A stretch of 64,000 bases of DNA, taken from assembly GCF_030867385.1 (NCBI RefSeq), contig NZ_JAPFBJ010000001.1, forward strand, positions 682,001 through 746,000, given 5' to 3'. Position 1 is the first letter of the stretch. Each line of letters starts with the position of its first letter. Shown here piece after piece: positions 1 through 64,000 of this stretch. The position numbers and the translations under genes were made by a program. The stretch comes from Sphingobium sp. DEHP117. Lineage in GTDB: Bacteria > Pseudomonadota > Alphaproteobacteria > Sphingomonadales > Sphingomonadaceae. A model generated the notes under the pieces. It saw nothing but the letters and a program-made list of their open reading frames with translations. It made no database searches and was not told the DNA's origin.

Positions 1-70
1 GCAAATCGAGCAGCCTGCACAATGGCGCAGGCGACGAAGCCCCCCGGCAGATGTGAGGGACTTGATTGCG

Positions 71-811
71 ATGCATATGGATGGTCCCATCACCGGCATT
101 TCCCCGCAGGCGCCTGCCTTCGTTGCTACTGGCTTGTGCAAGATATACAAGACTGGAGAAACCGAGGTTCACGCGCTGCGCGGTGTCGATCTCTCGATTC
201 CCTCGGGTGAGATATTGGTCCTTCTCGGGCCTTCTGGCAGCGGCAAGTCGACTCTGCTCAACATTATCGGCGGACTGGACCGCCCTTCCTCCGGATCTTT
301 GCTCTTTGGCGAGACGGAGCTGACCCAGCTGGATGATGCGGATTTGACCCGATTTCGCAGGGCACAGGTCGGTTTCATATTCCAGTTCTATAATCTGCTG
401 CCGAGCCTCACTGCAGAAGAGAATGTCAGGCTCGTCACCGACATTGCCGAACACCCGATGGACCCGGCCAAGGCGTTGGCATTGGTTGGCCTTGCCGAAC
501 GAAGCGACCATTATCCTGCGCAACTATCGGGAGGCGAGCAACAGCGGGTCGCCGTCGCCCGCGCGATCGCCAAGCAGCCTGGCGTGCTGCTCTGTGACGA
601 ACCCACCGGCGCGCTTGACAGCGGCACGGGCATTCACGTCCTGAAGACGCTGGCGCAGGCCAATCGCGAACTGGGCACGACCGTCGTCATCATTACCCAC
701 AACGCCGGCATCGCCGCCATGGCACATCGCGTCATCCGCTTTCTGGACGGTCGCATCGCGCGAATAGAGGTCAATGACCAGCCGGCCGATCCTTCGGATA
801 TCCGGTGGTGA
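71..811 (+). CDS. ABC transporter ATP-binding protein (LolD/MacB type)
   Basis: ATPase of an efflux-type ABC transporter. It energises the FtsX-type permease encoded next to it. Visible motifs are Walker [10 protein letters not shown], the signature [14 protein letters not shown], Walker [13 protein letters not shown] and a switch His in VIITHN, all as in the LolD/MacB/FtsE group. In-frame starts are GTG 53, ATG 71 and ATG 77; I chose ATG 71 because a GAGGGA stretch at 55-60 lies upstream. The stop at 809-811 overlaps the start of the permease gene, so the two are translationally coupled. Substrate cannot be read from the sequence. Family assignment is certain; the exact start is not. Confidence 0.93.
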
Positions 812-3171
812 GGGCGCTCGATCTCAAGTTGATGCGCGACCTGTGGCGGTTGCGTGGCCAGGTGCTCGCCATCGCGTTGGTGCTGGCCGCCGCCACGGCG
901 ACCTTCGTAATGTCCCGCGGAGTCCACCATTCCCTAACCGTAACCCGAGACGCCTATTATGCCCGAAATCATTTTGCCGATGTCTTTGCCGGATTGACCA
1001 GGGCACCGCGCAGTGTCGTATCCCGGATCGCAGAAATACCAGGCGTGCGGCGGGTCGAGGGAACGCTCCAGCAATATGTCACGATCGATTTTCCGGACCG
1101 GGTCGTTCCGGTGCGTGCGCTGCTCAACTCCATCGACGAGAAGGGGCGGAATCAACTCAACCAGTTGACTTTGCGCCGGGGACGCCTGCCGCAAGCGGGT
1201 GCCCCGGGCGAGGCCGTGGTGGACGAGGCATTCGCCGAGGCCAACCGGCTTGCCATCGGCAGCGAGATCGACGCGCTGATCTACGGCCGTAAGCAGCGCC
1301 TGCGCATTGTCGGCATCGGCTTGGCGCCCAACTATATTTACGCGATCGCGCCCGGGGATATTATTCCCGATAACAGCCGGTTCGGCGTGCTCTGGGTTGG
1401 ACGAAGGGCGCTGGAGGCGGCCACGGACCGCACCGAGGCGATCAACACGGTCTCGCTTACGCTTGAGCGCGGCGCATCGGAGCCGGATGTCATACGCGCG
1501 GTCGATGCTACGCTGGCGCCTTATGGAGGGACGGGCGCCTATGGCCGCAAGGACCATCTCAGCCACGCCTTTCTCGACAACGAGCTGACGCAACTCAGCG
1601 CGATGACGCGGGTCATTCCGCCGATATTCCTGCTCGTGGCCGTCTTTCTGGTTTACATCGTCCTAGGCCGCCTGATCCGGACAGAACGCACGCAGATAGG
1701 GCTCATCAAGGCGTTTGGATATTCTGATTGGGCGATTGGCGGCCACTATCTCAAATTTGCGCTGGTTGTGGCTCTCCTCGCTGCCGCGTTGGGCGCGATC
1801 GCGGGTATCTGGATGGGCGGGGCGATGACCCGTCTCTATGCCCAATATTATCGCTTCCCACTCCTCTATTACCGGATTTCTCCGTCGGTCATACTCAGTG
1901 CTGCAGTGCTCTCCTTCGGCGCGGCGGGGGCGGGGGCGATCGGCGGCATGCGATCGGCCGTCCGGTTGACGCCAGCCGTCGCGATGTCACCTCCGCCGCC
2001 CCCTTCCTATAGGGCAGGAGCGATTGAGAAGCTCGGCAAGGCGGCCCGGTTCTCCGCCATCGGCAACATGATCGTCCGCCATATCGCACGCTGGCCCGGA
2101 CGCTCTGCCATTACGGTGTTGGGGGTGGCGCTGTCCGGAGCGCTGCTTTTCGCGACCATGCAGTTCATAGATTCCAGCCGCACGATGCTCGATTCCTTCT
2201 TCTTTCGCGCGCAGCGGCAGGACTTGACAGTCACCTTCACCGAGCCGCGCAACGAGGACGTCCTGTTCCAGCTCAGCCAGCTCCCCGGCGTCCTGAGGGT
2301 CGAGCCGACGCGGATCGTGGCCGTGAAAATCGGTCATGGCAGCAGGGTTGAGTGTACAGCGATAGAGAGTGCGCCGCTCGATTCCCAGCTCAGCCTGCGC
2401 ATTGACCGCAGCGGAGCAGCCATTGCGTTGCCGGTGTCCGGACTGATGCTAAGTCGCCAGCTGGCGGACAAGCTCGTAGTGCGTGCGGGCGATCATGTAG
2501 AGGTTGAAATGTTGGGCGGCCGTCGTTCGCGGCTGACCATGCCGGTCGTAAGCGTCGTGGAGGAATTCATTGGCGAGCGGGCTTACGCCGCCGAGGCGAC
2601 TCTGGAGAGAATCGCGCGTGATGCTGCACCGGTCGGTGCGGCGCTGATCCGGATCGATCCTGCCTATCGATACCAGATAATGACCCATCTCAAAGACATG
2701 CCATATGTGCTGGGCATAACGGAAAAGACCGCAGCACTGAAAAAATTTGAGCAGATGATCGATGACAACATGCTCACCATGATCACATTCTATGTCGCCT
2801 TCGCGTCTGCGATAGCGGTGGGTGTGGTCTATAACAGCGCGCGAATACTCTATTCAGAGCGCGCTCACGAACTGGCAACGCTTCGGGTCCTCGGCTATTT
2901 TCGCAGCGAGGTCGGCATGATTTTGTTGGGTGAGCTCGCTCTGCTGGTGGTAATATCCGTCCCGTTCGGTTGCCTGATCGGCTATGGTATGGCCCAGTTG
3001 ATGACGGCGATGTTCAGCTCGGATCTCTTTCGCCTGCCTTTTGCGCCATCCCGCGCCAGCTATGGCTGGTCTGTGGTAATCGTTTTGTGCGCGGCGATGG
3101 CGACCGCTCTCGGTGTCGCCCGCCGGGTACAACATCTTGACATGGTGCGTGTCCTGAAGGCGCGCGAGTGA
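805..3171 (+). CDS. ABC transporter permease, FtsX/MacB-like, two-domain
   Basis: Inner-membrane permease of 788 aa. One N-terminal membrane anchor is followed by a large extracytoplasmic domain, then a three-helix FtsX domain (about residues 270-390), a second anchor with extracytoplasmic domain, and a second three-helix FtsX domain at the C terminus. This duplicated layout is that of the large FtsX-family permeases seen with a LolD-type ATPase and an HlyD-type adaptor. Start is GTG 805 or GTG 808, overlapping the ATPase stop. The stop overlaps the adaptor gene start at 3171, so the three genes form one tight operon. Likely exports a hydrophobic compound or lipid; this is inference. Confidence 0.9.
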
Positions 3172-4325
3172 TGGGCGAGACGCTCCGACGGTGGCGTTGG
3201 GCCCTGGCGATCGTCGCTGTTCTGGCCGCTGGACTGGCCTATGCGTTCTGGCCACAGAGGACGCTCGTCGATGCGGCCACGATAACACGGGGACGGATGG
3301 CTGTCGGCATTACCGATGACGGTGTTACGCGCGCGAAGGAACTGTATGTCGTTTCGGCACCGGTGACCGGTTATCTGAGCCGGATCGACCTGGAAGTCGG
3401 TGACAGGGTGACGCGCGGGACAGTGGTGACGCGAATGAGCGGGCGTCCTTCTACGCCGCTCGACCTGCGCAGCCAACGGGAATTGCGCGCCGCACTTGCT
3501 GCTGCGCGTGCCAATGAAAGCGCGCTTGCGGCATCGCTGGCGCAGGCACGGCGCGATCTGGCGCGCGCCGAAGAGATTGCGGGCAGGGGCTTTCTGCCAC
3601 GCTCCCAGCTCGAAGCAGCGCGCACGCGGGTAACAATCACCCGGGCTTCGCTGGCGCAATCAAGGGCCGAGATTGCCCGGATCCAGGCCCAGGTCGCACC
3701 GCCTACGGGAGCCGATGCGGGTGCGGCGATTCCGGTGCGCGCTCCGGCGACCGGGTCGGTGTTGTCGGTGGTCAACGAGAGTGCCGGGGTCATACCCGAA
3801 GGTACTCCACTCATGGCCATTGGCGACCCCCGCCAGATCGAAGTGGTGGTCGACCTGCTGTCGCGAGAAGCGGTGCGGGCGAAGCCGGGTGACAGGGTCG
3901 AGATCACCCAGTGGGGTGGCGAGATGCCGCTGACGGGGCGCGTGGAACGGATCGAGCCGTTCGGGCGACTGAAGGTGTCAGCGCTTGGCATCGAGGAGCA
4001 GCGCGTCAACCTGATCATCGCCTTCGATGCCGCCAGCCTCCCCCGGGCAACGCGTCTTGGACATGGGTATCAGCTCGACGCCACCATTCTCCTGTGGAGC
4101 AAGCCCGACGCGATCCGTGTGCCGATTGGCGCGCTCTTTCGTGATGCGGGCGGCGCCTGGCATGTGTTCGTCATCGACCGGGGACGGGCGCGCGAACGCG
4201 CAATCAGGATCGGACATATCAACGACGAATTCGGCGAGGTGCTGGGCGGCCTCGCAGAAGGAGAATCGGTCATACTGAATCCCGGCAGCACCATGGCCGA
4301 TGGCGCCCGGGTCAAACCGCGGTGA
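3171..4325 (+). CDS. HlyD/RND-type periplasmic adaptor (membrane fusion protein)
   Basis: Periplasmic adaptor of 384 aa that would link the inner-membrane ABC permease to an outer-membrane channel. It has an N-terminal anchor (residues about 8-25, ending AYAFWPQ), a lipoyl-like half, a central alpha-helical hairpin rich in Ala/Arg (about residues 90-175), the second lipoyl half (PATGSVLSVVNESAGVIPEG) and beta-barrel/membrane-proximal domains. ATG 3171 overlaps the permease stop; GTG 3168 is possible. No outer-membrane factor gene is in view. Confidence 0.9.
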   Translation: MGETLRRWRWALAIVAVLAAGLAYAFWPQRTLVDAATITRGRMAVGITDDGVTRAKELYVVSAPVTGYLSRIDLEVGDRVTRGTVVTRMSGRPSTPLDLRSQRELRAALAAARANESALAASLAQARRDLARAEEIAGRGFLPRSQLEAARTRVTITRASLAQSRAEIARIQAQVAPPTGADAGAAIPVRAPATGSVLSVVNESAGVIPEGTPLMAIGDPRQIEVVVDLLSREAVRAKPGDRVEITQWGGEMPLTGRVERIEPFGRLKVSALGIEEQRVNLIIAFDAASLPRATRLGHGYQLDATILLWSKPDAIRVPIGALFRDAGGAWHVFVIDRGRARERAIRIGHINDEFGEVLGGLAEGESVILNPGSTMADGARVKPR

Positions 4326-4383
4326 CTGACCGCAATCACACCCAGCGCCAGCCCATCCAAACTCAGGATCGGAGAACTTCGTG

Positions 4384-5979
4384 ATGCTTTCGCTCTCAAT
4401 CCACGGTGCGGCCCGAACCGTGACCGGTTCGTGCCTTGAATTTCGATCGGGAGCATCCCGCATATTGATCGACTGCGGCTTGTTTCAGGGTTCACGCTCG
4501 CTTGAGACGCTTAATCACGGGCCCCTGGCGTTCGACCCGAAATCGATTGACGCGGTGGTACTGAGCCATGCCCATATCGACCACAGCGGTCTGTTGCCCC
4601 GGCTGGTCGCGGAAGGTTTCAGCGGCGCAATATGGTGCACGGTGGAAACGTCGGATCTTTTGGAGTTCATGCTCGCCGATGCGGGACGCATCCAGGAATA
4701 TGAGGCCGAGCGCCGCAATCGGCGGCGTGACCGCGCAGGCGAAGAGCCGTTCGTGCCTGTTTATACCGAAGAAAACGCCATGGCCGCATGGCGGCTGACC
4801 CGGCCGGTGCCATTGGAGGAATGGTTCGAACCGGCGCGAGGGTTTCGCATCAAGCTCTGGAATGCCGGTCATATTCTCGGCTCGGCATCCGTTGAACTCG
4901 AAGCGGAAGGCACGCGCGTGCTGTGTTCGGGCGATATCGGACCAGATAACAAAGCGTTCCACGCCAGTCCCCATTCGCCCACCGGCTTTGACCATGTGAT
5001 CTGCGAGTCCACCTATGGCGATCGTCTTCGCCAGCCTGTTTCGATCGCGGACAGAAGGCATATGCTCGAAACGGAGATAGTGGAGGCGCGCGCACGTGGG
5101 GGCAATCTGGTGGTGCCGACTTTCGCGCTGGAACGCACGCAGGAACTGTTACTCGATATCGCCTCGCTCTCCAGCAGCGGTCGTATCGGAAATGCGATGG
5201 TCTTTGTGGACTCGCCTCTGGCAAACAGGGCGACCGGGGTCTTTCGCAAATATGCCGATCAGCTGGAGGACACAGGCGGGGCTGACGTCTTTGGACATCC
5301 TTCGATCCAATATGTGAATGACGTATCCGAATCCATGCGGCTCAATTCCATGTCTGGCACGATCATTCTGGCTGCATCGGGAATGTGCGAAGCTGGACGC
5401 GTTCGCCATCACCTTTTTTATAATCTCCCGCGCAGGGACTCCACGATCCTGTTCGTGGGTTTCCAGGCCGAAGGATCGCTCGGCCGGGTCATTCTTGATG
5501 GCGCCAAGCGTGTAAGGATTTCAGGGCGCGATGTTACAGTCCGCGCACAGATTCGCCGGATTGAGAGCTATTCGGCCCATGCGGATCAGGCCGAACTGCT
5601 GAAATGGATCAAGGGGCGAGGGCCGATAGCGGGAAGCCTGTTTCTGGATCATGGTGAACCCGGTGCCATTGAGGAACTAAGGAAACTTGCAGAGCTTCAG
5701 AGGCTCGCTCCTTCTATCCTCGTTCCCGAGATTGGCGAGGTCTACGAACTGAAGGCAGGCGAACCGGCGCGTCGAACCAGGACAGGGAGACCCGAACTGC
5801 AACAGGCTATCGGTCGTGACTGGCAGAACGATTACGCCGAACTCGCCACGACCCTCAAACGTCGGCTTGGCAATATCCCCGATCCCGGCGCCCGACAAAA
5901 GGCCATCGACGAAATGCGGAAAGTGCTCGATAGCTACACAGAGTTTCGCGACGCCAGAAAGCAGCGCAGGCCGTCCTAG
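4384..5979 (+). CDS. MBL-fold beta-CASP metallo-hydrolase (RNA exonuclease-like)
   Basis: A 531-aa metallo-beta-lactamase-fold protein with beta-CASP and C-terminal RMMBL regions, as in the bacterial YSH1/CPSF73-like ribonucleases. The zinc motif HAHIDHSG is at about residues 61-68. Later metal ligands are in AGHILGS and SGDIGPD, and the C-terminal SYSAHADQ motif is present. Family knowledge points to RNA processing or decay; the substrate is unknown. ATG 4384 follows a GGAG-type ribosome site. It lies 58 bp after the efflux operon on the same strand and could be co-transcribed. The last 80 residues are basic and rich in charge, and may aid RNA binding. Confidence 0.88.
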   Translation: MLSLSIHGAARTVTGSCLEFRSGASRILIDCGLFQGSRSLETLNHGPLAFDPKSIDAVVLSHAHIDHSGLLPRLVAEGFSGAIWCTVETSDLLEFMLADAGRIQEYEAERRNRRRDRAGEEPFVPVYTEENAMAAWRLTRPVPLEEWFEPARGFRIKLWNAGHILGSASVELEAEGTRVLCSGDIGPDNKAFHASPHSPTGFDHVICESTYGDRLRQPVSIADRRHMLETEIVEARARGGNLVVPTFALERTQELLLDIASLSSSGRIGNAMVFVDSPLANRATGVFRKYADQLEDTGGADVFGHPSIQYVNDVSESMRLNSMSGTIILAASGMCEAGRVRHHLFYNLPRRDSTILFVGFQAEGSLGRVILDGAKRVRISGRDVTVRAQIRRIESYSAHADQAELLKWIKGRGPIAGSLFLDHGEPGAIEELRKLAELQRLAPSILVPEIGEVYELKAGEPARRTRTGRPELQQAIGRDWQNDYAELATTLKRRLGNIPDPGARQKAIDEMRKVLDSYTEFRDARKQRRPS

Positions 5980-6032
5980 GGCAATTTCCAGCCACCGCGA
6001 TGAACATGCAGTCGGCAGGAGAGCAGGCGCCC

Positions 6033-6725
6033 TCAGACTGCCGTGCCGACCAGTCGCCCGATGCCCGCCGTCAGCGCCATGGCCAGCGCGCCCCAGAAGA
6101 CCACGCGAACGACTGGACGCCCCACCGGCGCACCGCCTGCGCGCGCGCCCAATGCGCCGAGAAGAGCCAGGAACAGGATCGACCCCGCCGCCTCACCGGG
6201 CACAACAAGGCCAATCGGAAGCAGTGCGGCCAGGAGCACCGGTAGCAGAGCTCCGGCCGTGAACATGCCGGCGGACGCCAGCGCCGCGAGCACGGGGCGG
6301 GCGGTTGTTGTCGCGGTGATGTGAAGTTCGTCGCGCGCATGGGCGCCAAGGGCATCATGCGCCATCATTTGTGCGGCGACCCTGGTTGCGGTCTCCGGAT
6401 CGACACCGCGGCTGACATAGATGCTCGCCAGCTCCTGCTGCTCGAATTCGGGATTTGCGGTGAGTTCGGCACTTTCGCGCGCGATGTCGGCAGATTCAGT
6501 GTCGACTTGCGAGCTGACCGAAACATACTCGCCCGCTGCCATGGACATCGCCCCCGCGACAAGACCAGCCATGGCGGCAACCAGGATCGATTGCCTGTCG
6601 GCGCCTGAGGCTGCGACGCCGATGATCAGGCTCGCGGTCGATACGATGCCGTCATTCGCACCAAGAACTGCCGCGCGAAGCCAGCCGATGCGTTCGACAA
6701 GATGCGTTTCCTGGTGGAGTTTCAT
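6033..6725 (-). CDS. VIT1/CCC1 family membrane protein
   Basis: Integral membrane protein of 230 aa in the VIT (vacuolar iron transporter-like) family. The N-terminal helix carries LGANDGIVSTASLIIGVA, a family hallmark, followed by GAMSMAAGEYVSVSSQ. An acidic cytosolic loop (about residues 75-130) has Glu-rich segments that bind metal in characterised members, and three C-terminal helices follow. Likely transports Fe2+/Mn2+ across the inner membrane. Its ATG overlaps the stop of the upstream regulator gene (ATGA), so it is the last gene of a leftward operon. Confidence 0.9.
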   Translation of the reverse strand: MKLHQETHLVERIGWLRAAVLGANDGIVSTASLIIGVAASGADRQSILVAAMAGLVAGAMSMAAGEYVSVSSQVDTESADIARESAELTANPEFEQQELASIYVSRGVDPETATRVAAQMMAHDALGAHARDELHITATTTARPVLAALASAGMFTAGALLPVLLAALLPIGLVVPGEAAGSILFLALLGALGARAGGAPVGRPVVRVVFWGALAMALTAGIGRLVGTAV

Positions 6726-7243
6726 GTCCCATTTTCCTTGGAACGGATCAGGTCCGGGTCGATGAGGTCATCCAAAAACAGCGTGACGAGACCGGTATGG
6801 CCGGCGACGCCTGCCTTAGCATAGATCCGGGTCAGTTGCGCTCTTATTGTGCCAACAGCTGCGCCGCGCAGTTGTGCGATGGCGGCGATATCCGCTCCCT
6901 TGATGGCGAACAGGGCAACGTCCGCTTCGGCCGCCGTCAACTTCCACTCGGCAAATCGCAACCGGATCAACTCCGCCACGGCCTCACGGGACAGCGCCAC
7001 AGCCATTTCGTCGGCACGGGCCTGTTCGATCAACCCGCGAACCTGCACCGCCCCAACCACGACCGCCACGAGCAACGCCACGGCAGCCGCGCCCTCTGCG
7101 ACCAAGTGGCCGGACCAGCCCTCCGCAGCGACATCGGACAGAAAATCAACGAGGAACAGGACTGAGGCGAGTGCCTGCAAGGCCACCACGATCGTCATCG
7201 CAGTGGCCTTGTTATGCAATCGCGCCTGCCGTTTCGAAACCAT
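6722..7243 (-). CDS. membrane-anchored LuxR-type HTH regulator
   Basis: A 173-aa protein with two predicted N-terminal membrane helices (about residues 15-36 and 46-66), a short linker, and a C-terminal LuxR-type helix-turn-helix (about residues 95-155: LTAAEADVALFAIKG ... AAVGTIRAQLTRIYAKAG). The two-helix anchor plus LuxR DNA-binding domain suggests membrane-tethered transcription control. It sits 8 bp after the cytochrome b gene and overlaps the VIT gene start, so it probably regulates or is regulated with those partners. No receiver or ligand-binding domain is visible. Confidence 0.8.
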   Translation of the reverse strand: MVSKRQARLHNKATAMTIVVALQALASVLFLVDFLSDVAAEGWSGHLVAEGAAAVALLVAVVVGAVQVRGLIEQARADEMAVALSREAVAELIRLRFAEWKLTAAEADVALFAIKGADIAAIAQLRGAAVGTIRAQLTRIYAKAGVAGHTGLVTLFLDDLIDPDLIRSKENGT

Positions 7244-7251
7244 GGCTCAGC

Positions 7252-7881
7252 TTAGCGGCAGCCGGGCAGCATCGCCAGCGCGAGATTCCGCTTCTGCCTG
7301 CGGCTCTCGAAAATGACCCCGGCCACATGCGCCAGAATCAACACGTAAAGAAGATTGACTGCGGCTTCATGCACGTCCTCGCCAGGGGACTCTTCCGCTT
7401 CTTCGCCCTCGGATTCTTCATTGATCCCGGTCTCCTCGTCTCCTTCTTCGTCCCCAACTGTCTGTCCGGCCTCCACGGCGGCATGGTTTTCCGCATTTGA
7501 TGTGCCGGGTAGCCCCGCCATGGACACCCCAGAGGCTATAACCACCAGCAGCGTGCCCCAGATCGCATAGACCATCAGCGCTCCGACGGGGTTGTGCGAT
7601 CGGTGTTCGGCGTGGCGGCCTGCCCTGATATCGCGGATGTGGGACAGCGCCTTGCCGGGACTGGGCGGGAATGCCGAGAAGCGCGCTTCCGCCGGCCCGA
7701 CCAAGCCCCATAACAGGCGCAGGGCTAGTATGGCGGCAAGCGCATAGCCGACCCAGACATGGGCCGACGACCCTTCTTCCGTGACAACGGCGTTGGCAAG
7801 GATGGCCGACGCGATCGCCCAGTGCGTCAGTTTGACCAGCGGATCCCAGCGGCGAGTGGGCGTTGCCTCAGTCATCGTCAT
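7252..7881 (-). CDS. cytochrome b561/b-type membrane protein with acidic insert
   Basis: A 209-aa four-helix di-haem cytochrome b protein. Likely haem-binding His lie in VKLTHWAIA (helix 1), SSAHVWVGYA (helix 2) and ILAHVAGVIF (helix 4). Such proteins pass electrons from quinol to a periplasmic partner. An acidic low-complexity insert of about 35 residues (GDEEGDEETG ... EESEGEEAEESPGED) lies between helices 3 and 4, which is unusual for the family. Start ATG 7881 gives a normal N terminus (MTMTEATPTRRWDPLVKLTH). The gene overlaps the small upstream gene by 14 bp. Confidence 0.85.
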   Translation of the reverse strand: MTMTEATPTRRWDPLVKLTHWAIASAILANAVVTEEGSSAHVWVGYALAAILALRLLWGLVGPAEARFSAFPPSPGKALSHIRDIRAGRHAEHRSHNPVGALMVYAIWGTLLVVIASGVSMAGLPGTSNAENHAAVEAGQTVGDEEGDEETGINEESEGEEAEESPGEDVHEAAVNLLYVLILAHVAGVIFESRRQKRNLALAMLPGCR

Positions 7882-8116
7882 GGTCCTCGCGGGGCTCAAC
7901 AGACGAGCGCCGTTCAGACTGATGGTCCGACCGGCCGTGTTTTTCATCCTCGGGGCGGATATCCTTTCGTTCGTGAGCGATATGCTTGGTGTGGTCGCGC
8001 TGCGCTGTCGGACCTGATTTTGGCGCAACAGGCGCGGGCGATGCGGCTACGCTGTTGGTCGGGCTTGCTAGAGCCCACGCAATAGCCGCGAGGGCGAGTG
8101 TCGGAATACGGATCAT
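7868..8116 (-). CDS. small exported charged/His-rich protein
   Basis: An 82-aa protein with a plain Sec signal peptide (MIRIPTLALAAIAWALA, probable cleavage near SVAA) and a short mature part rich in His, Asp, Glu, Lys and Arg (HTKHIAHERKDIRPEDEKHG ... REDHDDD). It overlaps the cytochrome b start by 14 bp in another frame, a typical operon arrangement. A periplasmic metal-binding or haem-related role would fit the VIT and cytochrome neighbours, but that is only inference. I do not recognise a named family. Confidence 0.55.
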   Translation of the reverse strand: MIRIPTLALAAIAWALASPTNSVAASPAPVAPKSGPTAQRDHTKHIAHERKDIRPEDEKHGRSDHQSERRSSVEPREDHDDD

Positions 8117-8161
8117 GCTTTGTCTCCCTATGTGAGTGGAAGCGAAGTCGATGATCGTCCA

Positions 8162-8230
8162 TCGCCATTGGCGCCATTGCAGCAGCGCTTAAACGGGCTC
8201 GAATAAGCGCGTGCTTAGCGCCAATGGCGA
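8162..8230. promoter_or_regulatory. nested inverted repeat in a divergent intergenic region
   Basis: The 339-bp gap 8117-8455 separates the leftward cytochrome/VIT operon from the rightward MFS gene. It contains a perfect 13-bp inverted repeat, TCGCCATTGGCGC (8162-8174) and GCGCCAATGGCGA (8218-8230). Inside it is a 7-bp pair, GCGCTTA (8185-8191) and TAAGCGC (8204-8210). It could be an operator shared by the divergent promoters or a structured leader. The rest of the gap shows no gene. Confidence 0.4.
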
Positions 8231-8455
8231 GAACCGCTGTCTCCACATCCGCGCCTCGCGCGCCAAGACGATGAGCCTGAGCTTGTGAAACGCTGGTCTG
8301 CCTGCAGATAGGCCGGGGAACAGGGCTTCCTTCATCGGAGCGAACCGCCGTCGCCTAACCTACGGATTGGCAGACAAAAATTGTTCCTTGCGGCATTTTC
8401 CGATTGCCAACCGCATCATAACGGGCCAGCGACTTCCGCTGATCAGGAGCAGACT

Positions 8456-10129
8456 TTGCCAACGACGGCCGCCGTACCACCGCCCCGAAACCCCATGCGG
8501 GAAGCACTCAGCTATCCGGTGTTCCGCCGCATCTGGGGCGCTAGCCTTTTCTCAAACTTCGGCCAGCTGATCCAAAGCGTCGGCGCAGCCTGGGCGATGA
8601 CCGAGCTGACCGGCAAAGCTGATATGGTGGCGCTGGTCCAGACCGCGACCTTCCTCCCAATGATGCTCTTCGCGCTATACGCTGGCGCCATTGCCGACAC
8701 TTATGACCGGCGCAAGGTCGCGATGTTGGCGATTGGCATCGCCTTAGTCTCCGCAGCGGCGATGACGGTGACTGCACGGCTGGGGCTACTTGCGCCGAAC
8801 CTGATCCTGGTCTTCACATTCTTCATCGGCACCGGGATCGCGCTGTTTGGTCCTTCGTGGCAGGCTTCGGTGAGCGAACAGGTGCCATCGGCATCGGTGC
8901 CCGGAGCGATTTCGCTGAACTCGATCAGCTACAATATCGCTCGCAGCTTTGGCCCCGCAATCGGCGGCGTGATCGTCGCGGTGGCGGGCGCTGCGGCAGC
9001 ATTCTTTGTCAACGCGGTGTTCTTCCTGCCCATGTTGATCGTTCTGTTCCTCTGGAAGCGGGACCAGGAACCTTCGCGTCTGCCGCCCGAACGCCTCAAT
9101 CGCGCGGTCGTCTCCGGCGTGCGTTATGTCATCCATTCGCCCAAGATCCGCGTCGTCATCATTCGCACGATTATCACCGGCACGCTGGGCTGCGCATTCC
9201 AGGCGCTGATGCCGCTCGTGGCCCGCGATCTGCTGCATGGTGACGCGCGGACCTATGGCCTGTTGCTCGGCGCTTTCGGGATCGGCGCGGTAACAGGCGC
9301 CTTCGCGATGAACGGTCTGCGAGAACGATTCACCTACGAAACCCTCGTGCAGGCGACCTCATTGACACTGGGTATTGCCATGTTGGGAGTGGCAGTCAGC
9401 CCGTGGACCCTGCTCACTGTTGCCGCACTCGTGGTTGGAGGGGCGAGCTGGATGATCTCGGTCACAATCTACAACATCAGTGTCCAGACCGTGCTGCCCC
9501 GGTGGGTCTCGGGACGAGCCTTGGCGGCGTACCAGACCGCGATTGCCGGAGGCATGGCGACAGGTGCCTGGGTTTGGGGACATGTCGCGCAGGCCTTCGG
9601 CGTGAGCGTGGGGCTGAGCGTGGCTGGCTTCGGCTGCATGTTGTCGGCAGGTGCGGCGATCTGGCTGCGGCTGCCCCACGCCACCGATCCTGCTGAAGAC
9701 AGGGCAAAGATGCTGGCAGAACCGCAGGTGGATCTTGAGCTTACGCCGCGCAGCGGCCCTATCGTCGTCGAAATACTCTACACCGTTCCGCGCTTTCGCG
9801 CCCGAGCATTCTATTCGATCATGCAGGAAATCCAGCTGATCCGCCAACGCAACGGTGGCTATAGTTGGTCGCTCGCCCGAGACATCGGCAACCCGGAACT
9901 GTGGACCGAACGGTTTCATTGCCCCACCTGGCTTGATTACTTGCGCCAGCGCAGCCGTCCGACACAGTCAGAGCACGAGATGTTAGAACGCGCCAATGCC
10001 TTTCATGAAGGCGAATCTCCGCCGCTGATCCGACGCATGCTCGATCGCCCGTTCGGCTCGGTCCGCTGGCGCGAAGATGTGCGCGAGAATGCCGTGGCGG
10101 CGGTGCCTCCGGGGCCGGCAGCACCTTAG
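8456..10129 (+). CDS. MFS exporter (MFS_3/EntS-like) with C-terminal soluble domain
   Basis: Major facilitator transporter of about 557 aa. It has 12 predicted helices from MREALSYPVFRRIWGASLF to about residue 400. A cytoplasmic loop carries the family motif GAIADTYDRRKVAM. A C-terminal soluble domain of about 130 residues starts at PIVVEILYTVP; it resembles the ferredoxin-like tail of the transmembrane secretion effector family (PF05977). TTG 8456 is preferred because AGGAG at 8445-8449 lies 6 nt upstream; ATG 8495 is the alternative. The substrate is unknown. It is the last gene before the mobile element. Confidence 0.85.
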   Translation: MPTTAAVPPPRNPMREALSYPVFRRIWGASLFSNFGQLIQSVGAAWAMTELTGKADMVALVQTATFLPMMLFALYAGAIADTYDRRKVAMLAIGIALVSAAAMTVTARLGLLAPNLILVFTFFIGTGIALFGPSWQASVSEQVPSASVPGAISLNSISYNIARSFGPAIGGVIVAVAGAAAAFFVNAVFFLPMLIVLFLWKRDQEPSRLPPERLNRAVVSGVRYVIHSPKIRVVIIRTIITGTLGCAFQALMPLVARDLLHGDARTYGLLLGAFGIGAVTGAFAMNGLRERFTYETLVQATSLTLGIAMLGVAVSPWTLLTVAALVVGGASWMISVTIYNISVQTVLPRWVSGRALAAYQTAIAGGMATGAWVWGHVAQAFGVSVGLSVAGFGCMLSAGAAIWLRLPHATDPAEDRAKMLAEPQVDLELTPRSGPIVVEILYTVPRFRARAFYSIMQEIQLIRQRNGGYSWSLARDIGNPELWTERFHCPTWLDYLRQRSRPTQSEHEMLERANAFHEGESPPLIRRMLDRPFGSVRWREDVRENAVAAVPPGPAAP

Positions 10130-10255
10130 AGCACGCTGCGTTAAAGCTGACGCAGACCAAAGCAATTTTCGTAAATGTGAGAGGGTGCCAGAAGGGTGGC
10201 TAGCGCTTTCAATCTCGCCTACAAACCTAATTATCTCAGATACTTAGGTGAGTCG

Positions 10256-10271
10256 TGGTGCCCAGAAGAGG
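10256..10271. repeat. att site, distal copy
   Basis: TGGTGCCCAGAAGAGG, identical to 28576-28591, where it forms the 3' acceptor end of tRNA-Leu. Flanking bases differ on both sides (G/C before, C/A after), which fixes the core at 16 bp. It lies 197 bp upstream of the integrase start. Confidence 0.85.
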
Positions 10272-10389
10272 CGTAAAAATTCTGTCTCAGGCAATGCCGA
10301 GGCATCCCTAACCACACTGTAATTTTGCCGATTTGGCTTGTAAGGTGTTCGCGGTCGGTCGCCCACATTTGCCTGAAATCCCACCGATT

Positions 10390-10407
10390 TGTGGGAACGA
10401 ATGTGGG
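10390..10407. repeat. candidate integrase arm site, left
   Basis: TGTGGGAACGAATGTGGG lies 119 bp inside the distal att copy. A copy with one mismatch, in the same orientation, lies at 28500-28517 near the other end. Paired sites near both ends of an element are what integrase or excisionase arm binding would need. This stretch lies in the 338-bp gap 10130-10467, which otherwise holds only the att core. Confidence 0.4.
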
Positions 10408-10467
10408 AGCATTTTCGGCAGCCATTCCGTGGGAACGGCAGCCGAAGATTCCCTAAACGGGACTCGA

Positions 10468-11679
10468 ATGATGGCACTGACTGCTTTGAAAGTGAAGAAC
10501 GCGAAACCGGGACGTCACGTCGATGGCCGTGGCCTTTGCCTGCTGGTCAAGGAGAGCGGCGCGGCAACCTGGGTGCTGCGTATGCAGCACAAAGGCAGGC
10601 GGAGAGATTACGGGCTTGGCTCTGCCTTGGACGTATCCCTTGTGGAAGCCCGAGAGGCCGCAGTGGCGCTGCGGAGCAAAGTTCGCGCTGGTGCTGATCC
10701 GGTGGCTGAGCGGCGCAAGGCACGCAAAGTCATACCGAGTTTCGAGACGGCGGCGCGCGACTGCTACGACGCGTTGAAGGAGGGCTGGAAGAACCGCCGT
10801 TACGCGAACTGGATTTCCAGCTTCGAGAACCACGTATTCCCGCACATCGGCACCAAGCCGGTTGATCAGGTGGACAGCACCTGCGTTGTCACCGTGCTGT
10901 CGCCCATCTGGCTGGTAATACCGGAAACGGCACGTCGCCTGCTTCAGCGCATAGGCGCAGTCCTGGACTTCGCCCATATCAAGGGCTGGCGCGCCGAGGA
11001 GGCTTCCCTGCGCTCGGTCAGAAAGGGTCTTCCGCGCCAGACGGCAAAAGCGGTGCATCTGGAAGCAATGCCCTTTGCCGAGGTGCCCGCACTCATGGCG
11101 CAATTGGCAGCAGCGTTACCTACGACCGGCAGGGACGCGCTCCGCTTCACGATCTACAACGCGGTGCGCTCAAACGAGACGCGCTTCGCGGTATGGACCG
11201 AATTCGATCTGGAGAAAGCGATCTGGACCATTCCCGGCGAGCGCATGAAGGCGCGGGAAACCCATGTCGTGCCGCTGTCGCCACCCGCTGTGGCACTGCT
11301 ACGCAAGCGATGGAATGAGCGGACCAGCGATGACGGGTTGGTATTCTCGGCAGACGGCAAAAAGCCAATCAGCGACATGACGATGACCAAGTTGCTCCGC
11401 AACGATGGCATCACTGGCGCAACCGTTCACGGCTTCCGGTCGTCCTTTACGGACTGGGCAGCGGAGAAGACAGATTTCCCGAAGGAAGTTGCCGATAAGG
11501 CATTGGCGCACAAGCTGAGCAATCAGGTCGAAGCCGCCTATCGGCGGACGGACTTTTTCGACAAGCGCCGCGATCTGATGGCGCGTTGGGCTGAGTTCCT
11601 TGACGCCGGAAAGGCCGTCGCCAGCATCGACCCAGCCGAGGCGGCAGGCGAGCCTACTCCGGCTCGCGCCGCCGCATAA
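10468..11679 (+). CDS. int: tyrosine recombinase/integrase (P4-type, DUF4102 arm domain)
   Basis: Site-specific integrase of 403 aa. It has an N-terminal arm-binding DUF4102-type domain (MALTALKVKNAKPGRHVDG), a SAM-like core-binding domain (about residues 95-190) and a C-terminal catalytic domain. Catalytic residues visible are Arg in NAVRSNETR, His and Arg in HGFRSSF, His in ALAHKLS and Tyr in AAYRRTD. It would recombine the 16-bp att core. ATG 10468 or 10471 is the likely start; in-frame sequence upstream overlaps the att/arm region and does not look coding. The 3' end overlaps the convergent excisionase gene by 26 bp. Confidence 0.92.
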   Translation: MMALTALKVKNAKPGRHVDGRGLCLLVKESGAATWVLRMQHKGRRRDYGLGSALDVSLVEAREAAVALRSKVRAGADPVAERRKARKVIPSFETAARDCYDALKEGWKNRRYANWISSFENHVFPHIGTKPVDQVDSTCVVTVLSPIWLVIPETARRLLQRIGAVLDFAHIKGWRAEEASLRSVRKGLPRQTAKAVHLEAMPFAEVPALMAQLAAALPTTGRDALRFTIYNAVRSNETRFAVWTEFDLEKAIWTIPGERMKARETHVVPLSPPAVALLRKRWNERTSDDGLVFSADGKKPISDMTMTKLLRNDGITGATVHGFRSSFTDWAAEKTDFPKEVADKALAHKLSNQVEAAYRRTDFFDKRRDLMARWAEFLDAGKAVASIDPAEAAGEPTPARAAA

Positions 11680-11845
11680 TCAGCCGGTGAAGGCTGGCGG
11701 TGACTATGCGTGTCGATTTGCCGAGCTTCACCGCTTCGACATCACCGGCAGCGATCAGCTCATACAGCTTGGTTCGCCCGACGCCGATCATGCGTGCGGC
11801 CTCGTTGACCTTCACGCAGAGTGGTTCGGCAACCGGCGCTGTCAC
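11654..11845 (-). CDS. excisionase-family HTH protein
   Basis: A 63-aa MerR-like/HTH_17 DNA-binding protein (VNEAARMIGVGRTKLYELIAA, then a basic wing VKLGKSTRIV). Such proteins act as excisionases or small regulators in integrative elements. The GTG start overlaps the stop of the upstream alpA-like gene (GTGA), and the 3' end overlaps the convergent integrase gene. The pair probably controls the direction of recombination. Confidence 0.75.
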   Translation of the reverse strand: MTAPVAEPLCVKVNEAARMIGVGRTKLYELIAAGDVEAVKLGKSTRIVTASLHRLIMRRREPE

Positions 11846-12048
11846 TGCCCTGCACCTTCATTGCGATACGAGACCGGATCGTCGATCCAACGGTTGACCG
11901 CAGACTCGCGCCAGCCTGCGCCATGAATGCTGATCTTCACTTGGGATGGAAAGGTCCCCTCGGCGATCTTGCGATACATGGTGGAGCGGGACAGCCCGGT
12001 CCGGGCGAGAACGGTTTTCAGGCGGATGATTTTGTCGGTGCTGGACAT
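11842..12048 (-). CDS. AlpA-family transcriptional regulator
   Basis: A 68-aa AlpA-like protein: IIRLKTVLARTGLSRSTMYRKIAEGTFP followed by VKISIHGAGWRESAVNRWI. This is the standard AlpA layout known from P4-like elements, where AlpA activates the integrase. ATG 12048 is preferred; ATG 12063 and 12096 are in frame but lengthen an unconserved N terminus. It is coupled to the excisionase-like gene downstream by a 4-bp overlap. Confidence 0.8.
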   Translation of the reverse strand: MSSTDKIIRLKTVLARTGLSRSTMYRKIAEGTFPSQVKISIHGAGWRESAVNRWIDDPVSYRNEGAGQ

Positions 12049-12456
12049 GGTACGGATTTCCATTCGCTGGTCGTTTCTGACACCCCCTGAGTGCAAGATT
12101 TGTTGACCCAGCCGCAGGACGCAAGGGCATTTCCGGTGTCATACAACACAGTCGCACAAGCGGTTATACTGACAAATCCAAGGATAGAGACGGATACGGA
12201 ATGTTGGAGACGGCCACGGACGCCAAAGAAATCGTACTCCGGGCGGCCAAATATTTTCGGAGTTTCGTGGCATTTTTTCCTGATCCAAGATTTTGAGCAG
12301 AGAAGGCGGAGATTTGCGCCACGCCAGACGACTTTTCGGGTGCGAATCGCGCGATTTCTCCGTCAACTTCGCCGGCAATAGCGATTGCAATCCCCATTCG
12401 TTGACTCTAAACGACTCTAGGCGACTTTGAGCTTATCTAGCGGGGTTTACGCAATC
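12049..12456. other. intergenic region between alpA and the restriction locus
   Basis: 408 bp that must hold the promoters of two divergent transcription units, alpA/xis leftward and HTH/hsdR rightward. The stretch is richer in AT than its surroundings. I see no convincing gene and no clear promoter boxes. Confidence 0.4.
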
Positions 12457-12672
12457 ATGGCCGAACCATGGGTAACCGCCGAAGCTGTGGCGAAACATTT
12501 GGGCGTGGTGAAAGACACCATCTATCGCTGGCGCGAATGTAGGAACCTGCCTGCGCACAAGGTCGGCCGCCTTTGGAAATTCCAGATATCCGAAGTGGAT
12601 GAATGGGTCAGGCTGGGTGGCGCAGACGACACCACCTCGAATGCAAATAATCAGGCCGGATCGGACCAATGA
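12457..12672 (+). CDS. HTH_17 excisionase-like DNA-binding protein, first gene of the R-M operon
   Basis: A 71-aa helix-turn-helix protein (WVTAEAVAKHLGVVKDTIYRW, then KVGRLWKFQISEVDEW), a MerR-like excisionase fold. Its stop overlaps the hsdR ATG (ATGA), so it leads the restriction operon. Small HTH genes in this position are common and may act as control proteins for restriction gene expression; that role is inferred. ATG 12457 is chosen over the upstream TTG 12427. Confidence 0.75.
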   Translation: MAEPWVTAEAVAKHLGVVKDTIYRWRECRNLPAHKVGRLWKFQISEVDEWVRLGGADDTTSNANNQAGSDQ

Positions 12673-15665
12673 CGACAGCCGAAAGCACAATCGAACGGGA
12701 ACTGATCTCCAAGCTCGAAGAGCTGAAATACGAGTATCGCTCAGACATCCGTGATCGTGCGGCGCTGGAGCTGAACTTTCGGCAGAAGTTTGAGGCGCTG
12801 AACCGCGTTCGCCTGACAGACAACGAGTTTCAGCGGCTACTGGAAAGCATCACTACGCCTGATGTGTTCGCAGCCGCAAATGTGTTGCGCGGATATAGCA
12901 GCTTTGAGCGCGACGATGGTACGCCGCTAAACTACACTTTGGTCAACATCAGGGACTGGTGCAAAAACACCTTCGAGGTAGTCAACCAGCTTCGCATCAA
13001 CACGGATAACAGCCATCACCGCTATGACGTGATTCTGCTCATTAACGGCGTGCCAGTTGTTCAGATCGAACTAAAGACTATGGCGGTCAGTCCGCGCCGT
13101 GCCATGCAGCAGATCGTCGATTACAAGGCCGATCCGGGAAACGGGTACGGCAAGACGCTGCTTTGCTTCCTGCAGATTTTCGTTGTCAGCAACCGTACCG
13201 ACACATGGTATTTCGCCAACAACAACGCCCGACAATTCAGTTTCAACGCGGACGAGCGCTTCCTGCCGATTTATCAATTCGCCAGCGAAGACAACAAGAA
13301 GATTACCCATCTCGACAGCTTCGCCGAGAAGTTCCTGGCGAAGTGCACGCTTGGCCAAATGGTCAGCCGCTACATGGTGCTGGTCGCCAGCGAACAGAAG
13401 CTGATGATGATGAGGCCCTACCAAATCTACGCCGTGAAGGCGATTGTGGAGTGCATCCACCAGAATTGTGGCAACGGCTATGTATGGCACACCACCGGCA
13501 GCGGAAAGACGCTGACATCCTTCAAGGCATCGACCTTGCTCAAGGACAACGATGACATTGCCAAATGCCTTTTCGTGGTGGACCGCAAGGACCTCGACCG
13601 GCAGACCCGCGAGGAGTTTAATCGTTTTCAGGAAGGCTGTGTCGAGGAAAACACCAACACCGAAGCCCTTGTACGCCGCCTGCTATCGGATGACCGGGCC
13701 GACAAGGTGATCGTTACCACCATTCAGAAACTTGGCTTGGCGCTCGACGATACCAATCGCCGACAGTCGGGCAAAAAGCAGACCTACAAGGAGCGGTTGG
13801 AATCGTTGCGTGACGAGCGCATCGCGATCATCTTCGACGAATGTCACCGCTCCCAGTTCGGGGACAATCACAAGGCCATCAAGGAATTTTTCCCGAAGGC
13901 CCAGCTTTTCGGTTTCACCGGCACGCCGATCTTCGAGCAGAACGCCAGCTATAGCCAGATTGAGGGCGAGCAGGGCAGCTATCGCACCACAGACGATCTG
14001 TTCCAGCGCAGTCTGCACCAGTACACGATTACCCACGCCATTGAGGACCGCAACGTGCTGCGGTTCCATATCGACTACTACAAGCCCGAGGGCGAAAAGC
14101 TGCCCAAACCGGGCGAAGCGCTCGCGAAAGAGAAGGTTATCGAGACCATTCTGGCGAAGCACAACGCTGCCACTGCCAACAGGAAGTTCAATGCTGTCCT
14201 GGCGACAAGCTCGATCAACGATGCCATCGACTACTATGAGAAATTCGCCAAGATTCAGGCGAAACGGCAGGCCACCGATCCTGAGTTCGAGCCGCTGAAG
14301 ATTGCCTGCGTCTTCTCGCCGCCCGCCGAAGGCAACAAGGATGTGCAGCAGATTCAGGAGGATCTGCCGCAGGAGAAGGCGGACAACGCACAGGACCCGG
14401 AGGCCAAGAAGACTGCGCTCAAGGCGATCATCAGTGATTACAATGATCGCTACGGCACCAACCATAAGATTGGCGAGTTCGATCTCTATTATCAGGACGT
14501 GCAAAAGCGCATCAAGGATCAGCAGTTCCCCAACGCCGACCTACCGCGCAAGGGCGCGGAGAAGATCGACATCGTCATCGTGGTGGACATGCTGTTGACC
14601 GGCTTCGATTCCAAGTTTCTGAACACGCTCTACGTGGACAAGAACTTGAAGCACCACGGGCTGATCCAGGCATTTTCGCGCACCAACCGTGTGCTGAACG
14701 ACACCAAGCCATACGGCAATATCCTCGATTTCCGTCAGCAGCAGGCGGCGGTGGAAGAGGCCATTGCCCTGTTCTCCGGCGAGAAGATCGACAACCCCCG
14801 GCAAATCTGGCTCGTCGATCCTGCGCCAAAGGTCATCGAGAGCCTGCAAAACGCCATGCAGACGCTTGGCGAATTCATGGAATCGCAGGGTCTGTCCAAC
14901 ACCCCGGAGGACGTGCCGAACCTGAAGGGCGATGCCGCGCGCGGGCAGTTCATTACCTTGTTCAAGGAAGTACAGCGGCTGAAAACCCAGCTCGATCAGT
15001 ACACCGATCTGAGCGAGGAGCAGGCCGATGTCATTAGCCAGACTGTGCCGACAGACGCCATGCAAGGCTTCCGCAGCATGTACCTGGAGACAGCAAAGCG
15101 GCTCAAGGAGAAGCAGGATAAGCCTGGCGGGGCAGACGATCCGGTAGTGGACCAGCTCGACTTCGAGTTCGTGCTCTTCCACTCAGCCGTGATCGATTAT
15201 GATTATATCATGGGCCTGATTGCCCGCTACACGCAAAACCTGCCAGGCAAGCTGAAAATGAGCCGCGAGCAGCTCATCGGCCTGATTCAGTCCGATGCCA
15301 AGTTCATCGACGAGCGGGACGACATCGCCGAGTATATTCGCGGCCTGTCTGCCGATCAGCCTTTGGACGAAAAGGAAATCCGCGCCGGTTACGAACGATT
15401 CAAGGCCGCGAAGAAGGTGCAGGCGCTGACAGCTATTGCCGACAAGCACGGCGTGGGCGCAGCTGCGCTGCAAGACTTTGTCGATGTCGTGTTGCGACGT
15501 CGGATTTTCGATGGTGATGGCCTGAGCGAGCTGATGGCACCACTGGAGCTTGGTTGGAAGGCACGCACGCAAGCCGAGCTGGCGCTGATGGAAGACCTTG
15601 CGCCCTTGCTCCACAAGCTGGCCCAGGGCCGCGAGATTTCCGGGCTGAGTGCGTATGAACAGTAA
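12669..15665 (+). CDS. hsdR: type I restriction enzyme R subunit
   Basis: Motor and nuclease subunit of a type I restriction-modification complex, 998 aa. The N-terminal PD-(D/E)xK nuclease is visible as D120 in HHRYDVILL and the ELK triad at 134-136. The SF2 translocase follows, with Walker A TTGSGKT (275-281), DECH box (390-393) and FGFTGTPIF (motif III). The C terminus carries the helical region that docks on the methylase core. It overlaps the HTH gene upstream and hsdS downstream. Full length and apparently intact. Confidence 0.95.
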   Translation: MTTAESTIERELISKLEELKYEYRSDIRDRAALELNFRQKFEALNRVRLTDNEFQRLLESITTPDVFAAANVLRGYSSFERDDGTPLNYTLVNIRDWCKNTFEVVNQLRINTDNSHHRYDVILLINGVPVVQIELKTMAVSPRRAMQQIVDYKADPGNGYGKTLLCFLQIFVVSNRTDTWYFANNNARQFSFNADERFLPIYQFASEDNKKITHLDSFAEKFLAKCTLGQMVSRYMVLVASEQKLMMMRPYQIYAVKAIVECIHQNCGNGYVWHTTGSGKTLTSFKASTLLKDNDDIAKCLFVVDRKDLDRQTREEFNRFQEGCVEENTNTEALVRRLLSDDRADKVIVTTIQKLGLALDDTNRRQSGKKQTYKERLESLRDERIAIIFDECHRSQFGDNHKAIKEFFPKAQLFGFTGTPIFEQNASYSQIEGEQGSYRTTDDLFQRSLHQYTITHAIEDRNVLRFHIDYYKPEGEKLPKPGEALAKEKVIETILAKHNAATANRKFNAVLATSSINDAIDYYEKFAKIQAKRQATDPEFEPLKIACVFSPPAEGNKDVQQIQEDLPQEKADNAQDPEAKKTALKAIISDYNDRYGTNHKIGEFDLYYQDVQKRIKDQQFPNADLPRKGAEKIDIVIVVDMLLTGFDSKFLNTLYVDKNLKHHGLIQAFSRTNRVLNDTKPYGNILDFRQQQAAVEEAIALFSGEKIDNPRQIWLVDPAPKVIESLQNAMQTLGEFMESQGLSNTPEDVPNLKGDAARGQFITLFKEVQRLKTQLDQYTDLSEEQADVISQTVPTDAMQGFRSMYLETAKRLKEKQDKPGGADDPVVDQLDFEFVLFHSAVIDYDYIMGLIARYTQNLPGKLKMSREQLIGLIQSDAKFIDERDDIAEYIRGLSADQPLDEKEIRAGYERFKAAKKVQALTAIADKHGVGAAALQDFVDVVLRRRIFDGDGLSELMAPLELGWKARTQAELALMEDLAPLLHKLAQGREISGLSAYEQ

Positions 15666-16287
15666 CGACGTGAGCGCAGAGGCGGGCAAAGGCATCCCGA
15701 AATTGCGGTTCCCGGAGTTTCTGGGGCAACCGCTACATAACGTTCAACTTGGCGATGTGACCGACGAGGCATCGACCCGGAATGGCGGCAAACTCGCAGC
15801 TGCGTCAGTCATGGGAGTCCGGAAGGAAGGCGGTATCGTTCCGATGGAGGAACGATTGGTTGCGGGAGATATCTCCCGCTACAAGCTCGTCCGCAACGAT
15901 TGGTTTGCTTACAATCCGATGCGCCTGAACATCGGTTCGATAGCGCGATGGCAGGGCGATGACGAGATTCTCGTTAGCCCGGATTACGTTGTGTTTCGTT
16001 GCTCGTCGCGAGCCGAACCGACGCCAATTATTCCGGAATATCTCGACCATTTCCGCAGCTCCCGACAGTGGGACGCATTCACAAATGAGTCCGGCGACGG
16101 CGGGGTGCGCATTCGCATCTACTACCGCGACCTTGCGCGAATGCGGTTGCTGTTGCCCAGCGCCATCGAGCAGCACAAGATCGCTGATTGCCTGTCATCA
16201 ATCGATGCGCTGATTGCTGCCGAAGCGGACAAGCTAGCCCGGCTTATTCATCGGGCTTGGTCAGAAGGGTTGGCGGGAGTGGTGTAA
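15655..16287 (+). pseudogene. hsdS: hsdS 5' part, interrupted by IS1380
   Basis: First half of the type I specificity subunit: the N-terminal PKLRFPEF start and the first target-recognition domain. It runs to the conserved spacer EQHKIADCLSSIDALIAAEADKL. At 16238 the IS begins, and the frame adds the IS-encoded tail ARLIHRAWSEGLAGVV before a stop at 16287. ATG 15655 overlaps the hsdR end by 11 bp. Joining 15655-16237 to 17889-18604 gives exactly 433 codons including stop, with the junction reading EADKLEALKKHKRGLMQQ, a normal HsdS central region. The half could still be expressed as a one-TRD protein. Confidence 0.88.
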
Positions 16288-17884
16288 GCGATTGCTTTCA
16301 TGTAGGAAAATGGGTGTCTAGACCAGTCCTGCAGCGAGGCAATTTATGCCACGGGCCACACCCGCCGGGAGCGATGATAGCGCGCCGGGATTTTCGTTTC
16401 CAGCGATCGGGCGCAAGAAGATCACAGCCGCGTTCGACGGAGGTCGGCTCACCTCGGATGGCGGTGTTCTGCTGCTGGCACAGGCCGAGCGCGCGATGGG
16501 GCTTTGCCGGCGGCTTGCGGCTTGCATTGCCGATCCGCGGGACCCTGTGCGGGTGATCCATCGCCTTGATGACATCCTGCGTGCCCGGGTGTTCGCGATC
16601 GCCTGCGGCTATGAAGACGCCGATGATCTCGACGCTCTGCGCGACGATCCGGGCTTCCGCCTGGCGCTGGGCAAGCTGCCGGGATCGGGCGCGGGGCTGG
16701 CCAGCCAACCGACGATGAGCCGGTGGGAAAATGCGCCGACCACACGCGAGCTGGCCAGGATGATGGCCGCGATGATCGACATCTACTGCACCAGCTACCC
16801 CGCCGCGCCGGCGGCGGTGACGCTGGATATCGATGACACCTGTGACGTTGTTCATGGCTATCAGCAGCTCTCCTTCTGGAACGGGCATCATGGCGAGCGC
16901 TGCTTCCTGCCGATCCATGTCTACGACACTGCCACCGGCCGACCGGTGGCGATGCTGCTGCGCACCGGCAAGACACCGTCGGGCGCCGAAGCTGCCGGCC
17001 ACATCCGGCGCCTGGTGCGCCATCTGCGCCGGCACTGGCCCGAAACGCACATCACCATCCGCGGCGACGGGCACTATGGCCGGCCCGAGGTCATGGCCTT
17101 CTGCGAGGCGGCCGGCGTCGACTACGTGTTCGGCCTGCCGACCAACGCCGCGCTGCGTGCTGATCCCGAAATCGTCGCTGCCGCCGATGCCTGCGCGGTT
17201 AAGCGGGCTCAGCGCCAATATCCGGTCCTGCGCAACTATGCCGAGACCCGCTACGGCGCGAAGAGCTGGAAGTGCCAGCGCCGCGTCGTCGCCCGGATCG
17301 AGGCCAGCACGCTGGGCATGGACATCCGCTATGTCGTCACCTCGCTGGCCGAAGGTTCGGCTGAGCATATCTACGACACCCTCTACTGCGCGCGCGGCAA
17401 CGCCGAGAACCTGATCAAGCGCCACAAGACCCAGCTTGCCAGCGATCGTACCTCGTGCCGCTCAGCCAATGCTAACCAGATGCGCCTCATCCTGCACACC
17501 GCCGCCTACTGGCTCGTGTGGCGCATCCAGCAGGAAATCCCGAAGGCTGCCGCGCTCGCCACCGCCGAGTTCGCAACGCTGCGCCTGCGGTTGCTCAAGG
17601 TCGCCGCCCGCATCATCGAAACCGCTACGCGCATCCGCGTCGCCTTCGCGTCAGCCTGTCCCGATGCCAGCCTGTTCAGAACCATTGCCACCGGCCTCCG
17701 GCCGGCACCCACATAACCAGCGCGGCAGTGCCGCCCAAAGCCCGAGCCCTCGTCCTTCAACCTCGAAAAGCCCATCGATCCTGACGCGGTGAAAAAACCG
17801 CCGGAGGAGCTTGCTCTGATCACCCGGCGACCGACAAACCATGCTCGCACGAACCCGGAGCGGAGGCCTCATGAATAGTGCGGG
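16238..17884 (+). mobile_element. IS1380-family insertion sequence, copy 1
   Basis: A 1647-bp element with imperfect terminal inverted repeats (CCCGGCTTATTCAT at the left; CCCGCACTATTCAT read inward from the right). It is flanked by the 4-bp target duplication CTAG at 16234-16237 and 17885-17888. It splits hsdS. A copy of the same length lies at 57887-59533 in opposite orientation. The one difference I noticed is the base in CTTTCATG here versus CTTTGATG there (near 16298). Confidence 0.93.
16346..17716 (+). CDS. IS1380-family DDE transposase
   Basis: A 456-aa transposase. Candidate acidic residues are in VTLDIDDTCD, TIRGDGHYGR and ARGNAENLIKRHK, matching the DDE order of IS1380 enzymes. The N-terminal segment FDGGRLTSDGG is typical of the family. 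It is intact and identical in sequence to the protein of copy 2, so both copies may still be mobile. Confidence 0.93.
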   Translation: MPRATPAGSDDSAPGFSFPAIGRKKITAAFDGGRLTSDGGVLLLAQAERAMGLCRRLAACIADPRDPVRVIHRLDDILRARVFAIACGYEDADDLDALRDDPGFRLALGKLPGSGAGLASQPTMSRWENAPTTRELARMMAAMIDIYCTSYPAAPAAVTLDIDDTCDVVHGYQQLSFWNGHHGERCFLPIHVYDTATGRPVAMLLRTGKTPSGAEAAGHIRRLVRHLRRHWPETHITIRGDGHYGRPEVMAFCEAAGVDYVFGLPTNAALRADPEIVAAADACAVKRAQRQYPVLRNYAETRYGAKSWKCQRRVVARIEASTLGMDIRYVVTSLAEGSAEHIYDTLYCARGNAENLIKRHKTQLASDRTSCRSANANQMRLILHTAAYWLVWRIQQEIPKAAALATAEFATLRLRLLKVAARIIETATRIRVAFASACPDASLFRTIATGLRPAPT

Positions 17885-17888
17885 CTAG

Positions 17889-18604
17889 AGGCGCTCAAGA
17901 AACATAAACGGGGCTTGATGCAGCAGTTTTTCCCCGCCCCCGGCGAAACCACCCCTCGTCTGCGATTTCCGGAGTTTCAAGGCGCGGGAGATTGGGAAGA
18001 ACAGGCCCTTGGGAACTTGTTAGAATTTCCTCCCAACTATGGTGCTAATGCACCCTCTGCGCCTTATAGTCCTGATCTTCCGACCTATCTACGCATTACT
18101 GACATTTCCGAGGACGGTCGCTTCATTCGCGAAAGTAGGATGTCCGTGGAGGTTGAGGCGACGCCAGACAATTCCATGCAAGCTGGGGACATCGCGCTGA
18201 CTCGAACTGGCGCGAGCGTAGGAAAGTCGTATCTTCACAAAGAGGCCGAAGGGCCACTTGTTTTTGCGGGATTCTTAATCAGAATCCGCCCAAATTCGAA
18301 TTTAATAATTCCTGAATTCGTTTCTCAATTCTTCAATTCATACAGGTATTGGTCATGGGTTGAAAAAACGTCCACTCGCAGCGGGCAGCCAGGTCTAAAT
18401 AGCACGGAATTCTCAGCATTGCTGATCCCATTACCGAAAAACAATCAAGGCAAGGGTATCCAGGAGCAGAGAAGGATTGCAGACAGCCTATCTTCCATCG
18501 ATGCGCTCATCGTTTCTCAGAGCGATAGGATCAACGCGATCAAGACCCACAAACAGGGCCTCATGCACCAGCTCTTCCCCGTCGCGAGCGAGGTGCAGGT
18601 GTGA
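17889..18604 (+). pseudogene. hsdS: hsdS 3' part after the IS
   Basis: Second half of the specificity subunit: the end of the central spacer (EALKKHKRGLMQQFFP), a repeat of the PRLRFPEF motif, the second target-recognition domain, and the C-terminal spacer copy (RRIADSLSSIDALI ... KTHKQGLMHQLFP). Without the first half it could initiate at ATG 17918 (TTG 17915) and yield a protein of about 229 aa with one TRD and one spacer. Its stop overlaps the start of the PrrC-like gene (GTGA). Confidence 0.85.
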
Positions 18605-19683
18605 GCAAGCCTCGCCAATACACTTACAAATCAGTGAAAAAGGTGGTGCAGCGACTCCGTGATGACCTCAACGGAGGTGGGCAGCAGTTTGTGCTGCTTT
18701 ATGCCTATAACGGTATAGGCAAGACCCGCATTTCCATGGGCTTTAAGGATAAGGGAAAGCAGGGCGATGCGCGCGACACGCTGTATTTCAATGCCTACAC
18801 CGAGGACCTGTTTCTCTGGGACAACGACCTCGACAACGACGTTGTCCGCACTATCAAATTCAATGAAAAGTCGCGGTTCTTTGCGGGCATAAAAGACCTG
18901 GCGCTTGAAGAGAGCATTCAGAAGTATCTCGGCCGATATGCTGATTTTGATTTTGACATAGACTATGCCAACTGGACGATCTCGTTCAGCAAGGGCGGCA
19001 ATAACCACATCAAGGTGTCGCGCGGCGAGGAGAACATCTTCATATGGTGCCTGTTCATGGCGATATGCGAACGCGTGATCGACAAGCACCCGTCGTATGC
19101 TTGGGTCAAATACCTATATATCGACGATCCGATCTCATCGCTTGACGACAACAATGCCATTGCGGTCGCCTGCGATCTCGCGAAGCTGCTCAAGCGAGAG
19201 GAGAACGAGCTCAAGGTCGTTTTCTCGTCGCACCACGCCCTGTTTTTTAACGTTGTATGCAACGAACTGAAAAAGAAGCCGCACAAGAAATATTTCCTGC
19301 ATCGCCCCAACCGGGGTGAAACCTTTGTGCTTCAGGCGACAGACGACACGCCATTCTTTCACCATGTTGCAATGTTGGATGACATTCGCAACGCCGCCAA
19401 TTCGGGTGCGCTGTACACCTATCACTTCAACAAGTTACGGAGCATTCTGGAAAAGACAGCGATCTTTTTCGGGCACAACGATTTTTCCGCATGCATTCAT
19501 GGCGTTGATGATGAAGCGCTTTATGCGCGTGCCCTGAACCTGCTCAGCCATGGCGAATATGCCATCTTCGAACCCCGAGAGATGGGGGACGACAACAAAC
19601 AGCTCTTCCGCCAGATTCTGGATGCTTTCCTTGCCCGATACCAGTTTGCCTTGCCAGAGCTTCTGGCCCGGCCCGCGACATAA
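18601..19683 (+). CDS. PrrC-like anticodon nuclease candidate in the hsd operon
   Basis: A 360-aa ABC-type ATPase with a distinct C-terminal domain. N-domain motifs are Walker A AYNGIGKT (35-42), signature VSRGEEN (139-145), Walker B YLYIDDPISSLDD (171-183) and a switch His in SSHH (211-212). The C-terminal domain has Arg280-x3-Glu284 in LRSILEKT and His317 in NLLSHGEY. Escherichia coli PrrC uses an Arg-x3-Glu...His triad (R320, E324, H356) to cut tRNA-Lys, and it also sits in a type I hsd locus. Spacing here is 4 and 37, against 4 and 36. Nuclease function is therefore a strong inference, not shown. A generic AAA ATPase is the alternative. GTG start overlaps the hsdS stop. Confidence 0.72.
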   Translation: MSKPRQYTYKSVKKVVQRLRDDLNGGGQQFVLLYAYNGIGKTRISMGFKDKGKQGDARDTLYFNAYTEDLFLWDNDLDNDVVRTIKFNEKSRFFAGIKDLALEESIQKYLGRYADFDFDIDYANWTISFSKGGNNHIKVSRGEENIFIWCLFMAICERVIDKHPSYAWVKYLYIDDPISSLDDNNAIAVACDLAKLLKREENELKVVFSSHHALFFNVVCNELKKKPHKKYFLHRPNRGETFVLQATDDTPFFHHVAMLDDIRNAANSGALYTYHFNKLRSILEKTAIFFGHNDFSACIHGVDDEALYARALNLLSHGEYAIFEPREMGDDNKQLFRQILDAFLARYQFALPELLARPAT

Positions 19684-19694
19684 ATGAGTAGACC

Positions 19695-21320
19695 ATGACC
19701 GACCAAGAGCAGAAGCAACTCGGCAAGACCCTTTGGGCCATCGCCGACACCTTGCGCGGGGCGATGAATGCGGACGATTTCCGCGATTACATGCTGGCAT
19801 TCCTGTTCCTGCGCTATCTGTCAGACAACTACGAGATCGCCGCCGCCAAGGAACTCGGATCGGACTACCCCAAGCTTAAGCTTGAAGACAAGCGCGCGCC
19901 GTTGTCGCTTTGGTACGCGGAAAATCCCGAGGACACCGAGGCCTTTGAAAAGCAGATGCGCCGCAAGGTGCATTACGTCATCCGCCCGGAATATCTGTGG
20001 ACCAGCATCGCGGAACTGGCGCGCAAGCAGGACATCGAACTGCTCGACACCCTCCAGAAAGGACTGGAGTATATCGAGACGGAATCCTTCGCCAGCACGT
20101 TCCGGGGCCTGTTTTCGGAAATCAATTTAGCGTCGGACAAACTGGGCAAGATCTATGCTGAGCGCAATGCCACCTTGTGCAAGATCATCACCGAGATCGC
20201 CAAGGGGCTGAAGGAGTTTTCAACCGACAGCGATACGCTGGGCGATGCCTATGAATATCTGATTGGCCAGTTTGCCGCCGGGTCCGGAAAGAAAGCGGGG
20301 GAGTTTTACACCCCGCAGTTTGTGTCAGACATCCTTTCGCAGATCGTGTCACTTGACGGGCAGGAGCCGAAGAGCGGCCAGCGCGCTCACATGGATAGCC
20401 TGATGGATTTCGCCTGCGGGTCCGGCTCGCTCTTGCTCAATGTGCGCCACCGCATGGGCGCGCACGGGATCGGCAAGATTTTCGGACAGGAAAAGAACAT
20501 CACCACTTACAACCTGGCGCGCATGAACATGTTGCTGCACGGGGTGAAGGATACCGAGTTCGAGATTTTCCATGGCGACACGCTGACCAACGACTGGGAC
20601 ATCCTGCGCGAAACGAACCCTGCCAAGATGCCGCGTTTCGATGCCGTGGTTGCCAACCCGCCGTTCAGCTATCGCTGGGACCCCAGTGAAGCGCTGAGCG
20701 AGGACGTGCGGTTCAAGAACTACGGTCTTGCGCCAAAGTCCGCCGCCGACTTCGCGTTTCTGCTGCATGGCTTCCATTACCTCAAGGACGATGGGGTGAT
20801 GGCCATCATCCTTCCGCACGGCGTGCTTTTCCGTGGCGGCAAGGAAGCGGAAATCCGCAAGAAGCTGCTCAAGGACGGGCATATCGATACCGTGATCGGT
20901 TTGCCCGCGAACCTGTTCTACTCCACCGGCATCCCGGTGTGCATCCTGGTGCTGAAGAAGTGCAAGAAGCCCGATGACGTGCTGTTCATCAATGCAGCGG
21001 AACATTTCGAGAAGGGCAAACGGCAGAATTACCTTGGCGACGGGAAGGACGGCAAACCGGACCACATCGGCAAGATTATCTCGACCTATCAGCACAGGAC
21101 TGAAGAGCCGCGGTATTCTCGCTGCGTCTCGATGGAAGAGATCGAGAGCAACGACTTCAATCTCAACATCTCCCGGTACATCAGCACGGCGACGGCGGAC
21201 GAGGAGATCGACTTAGGCGCGGTTCACGAGAAGCTGACGGCACTTGAGGGCGAAATTGCTGTAGCAAGAGAGCAGCACAACGCCTTCCTGAAGGAACTGG
21301 GCCTGCCGCCATTGCCATGA
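19695..21320 (+). CDS. hsdM: type I DNA methyltransferase M subunit
   Basis: N6-adenine methyltransferase subunit of the type I complex, 541 aa. An N-terminal helical HsdM_N domain (1-150) precedes the methylase core with AGEFYTPQFV (201-210), SAM motif I FACGSGSLLLN (239-249) and catalytic motif IV NPPF (321-324). The C-terminal helices would contact HsdS. It starts 11 bp after the PrrC-like gene and ends the operon. The methylase is intact, but with hsdS split its target specificity is in doubt. Confidence 0.95.
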   Translation: MTDQEQKQLGKTLWAIADTLRGAMNADDFRDYMLAFLFLRYLSDNYEIAAAKELGSDYPKLKLEDKRAPLSLWYAENPEDTEAFEKQMRRKVHYVIRPEYLWTSIAELARKQDIELLDTLQKGLEYIETESFASTFRGLFSEINLASDKLGKIYAERNATLCKIITEIAKGLKEFSTDSDTLGDAYEYLIGQFAAGSGKKAGEFYTPQFVSDILSQIVSLDGQEPKSGQRAHMDSLMDFACGSGSLLLNVRHRMGAHGIGKIFGQEKNITTYNLARMNMLLHGVKDTEFEIFHGDTLTNDWDILRETNPAKMPRFDAVVANPPFSYRWDPSEALSEDVRFKNYGLAPKSAADFAFLLHGFHYLKDDGVMAIILPHGVLFRGGKEAEIRKKLLKDGHIDTVIGLPANLFYSTGIPVCILVLKKCKKPDDVLFINAAEHFEKGKRQNYLGDGKDGKPDHIGKIISTYQHRTEEPRYSRCVSMEEIESNDFNLNISRYISTATADEEIDLGAVHEKLTALEGEIAVAREQHNAFLKELGLPPLP

Positions 21321-21499
21321 GGGAGGGTGCTTGAGGTGACAGATCTCGACCCTCGGGTGCTCTCGGAATGCGGCGCCATGCTGTTTGCGAACACTTTAAT
21401 CGAAGAATTCTCAGCCGAAAGCGATTCTGCACGTCATTCTGTATCTTGAGAATCGAGCAGTATTGTGATTCATTCGCACTATACAGTGGGGGGTGAGCC

Positions 21500-23365
21500 A
21501 TGAGTCGTTTCGTTCGGCTAGCTTTGACGCTTCTTTCGCTTTTTACTTTGCTCGGGGTGCCTGCATCCGCGCAATTTCCCGGGCCTAGCCCATTCATCCC
21601 TCCACTTAATCAAATCGCTGTGGATCCCAACTGGGGGCCGATTTGCGCTGGAATACCTGAGCCGGGTTTTGGACCAGCTCCTTGCAACATGGTTCAACAG
21701 GAATTGTCCGTACGACAAAAAATGGGAGCTATCCTACCCGGGCTGCAACAAATCGGCTTCAATGTCGGGATCGGGCCAATATGCGCCGGTCCCCTCGGTC
21801 CAGGACCTTGCATTCAAGTCGCGCGGTGGATCGCAATGCAGCAGGTCGCGCAGCAACAGTTACCGCCGCTTACTCCGATTGCCAATATACCGGGTGTCGG
21901 CCCGATATGTGCTGGTCCCCTAGGTCCCGGCCCATGTGAAGCGGTGAGGGTCTATCTGGCGCAAGCCACGTTTGGTGCACCGGCTCCTTTTAGCCTTTCG
22001 GACGTTCATGTCTCAGGGTCTGCTGGCAATTTTGGTCCCATCTGCAACGGACCATTCGGGGCCACGCCTTGCTCATTGGTTGGCCAGCTGGGGTTAGATG
22101 GAATCGGGTCTGGGTCAATTCCCGGGCAGGCATCCTTTAATCTTCCACAGCTGTCTGGCCCGGCGTCCCTTGCGGCTGCATGCGCAAGTAGGAGCGGATT
22201 AAACATTGGGAGTTTCGTTGGCTGCACTGGACAGCAAGTGATATTGCCTGAAAAGCAGCAGGCTATTCTGGATTGTGCAGTTTCAAACCATAATACCGAA
22301 GATTTTGGGAAATGCGCTGCTCCACTCACGGGGATTACTCTTTCTGACAATCAGCGTAAGTTGGCTAATTGTGCCATGAATGCGGGCGGAGATTCCGCGG
22401 TTTTCGCGGGCTGCGTCGGCATATCGTCTCTCGGAGCCAATGAGCAGGCAATTTTAAATTGTGCGGCGCAATCTTCTGGCTCCTCTCAATCTTTCGCCAC
22501 TTGCGCGGGGGCACGCTTTCTTAAAGCTCAAGAACGAGAGGTCATTGAATGCGCGATAAGCGCGTCTGACGCCAAGGCATTTGCGGCGTGCGCTACTTCA
22601 AACTCATCGTTGAAAATGTCTGATGAACAGAGAGTTCTGGCGCGCTGTGCAGTTTCGAGTAACGGCGACGAAAGTCAGTTCCTATCGTGCGCTGGATCGG
22701 CGTTCGTATCGAATGGTTTAGGCAACAACGAGAAGGCTGTGTTGGCCTGTGCAACGACCTCTCAAGGCAGCTCGTCGAAGTTCGCAGAGTGCGCGGCAAA
22801 CAAGTTGGTGGGTGGGAGCCTGAGTAAAGAACAACAGGTCGCAATACGCTGCGCGGCGGAGTCTGGCGGCGATGTTGGAACGTTTGGGGGCTGTGCTGCG
22901 GCCAATATGTTTAGCCTTCAACTCAACCCGGAGCAGCAGATTGCGGTGCAATGTGTCGTATCCACCGGGGGCGAGCCAACGACCGCCGCTGGATGCATAG
23001 CTTCGCGGTTGACGTTGCGCGAACTTACCAAATGTCTCAGTGACGGAATCGGCGGGAACGGATGTTTCGGTGATTCCAATGATTTGGTTGGTAAAAATGG
23101 GTTTGTCGCAAGGACATTTGGCCAAATTGCGGGAGGTCCGAACTCCGTGATAAATAACCCAAACCAGATATGGGGCGGTGACAACTCGTTTGTACGCAAT
23201 CCCGGTCAAATATGGGGAGGGCCAAATTCATTCTTCAACAACCCAGGTCAAATTTTTGGAGGACCAAACTCAGTTTTTAACAATCCTGGCCAGCTCTTGC
23301 CTAGCCCCAAGCCGGTACAAGTCGGTAGCATAGGCGGAAAGCGGATTTGTCTTCCTTGGTGCTAA
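21500..23365 (+). CDS. secreted protein with three families of internal repeats, Cys-rich (unknown)
   Basis: A 621-aa exported protein of no family I recognise. A signal peptide (MSRFVRLALTLLSLFTLL, cleavage near ASAQ, residue 24) is followed by three repeat zones. Zone A, residues 45-195, has four copies of GPIC(A/N)G...G(P/A)xPC. Zone B, residues 225-500, has nine units of about 32 aa, each with two Cys 13 or 14 residues apart (228/242, 259/272, 291/305, 321/335, 351/364, 383/397, 417/431, 451/465, 485/499) and a preceding LxxxEQxxL segment. Zone C, residues 545-600, has four 14-aa units like GGPNSFFNNPGQIF. The paired Cys suggest disulfide-locked helical hairpins outside the cytoplasm. Base composition is less GC-rich than the neighbouring hsd genes. 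The gap 21321-21499 upstream holds its likely promoter. The papain-like gene follows after 11 bp. Confidence 0.82.
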   Translation: MSRFVRLALTLLSLFTLLGVPASAQFPGPSPFIPPLNQIAVDPNWGPICAGIPEPGFGPAPCNMVQQELSVRQKMGAILPGLQQIGFNVGIGPICAGPLGPGPCIQVARWIAMQQVAQQQLPPLTPIANIPGVGPICAGPLGPGPCEAVRVYLAQATFGAPAPFSLSDVHVSGSAGNFGPICNGPFGATPCSLVGQLGLDGIGSGSIPGQASFNLPQLSGPASLAAACASRSGLNIGSFVGCTGQQVILPEKQQAILDCAVSNHNTEDFGKCAAPLTGITLSDNQRKLANCAMNAGGDSAVFAGCVGISSLGANEQAILNCAAQSSGSSQSFATCAGARFLKAQEREVIECAISASDAKAFAACATSNSSLKMSDEQRVLARCAVSSNGDESQFLSCAGSAFVSNGLGNNEKAVLACATTSQGSSSKFAECAANKLVGGSLSKEQQVAIRCAAESGGDVGTFGGCAAANMFSLQLNPEQQIAVQCVVSTGGEPTTAAGCIASRLTLRELTKCLSDGIGGNGCFGDSNDLVGKNGFVARTFGQIAGGPNSVINNPNQIWGGDNSFVRNPGQIWGGPNSFFNNPGQIFGGPNSVFNNPGQLLPSPKPVQVGSIGGKRICLPWC

Positions 23366-23376
23366 GGAGCTATTTT

Positions 23377-23967
23377 ATGCGCCGTGCAGCAATATCAATC
23401 GTTGGCATTGGCTATTTTGTTCTCTCGAACCCGGTCCTCGCCCACGAAAAGGATCTACGAACAATGACCGATTCCAGCGGAGAAACTGAAGTAGCGTTCT
23501 GTTACAGGCCCAGCCCAAATTCCTTTGGGCTTCCTGGGCATGCATTTGTTGCCTTTAGCGCACGCAATCCTGCGGGGGTACGTGATTTCCGCGCGGTCGG
23601 ACATACGGTCGCAAGCGGCGCCTCGAGTGTCTCAGCAGCATTCTCCTATTTCGGCGGCGGGAGTGTGTCAGGCGCTCAGATGGAGGAGCGGTACACATCG
23701 ATCAAGCAAGCATGCTTAACGGTGAAGGTGGATCGAGCCGTATTTCAAAACGCGGTGTCGGCAGCTCAGCCGACGCTCTCAAAACTCGGATTTCCCGCGA
23801 CAGTAGCCTCGTCAATGGAGCGTTACTCCTTAGGATCAAACGATTGCATAACTTTCGCGGAAAAAGTTGCAACGGCAATCAAGCCTGCTGGGTTGACTGT
23901 ACCTAGTCGATCCTCAATCGACACCCCATCGTCATGGATCAATAAGTTGATCGCCTCAAACCCATAA
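23377..23967 (+). CDS. exported protein with permuted papain/NlpC-P60-like motifs
   Basis: A 196-aa protein with a signal peptide (cleavage near VLAHE, residue 22). It has His55 in LPGHAFVAFS and Cys157 in GSNDCITFAEKVA. A His motif before a Cys motif is the order seen in circularly permuted papain-fold (NlpC/P60, LRAT/YiiX-like) hydrolases, so a cysteine peptidase, amidase or acyltransferase is plausible. That is inference from motif order only. AAGGAG at 23364-23369 lies 7 nt before ATG 23377. It is coupled to the Cys-repeat gene and probably acts with it outside the cytoplasm. Confidence 0.7.
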   Translation: MRRAAISIVGIGYFVLSNPVLAHEKDLRTMTDSSGETEVAFCYRPSPNSFGLPGHAFVAFSARNPAGVRDFRAVGHTVASGASSVSAAFSYFGGGSVSGAQMEERYTSIKQACLTVKVDRAVFQNAVSAAQPTLSKLGFPATVASSMERYSLGSNDCITFAEKVATAIKPAGLTVPSRSSIDTPSSWINKLIASNP

Positions 23968-23992
23968 TTCGTACGACAGTGTATGTTCCCAC

Positions 23993-24340
23993 TCATTGCG
24001 AACGCAAACGTGGTGCATGTTCCTGACGCTTGGGTTCATTTTCGCAGTCAAACGCCCGCTTGCCCTTCCGCTTCCAGAGCACCAGCGCCTGCTCCCGTTC
24101 TTCGCCCCGCAGCTTGGCCGCAACGGTGAGGAACGCCCCGTAGAGCGTGGCGCGATCATCGTCGGTGAGTTCGACCAGTCCGGCCTTCACGACCAGTCCG
24201 CCCAGTTCGATCAGTTGCCGTGTGCGTTCGCGGCGTTTGACCTGCCATTCGCGCATGCCGGTTCGCGCCTTTGCTGCCTCAAGCCGATGCCGCGCCGCCG
24301 CCAAGCGGGAGAGTGCCATCCGGCTGGCCTTGAGGTCCAT
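23993..24340 (-). CDS. traD: conjugal transfer protein TraD (Ti-type)
   Basis: A 115-aa protein matching small TraD of Ti-type mobilisation systems. The diagnostic segment is RTRQLIELGGLVVKAGLVELTDDD, of which the LGGLVVKAGL core is the family signature, followed by a helical ALYGAF-like region and a charged tail. This is not the VirD4-type TraD coupling ATPase. The start overlaps the end of traC by 62 bp if ATG 24340 is used; ATG 24319 is an alternative. Likely an accessory relaxosome factor. Confidence 0.78.
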   Translation of the reverse strand: MDLKASRMALSRLAAARHRLEAAKARTGMREWQVKRRERTRQLIELGGLVVKAGLVELTDDDRATLYGAFLTVAAKLRGEEREQALVLWKRKGKRAFDCENEPKRQEHAPRLRSQ

Positions 24341-24584
24341 CGCCACGCTTGCGCGCCTTGCTCTGAAAGAAGGCCGCGCCGCGTTTGCGCCATGCCTCCT
24401 TCCTTTGGGCTTCGCTGGTTTCCGCGATGACGAGCAGCGCACCGGCCAGCGTTTCCGCATCGGTCGCATCGGCCCCTGTGGCGATCACCAGTTCGCCGAG
24501 CTGCTGCACGCGGCGTTCCTTAAGTTGCTTCGCCTTGTCGGCGAGCGCCTTCAATTCCGAATCAAAGTCACGGGGTTTGCGCAT
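24279..24584 (-). CDS. traC: conjugal transfer protein TraC (Ti-type)
   Basis: A 101-aa charged protein beginning MRKPRDFDSELKALADKAKQ, with a coiled-coil-like N terminus and a helical segment LGELVIATGADATDAETLAG. The pattern and the position divergent from traA across oriT match TraC of Agrobacterium-type transfer regions. It probably binds oriT with TraA. ATG 24584 is chosen; upstream in-frame sequence enters the oriT region. Confidence 0.75.
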   Translation of the reverse strand: MRKPRDFDSELKALADKAKQLKERRVQQLGELVIATGADATDAETLAGALLVIAETSEAQRKEAWRKRGAAFFQSKARKRGDGPQGQPDGTLPLGGGAASA

Positions 24585-24696
24585 CGAAGTTCTCCATTGA
24601 GAGGTGATGCGCTGATGATAATATCGATGCTCTCCCAATGCTGTAGAGTCGTCGAGACGGCCTGATACTGAATAGTCCCGAGCAGGATTTTATCAT

Positions 24697-24730
24697 GGGA
24701 GGGCGCGCTTATACGTCGTGCCGACGTCGC
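24697..24730 (+). other. candidate oriT with Ti/RSF1010-like nic region
   Basis: The traC-traA gap (24585-24756) contains GGGAGGGCGCGCTTATACG from 24697, which resembles the nic region of Ti-plasmid/RSF1010-type oriTs (core AGGGCGC..TTATACGTCG, from memory). Next to it is a perfect 6-bp inverted repeat, ACGTCG (24713-24718) and CGACGT (24722-24727), with a 3-nt loop. MOBQ relaxases recognise exactly this arrangement of hairpin plus nick site. The exact nick position is not determined. Confidence 0.65.
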
Positions 24731-24756
24731 GCTCATGGCGTAGATGGATTGCCGTC

Positions 24757-27642
24757 ATGGCGATCTTCCACCTCTCCGTCAAAGTCATCAGCCGGTCGAG
24801 CGGGCGCAGCGCTGTTGCTGCCGCCGCCTATCGCGGGGCCGAGCGGCTGCACGACGAACGGCTCGACCGCGACCATGACTTCACCAACAAGGACGGGGTT
24901 GTCCATTCCGAAGTGCTGTTGCCGGAAGGCGCGCCGGAGGAATTTGCCGACCGCGAGAAGCTCTGGAACGCGGTCGAGGCTGCCGAGAAGCGCAAGGACG
25001 CACAGCTTGCCCGCGAGGTCGAATTCGCCATTCCGCGCGAGCTGACCAAGGAACAGGGCATCGAGCTGGCGCGCGAATTTGCAGAGGCCGAGTTCGTCGA
25101 GAAGGGCATGATCGCCGACCTCAATGTCCATTGGGATATTGGCGCAGACGGCCAGCCCAAGCCCCATGCTCATGTCATGCTCACCATGCGCGAAGTCGGG
25201 AAAGATGGGTTCGGCGCGAAGGTGCGTGAGTGGAATAAGGCCGAACTGGTCGAGCAGTGGCGCGAGCGCTGGGCCGATCATGTCAACCAGCGCCTTGCCG
25301 AGCTCGATATCGACGCGCGGATCGATCACCGCAGCCTGGCGGCGCAGGGCATTGCTTTGGAGCCGCAGGACAAGATCGGTCCCGCCGCATCGCGCATGGG
25401 CGTGCGCGGGCTTGAGGCCGAGCGGATCGAGGAACATCGCGCCGTCGCACAGCGCAATGGCGAGCGAATTATCGCCAATCCCGCTGTCGCCCTCGACGCG
25501 ATCACGCACAGTCAGGCCACTTTCACGAACCGCGACCTTGCCATGTTCGTGCACCGGCACAGCGACGGCAAGGAACAGTTCGATTTGGCGATGGGCGCAG
25601 TGCGCGGATCATCAGACCTTATCGCGCTGGGCAAGGACAGTCGCGGCGAAGAGCGATTCACATCGCGGCTGATGATCGACACCGAGCAGCGGCTTGGCCG
25701 CGCATCGGAATTGCTCGCGGAGCGCGAGCGGCATGGGGTCGAAGGCTCAGGCCGGGAAGGAGCACTGGCGCGCGCTGCGGAACGTGGGCTTGCGCTTTCC
25801 GGCGAGCAACGCGCAGCATTCGAGCATGTGACCGATGGGCGCGGCCTCTGCGTCGTTGTCGGCTATGCCGGGACCGGCAAAAGCGCGATGCTGGGCGTTG
25901 CCCGCGAGGCTTGGGAAAACGCTGGCTATACCGTTCGCGGTGCGGCGCTGTCCGGGATTGCCGCCGAGGGGCTGGAGCACGGTTCGGGCATTGCCTCGCG
26001 CACCATCGCCAGCCTTGAACATCAGTGGGGCCAAGGCCGCGAATTGCTCACGTCGCGCGATGTTCTTGTCATCGATGAGGCTGGCATGGTCGGCACGCGC
26101 CAGATGGAGCGCGTGCTGTCCCATGCCGCCGATGCGGGCGCGAAAGTTGTCCTGGTTGGCGACCCGCAGCAGCTTCAGGCCATCGAAGCGGGAGCTGCCT
26201 TCCGTGCGATCCATGAACGGCATGGCTGCGTCGAAATCAGCGAGGTTCGCCGCCAGCACGAAGGCTGGCAGCAGGATGCCACCCGCCATCTTGCCACCGG
26301 GCGCACAGGCCTTGCCATTCAGGCCTATGGCGAACGCGGCATGATCCACGCCGCCGACACCCGGGAAGCTGCACGCCACGAGCTGATCGAGCGCTGGGAC
26401 CGCGACCGGCAGGCCAGCCCCGGCGCTAGGGGGATCATTCTCACCCACACCAATGACGAGGTGCGCGAACTCAATGAGGCAGCGCGCGGAAAGCTGCGCG
26501 CCAGTGGCGAGCTGGGCGACGACGTGACCATCCGCGCCGAGCGCGGCGAGCGCCAGTTCGCCAGCGGCGACCGCATCATGTTCCTGCGCAATGAGCGGGG
26601 CCTGGGCGTAAAAAATGGCACACTCGGCACCGTGGAGCAGGTGTCGCCGCAGCGCATGGCCGTGCACACCGACGATGGCCGCAGTGTCGCCTTCGATACC
26701 AAGGACTATGCGCACATCGACCATGGCTACGTGGCCACGATCCACAAGGCGCAGGGTATGACCGTGGACCGGGCGCATGTGCTGGCGACGCCGGGCATGG
26801 ACAGCCACAGTGCCTATGTGGCGATGTCTCGCCACCGTGACGGCCTTGCCCTGCACTATGGGCGCGACGACTTCGCCGATCAGTCCAGACTTGTCCGCAC
26901 GCTCAGCCGCGAGCGCGGCAAGGACATGGCGAGCGACTACAAGCCAGAGCAGCAGTTCGCAGAACGGCGCGGGATCACCTTCCGCGAGCGCATTGTCGAG
27001 ATTGCACGGCAGTTGCCGGAGAGAGCGAAGTCCATCTTCGCCGGATTCCGTCCGCAGGCCAACCGGCTCGAACCCCTGCCGACCGATCAGGCTGCCCTGT
27101 CCGACCAGCGCCGGGCGGTCGAGCGCTATCTACGTGCTGCCAACGACATCGGGCAGATGCGCGAACAGGGATTGCCCGTCCTGCCACACCAGCGCGACGC
27201 GCTGGAGAAGGCCGGGAAGGCGCTCGATGCGATCCGGCCCCATGGCGCAACCGACCTCGCCAGCGCCTTGCAGCGCCAACCCTCGCTCGCCCGTGAGGCC
27301 GCCGATGGTCGCAGCCAAGGTGCAATCCGAGCCATGCAGCTTGAGGGCGAAATCCGCGTCGATCCCGCGCAGCGCGCCGACCGCTTCGTCAGCGACTGGC
27401 AGCGGCTGGGGCAAGCACGGCAAGCCATGCAGCGCGATGGCGACAGCAAGGGCGCGCAGAGGCTCACTAATCGCATGACGGACATGGCGAAGAGCCTGGA
27501 GCGTGACGCGCAGGTCGAATCCCTGTTGCGCGGTCGCACCCGCGAGCTGGGCATCAAGACAGAACTCGGTCGCGATCTGGCCCGCGACCTTGCCGCCTCC
27601 ATCACGATGGAGCGGAGCCGGTCAATCGGCATGGGCCTGTAG
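24757..27642 (+). CDS. traA: Ti-type conjugative relaxase-helicase TraA
   Basis: A 961-aa bifunctional relaxase. The N-terminal MobA/MobL domain has AVAAAAYRGAERL (candidate nicking Tyr25) and the metal-binding HxH in KPHAHVMLT (about 137-139). A TraI-like SF1 helicase follows, with Walker A GYAGTGKSA (369-377), VLVIDEAGMV, LVGDPQQLQAIEAG and the late motif TIHKAQGMTVDRAHV. It would nick oriT and unwind the transferred strand. ATG 24757 gives the canonical start MAIFHLSVKVISRSSGRSAV. No traG or mating-pore genes follow, so a helper element is needed. Confidence 0.93.
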   Translation: MAIFHLSVKVISRSSGRSAVAAAAYRGAERLHDERLDRDHDFTNKDGVVHSEVLLPEGAPEEFADREKLWNAVEAAEKRKDAQLAREVEFAIPRELTKEQGIELAREFAEAEFVEKGMIADLNVHWDIGADGQPKPHAHVMLTMREVGKDGFGAKVREWNKAELVEQWRERWADHVNQRLAELDIDARIDHRSLAAQGIALEPQDKIGPAASRMGVRGLEAERIEEHRAVAQRNGERIIANPAVALDAITHSQATFTNRDLAMFVHRHSDGKEQFDLAMGAVRGSSDLIALGKDSRGEERFTSRLMIDTEQRLGRASELLAERERHGVEGSGREGALARAAERGLALSGEQRAAFEHVTDGRGLCVVVGYAGTGKSAMLGVAREAWENAGYTVRGAALSGIAAEGLEHGSGIASRTIASLEHQWGQGRELLTSRDVLVIDEAGMVGTRQMERVLSHAADAGAKVVLVGDPQQLQAIEAGAAFRAIHERHGCVEISEVRRQHEGWQQDATRHLATGRTGLAIQAYGERGMIHAADTREAARHELIERWDRDRQASPGARGIILTHTNDEVRELNEAARGKLRASGELGDDVTIRAERGERQFASGDRIMFLRNERGLGVKNGTLGTVEQVSPQRMAVHTDDGRSVAFDTKDYAHIDHGYVATIHKAQGMTVDRAHVLATPGMDSHSAYVAMSRHRDGLALHYGRDDFADQSRLVRTLSRERGKDMASDYKPEQQFAERRGITFRERIVEIARQLPERAKSIFAGFRPQANRLEPLPTDQAALSDQRRAVERYLRAANDIGQMREQGLPVLPHQRDALEKAGKALDAIRPHGATDLASALQRQPSLAREAADGRSQGAIRAMQLEGEIRVDPAQRADRFVSDWQRLGQARQAMQRDGDSKGAQRLTNRMTDMAKSLERDAQVESLLRGRTRELGIKTELGRDLARDLAASITMERSRSIGMGL

Positions 27643-27652
27643 GAGAAGCGTA

Positions 27653-28432
27653 ATGGATACCGATGATGATGACGTAGAATTGACCTTGGACCTTGAGCCG
27701 GAGCCGGACCCCGTTCCCGACGCGCCCGTTCCGGAGGCCGCAGGCGACCCCGCCGCCGAGGCGTTTGCCCGCCTTGAAGGTGAACTGGCCTTGATGCGCC
27801 GGGCGGTTCAGCACCTTGCAGCCGAGCGCGCAGACATTGTCATTCCCGACTACGGCCCGACTCTTACCGACATGGCCAAGCGGATGAGGGCGATTGGCGA
27901 GAGCCTGAAAGGCATGGCGGGTCATCCGGCGATGCAGATGACCCCTGACAGCATTGGCAATCGGATAGCCACAGCAGCCGAAGCCGCGCGGCGCAGCGAT
28001 CAGGACAGAATTAGCCAGGCTCGGAGCGACTTGAACCACGCCGCCCAGGAGATGCGCAGCGTCACCGCCCACGCACGCACCGCCGCCGAGCAGCGGCAGC
28101 AGCTCTACCAAGTAGCGGGCGGAGCCTTGCTGGCAGGCATCCTACTTTGGTCTTTCCTCCCAGGCAACGTTGCCCGTGCCATGCCCGAAAGCTGGCACTG
28201 GCCGGAGCGCATGGCAGCGCGGATGGTCGGCGCATCCTCCCGCTGGGACACTGGCTCACGGATGATGAAAAGCGACAGCCCGGAGGCATGGAATGCACTT
28301 GTGCAAGCTGCCGAAATCCAGCGCGACAACCGCGATGCCATTGACGCTTGCCGGAAGTCCGCTGCAACGTCGCAACGGCCAGTGCGATGCAGCGTCAAGA
28401 TTCGTCCCATGTCGCAGCCAAACAGCAGATGA
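27653..28432 (+). CDS. DUF6118 family protein
   Basis: A 259-aa protein with an acidic N terminus (MDTDDDDVELTLDLEPEPD), a helical middle and one membrane helix at about residues 153-172 (VAGGALLAGILLWSFLPG). Proteins of this type are commonly encoded directly after traA in sphingomonad and rhizobial mobilisation regions. The role is unknown; membrane anchoring of the relaxosome is a guess. AGGAG at 27641-27645 lies in the 10-bp gap after traA. Confidence 0.75.
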   Translation: MDTDDDDVELTLDLEPEPDPVPDAPVPEAAGDPAAEAFARLEGELALMRRAVQHLAAERADIVIPDYGPTLTDMAKRMRAIGESLKGMAGHPAMQMTPDSIGNRIATAAEAARRSDQDRISQARSDLNHAAQEMRSVTAHARTAAEQRQQLYQVAGGALLAGILLWSFLPGNVARAMPESWHWPERMAARMVGASSRWDTGSRMMKSDSPEAWNALVQAAEIQRDNRDAIDACRKSAATSQRPVRCSVKIRPMSQPNSR

Positions 28433-28499
28433 TCGCATCAGCGAGGTTGGGTTGGCGTCCCGGAGAGGGCCGACAAGGATCACCACGACCCACGCAGAA

Positions 28500-28517
28500 T
28501 GTGGGAATGAATGTGGG
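28500..28517. repeat. candidate integrase arm site, right
   Basis: TGTGGGAATGAATGTGGG, a one-mismatch copy of 10390-10407 in the same orientation. It lies 59 bp inside the tRNA-side att copy. The stretch 28433-28575 holds no gene. Confidence 0.4.
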
Positions 28518-28535
28518 TTCACTTTTTCAGAAGCT

Positions 28536-28570
28536 CCACTTTATCGTGTAAAAACAACACGATAAAGTGG
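28536..28570. terminator. perfect 14-bp hairpin next to att
   Basis: CCACTTTATCGTGT (28536-28549) and its exact complement (28557-28570) enclose the loop AAAAACA. It ends 5 bp before the tRNA-Leu CCA end. For the leftward tRNA it could act as a terminator, although no T-run follows on that strand. It lies just inside the element boundary and could equally be a recombination or replication signal. Confidence 0.45.
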
Positions 28571-28575
28571 TTGAC

Positions 28576-28591
28576 TGGTGCCCAGAAGAGG
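28576..28591. repeat. att site, tRNA-side copy
   Basis: TGGTGCCCAGAAGAGG, the reverse complement of the tRNA-Leu 3' end including CCA. It is identical to 10256-10271. Insertion here leaves the tRNA intact. Confidence 0.85.
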
Positions 28592-28662
28592 ACTCGAACC
28601 TCCACGCCCTTGCGAGCGCCAGCACCTGAAGCTGGTGCGTCTACCAATTCCGCCATCTGGGC
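28576..28662 (-). tRNA. tRNA-Leu(CAG)
   Basis: 87 nt including an encoded CCA. The acceptor stem GCCCAGA pairs with TCTGGGC. The anticodon stem-loop reads CCAGC-TTCAGGT-GCTGG, giving anticodon CAG. A long variable arm (GCGCTCGCAAGGGCGT) marks it as a class II leucine tRNA, and the T-loop GGTTCGAGTCC is present. Its 3' end is the attachment site of the element to its left. Confidence 0.95.
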
Positions 28663-28822
28663 ACGGGGTAGGCGGCGCGCTTAGCCTTTTGGGTCGCGGG
28701 TTGTCAATCGCGCATCCCAGAAAATTTGCGACGCCGCCCTCGCGTCTGCGCGCAGGCCATTGTCTCATGCGCGGCCATGGTGCATTGGCGGTGCAGGCAT
28801 TCGCAAGCGCAAGGATGATTTC

Positions 28823-29752
28823 ATGCTGGTGACGGTTTTCGGGGGTGGCGGGTTCCTGGGGCGCTATGTGGCGCAGGAGCTGCTGGGCAGGGGCTTTCGC
28901 GTGCGCGTGGCGGAGCGGGAGCCTGCCAATGCGCTGCGGGTGAAGCCGCTCGGCAATCTCGGCCAGAGCCAGCTCGTGCACGCCGATGTGCGCAATCCTG
29001 CCAGCGTGGCGCGCGCGGTTGCCGGGGCCGACGCAGTCGTGAACCTCGTCGCGGTGCTCAAGGGCGATATGGACGGCATCAACCACATAGGCGCCGCGAA
29101 TGTAGCAAAAGCGGCGGCGGAAGCGGGCGTGACGACGCTGGTGCATATCTCGGCTATCGGGTCGGACGCGCAGAGCCAGTCCGCTTATGGTCGTTCGAAG
29201 GGGCAGGGCGAGCAGGCGGTCCGCGCGGCGGTTCCGGCGGCGACGCTCATCCGCCCGTCTATCCTGTTCGGGCGGGAGGATCAGTTCACCAACCCGTTCG
29301 CCAACCTCATCCGCATGGCGCCGGTGCTGCCGATCATCGCAGGCGAGACGAAATTCCAGCCGGTCTATGTCGTCGATGTCGCCCGCGCGATCGCGACGGC
29401 GGTGGCGGATGCGGCAGCGCATGCGGGCAAGACCTATGAGCTGGGCGGGCCACAGGTGCTGAGCATGGCGCAGATCAACGCGTGGCTGGCAGACGCCATC
29501 GGTCACAAGCCCGCGATGTTTGCGATGCCGGCCTGCGCGTCGGAGTGGCTGGCGCGCCTCACCGGATGGCTGCCCGCTGCGCCGATCACGCTCGATCAGT
29601 GGCGCATGCTGCAGGTGGACAACGTGGTCGATGCCAAGGCCAAGGGGTTGGCGGATCTCGGCATCGCGCCCACGCCGCTCGCCGCGGTGGCGGACCAATG
29701 GCTGGTGCAATATCGCAAGCACGGCCGCTTCACAGCGCGCGCCAAGGCCTGA
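28823..29752 (+). CDS. NAD(P)H-binding protein, NDUFA9/complex I-associated SDR-like
   Basis: A 309-aa extended SDR-type protein with nucleotide-binding GGGGFLGRYVAQEL at residues 7-20. It resembles the NDUFA9-like atypical SDRs of alphaproteobacteria (SAYGRSKGQGEQAVRAA; RPSILFGREDQFTNPFANLI). The usual YxxxK is kept as Tyr-Gly-Arg-Ser-Lys. The role may be complex I assembly or quinone-related; that is family inference. AAGGATGA upstream supports ATG 28823. It is followed after 5 bp by uppP. Confidence 0.85.
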   Translation: MLVTVFGGGGFLGRYVAQELLGRGFRVRVAEREPANALRVKPLGNLGQSQLVHADVRNPASVARAVAGADAVVNLVAVLKGDMDGINHIGAANVAKAAAEAGVTTLVHISAIGSDAQSQSAYGRSKGQGEQAVRAAVPAATLIRPSILFGREDQFTNPFANLIRMAPVLPIIAGETKFQPVYVVDVARAIATAVADAAAHAGKTYELGGPQVLSMAQINAWLADAIGHKPAMFAMPACASEWLARLTGWLPAAPITLDQWRMLQVDNVVDAKAKGLADLGIAPTPLAAVADQWLVQYRKHGRFTARAKA

Positions 29753-29757
29753 GCCGC

Positions 29758-30561
29758 ATGGCTGACGATATTGCGACGCCCATCATATTGGGCATTGTCG
29801 AGGGTGTGACGGAATATCTCCCCGTGTCCTCGACCGGGCACCTGATCCTTGCCACCGAGCTTTTGGGTTATGACGCCGAGAAATGGGCGCTGTTCAACAT
29901 CGCGATCCAGCCGGGGGCGATCCTGGCGATCCTGGTGCTGTACTGGCGCACCTTCTGGGCGGTGTTGATCGGCATGATGAAGGCGGAGCGCCACGCATAT
30001 GCCTTCGTCACCAACCTGCTTCTGGCGTTCATCCCGGCGGTGGTGCTGGGGCTGGCCTTTGGCGATGTGATCGAGCTGCTGCTGGAAAATGCGGTGGTGG
30101 TGGCGTGGGCGCTCATTATCGGCGGCTTCTCGATATTGTGGGTTGAGCGGATCGCCAAGCCCAAGCACGCTGGCGGCATTGCCGACGTGGGCGCGCGTAC
30201 GTCGATTTTGATCGGCCTGGTGCAGTGCATCGCGATGATTCCGGGCGTCAGCCGCTCCGGTGCGACGATATTGGGCGCAATGGCTTTCGGGGTGGAGCGG
30301 CGCACGGCGGCGGAGTTCAGCTTTTTTCTGGCCGTGCCGACGCTGACCGGGGCGACGGCGCTTCAGCTCTACAAACATGGCGCGGCGCTGACGAGCAACG
30401 ATATGCAGGCGATCGGCATCGGTTTCGTTGTGTCGTTCATCGTTGCGCTGCTGGTGGTGAAGGGGTTCGTCGCGGTGGTGAGCCGCATCGGCTTCGCGCC
30501 GTTCGCATGGTATCGCATCGTCGCCGGAGCCGCAGCCTTGGTGTGGCTGGCTGCACGATAG
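29758..30561 (+). CDS. uppP: undecaprenyl-diphosphatase
   Basis: Integral membrane phosphatase (BacA/UppP), 267 aa. It recycles undecaprenyl diphosphate to the monophosphate carrier used for peptidoglycan and polysaccharide export. Conserved motifs are GIVEGVTEYLPVSSTGHL (active-site Glu-rich segment) and IPGVSRSGATILGAM. Multiple membrane helices span the protein, and length is normal. Probably co-transcribed with the gene upstream. Confidence 0.95.
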   Translation: MADDIATPIILGIVEGVTEYLPVSSTGHLILATELLGYDAEKWALFNIAIQPGAILAILVLYWRTFWAVLIGMMKAERHAYAFVTNLLLAFIPAVVLGLAFGDVIELLLENAVVVAWALIIGGFSILWVERIAKPKHAGGIADVGARTSILIGLVQCIAMIPGVSRSGATILGAMAFGVERRTAAEFSFFLAVPTLTGATALQLYKHGAALTSNDMQAIGIGFVVSFIVALLVVKGFVAVVSRIGFAPFAWYRIVAGAAALVWLAAR

Positions 30562-30736
30562 GGCCGAAACGGACGCAATATTCAATATCAGCGCGACGAG
30601 GCGAGGCGCCTAACTCATCTCTGAATCGCAAATAGGTAGTGCATACTTACCTAAACCACATTTTTCGCGTGACTTCTGCGGAAATTGCGCCTATGTGCGC
30701 GGCTCCACCCGAAAGGTTAGCAGGAGCTTGAGTGTT

Positions 30737-32194
30737 ATGGGCGACAACCCCATGCTGAAATTCGTTGGCACCGCGCAGGATTATCCGTCCAAGCGCACGG
30801 CCAGCGAGCGCGCCCATGACTTTGGCGAGATCAGCAAGACCTTCCTGCTTGAAAAGGCGGAGGAACAGGCCTCGCGTTGCTCGCAATGCGGCGTGCCATA
30901 TTGTTCCACCCATTGCCCGCTGCACAATCATATTCCGGACTGGCTGCGCCTCACCGCCGAAGGGCGGCTGCGCGAAGCCTATGAGCTGTCCAATGCCACC
31001 TCGACCATGCCCGAGATCTGCGGCCGCATCTGCCCGCAGGATCGTCTGTGCGAGGGCAACTGCGTCATCGAGTTTTCCGGCCATGGCTCCGTCACCATCG
31101 GCTCGGTCGAGAAGTTCATCACCGATACTGCGTGGAAGGAAGGCTGGGTCGAGCCGCTCGTGCCCGGCAAGGCCACCGGCCAGTCCGTCGGCATCATCGG
31201 CGCGGGTCCGGCTGGGCTGACCACGGCGGAATATCTGCGCGCGGCGGGGCACGAGGTTCACGTCTATGACAGGCATGACCGCGCCGGCGGCCTGCTGACC
31301 TATGGTATCCCCGGCTTCAAGCTGGAGAAGGACGTGGTCATGCGCCGCGTCCAGCGCCTGAAAGACGGCGGCATTGTTTTCCATGAGGGCTTCGAGGTCG
31401 GCCGCGACGCCACGCTGGAGCAGCTGCGGCAAAAGCACGACGCGATCCTCATCGCAACCGGCGTCTACAAGGCGCGCGATATCAAGGCGCCGGGCGTCGG
31501 CGCTCCGGGCGTGGTCGCCGCGCTGGACTATCTGATCGCCTCCAACCGCGCGAGCTTTGGCGACGATGTGCCGGGCCATGCGGACGGCAGCCTGCTGGCG
31601 AAGGACAAGCATGTCGTCGTGATCGGCGGTGGCGACACCGCGATGGACTGCGTGCGCACGGCTGTCCGCCAGGGCGCGAAGTCGGTCAAGTGCCTCTACC
31701 GGCGCGACCGGGAAAATATGCCCGGATCGCAGCGCGAGGTGCAGAACGCGGAGGAAGAAGGCGTCGAGTTCGTGTGGCTCTCCGCGCCGGTGGCGTTCGA
31801 GGGTGTGGATCATGTCTCCGGCGTCAAGGCGGTGAGGATGCGCCTCGGCCAGCCGGATGCCAGCGGACGCCGCGCGCCGGAGGCGGAGCCGGGCAGCGAG
31901 TTCACGCTGGAGGCGGACCTCGTCATCAAGGCGCTGGGCTATGACCCCGAAGAGCTGCCCAAGCTGTTCGGATCGCAGGACCTCTCCGTCACCCGCTGGG
32001 GCACGTTGCGCGTCGATCACAAGAGCATGATGACGAGCGTGGACGGCGTGTTCGCGGCAGGAGACATCGTGCGCGGCGCAAGCCTCGTCGTCTGGGCCAT
32101 CCGCGATGGCCGCGACGTGACCGAGCATATGCATCGCTATCTCAAGGCGAAGGCCAAGGCGGGCGTTCCGGCAAGGGAAAGGGAGCTGGCGTGA
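30737..32194 (+). CDS. gltD: glutamate synthase small subunit
   Basis: The 485-aa NADPH-binding beta subunit of glutamate synthase. It supplies electrons to GltB for glutamate formation from glutamine and 2-oxoglutarate. The N-terminal Cys clusters (SRCSQCGVPYCSTHCPLHN and CGRICPQDRLCEGNC) bind 4Fe-4S. FAD-binding GIIGAGPAGLTTAEYL and NADPH-binding VVVIGGGDTAMDCVRTA follow. ATG 30737 comes after AGGAG. The order gltD then gltB is reversed from enterobacteria, with an extra gene between. The upstream gap 30562-30736 holds the likely promoter. Confidence 0.95.
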   Translation: MGDNPMLKFVGTAQDYPSKRTASERAHDFGEISKTFLLEKAEEQASRCSQCGVPYCSTHCPLHNHIPDWLRLTAEGRLREAYELSNATSTMPEICGRICPQDRLCEGNCVIEFSGHGSVTIGSVEKFITDTAWKEGWVEPLVPGKATGQSVGIIGAGPAGLTTAEYLRAAGHEVHVYDRHDRAGGLLTYGIPGFKLEKDVVMRRVQRLKDGGIVFHEGFEVGRDATLEQLRQKHDAILIATGVYKARDIKAPGVGAPGVVAALDYLIASNRASFGDDVPGHADGSLLAKDKHVVVIGGGDTAMDCVRTAVRQGAKSVKCLYRRDRENMPGSQREVQNAEEEGVEFVWLSAPVAFEGVDHVSGVKAVRMRLGQPDASGRRAPEAEPGSEFTLEADLVIKALGYDPEELPKLFGSQDLSVTRWGTLRVDHKSMMTSVDGVFAAGDIVRGASLVVWAIRDGRDVTEHMHRYLKAKAKAGVPARERELA

Positions 32195-32913
32195 GGTGGG
32201 TGATCCTAGCGAGCAGCTTACTATTCATTGCTGAGCCAGCTGGCGCGGAGATTACAGCCCGTACCCCTGACATTGGAATAGCATCTCCCAAGGCCTACGA
32301 GTTGCTGGAGGTTGTGTCTCCATCAGATGAGCTGCAACGTCAGCTTGTGCAGAATTTTCAAAAAAGCTTCAATCAGGGTTTAGAGAATGATCCGAAGATC
32401 CTCACCCTCGAGAAACGTAAGCCGGGGCTTATAGCGTCGATCGAAACTACTGTGGCAGCTCAGCTGAAAATTGTCGCTCCCGCAGAGGTTGTGCGGTTAC
32501 AAAATGTTTTGGCAGCCGCTTATCAGCAGCTGTTAACCGAAGAGGACATGGACGTAGCAATTGCTTTTTTCAAAAGTCCTGCAGGAAAACGGGCGGCGGA
32601 TAAGATGAAGGCTGGTGGGCAAGAAGCTATTGATAGCATGCGTCAGAACGGCAGCCTCGGCCAAGACCTTTCCAAAAGCATGAACAAGGCGGTGGACAGT
32701 GCCTCCACCGCTGGGTTGGAAGGACTGAGCGCCGAAGATAGCGCAGCGTTTGTCGAATTCAGCAAGCAGCCAGCGAGCTATAAACTTATTGTGGCTCGAT
32801 CTCAAATTCTCGCTGTCGCTACTGCAGAAGCTCAAGCGATGACACAGCGCATCGCGGAAAAAATTGGGCCTCAGTTAGCAAGCGCGATGCAACGACATAT
32901 GACATCAAAGTGA
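32191..32913 (+). CDS. exported DUF2059 protein inserted between gltD and gltB
   Basis: A 240-aa protein with signal peptide (MRWVILASSLLFIAEPAGA) and a helical DUF2059-type domain (EEDMDVAIAFFKSPAGKRAADKM). GTG 32191 overlaps the gltD stop (GTGA), and it ends 17 bp before gltB, so it is cotranscribed. Codon use is poorer in G/C than in the flanking glt genes, suggesting a later insertion into the operon. The function is unknown. Confidence 0.82.
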   Translation: MRWVILASSLLFIAEPAGAEITARTPDIGIASPKAYELLEVVSPSDELQRQLVQNFQKSFNQGLENDPKILTLEKRKPGLIASIETTVAAQLKIVAPAEVVRLQNVLAAAYQQLLTEEDMDVAIAFFKSPAGKRAADKMKAGGQEAIDSMRQNGSLGQDLSKSMNKAVDSASTAGLEGLSAEDSAAFVEFSKQPASYKLIVARSQILAVATAEAQAMTQRIAEKIGPQLASAMQRHMTSK

Positions 32914-32930
32914 TTTCGGAAGATAAAGCC

Positions 32931-35900
32931 ATGACCAACGAATCCGAACGTCTCCGCCTCGCCGAAGTCGGCATGTATCGCCCGGAGTTCGAGTCCGATG
33001 CCTGCGGCGTCGGCCTTGTCGCGGCCACTGATGGCAAGGCGTCGCGCCGCGTCGTCGTCTCGGCCATCGATGCGCTCAAGGCCGTGTGGCATCGCGGCGC
33101 TGTGGACGCGGATGGCAAGACCGGCGACGGTGCGGGCATCCATGTCGATCTGCCGGTGCGCTTCTTTGACGATGCCATCGCCGCATCGGGGCACAAGCCC
33201 AAGCCCAACCGCCTTGCCGTCGGCATGGTGTTCCTGCCGCGCACGGACCTTTCCGCGCAGGAAACCTGCCGCACGATCGTCGAGAGCGAGATCATCGAGG
33301 CGGGCTACACCATCTATGGCTGGCGTCAGGTGCCTGTCGATGTCTCCGTGATCGGCGAGAAGGCGCAGCGCACCCGCCCCGAAATCGAACAGATCATGAT
33401 CGCCGGGCCGATGCCCGAGGCGCAGGACATGGCCGAGTTCGAGAAAGAGCTCTATCTCATCCGTCGCCGGATCGAGAAGAAGGTCGTCGCCGCGCAGATC
33501 AATGACTTTTACGTCTGCAGCCTGTCGTGCCGCTCAATCATCTACAAGGGGCTCTTCCTCGCGGAGAGCCTGTCGGTCTTCTACCCGGATCTCAACGATG
33601 AACGGTTCGAGAGCCGCGTGGCGATCTTCCACCAGCGTTATTCCACTAACACCTTCCCGCAATGGTGGTTGGCGCAGCCGTTCCGTACGCTCGCGCACAA
33701 CGGCGAGATCAACACGATCCGCGGCAACACCAACTGGATGAAGAGCCACGAGATCAAGATGGCCGCGCTGGCCTTTGGCGAGCGGTCCGAGGACATCAAG
33801 CCCGTGATCCCGGCAGGCGCGTCAGACACTGCCGCGCTCGATGCCGTGTTCGAGGCGATCTGCCGTGCCGGGCGCGATGCGCCGACCGCGAAGCTCATGC
33901 TGGTGCCCGAAGCGTGGCAGGCAGGCGATGACCTGCCCCAGGCGCACAAGGATATGTACAGCTATCTCGCCTCCGTCATGGAGCCGTGGGATGGCCCCGC
34001 CGCGCTGGCGATGACGGATGGCCGCTGGGCGGTGGCAGGCGTGGACCGCAACGCGCTGCGCCCGCTGCGCTATACGCTCACGTCCGACAATCTGCTGATC
34101 GTGGGGTCCGAGACCGGCATGGTCGTGGTGCCGGAATCGAGCGTGATCCAGAAGGGCCGCATGGGTCCGGGCCAGATGCTCGCGGTCGATCTCGCCGAGG
34201 GCAAGGTCTATGCCGACCGCGCGATCAAGGATCGCATCGCGGCAGAGCGCCCCTATGGCGAGATGGTGAAGGGCTTCCGCTCCATGGCGGACATGCCCGC
34301 CGCCCCCAAGGATGCCCGCCCGGTTTACGAGCGCGCCGAGCTGGCCCAGCGCCAGATCGCCGCCAACATGACGCTGGAGGACATGGAGCTGCTCCTCTCG
34401 CCGATGGTGGAGGACGCGAAGGAAGCCATCGGCTCGATGGGTGACGACACGCCGCTCGCCGTAATTTCGGACAAGCCGCGTACGGTCAGCCACTTCTTCC
34501 GCCAGAATTTCAGCCAGGTGACGAACCCGCCGATCGACTCATTGCGTGAACGCCATGTGATGAGCCTCAAGACGCGATTCTCCAACCTTGCCAATATCCT
34601 GGAGGAAGGTTCTCAGAACGCGCACGTGCTGGTGCTGGATTCACCGGTGCTCACCTGCGCGGACTGGAGCCGGCTGAAGGCCTGCTTCGGAAAGAGCGTG
34701 GCGGAGATCGATTGCACCTATCCGGCAGACAGCGGCGCGGACGGCCTGCGAGCAGCCATAGCCCGCATCCGCAACGAGGCGGAGCAGGCAGTGCGCGCCG
34801 GGCAGAGCGAACTGTTCCTGACGGACGAAGCGACCGGTCCGGAGCGCCTCGGCATCGCCATGGTGCTCGCCGCCGCAGCCGTCCACACCCATCTCGTGCG
34901 CAAGGGCCTGCGTTCCTACGCGTCGGTCAACGTCCGCTCGGCCGAGTGCCTCGATACGCATTATTTCGCGGTGCTGATCGGCGTCGGCGCGACCACGGTG
35001 AATGCCTACCTCGCCGAGGCCTCGATCGCGGATCGCCACGCGCGCGGCCTGTTCGGCGATATGGACCTAGACACCTGCGTCGCGCGCTATCGCACGGCGG
35101 TGGACGAAGGGCTTCTGAAGATCATGTCCAAGATGGGCATCGCGGTCATCAGCAGCTATCGCGGCGGCTATAATTTCGAGGCGGTGGGCCTGTCCCGCGC
35201 GCTGGTCAACGATCTGTTCCCCGGTATGCCGTCCAAGATATCGGGCGAGGGCTACGCCTCCTTGCACTACAGCGCGACGCTGAAGCACAAGGCGGCCTAT
35301 GACAGCGCGGTCGCGCGCCTGCCCGTCGGTGGTTTCTATCGCCAGCGCAACGGCGGTGAGGCACATGCCTACAGCGCGCAGCTGATGCACCTGCTGCAGA
35401 CGGCGGTGGCGACGGACAGCTACTCCACCTATCTCCAGTTCGCGCGCGGCGTTAAGGATCTGCCTGCCGTCTATCTGCGCGATATGCTGGAGTTCAACTA
35501 CGCGCAGGAGGCGGTGCCGATCGACGAGGTCGAGGCGATCACCGAAATTCGTAAGCGCTTCGTGACGCCGGGCATGTCCTTGGGCGCGCTCAGCCCTGAA
35601 GCGCACGAGACGCTCGCCATCGCCATGAACCGCATCGGCGCCAAGGCGGTGTCGGGCGAGGGCGGCGAGGATTCTGCGCGCTTCAAGCCCTATGCCAATG
35701 GCGACAACGCAAACTCCAACATCAAGCAGATCGCTTCCGGCCGCTTTGGCGTGACGGCGGAATATCTCGGCGCGTGCGAAGAGGTCGAGATCAAGGTCGC
35801 GCAGGGAGCAAAACCCGGCGAGGGTGGCCAGCTCCCCGGCTTCAAGGTGACGGAGTTCATCGCCCGCCTGCGCCATTCGACGCCGGGCGTTACGCTCATC

Positions 35901-37448
35901 TCGCCGCCGCCGCATCATGACATCTACTCGATCGAGGATCTGGCGCAGCTCATCTATGACCTGAAGCAGATCAACCCGCGCGCGCGCGTCTGCGTCAAGC
36001 TCGTCAGCCAGTCCGGCATCGGCACGGTGGCGGCGGGCGTCGCCAAGGCGCATGCGGATGTCATCCTCGTCTCCGGCAATGTCGGCGGCACCGGCGCATC
36101 CCCGCAGACCAGCATCAAGTTCGCTGGCCTGCCGTGGGAGATGGGCCTTGCCGAGGCCAATCAGGTGCTGACCCTGAACGGCCTGCGCCACCGGGTGAAG
36201 CTGCGCACCGACGGCGGCCTCAAAACCGGGCGGGACATCGTGATCGCGGCGATCCTTGGCGCGGAAGAGTTCGGCATCGGCACGCTGGCGCTGGTGGCTA
36301 TGGGCTGCATCATGGTGCGCCAGTGCCACAGCAACACCTGCCCGGTGGGCGTCTGCGTGCAGGACGAGCGGCTGCGCGCCAAGTTCACCGGCACGCCGGA
36401 AAAGGTCATCAACCTGATGACCTTCATCGCCGAGGAAGTGCGCGAGATACTGGCGCGGCTGGGCGCGCGCAGCCTCGATGAGGTTGTGGGCCGCACCGAG
36501 CTGCTCCGGCAGGTCAATCGCGGCGCCGAGCATCTCGATGATCTCGATTTGAATCCGATCCTCGCCAAGGTCGACGCGCCGGACGAGCATCGCCGCTTCA
36601 ACATCCCGACGCACCGCAACGAGGTGCCGGACAGCCTGGACGCTCAGATCATTTCGGACGCCAAGGCCGTGTTCGAGCGCGGCGAGAAAATGCAGCTCAC
36701 CTACACCGTGCGCAACACGCATCGTGCGGTCGGCACGCGCTTCTCCGCGCGCATCACCGAGACCTTCGGCATGAGCACGCTGGCGGATGGTCATGTGCAC
36801 ATCCGCCTGCGCGGCTCGGCGGGGCAGTCGCTGGGTGCATTCCTGTGCAAGGGCGTGACGCTGGAGGTATTTGGCGACGCCAACGACTATGTCGGCAAGG
36901 GGCTGTCAGGCGGCGTCATCGCGGTGCGCCCGATGGTCAGCTCGCCGCTCGAAAGCCAGAACAACACGATCATCGGCAACACCGTGCTCTACGGTGCGAC
37001 GGCGGGCAAGCTGTTCGCGGCGGGGCAGGCGGGCGAGCGCTTCGCCGTGCGTAACTCCGGCGCGCAGGTGGTGGTCGAGGGCTGCGGCGCCAATGGCTGC
37101 GAGTATATGACCGGTGGCACGGCCGTGATCTTGGGGCGTGTCGGCGCGAACTTCGGCGCGGGCATGACCGGCGGCATGGCCTTCGTGCTGGATGATGACG
37201 GCAGCTTCGCCGCGCATGCCAACCCGGAGAGCATCGTCTGGCAGCGGCTGGAAAGCAAGCACTGGGAAGGTGTGCTGCGCGATCTCGTCGAGCAGCATGT
37301 CGAGAAGACGGGCAGCAAATGGTCCTCGGCCCTGCTGGAAGATTGGGAGCGCCGCCGGGATCAGTTCTGGCAGGTCTGCCCCAAGGAGATGATCTCGCGC
37401 CTCGCCCATCCGCTCAGCGATCGGCCGGAGGTGGTGGCGGCGGAATAA
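32931..37448 (+). CDS. gltB: glutamate synthase large subunit
   Basis: The 1505-aa catalytic alpha subunit. A 24-residue propeptide precedes the nucleophile Cys25 (SDACGVGLV) of the class II glutamine amidotransferase domain. The central domain, FMN synthase domain (SEGGEDSARF; VSGNVGGTGASP) and C-terminal GXGXG domain follow. The 3Fe-4S cluster is CIMVRQCHSNTCPVGVC. Ammonia freed from glutamine is channelled to 2-oxoglutarate. Full length with all key residues seen. ATG 32931 is preferred over the in-frame start at 32910, which lies inside the preceding gene. Confidence 0.96.
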   Translation: MTNESERLRLAEVGMYRPEFESDACGVGLVAATDGKASRRVVVSAIDALKAVWHRGAVDADGKTGDGAGIHVDLPVRFFDDAIAASGHKPKPNRLAVGMVFLPRTDLSAQETCRTIVESEIIEAGYTIYGWRQVPVDVSVIGEKAQRTRPEIEQIMIAGPMPEAQDMAEFEKELYLIRRRIEKKVVAAQINDFYVCSLSCRSIIYKGLFLAESLSVFYPDLNDERFESRVAIFHQRYSTNTFPQWWLAQPFRTLAHNGEINTIRGNTNWMKSHEIKMAALAFGERSEDIKPVIPAGASDTAALDAVFEAICRAGRDAPTAKLMLVPEAWQAGDDLPQAHKDMYSYLASVMEPWDGPAALAMTDGRWAVAGVDRNALRPLRYTLTSDNLLIVGSETGMVVVPESSVIQKGRMGPGQMLAVDLAEGKVYADRAIKDRIAAERPYGEMVKGFRSMADMPAAPKDARPVYERAELAQRQIAANMTLEDMELLLSPMVEDAKEAIGSMGDDTPLAVISDKPRTVSHFFRQNFSQVTNPPIDSLRERHVMSLKTRFSNLANILEEGSQNAHVLVLDSPVLTCADWSRLKACFGKSVAEIDCTYPADSGADGLRAAIARIRNEAEQAVRAGQSELFLTDEATGPERLGIAMVLAAAAVHTHLVRKGLRSYASVNVRSAECLDTHYFAVLIGVGATTVNAYLAEASIADRHARGLFGDMDLDTCVARYRTAVDEGLLKIMSKMGIAVISSYRGGYNFEAVGLSRALVNDLFPGMPSKISGEGYASLHYSATLKHKAAYDSAVARLPVGGFYRQRNGGEAHAYSAQLMHLLQTAVATDSYSTYLQFARGVKDLPAVYLRDMLEFNYAQEAVPIDEVEAITEIRKRFVTPGMSLGALSPEAHETLAIAMNRIGAKAVSGEGGEDSARFKPYANGDNANSNIKQIASGRFGVTAEYLGACEEVEIKVAQGAKPGEGGQLPGFKVTEFIARLRHSTPGVTLISPPPHHDIYSIEDLAQLIYDLKQINPRARVCVKLVSQSGIGTVAAGVAKAHADVILVSGNVGGTGASPQTSIKFAGLPWEMGLAEANQVLTLNGLRHRVKLRTDGGLKTGRDIVIAAILGAEEFGIGTLALVAMGCIMVRQCHSNTCPVGVCVQDERLRAKFTGTPEKVINLMTFIAEEVREILARLGARSLDEVVGRTELLRQVNRGAEHLDDLDLNPILAKVDAPDEHRRFNIPTHRNEVPDSLDAQIISDAKAVFERGEKMQLTYTVRNTHRAVGTRFSARITETFGMSTLADGHVHIRLRGSAGQSLGAFLCKGVTLEVFGDANDYVGKGLSGGVIAVRPMVSSPLESQNNTIIGNTVLYGATAGKLFAAGQAGERFAVRNSGAQVVVEGCGANGCEYMTGGTAVILGRVGANFGAGMTGGMAFVLDDDGSFAAHANPESIVWQRLESKHWEGVLRDLVEQHVEKTGSKWSSALLEDWERRRDQFWQVCPKEMISRLAHPLSDRPEVVAAE

Positions 37449-37486
37449 GTCGCCACTTCTGCTTGATCTTCACAACCCAAATAAAT

Positions 37487-37521
37487 GACCCGCCGCAGCC
37501 TTTTGAAAGCTGCGACGGGTC
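37487..37521. terminator. transcription terminator between convergent gltB and aceA transcripts
   Basis: GACCCGCCGCAGC (37487-37499) and GCTGCGACGGGTC (37509-37521) form a 13-bp stem with one mismatch and a 9-nt loop. It lies 38 bp after gltB and could stop both the gltB transcript and the leftward aceA operon. Confidence 0.6.
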
Positions 37522-37569
37522 AAGACTTTCCTCCCCAGGAAAGCTCGGGTCCGTTGGGTCAGCCCTGCT

Positions 37570-37731
37570 TCAGGACAGGCGACCCAGGCGGTGATAGAGG
37601 TTGGCGAACTTGGAAGAACGCGGATCGTCCTGGATCTTCTTGATGTAGTCCGCGACGGCCTCCTTCATCAGCTCGAAGTCCTCAGTCGAAAAGACTGCGC
37701 GAGAGCGGGCTGGAGTGGGTTGTTCGTCCAT
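37570..37731 (-). CDS. small conserved-type protein downstream of aceA
   Basis: A 53-aa protein starting MDEQPTPARSRAVFSTEDFE and ending in a basic helix (KFANLYHRLGRLS). ATG 37731 is preceded by AAGGAG with good spacing; the longer in-frame start at 37791 is unlikely. It follows aceA by 61 bp on the same strand. The function is unknown, and no motif is recognised. Confidence 0.65.
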   Translation of the reverse strand: MDEQPTPARSRAVFSTEDFELMKEAVADYIKKIQDDPRSSKFANLYHRLGRLS

Positions 37732-37792
37732 ATTGATATCTCCTTGATGTCTGGAGCGGGGGAAAGATACGCCCGCTCCGTCTATCATCAAA

Positions 37793-39391
37793 TCAGGCCG
37801 CGGCGAACTGATTCATCGTGTTGTCCTTGCCGGCTGCCTTGAGGGCAGCTTCACCGGCAAAATACTCCTTGTGATCGTCGCCGATGTCGGAACCGGACAT
37901 GTTCTGGTGCTTCACGCAGGCGATACCCTGGCGGATTTCCTGACGCTGCACGTTCAGCACATAACCCAGCATGCCCTTGTCGCCGAAATAATCCTTGGCA
38001 AGGTTGTCGGTGCTCAGCGCGGCCGTGTGATAGGTCGGCAGCGTGATGAGGTGGTGGAAGATGCCAGCCTGAGCCGCCGCGTCCTTCTGGAATGTGCGGA
38101 TGCGCTCATCCGCCTCGGCAGACAGCTCGCTGTTGTCATAATCCACGCTCATGAGCTTAGAGCGATCATAGGCCGACACATCCTTGCCCTCGGCAGCCCA
38201 TGCATCATAGACCTGCTGGCGGAAGTTCAGCGTCCAGTTGAAGCTGGGGCTGTTGTTATAGACCAGCTTGGCGTTGGGGATGACTTCGCGGATGCGGTTC
38301 ACCATGCCGCCGATCTGGCCGATATGCGGCTTCTCGGTCTCGATCCACAGCAGGTCCGCACCGTTCTGCAGCGAGGTGATGCAATCGAGCACGCAGCGGT
38401 CCTCGCCGGTTCCGGAGCGGAACTGGAACAGGTTGCTGGGCAGGCGCTTCGGGCGCATCAGCTTGCCGTCGCGGGCAATCAGCACGTCGCCGTGGCCGAC
38501 GTTGGCGGGGTCAACCTCATCACAGTCGAGGAAGCTGTTATACTGGTCGCCGATGTCGCCCGGCTCCTTCACATAAGCGATCTGCTTGGTGAGGCCGGCG
38601 CCGAGGCTGTCGGTGCGCGCAACGATGACACCATCGTCCACGCCCAGCTCGAGGAAGGCGTATCGGACAGCGCGGATCTTCGCGAGGAAGTCCTCATGCG
38701 GCACGGTGACCTTGCCGTCCTGGTGGCCGCACTGCTTCTCGTCGGAAACCTGGTTCTCGATCTGGATGCAGCATGCGCCGGCCTCGATGAACTTCTTGGC
38801 GAGCAGGTAAGTCGCCTCGGCGTTGCCGAAACCCGCGTCGATGTCGGCGATGATCGGAACGACATGGGTTTCGTAGTTGTCGATCGCATGCTCGATCTGC
38901 TTGGCCTTGACCTGATCGCCTGCCTCGCGCGCTGCGTCGAGATCGCGGAACATCATGCCCAGCTCGCGCGCATCGGCCTGCTTCAGGAACGTGTACAACT
39001 CCTCGATCAGATCCGAGACCGAGGTCTTCTCGTGCATCGACTGGTCGGGCAGGGGGCCGAACTCGCTACGCAGCGCGGCGACCATCCAGCCGGAGAGGTA
39101 GAGGTAACGGCGCTTGGTGGTGCCGAAATGCTTCTTGATCGAGATCAGCTTCTGCTGCCCGATGAAGCCGTGCCAGCAGCCGAGCGACTGGGTGTAGTTG
39201 GCAGGGTCGGCGTCATAGGCGGCCATGTCCTCGCGCATGATCTTCGCGGTGTATTTCGCGATATCGAGGCCGGTGTTAAAGCGGTTCTGCAGGCGCATGC
39301 GCGCGGCGGACTCGGCGCTGATGCCGTCCCACGGGGCGCCGTTGCTCTGGATCAGGCTGCCGGCCTTTGCGATTGTTTCCTGGTAGGACAT
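37793..39391 (-). CDS. aceA: isocitrate lyase
   Basis: Glyoxylate-shunt enzyme cleaving isocitrate to succinate and glyoxylate, 532 aa, the longer bacterial type. The catalytic loop reads KQCGH (219-223, Cys221), where the classical form has KKCGH; metal-binding segments such as ADIDAGFGN are present. GGAGG lies 5 nt before ATG 39391. It is divergent from an ScfR-type regulator, which probably controls it. No malate synthase gene is in view. Confidence 0.95.
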   Translation of the reverse strand: MSYQETIAKAGSLIQSNGAPWDGISAESAARMRLQNRFNTGLDIAKYTAKIMREDMAAYDADPANYTQSLGCWHGFIGQQKLISIKKHFGTTKRRYLYLSGWMVAALRSEFGPLPDQSMHEKTSVSDLIEELYTFLKQADARELGMMFRDLDAAREAGDQVKAKQIEHAIDNYETHVVPIIADIDAGFGNAEATYLLAKKFIEAGACCIQIENQVSDEKQCGHQDGKVTVPHEDFLAKIRAVRYAFLELGVDDGVIVARTDSLGAGLTKQIAYVKEPGDIGDQYNSFLDCDEVDPANVGHGDVLIARDGKLMRPKRLPSNLFQFRSGTGEDRCVLDCITSLQNGADLLWIETEKPHIGQIGGMVNRIREVIPNAKLVYNNSPSFNWTLNFRQQVYDAWAAEGKDVSAYDRSKLMSVDYDNSELSAEADERIRTFQKDAAAQAGIFHHLITLPTYHTAALSTDNLAKDYFGDKGMLGYVLNVQRQEIRQGIACVKHQNMSGSDIGDDHKEYFAGEAALKAAGKDNTMNQFAAA

Positions 39392-39541
39392 GGATGCCTC
39401 CTTCACGCTGGATAAGTGTCTTTATAGGGGCGAGATTGATCCCCTTGAGGAGATGGTGCGCCGCAACATGGATTCGCGCCATCAAATTTGTCAAAAATTC
39501 TGGCAATATCGTCAGGAAATGTTTAGTTACCGCTGTTAAGT

Positions 39542-39557
39542 TGTAAAAAACTTTACA
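39542..39557. promoter_or_regulatory. candidate operator upstream of the ScfR-type regulator
   Basis: TGTAAA-AAAC-TTTACA, a perfect 6-4-6 palindrome ending 10 bp before the regulator ATG in the 176-bp aceA/regulator gap. Its position suits autorepression and control of divergent aceA. Binding is inferred only. Confidence 0.45.
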
Positions 39558-39567
39558 GGATCACCGC

Positions 39568-40962
39568 ATGGCCGAGCGCAAGATTTATGCAGGGCACGCC
39601 GTCCGCAGGTTGCGGCGCGCGGCGGGGTTGACGCAGGTCGCGCTGTCCAGCGCGCTCGATATCTCGCCGAGTTATCTCAATCTGATCGAGAAAAATCAGC
39701 GGCCGCTGTCTGCCGCGTTGATGCTGCGGCTGGCGGACCAATTTGATTTCGATCCGCGCAAGCTCGCCAGCGATGCGCCGGGCGGCGGCCTTGAGGGGAT
39801 GCGCCGCAGGCTCGCGGACCCGTTGTTCGCCGATCTCAATCTCGAGCGGGCGGAGATCGAGGAGTGGCTCGCTGCCGCCCCCGCCGGGGCCGAAGCATTT
39901 GCCCGCGCGTTCGATCGTATGAGCGAGGGCGACGTACCGTCCGGCGTCTCGGCAGAAGCGCTGCCGGTGATGACGGTGCGGCGCGAGATTGAGCGCTGGC
40001 GCAATCATTTTGCCGATCTCGATGCGCAGGCCGAGGCGCTGGCGGACGAGTTGCGCATCGCCACCGGCGATCTTTACAGCGCGCTGGCCGAGCGGCTCCG
40101 GCAAAAGCATCAGCTCGCCATCCGTATCCTGCCGGCGGAGGTTATGCCCGATCATGTGCGCAGGCTCGATCTTCACGCGCGCCAGTTGCAGCTCTCCGAG
40201 ATGCTCGACAACGCCTCGCGCACCTTCCACGCGGCTTTCCTTATTGCCGAGCTGGAGGCGCGGGCCGAGATCGATGCGCTGGTGCACGGCGCGGGCTTTG
40301 CCGACCGCCACGCCGAGCGCCTGTTCCGCCGCCACCTCCTCAGCTATTTCGCCGCCGCGGTGATGATGCCCTATGACCGCTTTCTGCGCGCATGCGAGGC
40401 AAGCGGTTATGACCCGCTCTTGCTACAGCGCCGCTTTGGCGCGGGATATGAACAGGTCGCGCACCGCCTGACGACGCTTCAGCGCGTCGGCGCGCGTGGG
40501 CTGCCCTTCTTCATGGTGCGGATCGACCGGGCAGGGCAATCGTCGAAACGCTATGCGGGCGCTTCAGCCGCGCCGATGGTGGAGGCGGACAATCGCTGCC
40601 CCCTGTGGGCGATCCACAGCGCGTTCGACCGGCCGGGGCAGATGATGCCGCAACTGGTTGAGCTGGAAGACGGGGAGCGCTGGTTCACTCTGAACCGTAC
40701 CGTGGCGGGGCAAAGCGCGGGCCTGCGCACAGGGCAGGCGATTTTCGCGATCGCGCTGGGGCTAAAAGCCGAGTTCGCCCGGCCACTGCTCCACGCCCGC
40801 GGCCTCGATCTCGCCCAGGGCGACGCGCAACCCATCGGGCTGGGCTGCACCGCCTGCACCCGCCCCACCTGCACCCAACGCAGCGCCCCGCCCCGGGGGC
40901 GGGCACTGCGCTTCAACGAGCGCGAGCGGGGGCTGACGCCGTTTGAGTTTGTCGGGGATTGA
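39568..40962 (+). CDS. XRE-family/ScfR-type regulator of acyl metabolism
   Basis: A 464-aa regulator. It has an N-terminal XRE helix-turn-helix (VRRLRRAAGLTQVALSSALDISPSYLNLIE), a central ImmA/IrrE-like domain (FRRHLLSYFAAAVMMPYDRFL, zinc motif not kept as HExxH) and a C-terminal short-chain fatty acyl regulator domain ending with Cys residues (LGCTACTRPTCTQR). Relatives such as RamB control isocitrate lyase, and this gene is divergent from aceA, so glyoxylate-shunt control is a firm inference. Confidence 0.9.
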   Translation: MAERKIYAGHAVRRLRRAAGLTQVALSSALDISPSYLNLIEKNQRPLSAALMLRLADQFDFDPRKLASDAPGGGLEGMRRRLADPLFADLNLERAEIEEWLAAAPAGAEAFARAFDRMSEGDVPSGVSAEALPVMTVRREIERWRNHFADLDAQAEALADELRIATGDLYSALAERLRQKHQLAIRILPAEVMPDHVRRLDLHARQLQLSEMLDNASRTFHAAFLIAELEARAEIDALVHGAGFADRHAERLFRRHLLSYFAAAVMMPYDRFLRACEASGYDPLLLQRRFGAGYEQVAHRLTTLQRVGARGLPFFMVRIDRAGQSSKRYAGASAAPMVEADNRCPLWAIHSAFDRPGQMMPQLVELEDGERWFTLNRTVAGQSAGLRTGQAIFAIALGLKAEFARPLLHARGLDLAQGDAQPIGLGCTACTRPTCTQRSAPPRGRALRFNERERGLTPFEFVGD

Positions 40963-41024
40963 CGCTCCTCACAGGCACCCCGGGTGTGATCCGGGTGCAC
41001 GCATTCTTAAAGCTCTAGAGATTT

Positions 41025-41855
41025 TTATTCTCGACCGGGATGACTTTCTGAAAACAGCCATCTTCTGAAATATTTTCGCCACAGCACGATAACTAGCGCT
41101 CCGGTGAGAAGCCAAGGCAACAGCGTGATTGCTATCATGATTATCACTGAAATACCTGATACGATATTCGTCCATCCGTCCTTTATGGCTCCAATGATCG
41201 GTCCATCACTCAAGCTTTGGTCAACATTGCCACTGGCATAATCCAATGTCATCGGTGTGGTTGTAAGCTTCAATGAAGCATCCCGCTGTACGGTTTGAGC
41301 GTCGCGAATATCACTTCCGAGAGTGCTCATCTGAGCCTGTAGCTCCTGCCGCTCGGCTGATCCAAGGTCGGTTCTCTTCAGCTGGTTCTCAATGCGCGCT
41401 CGATCCGCAGCCAGAGATTTTTGTTCCGCCTGAGAGGAGGCGACAGCTTGTCCCGTCTCTTCACTTTCAATACGAGAACTGGTGAGCATGCCGCCATGCT
41501 TCGTTGTCAGGTTGATAGCCTCCCGTCCGAACTGACGGGCGGCTTGGGGTGCCAGTTTTAGTTGTAGCGAAGCGGAAATGGTTCGGTCCCGACCCACTTC
41601 GTAGCTCATTGCACTGATCCGGCAGAGATTCGATCCTAGGGCTTCACACCGCGCTGCGTGATCCTCCTGAGCTGTAGCAACGCGCTCTGGCGGAAGAAGA
41701 AATCCGTATCGATAAGTTAGCGAGAGTCCCGGAGCAGATGAAACTCCGACATTCGGACCCGAAACAGCTTCTTCTGCTGAAGTTCGCGAGGCTTCTTCAG
41801 ACTTTTGTCCACACGCTGCGACAAACAAAAGGGCAACGATAAAGAGTTTCCGCAT
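41025..41855 (-). CDS. DUF4349 lipoprotein
   Basis: A 276-aa protein with a lipobox (LLFVAACGQ; Cys at about residue 16), a beta-rich extracytoplasmic domain, a central coiled coil (about 155-200) and a C-terminal membrane helix (IIMIAITLLPWLLTGALVIV). This is the DUF4349 layout. ATG 41855 is chosen because it gives the signal peptide. Base composition is lower in GC than that of its neighbours, as with the DUF2059 gene. The function is unknown. Confidence 0.85.
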   Translation of the reverse strand: MRKLFIVALLFVAACGQKSEEASRTSAEEAVSGPNVGVSSAPGLSLTYRYGFLLPPERVATAQEDHAARCEALGSNLCRISAMSYEVGRDRTISASLQLKLAPQAARQFGREAINLTTKHGGMLTSSRIESEETGQAVASSQAEQKSLAADRARIENQLKRTDLGSAERQELQAQMSTLGSDIRDAQTVQRDASLKLTTTPMTLDYASGNVDQSLSDGPIIGAIKDGWTNIVSGISVIIMIAITLLPWLLTGALVIVLWRKYFRRWLFSESHPGRE

Positions 41856-42070
41856 GTACTCACTCCCCCTTACGGCGAAATGCCTTTTGGCGCACCATGA
41901 TGCAGGCGGCAAATTGTTGCAATCCACCGTCAGTCGTTCAAACCTGTAAAAAATTCCGTCACCGTTCAACAATTGTTCGTGAATATGCGCCATAGCTCCT
42001 AACCTGTCGGGAAATCTTACAGCGGGCGTTCGTCCTGCCGTGGGATGGCCTCGAAAGTGGGTGAGGACGC

Positions 42071-43459
42071 ATGGTTCGGATTTTCAAGCATTATGTGCCG
42101 CATGCCGTCCTGCTGCTGGGCCTGCTCGATTTCGTCCTGCTGATTTGCTCGGCCGAGATTGCGTGGGTGCTCCGTGCGCGCCAGATCGGCATGGAGGTGG
42201 ACTATATCCTCAACCGCGCGGTGCCGCTGCTGGGTTTCGCGGCGGCATTGCAGGCGGCGATGGTGGCCGTAGGCGTCTATGGCACGGAAGCCCTGCAATC
42301 GCTGCGCTTCTCTGTCGCGCGCGTGCTGGTCGCTGTCTCGCTGGGCGTGATCCTCCACAGCGTTCTCTATTTCCTGCTGCCGGGCATGGCGCTGTGGCGC
42401 TCGAACACGCTCTACGCGATGGTGATCGCCACCGTCGCCCTAATTGGCTTGCGCATGCTGCTCGGCTCCATTTTCGGCGGAGAGGTTTTCCGCCGCCGCA
42501 TCATCGTGCTGGGCGCAGGCGACCGGGCAGATCGCATCCGCCAGCTGGAAAAGCGGCAGGGCAGCAGCTTTTTCGTCGTCAGTTACATTCGCATGAGCGA
42601 CGGCGAGCCGGTGATCGAGGAGGCGATCCCGCGCAAGGCGATCCACAATCTCGCGGATTATGTCGTGCGGTTGGGGGCCAGCGAGGTGATCCTCGCCTTG
42701 CAGGAGCGGCGCAACGCGGTGCCGATGGACGACCTCCTGCGGATCAAGACCACCGGCGTGCACGTGAACGACCTCTCGACCTTCCTGGAGCGTGAGACGG
42801 GCCGGGTGGACCTCGACAGCGTCAACCCGAGCTGGCTCATCTTTTCCGATGGCTTCTCGTCGGGCCGCAGGCTCTCCACCGTCTCCAAGCGCTTTTTCGA
42901 CCTGAGCGTCAGTGCCATCCTGCTGCTGCTGACCGCGCCGTTGATCGTGCTCGCCGCACTGCTGGTGAAGCTCGACAGCAAGGGACCCGCCTTTTACCGC
43001 CAGAAGCGCGTGGGGCTTTACGGGCAGGAATTCTGGATCACCAAGCTACGCACCATGCGCACCGATGCCGAGGTGGATGGGCAGGCGGTGTGGGCGGAGA
43101 AGGACGACCCCCGCATCACGCGGCTCGGCTATTGGCTGCGCAAGCTGCGGATAGACGAGCTGCCGCAATGCTGGGTGGTGCTGAAAGGCGACATGAGCTT
43201 CGTCGGCCCCCGGCCGGAGCGGATGCAGTTCGTCAAGGATCTGGAGAAGGATCTGCGCTTTTATGCCGAGCGGCACATGGTCAAGCCCGGCATCACCGGC
43301 TGGGCGCAGATCAACTATCCCTATGGCGCTTCTCTCGAAGATGCCCGTCACAAGCTGGAATATGACCTCTATTACGCCAAGAACTACACGCCCTTTCTGG
43401 ACATATTGATCCTGCTCCAGACCGTTCGGGTGATCCTCTGGCATGATGGTGCGCGCTAG
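42071..43459 (+). CDS. XrtA/PEP-CTERM system sugar transferase (TIGR03013 type)
   Basis: A 462-aa polyprenyl-phosphate sugar-1-phosphate transferase that starts an exopolysaccharide repeat unit at the inner membrane. Four N-terminal helices, a Rossmann-like region (RRRIIVLGAGDRADRI) and a C-terminal WbaP-type domain (KRFFDLSVSAILLLL; KLRTMRTDAEVDG; KLRIDELPQCWVVLKGDMSF; GPRPER; KPGITGWAQINY) match the transferase family tied to XrtA exosortase loci. It heads the prsK-prsR-prsT genes, with a 12-bp gap. The 215-bp upstream gap holds its promoter. Confidence 0.92.
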   Translation: MVRIFKHYVPHAVLLLGLLDFVLLICSAEIAWVLRARQIGMEVDYILNRAVPLLGFAAALQAAMVAVGVYGTEALQSLRFSVARVLVAVSLGVILHSVLYFLLPGMALWRSNTLYAMVIATVALIGLRMLLGSIFGGEVFRRRIIVLGAGDRADRIRQLEKRQGSSFFVVSYIRMSDGEPVIEEAIPRKAIHNLADYVVRLGASEVILALQERRNAVPMDDLLRIKTTGVHVNDLSTFLERETGRVDLDSVNPSWLIFSDGFSSGRRLSTVSKRFFDLSVSAILLLLTAPLIVLAALLVKLDSKGPAFYRQKRVGLYGQEFWITKLRTMRTDAEVDGQAVWAEKDDPRITRLGYWLRKLRIDELPQCWVVLKGDMSFVGPRPERMQFVKDLEKDLRFYAERHMVKPGITGWAQINYPYGASLEDARHKLEYDLYYAKNYTPFLDILILLQTVRVILWHDGAR

Positions 43460-43471
43460 GCGGAGCGTGGG

Positions 43472-45580
43472 ATGAGCGCCACTCTGCTCTTTGTAGGTGA
43501 CTGGGGCCATGTGCTGGCCGCCGCGCTGTTCGCCGTGCTCAGCGTGCTCACCGGACGGCGCCTTGCCACGCAACAGGCGGGCAAGCTGCTGGTGGTAGCA
43601 CTGGCGCTCACATCGACATGGCTGCTCTCGGTTGCGTTCGGCGGCGTGGACAGGCTGGAGACGGGGGTATTGGAATCCCTGCGCAACTGCGGCTGGCTGG
43701 TGTGCCTGTTCGTGCTGCCCGCACGGCTGGGCGGTGGGGTTTCCCGGCAGGCGCGCGGCGCACGACCGCTGTATCTGATGCTGGCGCTGTTGCTCGTCGC
43801 GCAAACCGGGCTGGACGTTCTGGCCAGTATCGGCGCGGCGGAGGGGGTGGTATTTGCCGGCGCTTCGGAAAGCGCGGTCCTGTTGCGCCTGTTGTGGGCG
43901 ATCGGCGCGCTGCTGCTGATCCAGCGCATTTACATAGCGTGCAGCGCCCATGTGCGTGGCGTGATCGGGCCGATCGCGGCGGCGCTGGCGGCAATGTGGG
44001 GATATGATCTCATATTGTACGGGGCAGCGTTCGCCCAGGCAGAAGGGCTGATGGCGCAGCTGTTCGCATTGCGCGGCATCAACATGGCGGCGCTCGCGCC
44101 TGTCATGGCGCTGGCCGGGCGCACCGGGCGCACTGCGGTGGTAGCGCCTTCGCGCGCGCTGGCGCTGCGGGGCTTGGGTGTCGTGCTTGGGACGGTGCTC
44201 TCTCTTCTGATACTCGGCCTGTTGCTCGCGCTCGATACTCTTGGCAGCCCGCTGGTGAAGGCGGCAGCGAGCGCGGTTCTGTTTGTTTCGGTTGCGGGTG
44301 GATTGCTCTTCGTGCCGGCGACGCGGCTTCATCGCGTGGCCAAAGTACTGGCCTCCAAGCATCTGTTTCGCCACCGCTACGACTATCGCGAACAATGGAT
44401 GGCCTTCGCCGATACGCTCGGGCGGGGCGCGCAATCGCATTGCGAGGCGGCAATCCACAGCCGGGTCATCCGGGCGATGGCGGATATCACCCAGTCTTCC
44501 TGTGGCGCGCTGTTGCTGGCGGAGGAGGGCGACGCTGCCTGCGTCTGGGCTGCGGACTGGAACTGGAAGGCGCCCCATGGCGACCGGGCGGATTTCGCCG
44601 AGCCATTGATGCAGCGGATGCAGTCTCGCGGCTGGATCACAGACCTCCCCGTTGCGCGTGCGCAGGGTGACGCTTTGCCCGGTTGGCTGGTGGAGGATCA
44701 GGCGGGCTGGGCGCTCGTTCCCCTCGTGCATTTCGATCAGCTCGTCGGCGTGATGCTGTTGGGACACCCGCCGCTCCGTCGCGCGCTCGATTGGGAAGAT
44801 TTCGACATGCTGCGCGCCGCCGCCCGCCAGGTGGCGAGCTATCTCGCGGAGGCGCGCGGGCAGGCCGCACTGGCCGAAGCGCGGCGCTTTGAGGAATTCA
44901 ACCAACGCTTCGCTTTCATCCTGCACGATATCAAGAACCTCGTCAGCCAGATCGCGCTCACCGCGCGCAATGCGGAACGCCACGCGGACAACCCGGAATT
45001 CCGTGCAGACATGATCCTGACGTTGAAAGACTGCGCGGGCCGGATGAACACGCTGCTGGCTCGTCTGGGCCAGCACGGCAGCCCGGATGAGCCGCTCCAT
45101 GTCGAGCCGCTCGCGCTAGGCGAAGTGCTGAAGGCTATAGCCGCGAGGCAGGGCGCAGCACATCCCGTCCTTATCGAGGGCAACCGCAACCTTCTTGTCA
45201 ATGCGGACCGGATGAAGCTGGAGCAGGTGCTCGCCCATCTGGTGCAAAACGCCATCGAGGCGTCGGACGCTTCCAGCCCCGTGGTGCTGCGGGTCGAGAA
45301 AGGCGATGGCGGGCAGGCGGTGCTGCACGTGATCGACCATGGCTGCGGCATGACGGCGGACTTCATGCGCGGCGAGCTGTTCCGGCCCTTTACCTCTACC
45401 AAGCAGGGCGGCTTCGGCATCGGCGCCTATGAGGCGCGCGAACTGGTCCGCGCGATGGGTGGGCAGCTCTCGGTCGCCAGCGAGCCGGGCAGGGGAACGT
45501 GCGTTTCCGTCCATCTGCCAATGGCGGCGACACACTCACCGAAATCATCCGCTCCCGCCCGTGATGAAAGGGCCGCCTGA
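43472..45580 (+). CDS. prsK: XrtA/PEP-CTERM system histidine kinase PrsK
   Basis: A 702-aa membrane sensor kinase. About eight N-terminal helices (1-280) are followed by a GAF-like domain (310-450), a DHp with HDIKNLVSQIALTARN (phospho-acceptor His) and a catalytic domain: N box QVLAHLVQNAIEAS, G1 VIDHGCGM, G2 QGGFGIGAYEARELV. It phosphorylates PrsR. The stop overlaps the prsR start (TGATG). No exosortase or PEP-CTERM substrate is visible in this window. Confidence 0.93.
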   Translation: MSATLLFVGDWGHVLAAALFAVLSVLTGRRLATQQAGKLLVVALALTSTWLLSVAFGGVDRLETGVLESLRNCGWLVCLFVLPARLGGGVSRQARGARPLYLMLALLLVAQTGLDVLASIGAAEGVVFAGASESAVLLRLLWAIGALLLIQRIYIACSAHVRGVIGPIAAALAAMWGYDLILYGAAFAQAEGLMAQLFALRGINMAALAPVMALAGRTGRTAVVAPSRALALRGLGVVLGTVLSLLILGLLLALDTLGSPLVKAAASAVLFVSVAGGLLFVPATRLHRVAKVLASKHLFRHRYDYREQWMAFADTLGRGAQSHCEAAIHSRVIRAMADITQSSCGALLLAEEGDAACVWAADWNWKAPHGDRADFAEPLMQRMQSRGWITDLPVARAQGDALPGWLVEDQAGWALVPLVHFDQLVGVMLLGHPPLRRALDWEDFDMLRAAARQVASYLAEARGQAALAEARRFEEFNQRFAFILHDIKNLVSQIALTARNAERHADNPEFRADMILTLKDCAGRMNTLLARLGQHGSPDEPLHVEPLALGEVLKAIAARQGAAHPVLIEGNRNLLVNADRMKLEQVLAHLVQNAIEASDASSPVVLRVEKGDGGQAVLHVIDHGCGMTADFMRGELFRPFTSTKQGGFGIGAYEARELVRAMGGQLSVASEPGRGTCVSVHLPMAATHSPKSSAPARDERAA

Positions 45581-46959
45581 TGTCAGACAGCCGCGCCAAT
45601 GCCCCTCTGCCCAAGCTGTTGATCGTTGAGGACGACCTCGGCCTGCAGCGGCAACTGCGCTGGGCCTATGAGGATGTGGAGGTGGTGTGCGCATCCAGCC
45701 GCGCCGAGGCGATCGAGATGCTGCGCGCGCACGAGCCGGATGTGGTGACGCTCGATCTCGGCCTGCCGCCGGACCCGGACGGCACCAGCGAGGGCTTCGC
45801 CACGCTTGCCGAAATTCTCGTGCTCAAGCCGGATACCAAGGTGATCGTCGCGTCCGGCCATGGCGCGCGCGAGAGCGCATTGCGGGCGATCGCGGAGGGC
45901 GCCTGGGATTTCTATCAAAAGCCGATCGACATCGACACGCTCGGGCTGATCGTCCGCCGTGCCTTTCATGTGCATGCGCTGGAGCGCGAGAATGCCCGTC
46001 TTGCCGCGCGCGGGGCAGGCGATGCGCCGGTGCTGGGGCGGATCATCACCGCCGCGCCGGAGATGCTGAAAGTGGCGCGGACGATCGAGCGCGTCGCCGC
46101 CGCCAATGTCTCGGTGATGTTGCTGGGCGCGAGCGGCACCGGCAAGGAGCTGTTGGCGCGCGGCCTTCATGACGCCAGCCCGCGCAAGGATGGGGCATTC
46201 ATCGCCATAAACTGCGCGGCGATCCCCGAGACGCTGCTCGAGTCCGAACTGTTCGGCCACGAAAAAGGCGCGTTCACAGGCGCGGTGAAGACAACGCCGG
46301 GCAAGATCGAGTTGGCCGAGGGCGGCACCCTCTTTCTCGACGAGGTGGGAGACATCCCCCTGCCGCTTCAGGTCAAGCTGCTGCGTTTCCTGCAGGAGCG
46401 GGTGATCGAGCGCATCGGCGGGCGGCAGCCGATCCCGGTGGATACCCGCATCGTCTGCGCCACCCATCAGAACCTGGAGGAAATGATCGCGGGCGGCACC
46501 TTTCGCGAGGATCTCTATTATCGCCTCGCCGAGATCGTCGTGCGCATCCCGACGCTGGCGGAGCGGCCGGGTGACGCGCTGCTGCTGGCGCGCCATTTCC
46601 TCACGCGGTTCGCCGAGGAGATGAAGCGGCCGGTCACGGGCTTCGCGCCCGATGCACTGGCGGCGCTGGACGGCTGGGGCTGGCCCGGTAATGTGCGCGA
46701 GCTGGAAAACCGCGTGAAGCGCGCGGTCATCATGGCGGATGGCAAACTCGTCACCGCCGCCGATCTGGACCTTGGCCCGGCGGAGCAAGGCAGCGCCGCC
46801 TCCCTCAATCTCAAGAGCGCGCGCGAGCTGGCGGATCGTGCCGCCATTTCCCGTGCGATTGCCCGCAGCGAGGGCAATATCTCGGGCGCGGCGAGAATAT
46901 TGGGCATCAGCCGCCCGACCCTTTACGACTTGATGCGGTCTTATGACATCAGCGCGTAA
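45580..46959 (+). CDS. prsR: PEP-CTERM system sigma-54 response regulator PrsR
   Basis: A 459-aa NtrC-type regulator. Receiver domain with Asp59 (VVTLDLGLP); AAA+ domain with Walker [14 protein letters not shown], sigma-54 contact GAFTGA, Walker [12 protein letters not shown]-terminal Fis-type HTH ([21 protein letters not shown]). It activates sigma-54 promoters, by family role those of PEP-CTERM proteins and exopolysaccharide genes. It overlaps prsT by 17 bp. Confidence 0.93.
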
Positions 46960-48883
46960 CCTCCTGTTGTCCTTTGCTGCGATAGCGCTCTTCTTTGCCG
47001 TGCCGCATGCCGTGGCGGGGCCGCGCGAGGATGCCAAGGCCGGGCTGGCACGCGCGCTGGCCGCGCTCCAGCAGGATGATCCGAGGACGGCGCGAGTCGA
47101 GCTGATGAACGCGATCAAGGCCGATCCCACGCTGGCCGAAGCGCGGATCCTGCAGGCGCGCGTGCTGCTGATGCTCGGCAACGGGCGCGGCGCGCAGGAT
47201 GAGCTCGATCGCGCCCGTCAGCTTGGCGCGCCGCTTGGGCCGATGCGCCATTTGCGCGCGCATTCCGCGCTGCTGCTGGGCGATCCCGAGGCCGCGATCA
47301 GGGAAGCCACCGCGCCGGATGCCGACCCGCGTGAAATCCTGTTTCGTACCCGCATCGAGGCGCAGGCCTATCAGGCGCTCGGCCGCTTCGTCGAGGCGGC
47401 GCAGGCGTTTGACCGCGCACTGGCGCTCGCGCCGCAGGACAGCACCTTGTGGGCGGACATCGCCCGCTATCGCATCGCCACAGGCGACATTGCATCGGCG
47501 CTCGCCGCCTCCGACCGCGCGATTTCCCTGGCTCCGAAAAGCGTCGATGCGCTGACACTGAAAGCTGTGCTGGCGCGCGATCAATATGGCCTCACCGAGT
47601 CCACCCGCTGGTTTGACGCGGCGCTGAAACGCAACCCGGATTATGTGCCCGCGCTCACGGAATATGCGGCCACGCTCGCCGATATGGGCCGCGCGTCCCA
47701 CGCCGTCGCGCTCACCCGCCGCGCTCTCACCAACGCGCCCGGCCTGCCTCGTGCTTATTTCATACAAGCGCTCATCGCCGCGCGTGCGGGCAACTATACG
47801 CTCGCCCGCAGCCTGCTCGCCCGCACCCATGGCGCACTCGATGGGCAGGCGGCGACCCGGCTGTTGCGCGGGGTGCTGCATATGGAGGGCGGCAACGCGA
47901 CGCTCGCCATATCAGAGCTGAAACCGCTGCTCGCCGCGCAGCCGCTCAACATCCGCGCGCGCCTGCTGCTCGCCCGCGCGCTTTACGCCGACGCGCAATA
48001 TGCCGATGCGGAGGCGACACTGTTTCCGCTGGTGGAGCGCGCCGACGCAGGCACTTATGCGCTCACCCTCGCCGCGCATATCCACCGCGCGCTGGGCCAT
48101 GATACGGTCGCCGCGAAATTCGCCGCCCGCGCTGCCGCCATGACGCCAGGGCCATCGCTCGTCTATCGCGGGGCAGGAACGCTGGGCGAAACCGCGCCTG
48201 CAGCAAACGCCAATCCCAAGGCCGCCGCGCCCAATCTGCGCTATATCCGCGCGCTGTTGGAGGCGGGGCAGGGGCCAGCGGCGCTCACGCGCGCCAAGGC
48301 ATTACAGGCCGCCAACCCCGGCGCTCCTGCCGCAGCCATAGCCCTTGGCGACACGCTGCTCGCGGCAGGCAAACCCGCTGACGCTGGCCAGGCTTATGCC
48401 GCGGCCGGCAACCTGCGCTTCGATGAAGACACCGCGCTGCGATTGATCGATGCGTGGCGCCGCGCAGGCAGGCGAGAGCGCGCGGAGTATGCGTTGCGCC
48501 TCCTGCTTTGGCAAAACCCGGCCAATGTGCCGGGCCAGCGCCTCGCCGCGACCTATTGGCTGGCGGCGGGGCAGCATGAGCGCGCTTTGTGGGTGTTGGA
48601 AGGGCTGCGCGAGCGGCTGGGCAATGAGGATGCGCTGCTGATGGCCAACCTTGCCTATGCCTATATCGGCGCGGGCGATGCGCAGGCGGCGCTGCCCTTT
48701 GCGGTGCATGCCTATCGCCTGTTGCCCGCCAGTGCAGTAACGAGCGATGCGCTCGGCTGGGCGTTGTTCAACACCGCGCCGGGAGACACGCGCGCGATCG
48801 AGCTGCTCGAAAAGGCGGAGGCACTGGCGCCGGGTGAGGCGCTGGTGAAACGGCATTTGCGCGAGGCCCGCGCCGCCGGCTAG
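46943..48883 (+). CDS. prsT: XrtA/PEP-CTERM-associated TPR protein (PrsT-like)
   Basis: A 646-aa protein with a signal peptide (LLLSFAAIALFFAVPHAVAG) and tandem tetratricopeptide repeats over nearly the whole length (for example AQAFDRALALAPQDSTLWAD). It probably scaffolds polysaccharide secretion or PEP-CTERM handling in the periplasm. No lipobox Cys follows the signal peptide, unlike typical PrsT lipoproteins. Its 3' end overlaps the convergent kdsA gene by 4 bp. Confidence 0.85.
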   Translation: MTSARNLLLSFAAIALFFAVPHAVAGPREDAKAGLARALAALQQDDPRTARVELMNAIKADPTLAEARILQARVLLMLGNGRGAQDELDRARQLGAPLGPMRHLRAHSALLLGDPEAAIREATAPDADPREILFRTRIEAQAYQALGRFVEAAQAFDRALALAPQDSTLWADIARYRIATGDIASALAASDRAISLAPKSVDALTLKAVLARDQYGLTESTRWFDAALKRNPDYVPALTEYAATLADMGRASHAVALTRRALTNAPGLPRAYFIQALIAARAGNYTLARSLLARTHGALDGQAATRLLRGVLHMEGGNATLAISELKPLLAAQPLNIRARLLLARALYADAQYADAEATLFPLVERADAGTYALTLAAHIHRALGHDTVAAKFAARAAAMTPGPSLVYRGAGTLGETAPAANANPKAAAPNLRYIRALLEAGQGPAALTRAKALQAANPGAPAAAIALGDTLLAAGKPADAGQAYAAAGNLRFDEDTALRLIDAWRRAGRRERAEYALRLLLWQNPANVPGQRLAATYWLAAGQHERALWVLEGLRERLGNEDALLMANLAYAYIGAGDAQAALPFAVHAYRLLPASAVTSDALGWALFNTAPGDTRAIELLEKAEALAPGEALVKRHLREARAAG

Positions 48884-49713
48884 GAAAGACGCGCCTTTGC
48901 CAGCCGGTCATGCGCCACAAGATCGCCCAATAGCGCGCCCAGCTCATCGACAGGCACCATGTTCGGGCCATCGCTCGGGGCGTTGTCGGGATCCTCATGC
49001 GTCTCGATGAAAACCGCCGCCACCCCTACGGCGCAGGCGGCGCGGGCGAGCGGGGCAACAAACTGCCGCTGCCCGCCAGACGAGCCACCCTGTCCGCCGG
49101 GAAGCTGCACGCTGTGCGTCGCATCGAACACAACGGGCCAGCCGCTCTCCGCCATGATCGGCAGCGCGCGCATGTCGCTCACCAGATTGTTGTAGCCAAA
49201 GCTCGCGCCACGCTCGGTCAGCAAGATGCGCTCGTTTCCGGTCGAGGCGACCTTGGCGGCGACATGCGCCATATCCCAGGGGCTAAGGAACTGGCCCTTC
49301 TTCACATTGACCGCGGCGCCCGTGTCTCCAGCGGCGAGCAGCAGGTCGGTCTGGCGGCAGAGGAATGCCGGGATCTGCAGCACATCGACTGCCTCGGCGG
49401 CGCGGGCGCAATGGCCCGCCTCATGAACATCGGTAAGCACAGGGCAGCCGAATTCCTCGCGGATGCGCGCCAAAATCTCCAGCCCCGCCTCGATGCCCAG
49501 GCCTCGCTTGGTGGAATGCGAGGTTCGGTTGGCCTTGTCATATGAAGCCTTGAAGATGAAGCGGGTGCCGGTGGGTGCACAGGCCTGCGCGATCCGCTCC
49601 GCCATCATGCGCGTGTGATCGAGGCTTTCGAGCTGACACGGCCCGGCAATCAGCACCAGCGGCTCGGCATTGCCGATGCAGATGTCGCCAACGGTTACAA
49701 TGCGGCCGGTCAT
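48880..49713 (-). CDS. kdsA: 3-deoxy-8-phosphooctulonate synthase
   Basis: KDO-8-phosphate synthase, 277 aa. It condenses phosphoenolpyruvate and arabinose 5-phosphate. Motifs seen are LIAGPCQLES, FKASYDKANRTS and DVHEAGHCA, and FDATHSVQLPGG near the C terminus. ATG 49713 overlaps the kdsB stop (ATGA). Last gene of a kdsD-kdsB-kdsA unit. Confidence 0.94.
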   Translation of the reverse strand: MTGRIVTVGDICIGNAEPLVLIAGPCQLESLDHTRMMAERIAQACAPTGTRFIFKASYDKANRTSHSTKRGLGIEAGLEILARIREEFGCPVLTDVHEAGHCARAAEAVDVLQIPAFLCRQTDLLLAAGDTGAAVNVKKGQFLSPWDMAHVAAKVASTGNERILLTERGASFGYNNLVSDMRALPIMAESGWPVVFDATHSVQLPGGQGGSSGGQRQFVAPLARAACAVGVAAVFIETHEDPDNAPSDGPNMVPVDELGALLGDLVAHDRLAKARLS

Positions 49714-50507
49714 GCCATCTCTCTCAGTGCCTGCTCGATGCGGGGGATATCATGCGGATTATTGAGCTCCCAGAACACACGGCCTCGCGCCTCCACCTCG
49801 ACGCAGCGTATGCTGTGCCCATGTTCGAGGAAACGCAACTGCTCAAGCCCCTCCAGCTCCTCCAACCGGCCGGGCGGCAGCGCGCTGTAGGCGGCGAGCG
49901 CTTCCCGCGTATAGGCATAGACGCCGACATGATGCCACACCGGCGGAGCGGCCTTGTCGTCCAGCCTGGCGGGGTCGAGCCAGGGGATCACTTCCTTGGA
50001 AAAATAGAGCGCGTTTCCTCCAGCACCGAACACCGCCGTTGTGCCGCCCACCCGACCGGCGCGGCGATCCTCGATGAAATGCGCGTAGGTTTGGGCGTCG
50101 CAGCGCAGGACCGGAGTTGCGACGGCGCAGTCGCTGTTTTGCATGGACTCGATCAGCGCCGTGAGGAACCACGGAGGGGTCAATGGTGCGTCGCCCTGAA
50201 GGTTGACGATGATGTCTGTGTCTAGTTCCGCGTTCGCAACCGCCTCGGCGCAGCGCTCGGTGCCGTTGCGACACTCAGGCGCAGTCATGATCACCTGTGC
50301 GCCGAACTCTGCGCAATGGCTCGCGATCCGGTCATCATCGGTGGCGATATACACATCATCGCGCGCAGCGGCGGCGCAAGCTGCCTCCCAGCTCATGCGA
50401 ATGAGGGTCTTGCGCGCGCCATCGGGCAGCGTCAGTTCCGCAAGCGGCTTGCCCGGATAGCGGGTCGAGGCATAGCGGGCCGGAATCAGGATGGCGGCGC
50501 GCTTCAC
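49710..50507 (-). CDS. kdsB: 3-deoxy-manno-octulosonate cytidylyltransferase
   Basis: CMP-Kdo synthetase, 265 aa. It activates Kdo with CTP. The nucleotide-binding start IPARYASTRYPGKPLAEL and the NLQGDAP motif are conserved. It starts 9 bp after kdsD and overlaps kdsA. Confidence 0.94.
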   Translation of the reverse strand: MKRAAILIPARYASTRYPGKPLAELTLPDGARKTLIRMSWEAACAAAARDDVYIATDDDRIASHCAEFGAQVIMTAPECRNGTERCAEAVANAELDTDIIVNLQGDAPLTPPWFLTALIESMQNSDCAVATPVLRCDAQTYAHFIEDRRAGRVGGTTAVFGAGGNALYFSKEVIPWLDPARLDDKAAPPVWHHVGVYAYTREALAAYSALPPGRLEELEGLEQLRFLEHGHSIRCVEVEARGRVFWELNNPHDIPRIEQALREMA

Positions 50508-50516
50508 CGGAAGATG

Positions 50517-51497
50517 TCAGGCCACGCCCGCGCGCAGCAGATCATGCACATGCAGCACGCCGACCGGAACGCCTGACTCGTTCACCACCGGCAGCACCGA
50601 GATCGCGTGCCGGTTCATCAATGCCAGCGCCTCGGCCGCCAGTGTCTCGGGCTTCACCGAAACCGGCGTGCGCGTCGCGATTGCGCCTGCCGTGCGGTCC
50701 ATCAGGCCAGCCATGTTGCGCCGCAAGTCGCCATCGGTGACGACACCAGCCAGCTTGCCGCTCTCCGGCTCGGTCACGATCGCCATGCCAAAGCCTCTGG
50801 CCGTCATGGCGAGCAGGGTTTCGGCCATGCCCGCGTCAAACGGGACGATGGGCAGTTCTTCGCCGCCATGCATGATCTCTGCCACGCGGCTCAACTGCGC
50901 GCCGAGGCGGCCGCCGGGATGAAGCTGATGGAAATTCTCCGCCGCGAAGCCGCGCGCTTCCATCAATGCGATGGCGAGCGCGTCGCCAAGCGCCAGCATC
51001 AGCGTGGTCGAGGTGGTCGGCGCGAGGCCATTGGAACAGGCCTCAGGCGCGTTGGGCAGCAGCAGCCCATAATCCGCCGCGCGCATAAGCGCGCTGTTGC
51101 TTCGTGCCGAGATGGCGATCAAGGGTATCTCGAAGCGGCGGATATAGGCGAGAATGTCCTTCAGTTCTGCAGTCTCACCGGAATTCGACAGCAGCAGGCA
51201 GACGTCGTCCCGCGTGATCATGCCCAGGTCGCCATGGCTTGCCTCGGCCGCATGGAGGAAGATCGCCGGCGTGCCGGTTGAAGCCAAAGTGGATGCAATT
51301 TTCCGGCCGATATGCCCTGATTTGCCTATCCCTGACACAATAATCCGGCCGGGCGCATCAAGCATTGCCTCGACTGCGCGCTCGAATTCAATAGGAATAG
51401 TATCCGCAAGCATTTGTAATGCTTCGGCTTCAGTCGTCAAAACCCTGCGCGCGGCGGCGAGAATCTGAACGTCTGGATCCCTGACGAGTTTTATCAT
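50517..51497 (-). CDS. kdsD: arabinose-5-phosphate isomerase (KpsF/GutQ family)
   Basis: A 326-aa isomerase making arabinose 5-phosphate from ribulose 5-phosphate. The N-terminal SIS domain (VSGIGKSGHIGRKIASTLAS; LLLSNSGETAEL) and two C-terminal CBS domains are present. With kdsB and kdsA it gives a complete route to CMP-Kdo apart from the phosphatase. Clustering beside exopolysaccharide genes suggests a capsule-type Kdo use. Confidence 0.93.
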   Translation of the reverse strand: MIKLVRDPDVQILAAARRVLTTEAEALQMLADTIPIEFERAVEAMLDAPGRIIVSGIGKSGHIGRKIASTLASTGTPAIFLHAAEASHGDLGMITRDDVCLLLSNSGETAELKDILAYIRRFEIPLIAISARSNSALMRAADYGLLLPNAPEACSNGLAPTTSTTLMLALGDALAIALMEARGFAAENFHQLHPGGRLGAQLSRVAEIMHGGEELPIVPFDAGMAETLLAMTARGFGMAIVTEPESGKLAGVVTDGDLRRNMAGLMDRTAGAIATRTPVSVKPETLAAEALALMNRHAISVLPVVNESGVPVGVLHVHDLLRAGVA

Positions 51498-51569
51498 TAC
51501 TGGCTCGTCTATCGAAGCAAGGCACGATATTCAAGTTTTTGCAATGCAGCATGACGGCGAAGCGAGTGC

Positions 51570-52514
51570 TCAGCGCGGCGGGATGAGCCTCTTGAACGTC
51601 GCCAGGATTGCTTCAAGCTCCGTCTGCGCAGAGGGGATAGCGGCGCGCATGGTCAGGAACCCGTGCGTCATCCCCGCCGCTTCATGCGCTACCACTTGCA
51701 CGCCAGCCAACTCGAGCGCAGCAGCATAGGCCCGGCCCTGATCGCGCAGTGGATCGAGCTCCGTCGTCACCACCAGCGCAGGGGGCAGACCCACTAGGTT
51801 CCCCGCCATGGGCGAAGCCCGAAAATCCGTATCATCGGGGCGAAAATGCTCGGCGAACCAGCGCATCAGATGCCTGTCGAGCAGATAGCCCGTCGCGAAT
51901 TCCCGGAACGAGGGATAGCGCGTCGCGAGGTCTGCTGCCGGATAGAAGGCGAGCTGAGCCGCCACGGGCAGGGCGGCAGGCGTGTCACGCAACGCCATCG
52001 CCGTACTGATCGCGTAAGCGCCGCCACAGCTGTCTCCAGCCAGGATGAGCGATGTCGCCTTCACCGGAAGTGCAGCCGGGTTGCCCGCTACCCAGCGCGC
52101 TGCGGCCTCGCAATCCCGCTGGCCGGTGGGGGAGGGGTGTTCCGGCGCGCGGCGATATTCCACAGACAGAACCGGCAGATCGAGCGTGCGCGCCATCTCC
52201 GCGCACACCGGCGCATAGATGTCCACATCCCCCAGCGCCCAGCCGCCACCGTGGAAATAGAGCATCATCGGGCCGGGCGCGCAATTTGCCTTGTCGTCGA
52301 ACAGGCGCAGGCCGATCGTGCTGCCGTCGGCCAGCGGCACCTCCAGCCAGCGGTCGACCGCCACAGGCTCCAGCGGCAGGTCCGTCGTGCGCGCCAGCCT
52401 GCGCACCACGCGGCGGGCGACCTCGACCGGCATCTCGTGCAACCTCGGGTGGGAAATCGCATTGTCGGCCGCGACATAGGCGGCAACATCGGGTCTCATC
52501 GGCGGCAGGTTCAT
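51570..52514 (-). CDS. alpha/beta hydrolase, HSL-type esterase
   Basis: A 314-aa esterase-like hydrolase: oxyanion motif HGGGW, nucleophile Ser in GDSCGG, acid Asp in TELDPLRDQG, His in MTHGF. These are the hormone-sensitive lipase family marks. ATG 52514 is chosen over ATG 52499. It lies 72 bp before kdsD on the same strand and could share its transcript, but a link to Kdo is not evident. Divergent from thiE. Confidence 0.9.
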   Translation of the reverse strand: MNLPPMRPDVAAYVAADNAISHPRLHEMPVEVARRVVRRLARTTDLPLEPVAVDRWLEVPLADGSTIGLRLFDDKANCAPGPMMLYFHGGGWALGDVDIYAPVCAEMARTLDLPVLSVEYRRAPEHPSPTGQRDCEAAARWVAGNPAALPVKATSLILAGDSCGGAYAISTAMALRDTPAALPVAAQLAFYPAADLATRYPSFREFATGYLLDRHLMRWFAEHFRPDDTDFRASPMAGNLVGLPPALVVTTELDPLRDQGRAYAAALELAGVQVVAHEAAGMTHGFLTMRAAIPSAQTELEAILATFKRLIPPR

Positions 52515-52605
52515 GAAGGGTGCATAGCGGCAGGAGAGGGCGGGGTGAAGCGCGCGATGCGACGGGCACACTGGCACAGCGGCTCATCCCGCGCTAACAG
52601 GCGGT

Positions 52606-53301
52606 ATGACCGACTTTACCGACGACGACCTTGCCCTCGACCCCAACTTCGCTGACCGGTTTGAGCGCGACATGCGCCGCCCGCCGTGCCAGCTCTATCT
52701 CATCTCGCCGCCCGTCATAGACGCCGCGTTCGAGGACATGCTCAAAGCCGCGTTCGATGGTGGCCCGGTGGCGGCGTTTCAGCTCCGCCTCAAGGGGCTG
52801 GAGGATGACGCCATCGCCCGCGCCGCCGAGCCGCTGCAAAAGCTGTGCGCCGATCATGACTGCGCTTTCATCATCAACGACAGCATGGCGCTCGCCAAAA
52901 GGCTGGGTGCGGATGGCGTGCATCTGGGCCAGGGGGATGGCGACCCGCGCGAGGCGCGCGCGCTGCTCGGCCCCTCGGTGCAGATCGGCGTCACCTGCCA
53001 TGACAGCCGCCACCTTGCCATGGAGGCGGGAGAGGCAGGCGCGGATTATGTCGCGTTCGGCGCATTCTATCCCACGCGAACCAAGGAGACGCACCACCGG
53101 CCAGATCCCTCCATCCTCTCCTGGTGGAGCACCGTGTTCGAGCTGCCCTGCGTCGCCATCGGCGGGATAACGGCGGAAAATGCCGCGCCGCTGGTGCGCG
53201 CGGGCGCGGATTTCATCGCGGTGAGCGGCGCAGTCTGGTCACACAGCCAGGGCGCGCGTTACGCAGTTGCAGAACTGGCCGGATGTTTATCAGATCGTTG
53301 A
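52606..53301 (+). CDS. thiE: thiamine phosphate synthase
   Basis: A 231-aa TIM-barrel enzyme that joins HMP diphosphate and thiazole phosphate. Core motifs are [47 protein letters not shown] and [11 protein letters not shown]. The N terminus has an extra ~40 residues. A stand-alone gene; I see no thiamine riboswitch in the 91 bp before it. Confidence 0.92.
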
Positions 53302-53431
53302 GAAACATGGTTAATGTTAGAAGATGAAACAGTTTGAAATGGTGCGACGCACAGTATGGAGTTGGTAATCAGTTCGTGGTATTTACTCTTCCTTGGGGAC
53401 GAGTGAATTCGAAGAGGCGGGGCGCGTGGCG

Positions 53432-53941
53432 ATGTCCTATAGTCCATTGGTGCGTTTGCGGCGCTTTCTGCACGGCTTTCTGGTCGTGAAGTGCGTCAAC
53501 TGGTATTATCGCACGATCTGGGGAATGCACATCGGCCCGGACTGTCGCATCTCGCTTTCCGCCAAGCTCGACAAGGCGAACCCGGACGGCATCGTCATCG
53601 GCAAGTCGACCGCGATCACCTTCGGCGCGGCGATCCTCAGCCATGATTTCGTCAACAACGTCCATTCCACCACGCGCATCGGCGATTATTGCTTCATCGG
53701 CGCGCATGCCGTCATCATGCCGGGCGTCAAGGTCGGCGATCACAGCATCGTCGCCACCGGCGCGATCGTGATGCGCGATGTGCCGCCGCACACGGTGGTG
53801 ATGGGCAATCCCGCCCGCCCGATCGAGCAGAATATCCAGACCGGGCGCTGGGGCATCCGCATCCGCGATCCGCAGAATGTGCCGCCCGAAGTCGCGGTCC
53901 CCGCATCGCCCGACAAGCCAGACCTGAAAGCCGTATCATGA
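53432..53941 (+). CDS. hexapeptide-repeat acyltransferase (WbbJ-like)
   Basis: A 169-aa left-handed beta-helix acyltransferase. Hexapeptide repeats (ISLSAKLDKANPDGIVIG; GDYCFIGAHAVIMPGVKVGD) are followed by the CoA/acyl site pattern VMRDVPPHTVVMGNPAR. ATG 53432 or GTG 53426. Its stop overlaps the ACP gene start (ATGA). Probably transfers an acyl group, here likely from the ACP, to a sugar. Confidence 0.88.
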   Translation: MSYSPLVRLRRFLHGFLVVKCVNWYYRTIWGMHIGPDCRISLSAKLDKANPDGIVIGKSTAITFGAAILSHDFVNNVHSTTRIGDYCFIGAHAVIMPGVKVGDHSIVATGAIVMRDVPPHTVVMGNPARPIEQNIQTGRWGIRIRDPQNVPPEVAVPASPDKPDLKAVS

Positions 53942-54252
53942 CCCAGATGTGGGCACCTTTCGCCGGAGACGGCCAGCCGCTGATCCTCACCGCGGACGAA
54001 CTGCGCACGCGCATCACATCGCTGTTCAACGAGATGTGGCGCGAGGACCGTGAGGACGAACCGCCAGCATTAGTGGATGATACCGTCCTGCTCGAAACCG
54101 GGTTCGACAGCATGGCCTTTGCGGTGCTGGTCGCGCGGCTGGACGACGAGCTGGGCTTCGACCCGTTCACCATGGTCGAGGAGCCTGTCTATCCGCAGAC
54201 CTTCGCGGAGTTCGTCGCCTTCTACGCGCAATGCGCGCCCAAGCCGGAGTGA
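53938..54252 (+). CDS. acyl carrier protein
   Basis: A 104-aa carrier protein with the phosphopantetheine Ser in LLETGFDSMAFAVLVARLDD, followed by helix II/III signature DELGFDPF. A longer N-terminal extension than housekeeping ACP. It overlaps genes on both sides, so it forms a dedicated cassette with the acyltransferase, ligase and SDR. Confidence 0.88.
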   Translation: MTQMWAPFAGDGQPLILTADELRTRITSLFNEMWREDREDEPPALVDDTVLLETGFDSMAFAVLVARLDDELGFDPFTMVEEPVYPQTFAEFVAFYAQCAPKPE

Positions 54253-55592
54253 CGGCACCGCTGGCGCAGGCGATTGCCGCGCTCGATCTGCCAGACGACC
54301 ATGTGCTGGTCCGTTCGCCCGATCGGGCGCTGAGCGCGGGCGATCTGCGCCTGATCGCGCAGTTGGGCGTGGTGCTGGCCGGTGTCGGCGTGGCGCTGTG
54401 CATTGCCGAACCGTTCGAGATGCTGCGCGCGTTGCTGAGCCTCGATGGCCGGGTGGCGGCGCTGCTGCTGCTCGCGCCCGATCTTCCCGCCGAAACCGCA
54501 CAGACCGTGATGCGCGAGGCGGGCGTGGACCGTGTCGTGACGGAACGCGAAGACCTCCCCGGCGCCATGACCCTCGACGCGCTTTTGGCAGAAGGCGGGG
54601 AGGGCGCGCCGCTCGCCACGCAATGGCTGCTCACCACCTCCGGCACCACCGGAGTCCCCAAGCTGGTGCGGCATGAGCGCGCCACGATCTTCCGCGCCGT
54701 CAAAGCGCCCCGCGCCGCCGCAGACGCAGACCGCTGGGCCATGCTCTATGACCCCAGCCGGTTCGCGGGTACGCAGGTGATGGCGCAGGCGCTGCTCGGC
54801 GGCGCGTGCCTGCTCACCCCGCGTTCCGGCATGACCACCGGCGAGACGGTCGACTGGCTGGTGGAGCAGGGCTGCACCCATATTTCGGCCACGCCCTCGC
54901 TGTGGCGCAGGCTGCTGATGGCCCCCGGCTCGATGCGCCTGCCGCTGCGGCAGATCACGCTGGGCGGAGAGATTGCGGACGACGCCATCCTCGCCGCGTT
55001 GAAGGCGCGCTTCCCGCAGGCGCGCGTCACCCATATCTATGCCTCGACCGAGGCGGGCACCGGCTTTGCCGTGCGCGATGGCAAGGCGGGCTTCCCGGCG
55101 GACTGGCTGGCGGAAGGCGCGGAGATAGACGGCGCGCGCCTCTCTGCGCGCGATGGCATGTTGTGGCTGCGCCCGCCGGGCGAAGCGCGTAGCAGCGCCG
55201 CGCATATCGTGCGCGATGATGCCGGGTTCATCCGCACCGGAGACCGGGTGGCGATAGAAGACGGCCGCGCGCGCTTCTCGGGGCGGGAGGATACCACCCT
55301 CAACGTCGGTGGCGTCAAGGTTCAGGTCGAGGCGGTGGAGGAAATCGTCCATTCCCACCCCGCCGTCGCCCAATGCCGCATCACCGCCAAGCCGAGCGCG
55401 ATGATGGGCAGCCTGCTCACCCTCTCGGTCGTGCCGCGCGCGGAGGTGGAGGCCGATGCCGCCACCCTGCGCCAGGAAATCGCCCTCTGGTGCAAGAGCC
55501 GCCTGCCGCCGCCCGCGCGCCCGGCGACGATCCGCATCGTGCCGGAAATCCCGGTCAGCATCGCGGGCAAGACGGAGCGGACGGGGGCCTAA
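54231..55592 (+). CDS. adenylate-forming acyl ligase (AMP-binding)
   Basis: A 453-aa ANL-superfamily enzyme. P-loop TTSGTTGVPK, YASTEAG, TGDR and a C-terminal GREDTTLNVGGVKVQVEAVEE with the catalytic Lys in IAGKTER. It activates a carboxylic acid with ATP and probably loads the adjacent ACP. ATG 54231 or GTG 54249, both overlapping the ACP gene. Shorter than the typical ~500 aa because of a brief N-terminal domain. Confidence 0.88.
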   Translation: MRAQAGVTAPLAQAIAALDLPDDHVLVRSPDRALSAGDLRLIAQLGVVLAGVGVALCIAEPFEMLRALLSLDGRVAALLLLAPDLPAETAQTVMREAGVDRVVTEREDLPGAMTLDALLAEGGEGAPLATQWLLTTSGTTGVPKLVRHERATIFRAVKAPRAAADADRWAMLYDPSRFAGTQVMAQALLGGACLLTPRSGMTTGETVDWLVEQGCTHISATPSLWRRLLMAPGSMRLPLRQITLGGEIADDAILAALKARFPQARVTHIYASTEAGTGFAVRDGKAGFPADWLAEGAEIDGARLSARDGMLWLRPPGEARSSAAHIVRDDAGFIRTGDRVAIEDGRARFSGREDTTLNVGGVKVQVEAVEEIVHSHPAVAQCRITAKPSAMMGSLLTLSVVPRAEVEADAATLRQEIALWCKSRLPPPARPATIRIVPEIPVSIAGKTERTGA

Positions 55593-56311
55593 TGAAGAAG
55601 ATCGTCGTCACCGGCGTCTCGCGCGGGCTGGGGCTTGCGCTGGCGAAAGCGCTGCTGGAAGCAGGCTATGGCGTGATCGGCCTCGGGCGCGGCGAAAGCC
55701 CGGCGTTCCGCGCGCTGGAGGCGGAGCATCCCGGCCAGACCGCCTATGTGCAGGGCGACATGGCGGATATCGCCGCGCTCTCCGGCATCGCGCGCACCAT
55801 CACCAAGTCCTATGGGCCGGTCTATGGCCTCGTCAATAATGCGGCCATCGGCGGCGCGGGCGTCCTCGCCACCATGCACCAGGCCGATATGGAGCGGATC
55901 ATGGCCACCAACCTGATGGGGCCGATGACGCTGACCAAATATCTGATGCGCTCCATGCTGGCGCGCAAGCAAGGGCGGATCGTCAACATCAGCTCCATCT
56001 CGGCGCAGAGCGGCTTTCACGCCATGTCCGTCTATGCCGCGAGCAAGGCGGGGCTGGAGGGATTCAGCCGCGCCCTCTCGCGCGAGGCGGGGAAATATGG
56101 CGTGACCGTGAACTGCGTCGCGCCCGGATTTCTCGAAACTGAGATGACCGAAGGCTTTGGCGACGACGCTCTAGCCTCGATCCGCCGCCGCGCGCCATTG
56201 GGCCTGCCGACATCGGAGCAGGTGGCGGGCGCCGTGCTGTATCTGCTGTCCGACGCCGCCGCGCGGGTGACAGGGACGGTGATGACGGTGGATGGGGGGA
56301 GTACGGCTTAG
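55592..56311 (+). CDS. SDR oxidoreductase (FabG-like)
   Basis: A 239-aa classical short-chain dehydrogenase: TGVSRGLGLALA (nucleotide-binding), NNAAIGG, catalytic Ser/Tyr/Lys in NISSISAQSG and YAASKAG. It probably reduces the 3-oxoacyl group carried on the cassette ACP. Its ATG overlaps the ligase stop (TAATG). Last gene before the plastic region. Confidence 0.9.
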   Translation: MKKIVVTGVSRGLGLALAKALLEAGYGVIGLGRGESPAFRALEAEHPGQTAYVQGDMADIAALSGIARTITKSYGPVYGLVNNAAIGGAGVLATMHQADMERIMATNLMGPMTLTKYLMRSMLARKQGRIVNISSISAQSGFHAMSVYAASKAGLEGFSRALSREAGKYGVTVNCVAPGFLETEMTEGFGDDALASIRRRAPLGLPTSEQVAGAVLYLLSDAAARVTGTVMTVDGGSTA

Positions 56312-56866
56312 GAATTTGGAGCGTAATGGGCTAGGATTGCAGGTGTAGGGTTGCGAACTGAGGAGGGTGGGCGGGATGAGCAGAATATGTTTGGGGGTTA
56401 TTGCAACTGTCACCGTAATTCCTGAATTACTCGATTCTGCTGCCCACCAAGGCTTTTTGACGTCATCGCCATCACGATACTGCGCTCCCACCGCATCTGT
56501 CGCATTAGTGTGATCCGTGGTCAGGTTGATTATCAAAGTTTCCCCAATTTGGTTGGGGCTACCAGCTCCGTTAAGGGCATTTTTGAGACTTGTCACACTG
56601 GAGGCGGCCTGAAGTAATCCAGGTATAATTTGTAACAACCTTTGCACCTGCTGAGAAGCGGTGCTACCCTCATATGCAATAAAAACATCAGGTAAATTGG
56701 AAGTTGAAATTTTAATACCATTGCTCAACGTATTATTATTCTTAGGATGGTTAAAAAGACCAGTAGAAGGAAGTTTTATTGTCCCTATGCTGCCAAGATT
56801 ATACGTAGAACTTAATCGAGTTCCATCGTTCCACTGTATTTTTACAGGTGCCACAGACTGAGACAT
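56171..56866 (-). CDS. unknown protein, 3' end replaced by a REP repeat
   Basis: An AT-rich gene starting MSQSVAPVKIQWNDGTRLSS with AAGAAGGA 7 nt upstream. About 148 residues look native (to WWAAESSNS). At 56420 the frame enters the REP repeat (reading ITVTVAITP) and then runs antisense through the end of the SDR gene to 56171. The native C terminus is lost. It begins 4 bp after the upstream lipoprotein gene, so it was the third gene of a leftward operon. The function is unknown. Confidence 0.6.
   Translation of the reverse strand: MSQSVAPVKIQWNDGTRLSSTYNLGSIGTIKLPSTGLFNHPKNNNTLSNGIKISTSNLPDVFIAYEGSTASQQVQRLLQIIPGLLQAASSVTSLKNALNGAGSPNQIGETLIINLTTDHTNATDAVGAQYRDGDDVKKPWWAAESSNSGITVTVAITPKHILLIPPTLLSSQPYTCNPSPLRSKFLSRTPPIHRHHRPCHPRGGVGQQIQHGARHLLRCRQAQWRAAADRG
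56392..56420 (+). repeat. REP-like repeat, copy A
   Basis: A 29-bp copy beginning TGGGGGTTATTGC and ending CGTAATT. It stands alone: no RAYT tail precedes it. It marks the 3' break of the leftward unknown gene. The 80 bp before it (56312-56391) hold no gene. Confidence 0.85.
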
Positions 56867-56870
56867 GAAG

Positions 56871-57851
56871 TTATCCTTCTTTTTTAGAAATTTCGTATTT
56901 TATCTTTATTATGTATTTCGATAAATTAGATTCTTGTGGAAAGACATTTATATATTCCTCTATCATATTTTTCTTATTATCATCAGGATGATATCTATAA
57001 GCTTCATACAAAAGCATCATATTCTCATATTTATAAAGCTCTTTTTGCTTTTTATCGCATCGACCACTCTTCCATTCGTCTGCGTTCTGAACTTCAACCT
57101 GTCGGCTGATTTCAGTTCTGTTTTTCTCAAGCATTTCATTTAGATAATTTGCAACAACAAGATTATTATCCAATGCTGATTTTAGTGCAAAAAAAGCAAT
57201 ATTATTATTGAATTGAAGCACCCAATTTCTATCAAAAAATATTTGATTGTTTTTAATATCATAATCTATTTCCGGTATGATATTTTTCCCTATGACATTT
57301 TCGTCATAAGCGATGTCTATGTATTTTCTTTGTCCTGTACGTAGAAATTCGTATATAGCATTATCAATAAATAAATTTTCATATAGAAATAATATGGTGC
57401 TTGGGTATTCCATGCCGTTGTTCTTATAATCATAATATTTTATTATATCTTTCCGTAGTGCGCGAATTTTGTAAAAAATCTCGCTAGCGTCGCCATTTTT
57501 ATCCCAAATTCGATTTAATTCTTGGGACAGAACTACAATTTTATACACCGTTCTCCCGAAGGTTTCTTTGTCCTTTGTCCTTAGTCTTTCGCGATGTAGG
57601 TCCCACTCGGGCCAAAACGCTATATCACTCAGTTCGCTCTTGGCCATCTCTCCTGGATAATGAAAATTAATATACTCAAATGAACCAGCGCATTTCCCCT
57701 TCCAGCGAGGATCTGGTATATGCAAAGGAGCCGACGGCACCTCCTTCGCCAAATTACTGGCAGCATCGGTGTTCGTTGTAGGTGTCCCGCAGCTGACAAG
57801 CGTCACCACAACATTACAGAGTATGGCTCGCTTGCGTAGGTCTATTAGCAT
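56871..57851 (-). CDS. lipoprotein of unknown function, AT-rich
   Basis: A 326-aa protein with a lipobox-like N terminus (VVVTLVSCGTP) and a largely alpha-helical body with many Lys, Asn, Tyr and Ile. Base composition is strongly AT-rich compared with the core genes, pointing to recent acquisition. If the IS is removed, the SEL1 gene upstream would end in the sequence ATGCTAA, its stop overlapping this gene's ATG. It may belong to the DUF6396 group found near SEL1 proteins, but I am not certain. Confidence 0.7.
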   Translation of the reverse strand: MLIDLRKRAILCNVVVTLVSCGTPTTNTDAASNLAKEVPSAPLHIPDPRWKGKCAGSFEYINFHYPGEMAKSELSDIAFWPEWDLHRERLRTKDKETFGRTVYKIVVLSQELNRIWDKNGDASEIFYKIRALRKDIIKYYDYKNNGMEYPSTILFLYENLFIDNAIYEFLRTGQRKYIDIAYDENVIGKNIIPEIDYDIKNNQIFFDRNWVLQFNNNIAFFALKSALDNNLVVANYLNEMLEKNRTEISRQVEVQNADEWKSGRCDKKQKELYKYENMMLLYEAYRYHPDDNKKNMIEEYINVFPQESNLSKYIIKIKYEISKKEG

Positions 57852-57886
57852 CGAGGAGCATCCTTACTGTTGCGCAAGCAAGCTAA

Positions 57887-59533
57887 CCCGCACTATTCAT
57901 GAGGCCTCCGCTCCGGGTTCGTGCGAGCATGGTTTGTCGGTCGCCGGGTGATCAGAGCAAGCTCCTCCGGCGGTTTTTTCACCGCGTCAGGATCGATGGG
58001 CTTTTCGAGGTTGAAGGACGAGGGCTCGGGCTTTGGGCGGCACTGCCGCGCTGGTTATGTGGGTGCCGGCCGGAGGCCGGTGGCAATGGTTCTGAACAGG
58101 CTGGCATCGGGACAGGCTGACGCGAAGGCGACGCGGATGCGCGTAGCGGTTTCGATGATGCGGGCGGCGACCTTGAGCAACCGCAGGCGCAGCGTTGCGA
58201 ACTCGGCGGTGGCGAGCGCGGCAGCCTTCGGGATTTCCTGCTGGATGCGCCACACGAGCCAGTAGGCGGCGGTGTGCAGGATGAGGCGCATCTGGTTAGC
58301 ATTGGCTGAGCGGCACGAGGTACGATCGCTGGCAAGCTGGGTCTTGTGGCGCTTGATCAGGTTCTCGGCGTTGCCGCGCGCGCAGTAGAGGGTGTCGTAG
58401 ATATGCTCAGCCGAACCTTCGGCCAGCGAGGTGACGACATAGCGGATGTCCATGCCCAGCGTGCTGGCCTCGATCCGGGCGACGACGCGGCGCTGGCACT
58501 TCCAGCTCTTCGCGCCGTAGCGGGTCTCGGCATAGTTGCGCAGGACCGGATATTGGCGCTGAGCCCGCTTAACCGCGCAGGCATCGGCGGCAGCGACGAT
58601 TTCGGGATCAGCACGCAGCGCGGCGTTGGTCGGCAGGCCGAACACGTAGTCGACGCCGGCCGCCTCGCAGAAGGCCATGACCTCGGGCCGGCCATAGTGC
58701 CCGTCGCCGCGGATGGTGATGTGCGTTTCGGGCCAGTGCCGGCGCAGATGGCGCACCAGGCGCCGGATGTGGCCGGCAGCTTCGGCGCCCGACGGTGTCT
58801 TGCCGGTGCGCAGCAGCATCGCCACCGGTCGGCCGGTGGCAGTGTCGTAGACATGGATCGGCAGGAAGCAGCGCTCGCCATGATGCCCGTTCCAGAAGGA
58901 GAGCTGCTGATAGCCATGAACAACGTCACAGGTGTCATCGATATCCAGCGTCACCGCCGCCGGCGCGGCGGGGTAGCTGGTGCAGTAGATGTCGATCATC
59001 GCGGCCATCATCCTGGCCAGCTCGCGTGTGGTCGGCGCATTTTCCCACCGGCTCATCGTCGGTTGGCTGGCCAGCCCCGCGCCCGATCCCGGCAGCTTGC
59101 CCAGCGCCAGGCGGAAGCCCGGATCGTCGCGCAGAGCGTCGAGATCATCGGCGTCTTCATAGCCGCAGGCGATCGCGAACACCCGGGCACGCAGGATGTC
59201 ATCAAGGCGATGGATCACCCGCACAGGGTCCCGCGGATCGGCAATGCAAGCCGCAAGCCGCCGGCAAAGCCCCATCGCGCGCTCGGCCTGTGCCAGCAGC
59301 AGAACACCGCCATCCGAGGTGAGCCGACCTCCGTCGAACGCGGCTGTGATCTTCTTGCGCCCGATCGCTGGAAACGAAAATCCCGGCGCGCTATCATCGC
59401 TCCCGGCGGGTGTGGCCCGTGGCATAAATTGCCTCGCTGCAGGACTGGTCTAGACACCCATTTTCCTACATCAAAGCAATCGCTTACACCACTCCCGCCA
59501 ACCCTTCTGACCAAGCCCGATGAATAAGCCGGG
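57887..59533 (-). mobile_element. IS1380-family insertion sequence, copy 2
   Basis: 1647 bp, inverted relative to copy 1, with the same terminal repeats. It is flanked by the 4-bp duplication CTAA at 57883-57886 and 59534-59537. It inserted near the 3' end of a SEL1-type lipoprotein gene. One base difference from copy 1 was noticed. Confidence 0.93.
58055..59425 (-). CDS. IS1380-family DDE transposase
   Basis: 456 aa, the same sequence as the copy 1 transposase at 16346-17716, with the same DDE candidates (VTLDIDDTCD, TIRGDGHYGR, ARGNAENLIKRHK). Intact. Confidence 0.93.
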   Translation of the reverse strand: MPRATPAGSDDSAPGFSFPAIGRKKITAAFDGGRLTSDGGVLLLAQAERAMGLCRRLAACIADPRDPVRVIHRLDDILRARVFAIACGYEDADDLDALRDDPGFRLALGKLPGSGAGLASQPTMSRWENAPTTRELARMMAAMIDIYCTSYPAAPAAVTLDIDDTCDVVHGYQQLSFWNGHHGERCFLPIHVYDTATGRPVAMLLRTGKTPSGAEAAGHIRRLVRHLRRHWPETHITIRGDGHYGRPEVMAFCEAAGVDYVFGLPTNAALRADPEIVAAADACAVKRAQRQYPVLRNYAETRYGAKSWKCQRRVVARIEASTLGMDIRYVVTSLAEGSAEHIYDTLYCARGNAENLIKRHKTQLASDRTSCRSANANQMRLILHTAAYWLVWRIQQEIPKAAALATAEFATLRLRLLKVAARIIETATRIRVAFASACPDASLFRTIATGLRPAPT

Positions 59534-59890
59534 CTAAACGCCGATTCGCCTCATCCAATCCCGCCTGTCTTGGCCCGGTATCCACCGGCACTACCCGTCC
59601 CTTGGCGCCATTGCCGGGTGAGGGCATATAGATCCAGGTGGTGCCGCCCGTATCGGCGGCCGCTTGTCTGTAAAGGGCCTTCGCCCTGCCCTCGTTGACG
59701 GGCACGCCATTCCCCTCCTCGAACCTGATACCAAGATCTAGCTGGGCCTGTTTGTCGCCGGCGCGGGCGCGAGAAGCGAGCGACTGAAGTTCGCTGTCCG
59801 CAGCGCCGGGATGAGCGATATGCCCATATAGCTTGAGGAGGCGCAGGCGCTGGTGGCCAGCAGCGCGGCGGGGAGCAGCAGCGTTTTGAC
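59484..59890 (-). pseudogene. SEL1-repeat lipoprotein, frameshifted and cut by IS1380
   Basis: Remains of a SEL1-like lipoprotein. One frame gives KTLLLPAALLATSACASSS (signal and lipobox, from about 59890). After a shift near 59815 another frame gives SELQSLASRARAGDKQAQLD and the SEL1 unit LGIRFEEGNGVPVNEGRAKA. The IS then adds the tail ARLIHRAWSEGLAGVV. Without the IS the C terminus would read NRRLACLRNSKDAPRC and end in the overlap ATGCTAA with the next gene. No normal start codon precedes the signal, and one base seems missing at the shift, so it was probably dead before or apart from the insertion. Confidence 0.65.
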
Positions 59891-60302
59891 GGTGAAGAGC
59901 GGCCGGAAGCGGCTGTGCGCATGGCTGGCTTTTGCGCACACCTGGGCGCGTCGCGCGGGCGGCTGCACCGCCTGCCTCGCGCAGGACGCGGTTTTACTCG
60001 GTCCGCGTAATGTTGCGCGCATGTTATCGCACCATGTCATTATCAGGCCCACTCTCATACTGGTTGGATAATATTTTCATGGGGTGGTCAAGGACAATAG
60101 AACATCCATTTTGGACGTATTGTGCTTGACACGGATGGCTATGGCACATTTGCTTGAGTTTTATGGCATATGTCTCATACTGGGACACGATATGCTTGGA
60201 TATGACTTGCCGGTTACATGAACGGCTGTGTGGGTCCGAGCTCTGCCGGTGCCGTGTCTGAACAGCGGGAATGACTGGCATTATCGCTCCCGCCTGATTA
60301 TG
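59891..60302. other. gene-free stretch with a candidate operator
   Basis: About 410 bp upstream of the SEL1 remnant without a convincing gene. It holds a near-palindrome, TGTCTCATACTGGGACA at 60171-60187 (TGTC, 9 nt, GACA), inside a wider imperfect GCATAT/ATATGC pair. It could be a regulator site for the leftward operon. Confidence 0.35.
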
Positions 60303-60330
60303 ATTACGGTGACAGTTGCAATAACCCCCA
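60303..60330 (-). repeat. REP-like repeat, copy B
   Basis: 28 bp, ATTACGGTGACAG ... AACCCCCA, the complement of the copy A type. Left end of RAYT unit 1. Confidence 0.85.
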
Positions 60331-60370
60331 AACTCTCTTATCCACTTCGTCATGGCCCGGCTGCCCCGCG

Positions 60371-61036
60371 TTGTCCTTTCATGTCCTTTCAGGAATCCCC
60401 CATCACGTGACCCAGCGCGGTAACCGGCGCGAGCGGACATTTTTTGAGGACGGGGATTTTGCGCTGTACCTCGATCTGCTGGCGGATGCTGCGGAACGGG
60501 CGCATGTGGAGATCTGGTCTTATTGCCTGATGCCTAATCACGTTCATATCGTGGCCGTTCCTTCCGATCCGGATGGGCTGTGGCGGACTTTCAGGCGGCT
60601 GCACCGGGAGTATACCGGCTTTATCAATGCCCGGATGCGGGTGACCGGCCATCTGTGGCAGGGGCGCTATGGATCTGTCGCGATGGACGAAGCGCACTTT
60701 GTGACGGCGCTGCGCTATGTTGCGCTCAACCCCGTTCGAGCGCGGTTGGTGGAACGGGCGCAGGATTGGCAATGGTCGAGCACACGGGCGCTGATCGCGG
60801 GCGCAAGCACCCGGTTCGTCAATGTCGCCCCCGCGCTGGAGCGGGTGGGAGACTTCGCCGCATTCCTCGGTCAGGAGTTCGACGAGGCTCTGAGCTATGC
60901 CGCGTTGCGCAAGGCCGAGAGCGTAGGCCGCCCGATCGGCTCGCGCGAATGGCTGGCGGACGTGGAAACCCAAACCGGCCTGAGCCTGATCCCCAAACCG
61001 CGCGGCCCCGCGCCAAAGCCGACGATAAAGCTGTGA
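60371..61036 (+). CDS. REP-associated tyrosine transposase (RAYT), altered N terminus
   Basis: Y1-type HUH transposase of 221 aa. Motifs are PNHVHIVAV (HUH) and LRYVALNPVRA (catalytic Tyr), then WSSTRALIAG. A 10-bp tandem duplication of TGTCCTTTCA (60372-60391) shifts the normal ATG at 60352 out of frame, so translation would have to begin at TTG 60371 and lose the MARLPRVVLS start seen in the second copy. It may be weakly active or dead. Confidence 0.8.
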   Translation: MSFHVLSGIPHHVTQRGNRRERTFFEDGDFALYLDLLADAAERAHVEIWSYCLMPNHVHIVAVPSDPDGLWRTFRRLHREYTGFINARMRVTGHLWQGRYGSVAMDEAHFVTALRYVALNPVRARLVERAQDWQWSSTRALIAGASTRFVNVAPALERVGDFAAFLGQEFDEALSYAALRKAESVGRPIGSREWLADVETQTGLSLIPKPRGPAPKPTIKL

Positions 61037-61039
61037 GTA

Positions 61040-61067
61040 TGGGGTTATTGCAACTGTCACCGTAATT
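61040..61067 (+). repeat. REP-like repeat, copy C
   Basis: 28 bp, with TGGGG rather than TGGGGG at its start. Right end of RAYT unit 1. Confidence 0.85.
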
Positions 61068-61288
61068 CACCGTAATTCCGCATTCCTCGGTCAGGAGTTC
61101 GACGAGGCTCTGGGCTATGCCGCGTTGCGCAAGGCCGAGTGCGTAGGCCGCCCGATCGGCTCGCGCGAATGGCTGGCGGACGTGGAAACCCAAACCGGCC
61201 TGAGCCTGATCCCCAAACCGCGCGGCCCCGCGCCAAAGCCGAGGATAATGCCGTGAGTATGGGGGTTATTGCAACTGTCACTGTAATT
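61068..61288 (+). repeat. partial RAYT tail with REP repeat, copy D
   Basis: About 210 bp matching the RAYT 3' end from GCATTCCTCGGTC onward, ending in REP copy D (61260-61288, with CTGTAATT). Its reading differs from the full genes at several residues (for example ALGYAALRKAECVG), so it is older than the 238-bp array near 63 kb. A short duplication, GTCACTGTAATTGT, follows. Confidence 0.75.
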
Positions 61289-61380
61289 GTGTCACTGTAA
61301 TTGTGGCGGAAAAAATGTATTTCCGCGTTGGCCTCAGGATCATGCTGCGGTAGACCCATTTAGGCACCCTGGATACTGAG

Positions 61381-61848
61381 ATGATCGAAGCATTAGCTGA
61401 CATGTTCGCAACCGCGCAGGCTCCCCAAATCGTTTGGGAGGGAAAACCTGTTTACGCGATCTATGAAATCATCCCTGCTCCCAATGGTGTGATTGTAGAG
61501 TTCTTGAGCGCGACCGCAGTTCCGGTACAGGGTCTGACATTGAAAGCCAGCGGAGGAGTGCTTGTAGTCAATGGGGTGGAAGCCCCCGAGATGCTGCTGT
61601 GGTGCGACACCGCCCCTGATACGGTTGTCGTTCAGGTGAAACAGGAACCAGGCAAGAAAGTCGTTCTCAAGCTCTGGAACATCTGGCGTGGGAATATGGG
61701 GGGAGTAGATGTTACCCAGGCATGGTTAGGCAACGCGGGGATGCGAATAGAATGTAGCCAAGGTGGGCGAGAGCTGTTGCTTCGCTGTAGCGATGGCGAG
61801 GGCTCTGTCGACTTCGGTGACTTAGAAGCGCGCGTTACGATCACTTAA
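61381..61848 (+). CDS. hypothetical protein, beta-rich, unknown
   Basis: A 155-aa soluble protein with no signal peptide or membrane segment. Sequence is rich in Val and Gly with alternating hydrophobics, suggesting beta structure (NGVIVEFLSATAVPVQGLTL). It lies alone between RAYT units, preceded by a 92-bp gap. An orphan or immunity-like protein is possible; I recognise no family. Confidence 0.6.
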   Translation: MIEALADMFATAQAPQIVWEGKPVYAIYEIIPAPNGVIVEFLSATAVPVQGLTLKASGGVLVVNGVEAPEMLLWCDTAPDTVVVQVKQEPGKKVVLKLWNIWRGNMGGVDVTQAWLGNAGMRIECSQGGRELLLRCSDGEGSVDFGDLEARVTIT

Positions 61849-61953
61849 CACGTCTCTGGGGTCACCCCGCGAGGTTTTGTCCTCGGTGATGGGTGCGGCG
61901 TGTGATGCACGCCCTTGAGAGCGTAGTAGGATGATCGGCGCGCGGGCTTCTCC

Positions 61954-62127
61954 CTAATCCACTGGCGCGAGTACGGCGGTGATGCGTTGTTGGGCGATGA
62001 AGGCGTCGATGAGGCGGATGACGGTCTGCTGATCTTCCCGTCCTAGTTCTTCGAGCGCCTGAAATCTGCGGAACAGCCGGATGTTGGCGAGATCGGACTC
62101 TTCGGTGCGAGTGCCGGGGTGACAGGG
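61954..62127 (-). pseudogene. C-terminal remnant of an XRE-type regulator
   Basis: About 57 residues ending ...RITAVLAPVD, with LFRRFQALEELGREDQQTVI, which resembles the C-terminal helix after the HTH in small XRE/phage-repressor-like regulators. The 5' part is replaced at 62128 by REP copy E. No HTH remains. Confidence 0.5.
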
Positions 62128-62155
62128 ATTACGGTGACAGTTGCAATAACCCCCA
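62128..62155 (-). repeat. REP-like repeat, copy E
   Basis: 28 bp, starting ATTACGGTGACAG. It truncates the regulator remnant. The 86 bp to copy F (62156-62241) hold no gene. Confidence 0.85.
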
Positions 62156-62241
62156 AACTCCGCGCTCACCAAAAACCCCCTGTCCTACAGCCCGCGCCCT
62201 CTGATACAGCACACACCAAGGTCCATCGTCCCCGCCTTGCG

Positions 62242-62997
62242 ATTACGGTGACAGTTGCAATAACCCCCAAACTCTCTTATCCACTTCGTCATGGCCCGGC
62301 TGCCCCGCGTTGTCCTTTCAGGAATCCCCCATCACGTGACCCAGCGCGGTAACCGGCGCGAGCGGACATTTTTTGAGGACGGGGATTTTGCGCTGTACCT
62401 CGATCTGCTGGCGGATGCTGCGGAACGGGCGCATGTGGAGATCTGGTCTTATTGCCTGATGCCTAATCACGTTCATATCGTGGCCGTTCCTTCCGATCCG
62501 GATGGGCTGTGGCGGACTTTCAGGCGGCTGCACCGGGAGTATACCGGCTTTATCAATGCCCGGATGCGGGTGACCGGCCATCTGTGGCAGGGGCGCTATG
62601 GATCTGTCGCGATGGACGAAGCGCACTTTGTGACGGCGCTGCGCTATGTTGCGCTCAATCCCGTCCGAGCGCGGTTGGTGGAACGGGCGCAGGATTGGCA
62701 ATGGTCGAGCACACGGGCGCTCATCGCGGGCGCAAGCACCCGGTTCGTCAATGTCGCCCCCGCGCTGGAGCGGGTGGGAGACTTCGCCGCATTCCTCGGT
62801 CAGGAGTTCGATGAGGCTCTGAGCTATGCCGCGTTGCGCAAGGCCGAGAGCGTAGGCCGCCCGATCGGCTCGCGCGAATGGCTGGCGGACGTGGAAACCC
62901 AAACCGGCCTGAGCCTGATCCCCAAACCGCGCGGCCCCGCGCCAAAGCCGACGATAAAGCTGTGAGTATGGGGGTTATTGCAACTGTCACTGTAATT
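62242..62997 (+). mobile_element. RAYT unit 2 bounded by inverted REP repeats
   Basis: 756 bp from copy F (62242-62269, ATTACGGTGACAG type) to copy G (62969-62997, TGGGGGTTATTGC type, ending CTGTAATT). It contains an intact RAYT gene. Its last 238 bp are repeated twice more to the right. Confidence 0.8.
62291..62965 (+). CDS. REP-associated tyrosine transposase (RAYT), intact
   Basis: A 224-aa RAYT. It starts MARLPRVVLSGIPHHVTQRG and has HUH motif PNHVHIVAV, Tyr in LRYVALNPVRA and C-terminal region ending KPRGPAPKPTIKL. RAYTs cut and join single-stranded REP ends. Sequence is nearly the same as unit 1 without the 10-bp duplication, so this is probably the active source of the repeats here. 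Confidence 0.88.
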   Translation: MARLPRVVLSGIPHHVTQRGNRRERTFFEDGDFALYLDLLADAAERAHVEIWSYCLMPNHVHIVAVPSDPDGLWRTFRRLHREYTGFINARMRVTGHLWQGRYGSVAMDEAHFVTALRYVALNPVRARLVERAQDWQWSSTRALIAGASTRFVNVAPALERVGDFAAFLGQEFDEALSYAALRKAESVGRPIGSREWLADVETQTGLSLIPKPRGPAPKPTIKL

Positions 62998-63235
62998 CCG
63001 CGCTGGAGCGGGTGGGAGACTTCGCCGCATTCCTCGGTCAGGAGTTCGATGAGGCTCTGAGCTATGCCGCGTTGCGCAAGGCCGAGAGCGTAGGCCGCCC
63101 GATCGGCTCGCGCGAATGGCTGGCGGACGTGGAAACCCAAACCGGCCTGAGCCTGATCCCCAAACCGCGCGGCCCCGCGCCAAAGCCGACGATAAAGCTG
63201 TGAGTATGGGGGTTATTGCAACTGTCACTGTAATT
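62998..63235 (+). repeat. 238-bp RAYT-tail tandem unit, first extra copy
   Basis: Repeats the last 238 bp of RAYT unit 2 (62760-62997) head to tail. It starts CCGCGCTGGAGCGGG and ends in REP copy H (63207-63235). It encodes a 63-aa RAYT C-terminal piece if read from 63012. Confidence 0.88.
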
Positions 63236-63473
63236 CCGCGCTGGAGCGGGTGGGAGACTTCGCCGCATTCCTCGGTCAGGAGTTCGATGAGGCTCTGAGC
63301 TATGCCGCGTTGCGCAAGGCCGAGAGCGTAGGCCGCCCGATCGGCTCGCGCGAATGGCTGGCGGACGTGGAAACCCAAACCGGCCTGAGCCTGATCCCCA
63401 AACCGCGCGGCCCCGCGCCAAAGCCGACGATAAAGCTGTGAGTATGGGGGTTATTGCAACTGTCACCGTAATT
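63236..63473 (+). repeat. 238-bp RAYT-tail tandem unit, second extra copy
   Basis: Same as the previous unit, with one base difference noticed in the terminal repeat (CACCGTAATT instead of CACTGTAATT). Ends in REP copy I (63445-63473), directly at the break of the HELGH gene. Confidence 0.88.
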
Positions 63474-64000
63474 ACCATCTATCTTTAGAATCTTTTAAAT
63501 CCCCTCCAACCGGCCGATTGGTGTTGACAAGAATGAAGTTGTTCGGATGAAGGCCAGTTCTGTTACTGTACGATCCATTAAATATATTCTTATTGTTAAT
63601 AACTTGATCGACGGTCATGTGCTCACCGCTAGGTAAGCTCAACATTCTGTCAAATGTATTTGCGTATGCCGATAAAAATTTGGACCCGTTATCAGAAAAA
63701 TAGCCTCCGTACGCCGATGGAACAAGTTGAAACGCACGAAACACGTCGTCGCCAAGTATATCTTGCGCCTGGATGCCGTTAAATGTTCCAGAGAGCGCCT
63801 TTTTTGCTACTTCTCCATGACCTCTTAGTCCGTGAGAAAATTCCCTCACATAAATATGACCCAGCTCATGCCAAATCGCAGACGCCGCAAAATCCGCCGC
63901 CGAAATAAACCCTAAAGCGGTTCGGTCCTGGACCGAAAATTTCCCTCCTCCTAACGAAGTCCAGTCGTTCAGATTTCCAGTGAACACATCTATCTTGGCA
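63472..64000 (-). CDS. partial HELGH-motif protein, cut at both ends of view
   Basis: An AT-rich gene on the minus strand that enters from beyond the window; the frame is open at 64000 (AKIDVFTGNLNDW) and the GTG at 63987 is not a convincing start. It has AASAIWHELGHIYVREFSHG, an HExxH zinc-peptidase-like motif with a further His 8 residues on. The frame ends in TAA made at the edge of REP copy I, so the native C terminus is probably missing. It may be a secreted or toxin-type peptidase; that is a guess. Composition matches the other AT-rich genes of this region. Confidence 0.6.
   Translation of the reverse strand, partial: AKIDVFTGNLNDWTSLGGGKFSVQDRTALGFISAADFAASAIWHELGHIYVREFSHGLRGHGEVAKKALSGTFNGIQAQDILGDDVFRAFQLVPSAYGGYFSDNGSKFLSAYANTFDRMLSLPSGEHMTVDQVINNKNIFNGSYSNRTGLHPNNFILVNTNRPVGGDLKDSKDRW

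What the first reader, a model, noticed from the sequence alone, without database searches (positions are those of the whole stretch)
21500..23967. Secreted Cys-repeat protein paired with a permuted papain-like enzyme, carried as cargo on a mobilisable element
The first gene encodes an exported 621-aa protein with three separate repeat families: four GPIC(A/N)G..PC units, nine ~32-aa units with Cys pairs 13-14 apart, and four 14-aa GGPNSxxxNPGQ units. The second, 11 bp on, encodes an exported 196-aa protein with His55 then Cys157 in permuted papain order. I know no named system with this pair. A disulfide-locked solenoid partnered with a cysteine hydrolase could be an effector, a surface-processing system or a defence/competition device. 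The presence of the genes and repeats is seen; the joint function is inferred.
Basis: partly seen in the sequence, partly recalled or inferred. Interest (0 to 1): 0.8.

Follow-up and report, generated by a model that had tools for sequence, protein, structure and literature searches.

The report
Exported Cys-repeat protein with swappable hydrolases
A mobile DNA element carries two neighbouring genes for exported proteins, a so far unnamed cysteine-rich repeat protein and an enzyme that may cut membrane lipids; relatives suggest that the repeat protein stays while the enzyme beside it is exchanged, which could be a new kind of envelope weapon or defence cassette.

Summary
Window 21500-23365 encodes a 621-aa exported-looking protein with 30 Cys and three repeat families; 23377-23967 encodes an exported-looking 196-aa protein with His55 and Cys157 invariant in 10 of 10 relatives. 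Neither matches Pfam, NCBIfam, PADLOC or PHROGs. The enzyme model aligns with TseH, a permuted NlpC/P60 effector (Z 10.7, next row 4.7), a group with lipid-acting members. The pairing is real but not obligate. The repeat protein ('core') occurs in scattered Alpha-, Beta- and Gammaproteobacteria. The enzyme family was found beside 8 of 31 cores; it is strong in 7 of 26 core genomes, adjacent each time, against 1 of 831 genomes sampled otherwise. In two Sphingomonas genomes the pair alone lies between icd and a kefB-like gene; these flanks are 70-183 bp apart in three relatives. Two sister cores (72% identical) carry different papain-like neighbours, one permuted and one not. Some core loci lie beside Gabija, type I RM with PrrC, E1-E2 or Ssp genes. 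Best reading: a constant exported holder or scaffold with an exchangeable envelope hydrolase, used in conflict with phages or competitors. Anatomy and association are shown; function is inferred. The repeat protein's fold was not resolved.

The parts
21500..23365 (+). Exported-looking Cys-repeat protein ('core', P0001), 621 aa: signal-like N-terminus; four GPIC-type units about 31-204; nine Cys-pair units about 221-505; LTxRELTKC..GCFG block about 503-528; four 14-aa GGxNS units from 545; C-terminal RICLPWC
   Evidence: relatives aligned; purifying selection; secondary structure only from a low-confidence model
23377..23967 (+). Exported-looking permuted NlpC/P60-like cysteine hydrolase (P0002), 196 aa; invariant His55, Tyr150, Cys157
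   Evidence: AF2 model; VIA-align Z 10.7 to 6v98 TseH
23364..23369 (+). Shine-Dalgarno-like AAGGAG of the second gene, overlapping the stop codon (23363-23365) of the first
   Evidence: Sequence printed
10256..10271 (+). attL-like 16-bp direct repeat
28576..28591 (+). attR-like 16-bp direct repeat inside tRNA-Leu(CAG) 28576-28662 (-)
10333..11679 (+). Integrase-like gene of the element (name recalled from sequence)
24718..27642 (+). Relaxase-like gene of the element (name recalled from sequence)
12669..21320 (+). Type I restriction-modification locus next door: hsdR-like 12669-15665, hsdS-like 15649-16287 and 17915-18604 separated by a transposase-like gene 16346-17716, PrrC 18601-19683, hsdM-like 19695-21320; context, not part of the pair
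   Evidence: PrrC E 2.1e-136; Specificity_I and MTase_I among the neighbour hits (which does not name the member); hsdR and transposase names recalled

Best explanation
A two-gene exported cassette. The repeat protein is the constant part: it is exported, presumably oxidised by the host's disulfide machinery, and serves as holder, scaffold or carrier for a hydrolase encoded beside it. In the window the hydrolase is a permuted NlpC/P60 cysteine enzyme (His55/Tyr150/Cys157), most likely acting on acyl or amide bonds of membrane lipids or lipoproteins. The hydrolase slot is exchangeable, somewhat as toxin modules are in polymorphic toxin systems. Carriage on islands beside phage-defence genes suggests conflict at the envelope: damage either to a competitor that receives the enzyme, or to the cell's own envelope when an intruder triggers its release. 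Shown: both genes, repeats, conservation, tight operon, fold class of the enzyme, rarity plus association, insertion of the pair alone, one clear and one weaker case of neighbour exchange, defence-gene neighbours at some loci. Inferred: binding of the two proteins, substrate, trigger, delivery, and the conflict role.
For: Enzyme: His55, Tyr150, Cys157 invariant in 10 of 10 relatives; model pTM 0.71 aligns with TseH at Z 10.7, 141 residues, rmsd 4.3, next row 4.7. PMC12994826 (section 11 and passages) groups TseH, Tox-Act1, LRAT, YiiX and DUF4105 as permuted NlpC/P60; Tox-Act1 (His43, Cys151) is a phospholipase, and TseH was active in one of two lipid assays. Link: P0002 family strong in 7 of 26 core genomes, one copy and adjacent each time, against 1 of 831 genomes sampled otherwise; Fisher 8e-11. 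Unit: the pair alone lies between icd and a kefB-like gene in L011/L012, about 2.9 kb between flanks that are 70-183 bp apart in three relatives. Exchange: sister cores L015/L021 (support 100/100, 72% aa) have a permuted enzyme versus a papain-like C..H protein. Context: 269 versus 33 PADLOC models at E<=1e-10 in neighbours versus same-contig controls; Gabija, Vsr, E1-E2, SspB, PrrC. A gene with a weak Zn_dep_PLPC match (E 7.8e-4, under its cutoff) precedes the L016 core.
Against: No P0002 relative was found beside 23 of 31 cores, and for most of those no enzyme neighbour was recognised. P0002 relatives exist without a core beside them (L004/L075, L010). The mirror-tree correlation vanishes without the most distant pair (r 0.22, p 0.20). 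Neither protein is in PADLOC or PHROGs. The defence comparison used ordinary chromosome, not other islands, as control, counts models rather than genes, and the control also held strong hits (DpdF, PsyrT); of 12 neighbour proteins scanned singly, 4 (L013, L019, L020, L026) gave nothing. I recognised no defence gene beside the L011/L012 pair. No third 'immunity' gene and no secretion gene was recognised beside the window pair (by eye). Foldseek gave no significant hit for the enzyme; none of ten family members passes a Pfam cutoff (best Lnb_N, E 0.12).
Confidence: 0.4

Rival explanations
1. Enzyme plus inhibitor: the repeat protein is a periplasmic immunity or inhibitor protein that keeps the exported hydrolase off the producer's own envelope, and the hydrolase alone is the weapon.
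For: Only two genes were seen between the flanks in L011/L012; both look exported and lie in tight operons; TseH is published with a periplasmic immunity protein TsiH (PMC7721734 passages).
Against: The core mostly occurs without the enzyme and its last 260 residues are more conserved than the enzyme (64-77% against 32-61% identity among six paired loci). Distant cores have other N-terminal regions, e.g. weak SH3_3 matches in L027 and L029 (E 0.025 and 0.0013, under cutoff). Sister cores L015/L021 keep their sequence while the neighbour changes.
Confidence: 0.18
2. Cell-wall rather than lipid target: the cassette remodels or attacks peptidoglycan.
For: Other genes near cores include a CHAP protein (L006, E 7.9e-6), a C..H papain-like protein (L021, no Pfam match) and a GH25 gene on the other strand at L022 (E 1.3e-22); weak SH3_3 and LprI matches in distant cores; TseH is described as degrading peptidoglycan in PMC7721734 (passages).
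Against: The permuted order found here marks the group with hydrophobic pockets and reported lipid activities (PMC12994826; PMC3142127 passages and section 8); trypsin-like genes near L006 and L022 are not wall enzymes as far as known; the SH3_3 and LprI matches are under their cutoffs.
Confidence: 0.18
3. Secreted digestive or host-association protein with a helper hydrolase, carried on islands because it is niche-adaptive (many hits are soil or nodule bacteria).
For: Bradyrhizobium, Rhizobium, Sinorhizobium, Microvirga and Mesorhizobium are among the hits.
Against: Also in Sphingomonas, Pseudomonas, Pseudoxanthomonas, Methylophilus, Variovorax, Cupriavidus and a deep-sea Methylophaga. Mapped neighbours include phage-defence genes, but symbiosis and catabolic genes were not searched for.
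Confidence: 0.14
4. Two independent passengers of mobile elements with no joint function.
For: Most cores lack the enzyme; no co-divergence without L032.
Against: 7 of 26 versus 1 of 831; adjacency in all seven; two-gene insertion in L011/L012; the association is seen in two well-separated core clades (window group and L032).
Confidence: 0.08

Closest known systems
TseH (T6SS effector of Vibrio cholerae, PDB 6v98) and the permuted NlpC/P60 group (Tox-Act1, LRAT, YiiX, DUF4105/Lnb)
   Same: Fold (Z 10.7), His before Cys about 100 residues apart, small enzyme thought to act at the envelope
   Different: Own signal-like N-terminus; no T6SS gene recognised beside it (by eye); encoded with a Cys-repeat protein; no significant match to the Pfam families of this group
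Polymorphic toxin systems (start of the abstract of PMC3482391 seen in the listing; details recalled)
   Same: Constant exported part with an exchanged enzymatic part
   Different: Enzyme is usually a separate gene, not a C-terminal domain; the changing part of the core is N-terminal; no recognised immunity gene or secretion system
NlpI-MepS (helical-repeat lipoprotein with an NlpC/P60 enzyme; 8xup_B listed at Z 3.9)
   Same: Helical-repeat partner plus papain-like envelope hydrolase, as an analogy only
   Different: Z is at noise level; housekeeping function of NlpI is recalled; the enzyme here is permuted
Phage-defence islands (Gabija, type I RM with PrrC, E1-E2, Ssp)
   Same: Genomic neighbourhood at some loci
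   Different: Those act in the cytoplasm (recalled); this pair looks exported and is in no defence library used here

Membership tests
Permuted NlpC/P60 (papain-like) enzymes | Catalytic His precedes catalytic Cys in sequence | tested here: met
   His55 and Cys157 invariant in 10 of 10
Permuted NlpC/P60 (papain-like) enzymes | Signature tyrosine near the catalytic Cys | tested here: inconclusive
   Tyr150 invariant in 10 of 10, 7 before Cys157 as Tyr101/Cys108 in PPPDE1 (PMC3142127 section 8); its place in the active site is not shown
Permuted NlpC/P60 (papain-like) enzymes | Third polar residue of the triad | tested here: inconclusive
   No residue after His55 is clearly the equivalent; His76 is invariant in 7 of 7 but not in all 10. 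The paper says it may be dispensable in LRAT
Permuted NlpC/P60 (papain-like) enzymes | Common fold core | tested here: met
   VIA-align Z 10.7 to 6v98 over 141 residues; Foldseek alone not significant; model pLDDT 67.5
Permuted NlpC/P60 (papain-like) enzymes | Lipid (acyl) specificity, hydrophobic pocket | not testable with these tools
   Needs a structure or an assay
TseH family (Pfam DUF6695 according to PMC12994826) | Sequence match to the Pfam family | tested here: not met
   No Pfam hit for P0002 at E<=10; not among the families hit by ten members; presence of that model in this Pfam copy was not checked
T6SS effectors | Encoded beside or fused to T6SS delivery genes | tested here: inconclusive
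   None recognised by eye among called genes around the pair; no PAAR or VgrG search was run
Known anti-phage defence systems | Match to a PADLOC model | tested here: not met
   P0001 and P0002: 0 families at E<=0.001
Polymorphic toxin systems | Constant module with exchanged toxin module | tested here: inconclusive
   Neighbour exchange between L015 and L021; toxicity and immunity untested
CHCH (twin Cys helical hairpin) proteins | Match to CHCH profile | tested here: inconclusive
   One relative (L007) E 0.011, under cutoff; P0001 none

The most novel reading that the evidence does not exclude
A previously undescribed class of envelope-located conflict system in Proteobacteria: an exported, disulfide-rich repeat protein that arms and restrains interchangeable hydrolases (permuted NlpC/P60, canonical papain-like, perhaps trypsin-like and HExxH metallopeptidases) outside the cytoplasm, often carried beside defence genes and able to move as a bare two-gene unit. 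It would give phage defence or competition an extracytoplasmic effector arm.
Probability: 0.26. Interest if true: 0.88.

Novelty: new variant of a known kind. Interest (0 to 1): 0.6.

Why it matters
Most phage-defence genes in such islands act in the cytoplasm (recalled). A constant exported repeat protein with exchangeable hydrolases beside it, in bacteria from Sphingomonas to Pseudomonas, would extend conflict systems to the periplasm or cell surface. It also gives an unannotated protein family a testable role: does it hold, deliver or inhibit a lipid-cutting enzyme? The two-gene unit found alone between icd and a kefB-like gene suggests that the cassette is small enough to test whole in a laboratory strain.

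Tried and rejected
Rejected: (1) 'Obligate pair': no P0002 relative found beside 23 of 31 cores. The profile search covered these loci's genomes or plasmids except L027 (not held) and L039 (not asked), which were looked at by tblastn/blastp with P0002 alone; tblastn missed the distant relative at L032, which blastp found. (2) Co-divergence as proof of interaction: r 0.76 (p 0.03) rests on one distant pair. (3) Phage gene: no match in 50,697 phage records to the core's C-terminal 221 aa. Two IMG/VR contigs hold near-identical cores (L038, L039; 99.3% over 1521 bases), L038 beside umuDC-like genes (names recalled), so host DNA is likely. (4) A named family; PDB sequence searches gave only chance-level rows. 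(5) Fold of the repeat protein: low-confidence model, best VIA-align Z 4.4 among 636 chains; no evidence of a new fold. (6) The first gene caller (longest ORFs first) chose antisense ORFs in high-GC loci; it was replaced, which still missed some genes, so core and partner positions were taken from tblastn. (7) Left out of the 31 cores: L035 and L037 (35- and 29-residue matches), L036 (split between frames), L038 (near-copy of L039); also G222 and G326, found later and not followed. (8) M48 label: the L025 neighbour overlaps the core's stop and has HEVGH, but Pfam M48 is E 0.023, under cutoff, and my signal heuristic finds no signal from the listed starts. The L005 relative lies about 2 kb from its core on the other strand, so L016/L005 is a weaker case of exchange than L015/L021. 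(9) Only 12 of the 103 neighbour proteins were scanned singly against PADLOC, chosen on suspicion (2, 10). (10) Not in print, as far as searched: four repeat strings gave 0 papers; listings showed no title or abstract start that describes this pair. Weak P0002-like hits in G493, G162 and G714 were not counted as family members.
Full report
1. What is there. The window holds an 18.3-kb element between 16-bp repeats at 10256 and 28576, the right one inside a tRNA-Leu gene. It carries an integrase-like gene, a type I restriction locus whose specificity-like gene is in two parts around a transposase-like gene, a PrrC anticodon-nuclease gene (PADLOC E 2.1e-136), the two genes of the finding, and a relaxase-like gene (names other than PrrC recalled). 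Gene 1 (21500-23365) and gene 2 (23377-23967) are 11 bp apart, and the AAGGAG of gene 2 overlaps the stop of gene 1. Both genes look to be under purifying selection: between the window and L011, pN is 0.26 (gene 1) and 0.29 (gene 2) against pS of 0.81 and 0.75, which is saturated.

2. No named family. Pfam and NCBIfam at E<=10, PADLOC at E<=0.001 and PHROGs at E<=0.1 give nothing for either protein, and PDB sequence searches give chance rows. One of ten P0002 relatives touches Lnb_N (DUF4105) at E 0.12.

3. The enzyme. Ten relatives share His55, Tyr150 and Cys157 without exception. The AlphaFold2 model from seven sequences has pLDDT 67.5 and pTM 0.71. Foldseek alone gives nothing significant, but VIA-align places it on TseH (6v98) at Z 10.7 over 141 residues with rmsd 4.3; the next row has Z 4.7. 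TseH, Tox-Act1, LRAT, YiiX and DUF4105 form the permuted NlpC/P60 group (PMC12994826, section 11 and passages); PMC3142127 (passages and section 8) describes hydrophobic pockets in the permuted structures. TseH is described as degrading peptidoglycan in PMC7721734 (passages); in PMC12994826 it was active in one lipid assay and not in another. So the fold class is supported and the substrate is open. The His-Cys distance in the model was not measured.

4. The repeat protein family. A profile of its C-terminal part found 27 loci in 84,980 species genomes (pattern-limited, so a lower bound) and two viral-collection contigs; tblastn of the full protein found seven plasmid records. It is rare: 1 of 100 relatives, the own genome, and 3 of 385 class genomes, own included. 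The last repeats, the LTxRELTKC..GCFG block and the GGxNS units are the conserved part. N-terminal regions differ among distant members: weak SH3_3 in L027 and L029, weak LprI in L030, all under cutoff, and a trypsin-like stretch in L008 (my reading; no Pfam hit). A lax heuristic finds a signal-like N-terminus for 30 of 31 cores. The model is poor (pLDDT 57, pTM 0.29): four strand-helix units, then helical hairpins; no PDB chain above Z 4.4.

5. The pairing. Among 31 cores (window, L005-L009, L011-L034, L039), 8 have a P0002 relative next door: window, L011, L012, L013, L015 (upstream), L016, L017 and the distant L032; L011 and L012 are near-copies. In 26 core genomes, 7 have a strong P0002-family hit (E<=2.3e-58), one each and adjacent. 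Six of these seven are themselves rows of the profile, so their E-values are strong by construction; their presence was first seen with P0002 alone. Elsewhere strong hits occur in 1 of 831 genomes: 99 relatives (G012; searched with P0002 alone), 384 class genomes and 348 genomes of the family around L017's genome (profile); Fisher p 8e-11. The 26 genomes were chosen for having a core, the window is not counted, and two of the 831 (G222, G326) carry a core. P0002 relatives without a core beside them: G012, overlapping a 2348-aa protein, and two copies on an Undibacterium plasmid.

6. A two-gene unit. In L011 and L012 the pair alone sits between icd and a kefB-like gene (names recalled). All 81 genomes of a genus-level search matched the flanks. 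I fetched 16 of these sites: the pair is in none of the 16, while the L011 control is found (tblastn); in three (G861, G908, G880) the conserved flanks are 70-183 bp apart against about 2.9 kb in L011; others hold different genes, such as monooxygenase- or TonB-receptor-like ones (names recalled). No transposase or third gene was called between the flanks in L011.

7. Exchange of the neighbour. On the core tree L015 and L021 are sisters with support 100/100 (72% aa identity, nothing else shared in their flanks by blastn): L015 has the permuted enzyme upstream, L021 an exported-looking papain-like protein with Cys before His overlapping the core's stop (no Pfam match; motif reading mine), and no P0002 relative was found in the L021 genome. 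L016 and L005 are sisters at 100/99 (79%): L016 has the P0002 family; L005's plasmid has none, and its nearest exported-looking genes, on the other strand 0.8-2 kb away, are a lipoprotein-like gene and an HExxH protein (Pfam M48 E 0.09) whose relatives also lie beside L025. This second case is weaker. L006 has CHAP (E 7.9e-6) and Trypsin_2 (E 2.9e-5, just under its cutoff) genes upstream. The tree needs at least five changes for presence of the P0002 family. L018 and L019 have unrecognised exported-looking genes 14 and 24 bp downstream.

8. Neighbourhood. For 15 core loci, 103 neighbour proteins (130-1300 aa, within 6.5 kb, pair excluded) matched 269 PADLOC models at E<=1e-10; 113 proteins from 15 control stretches 42-131 kb away on the same contigs matched 33. 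These are counts of models, many redundant, and the control included strong hits too (DpdF, PsyrT). Hits mapped to a protein: Gabija GajA+GajB and Vsr (L016), GajA (L025), E1-E2 (L018), methyltransferase/DrmMII and PDC-M33A (L014), PrrC (window); outside that set SspB (L008) and Orf5/HEC-06 (L006), while L005, L030 and L039 gave weak matches only. Islands in general are rich in defence genes, so this does not prove a defence role.

9. Mechanism. Shown: genes, repeats, conservation, operon, fold class, association, two-gene insertion, one clear exchange, context. Inferred: binding, substrate, trigger, delivery, conflict role. Rivals: enzyme plus inhibitor (0.18), cell-wall target (0.18), niche or host function (0.14), unrelated passengers (0.08).

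10. Novelty. The enzyme is a divergent member of a known superfamily; the repeat protein family and the exchangeable two-gene arrangement are not described in anything I found. I rate it a new variant of a known kind, with a categorically new reading kept open at 0.26.

Noticed in passing
window 18601-19683: PrrC anticodon nuclease gene (PADLOC E 2.1e-136) inside the type I restriction locus, as in EcoprrI (recalled).
   Followed up: partly
window 15649-18604: The specificity-subunit-like gene is in two parts with a transposase-like gene 16346-17716 between them; described only.
   Followed up: no
L010 2481-7334 (Undibacterium plasmid): Two P0002-family enzymes flank an 878-aa protein and a small Cys-containing protein, with no core found: a different cassette around the same enzyme.
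   Followed up: partly
L075 2352-9954 (G012, same genus as the window): P0002 relative overlapping a 2348-aa protein, near a helicase-like gene (name recalled); the enzyme has another large neighbour there.
   Followed up: partly
L016 4729-7608: 959-aa protein with a weak Zn_dep_PLPC match (E 7.8e-4) directly upstream of the core and P0002 relative.
   Followed up: no
L005 12696-14676 and L025 9590-11676: Shared lipoprotein-like gene plus HExxH (M48-like) protein near two cores, in different orientation: possibly a second recurring neighbour set.
   Followed up: partly
L008, L026-L029, L033: Several distant cores end in an aromatic tail such as WRF or WRW, while the window group ends in RICLPWC; possible sorting or anchoring signal.
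   Followed up: no
icd to kefB-like interval, L077-L092: A site in the genus of L011 that is nearly empty in some genomes and holds different genes in others.
   Followed up: partly
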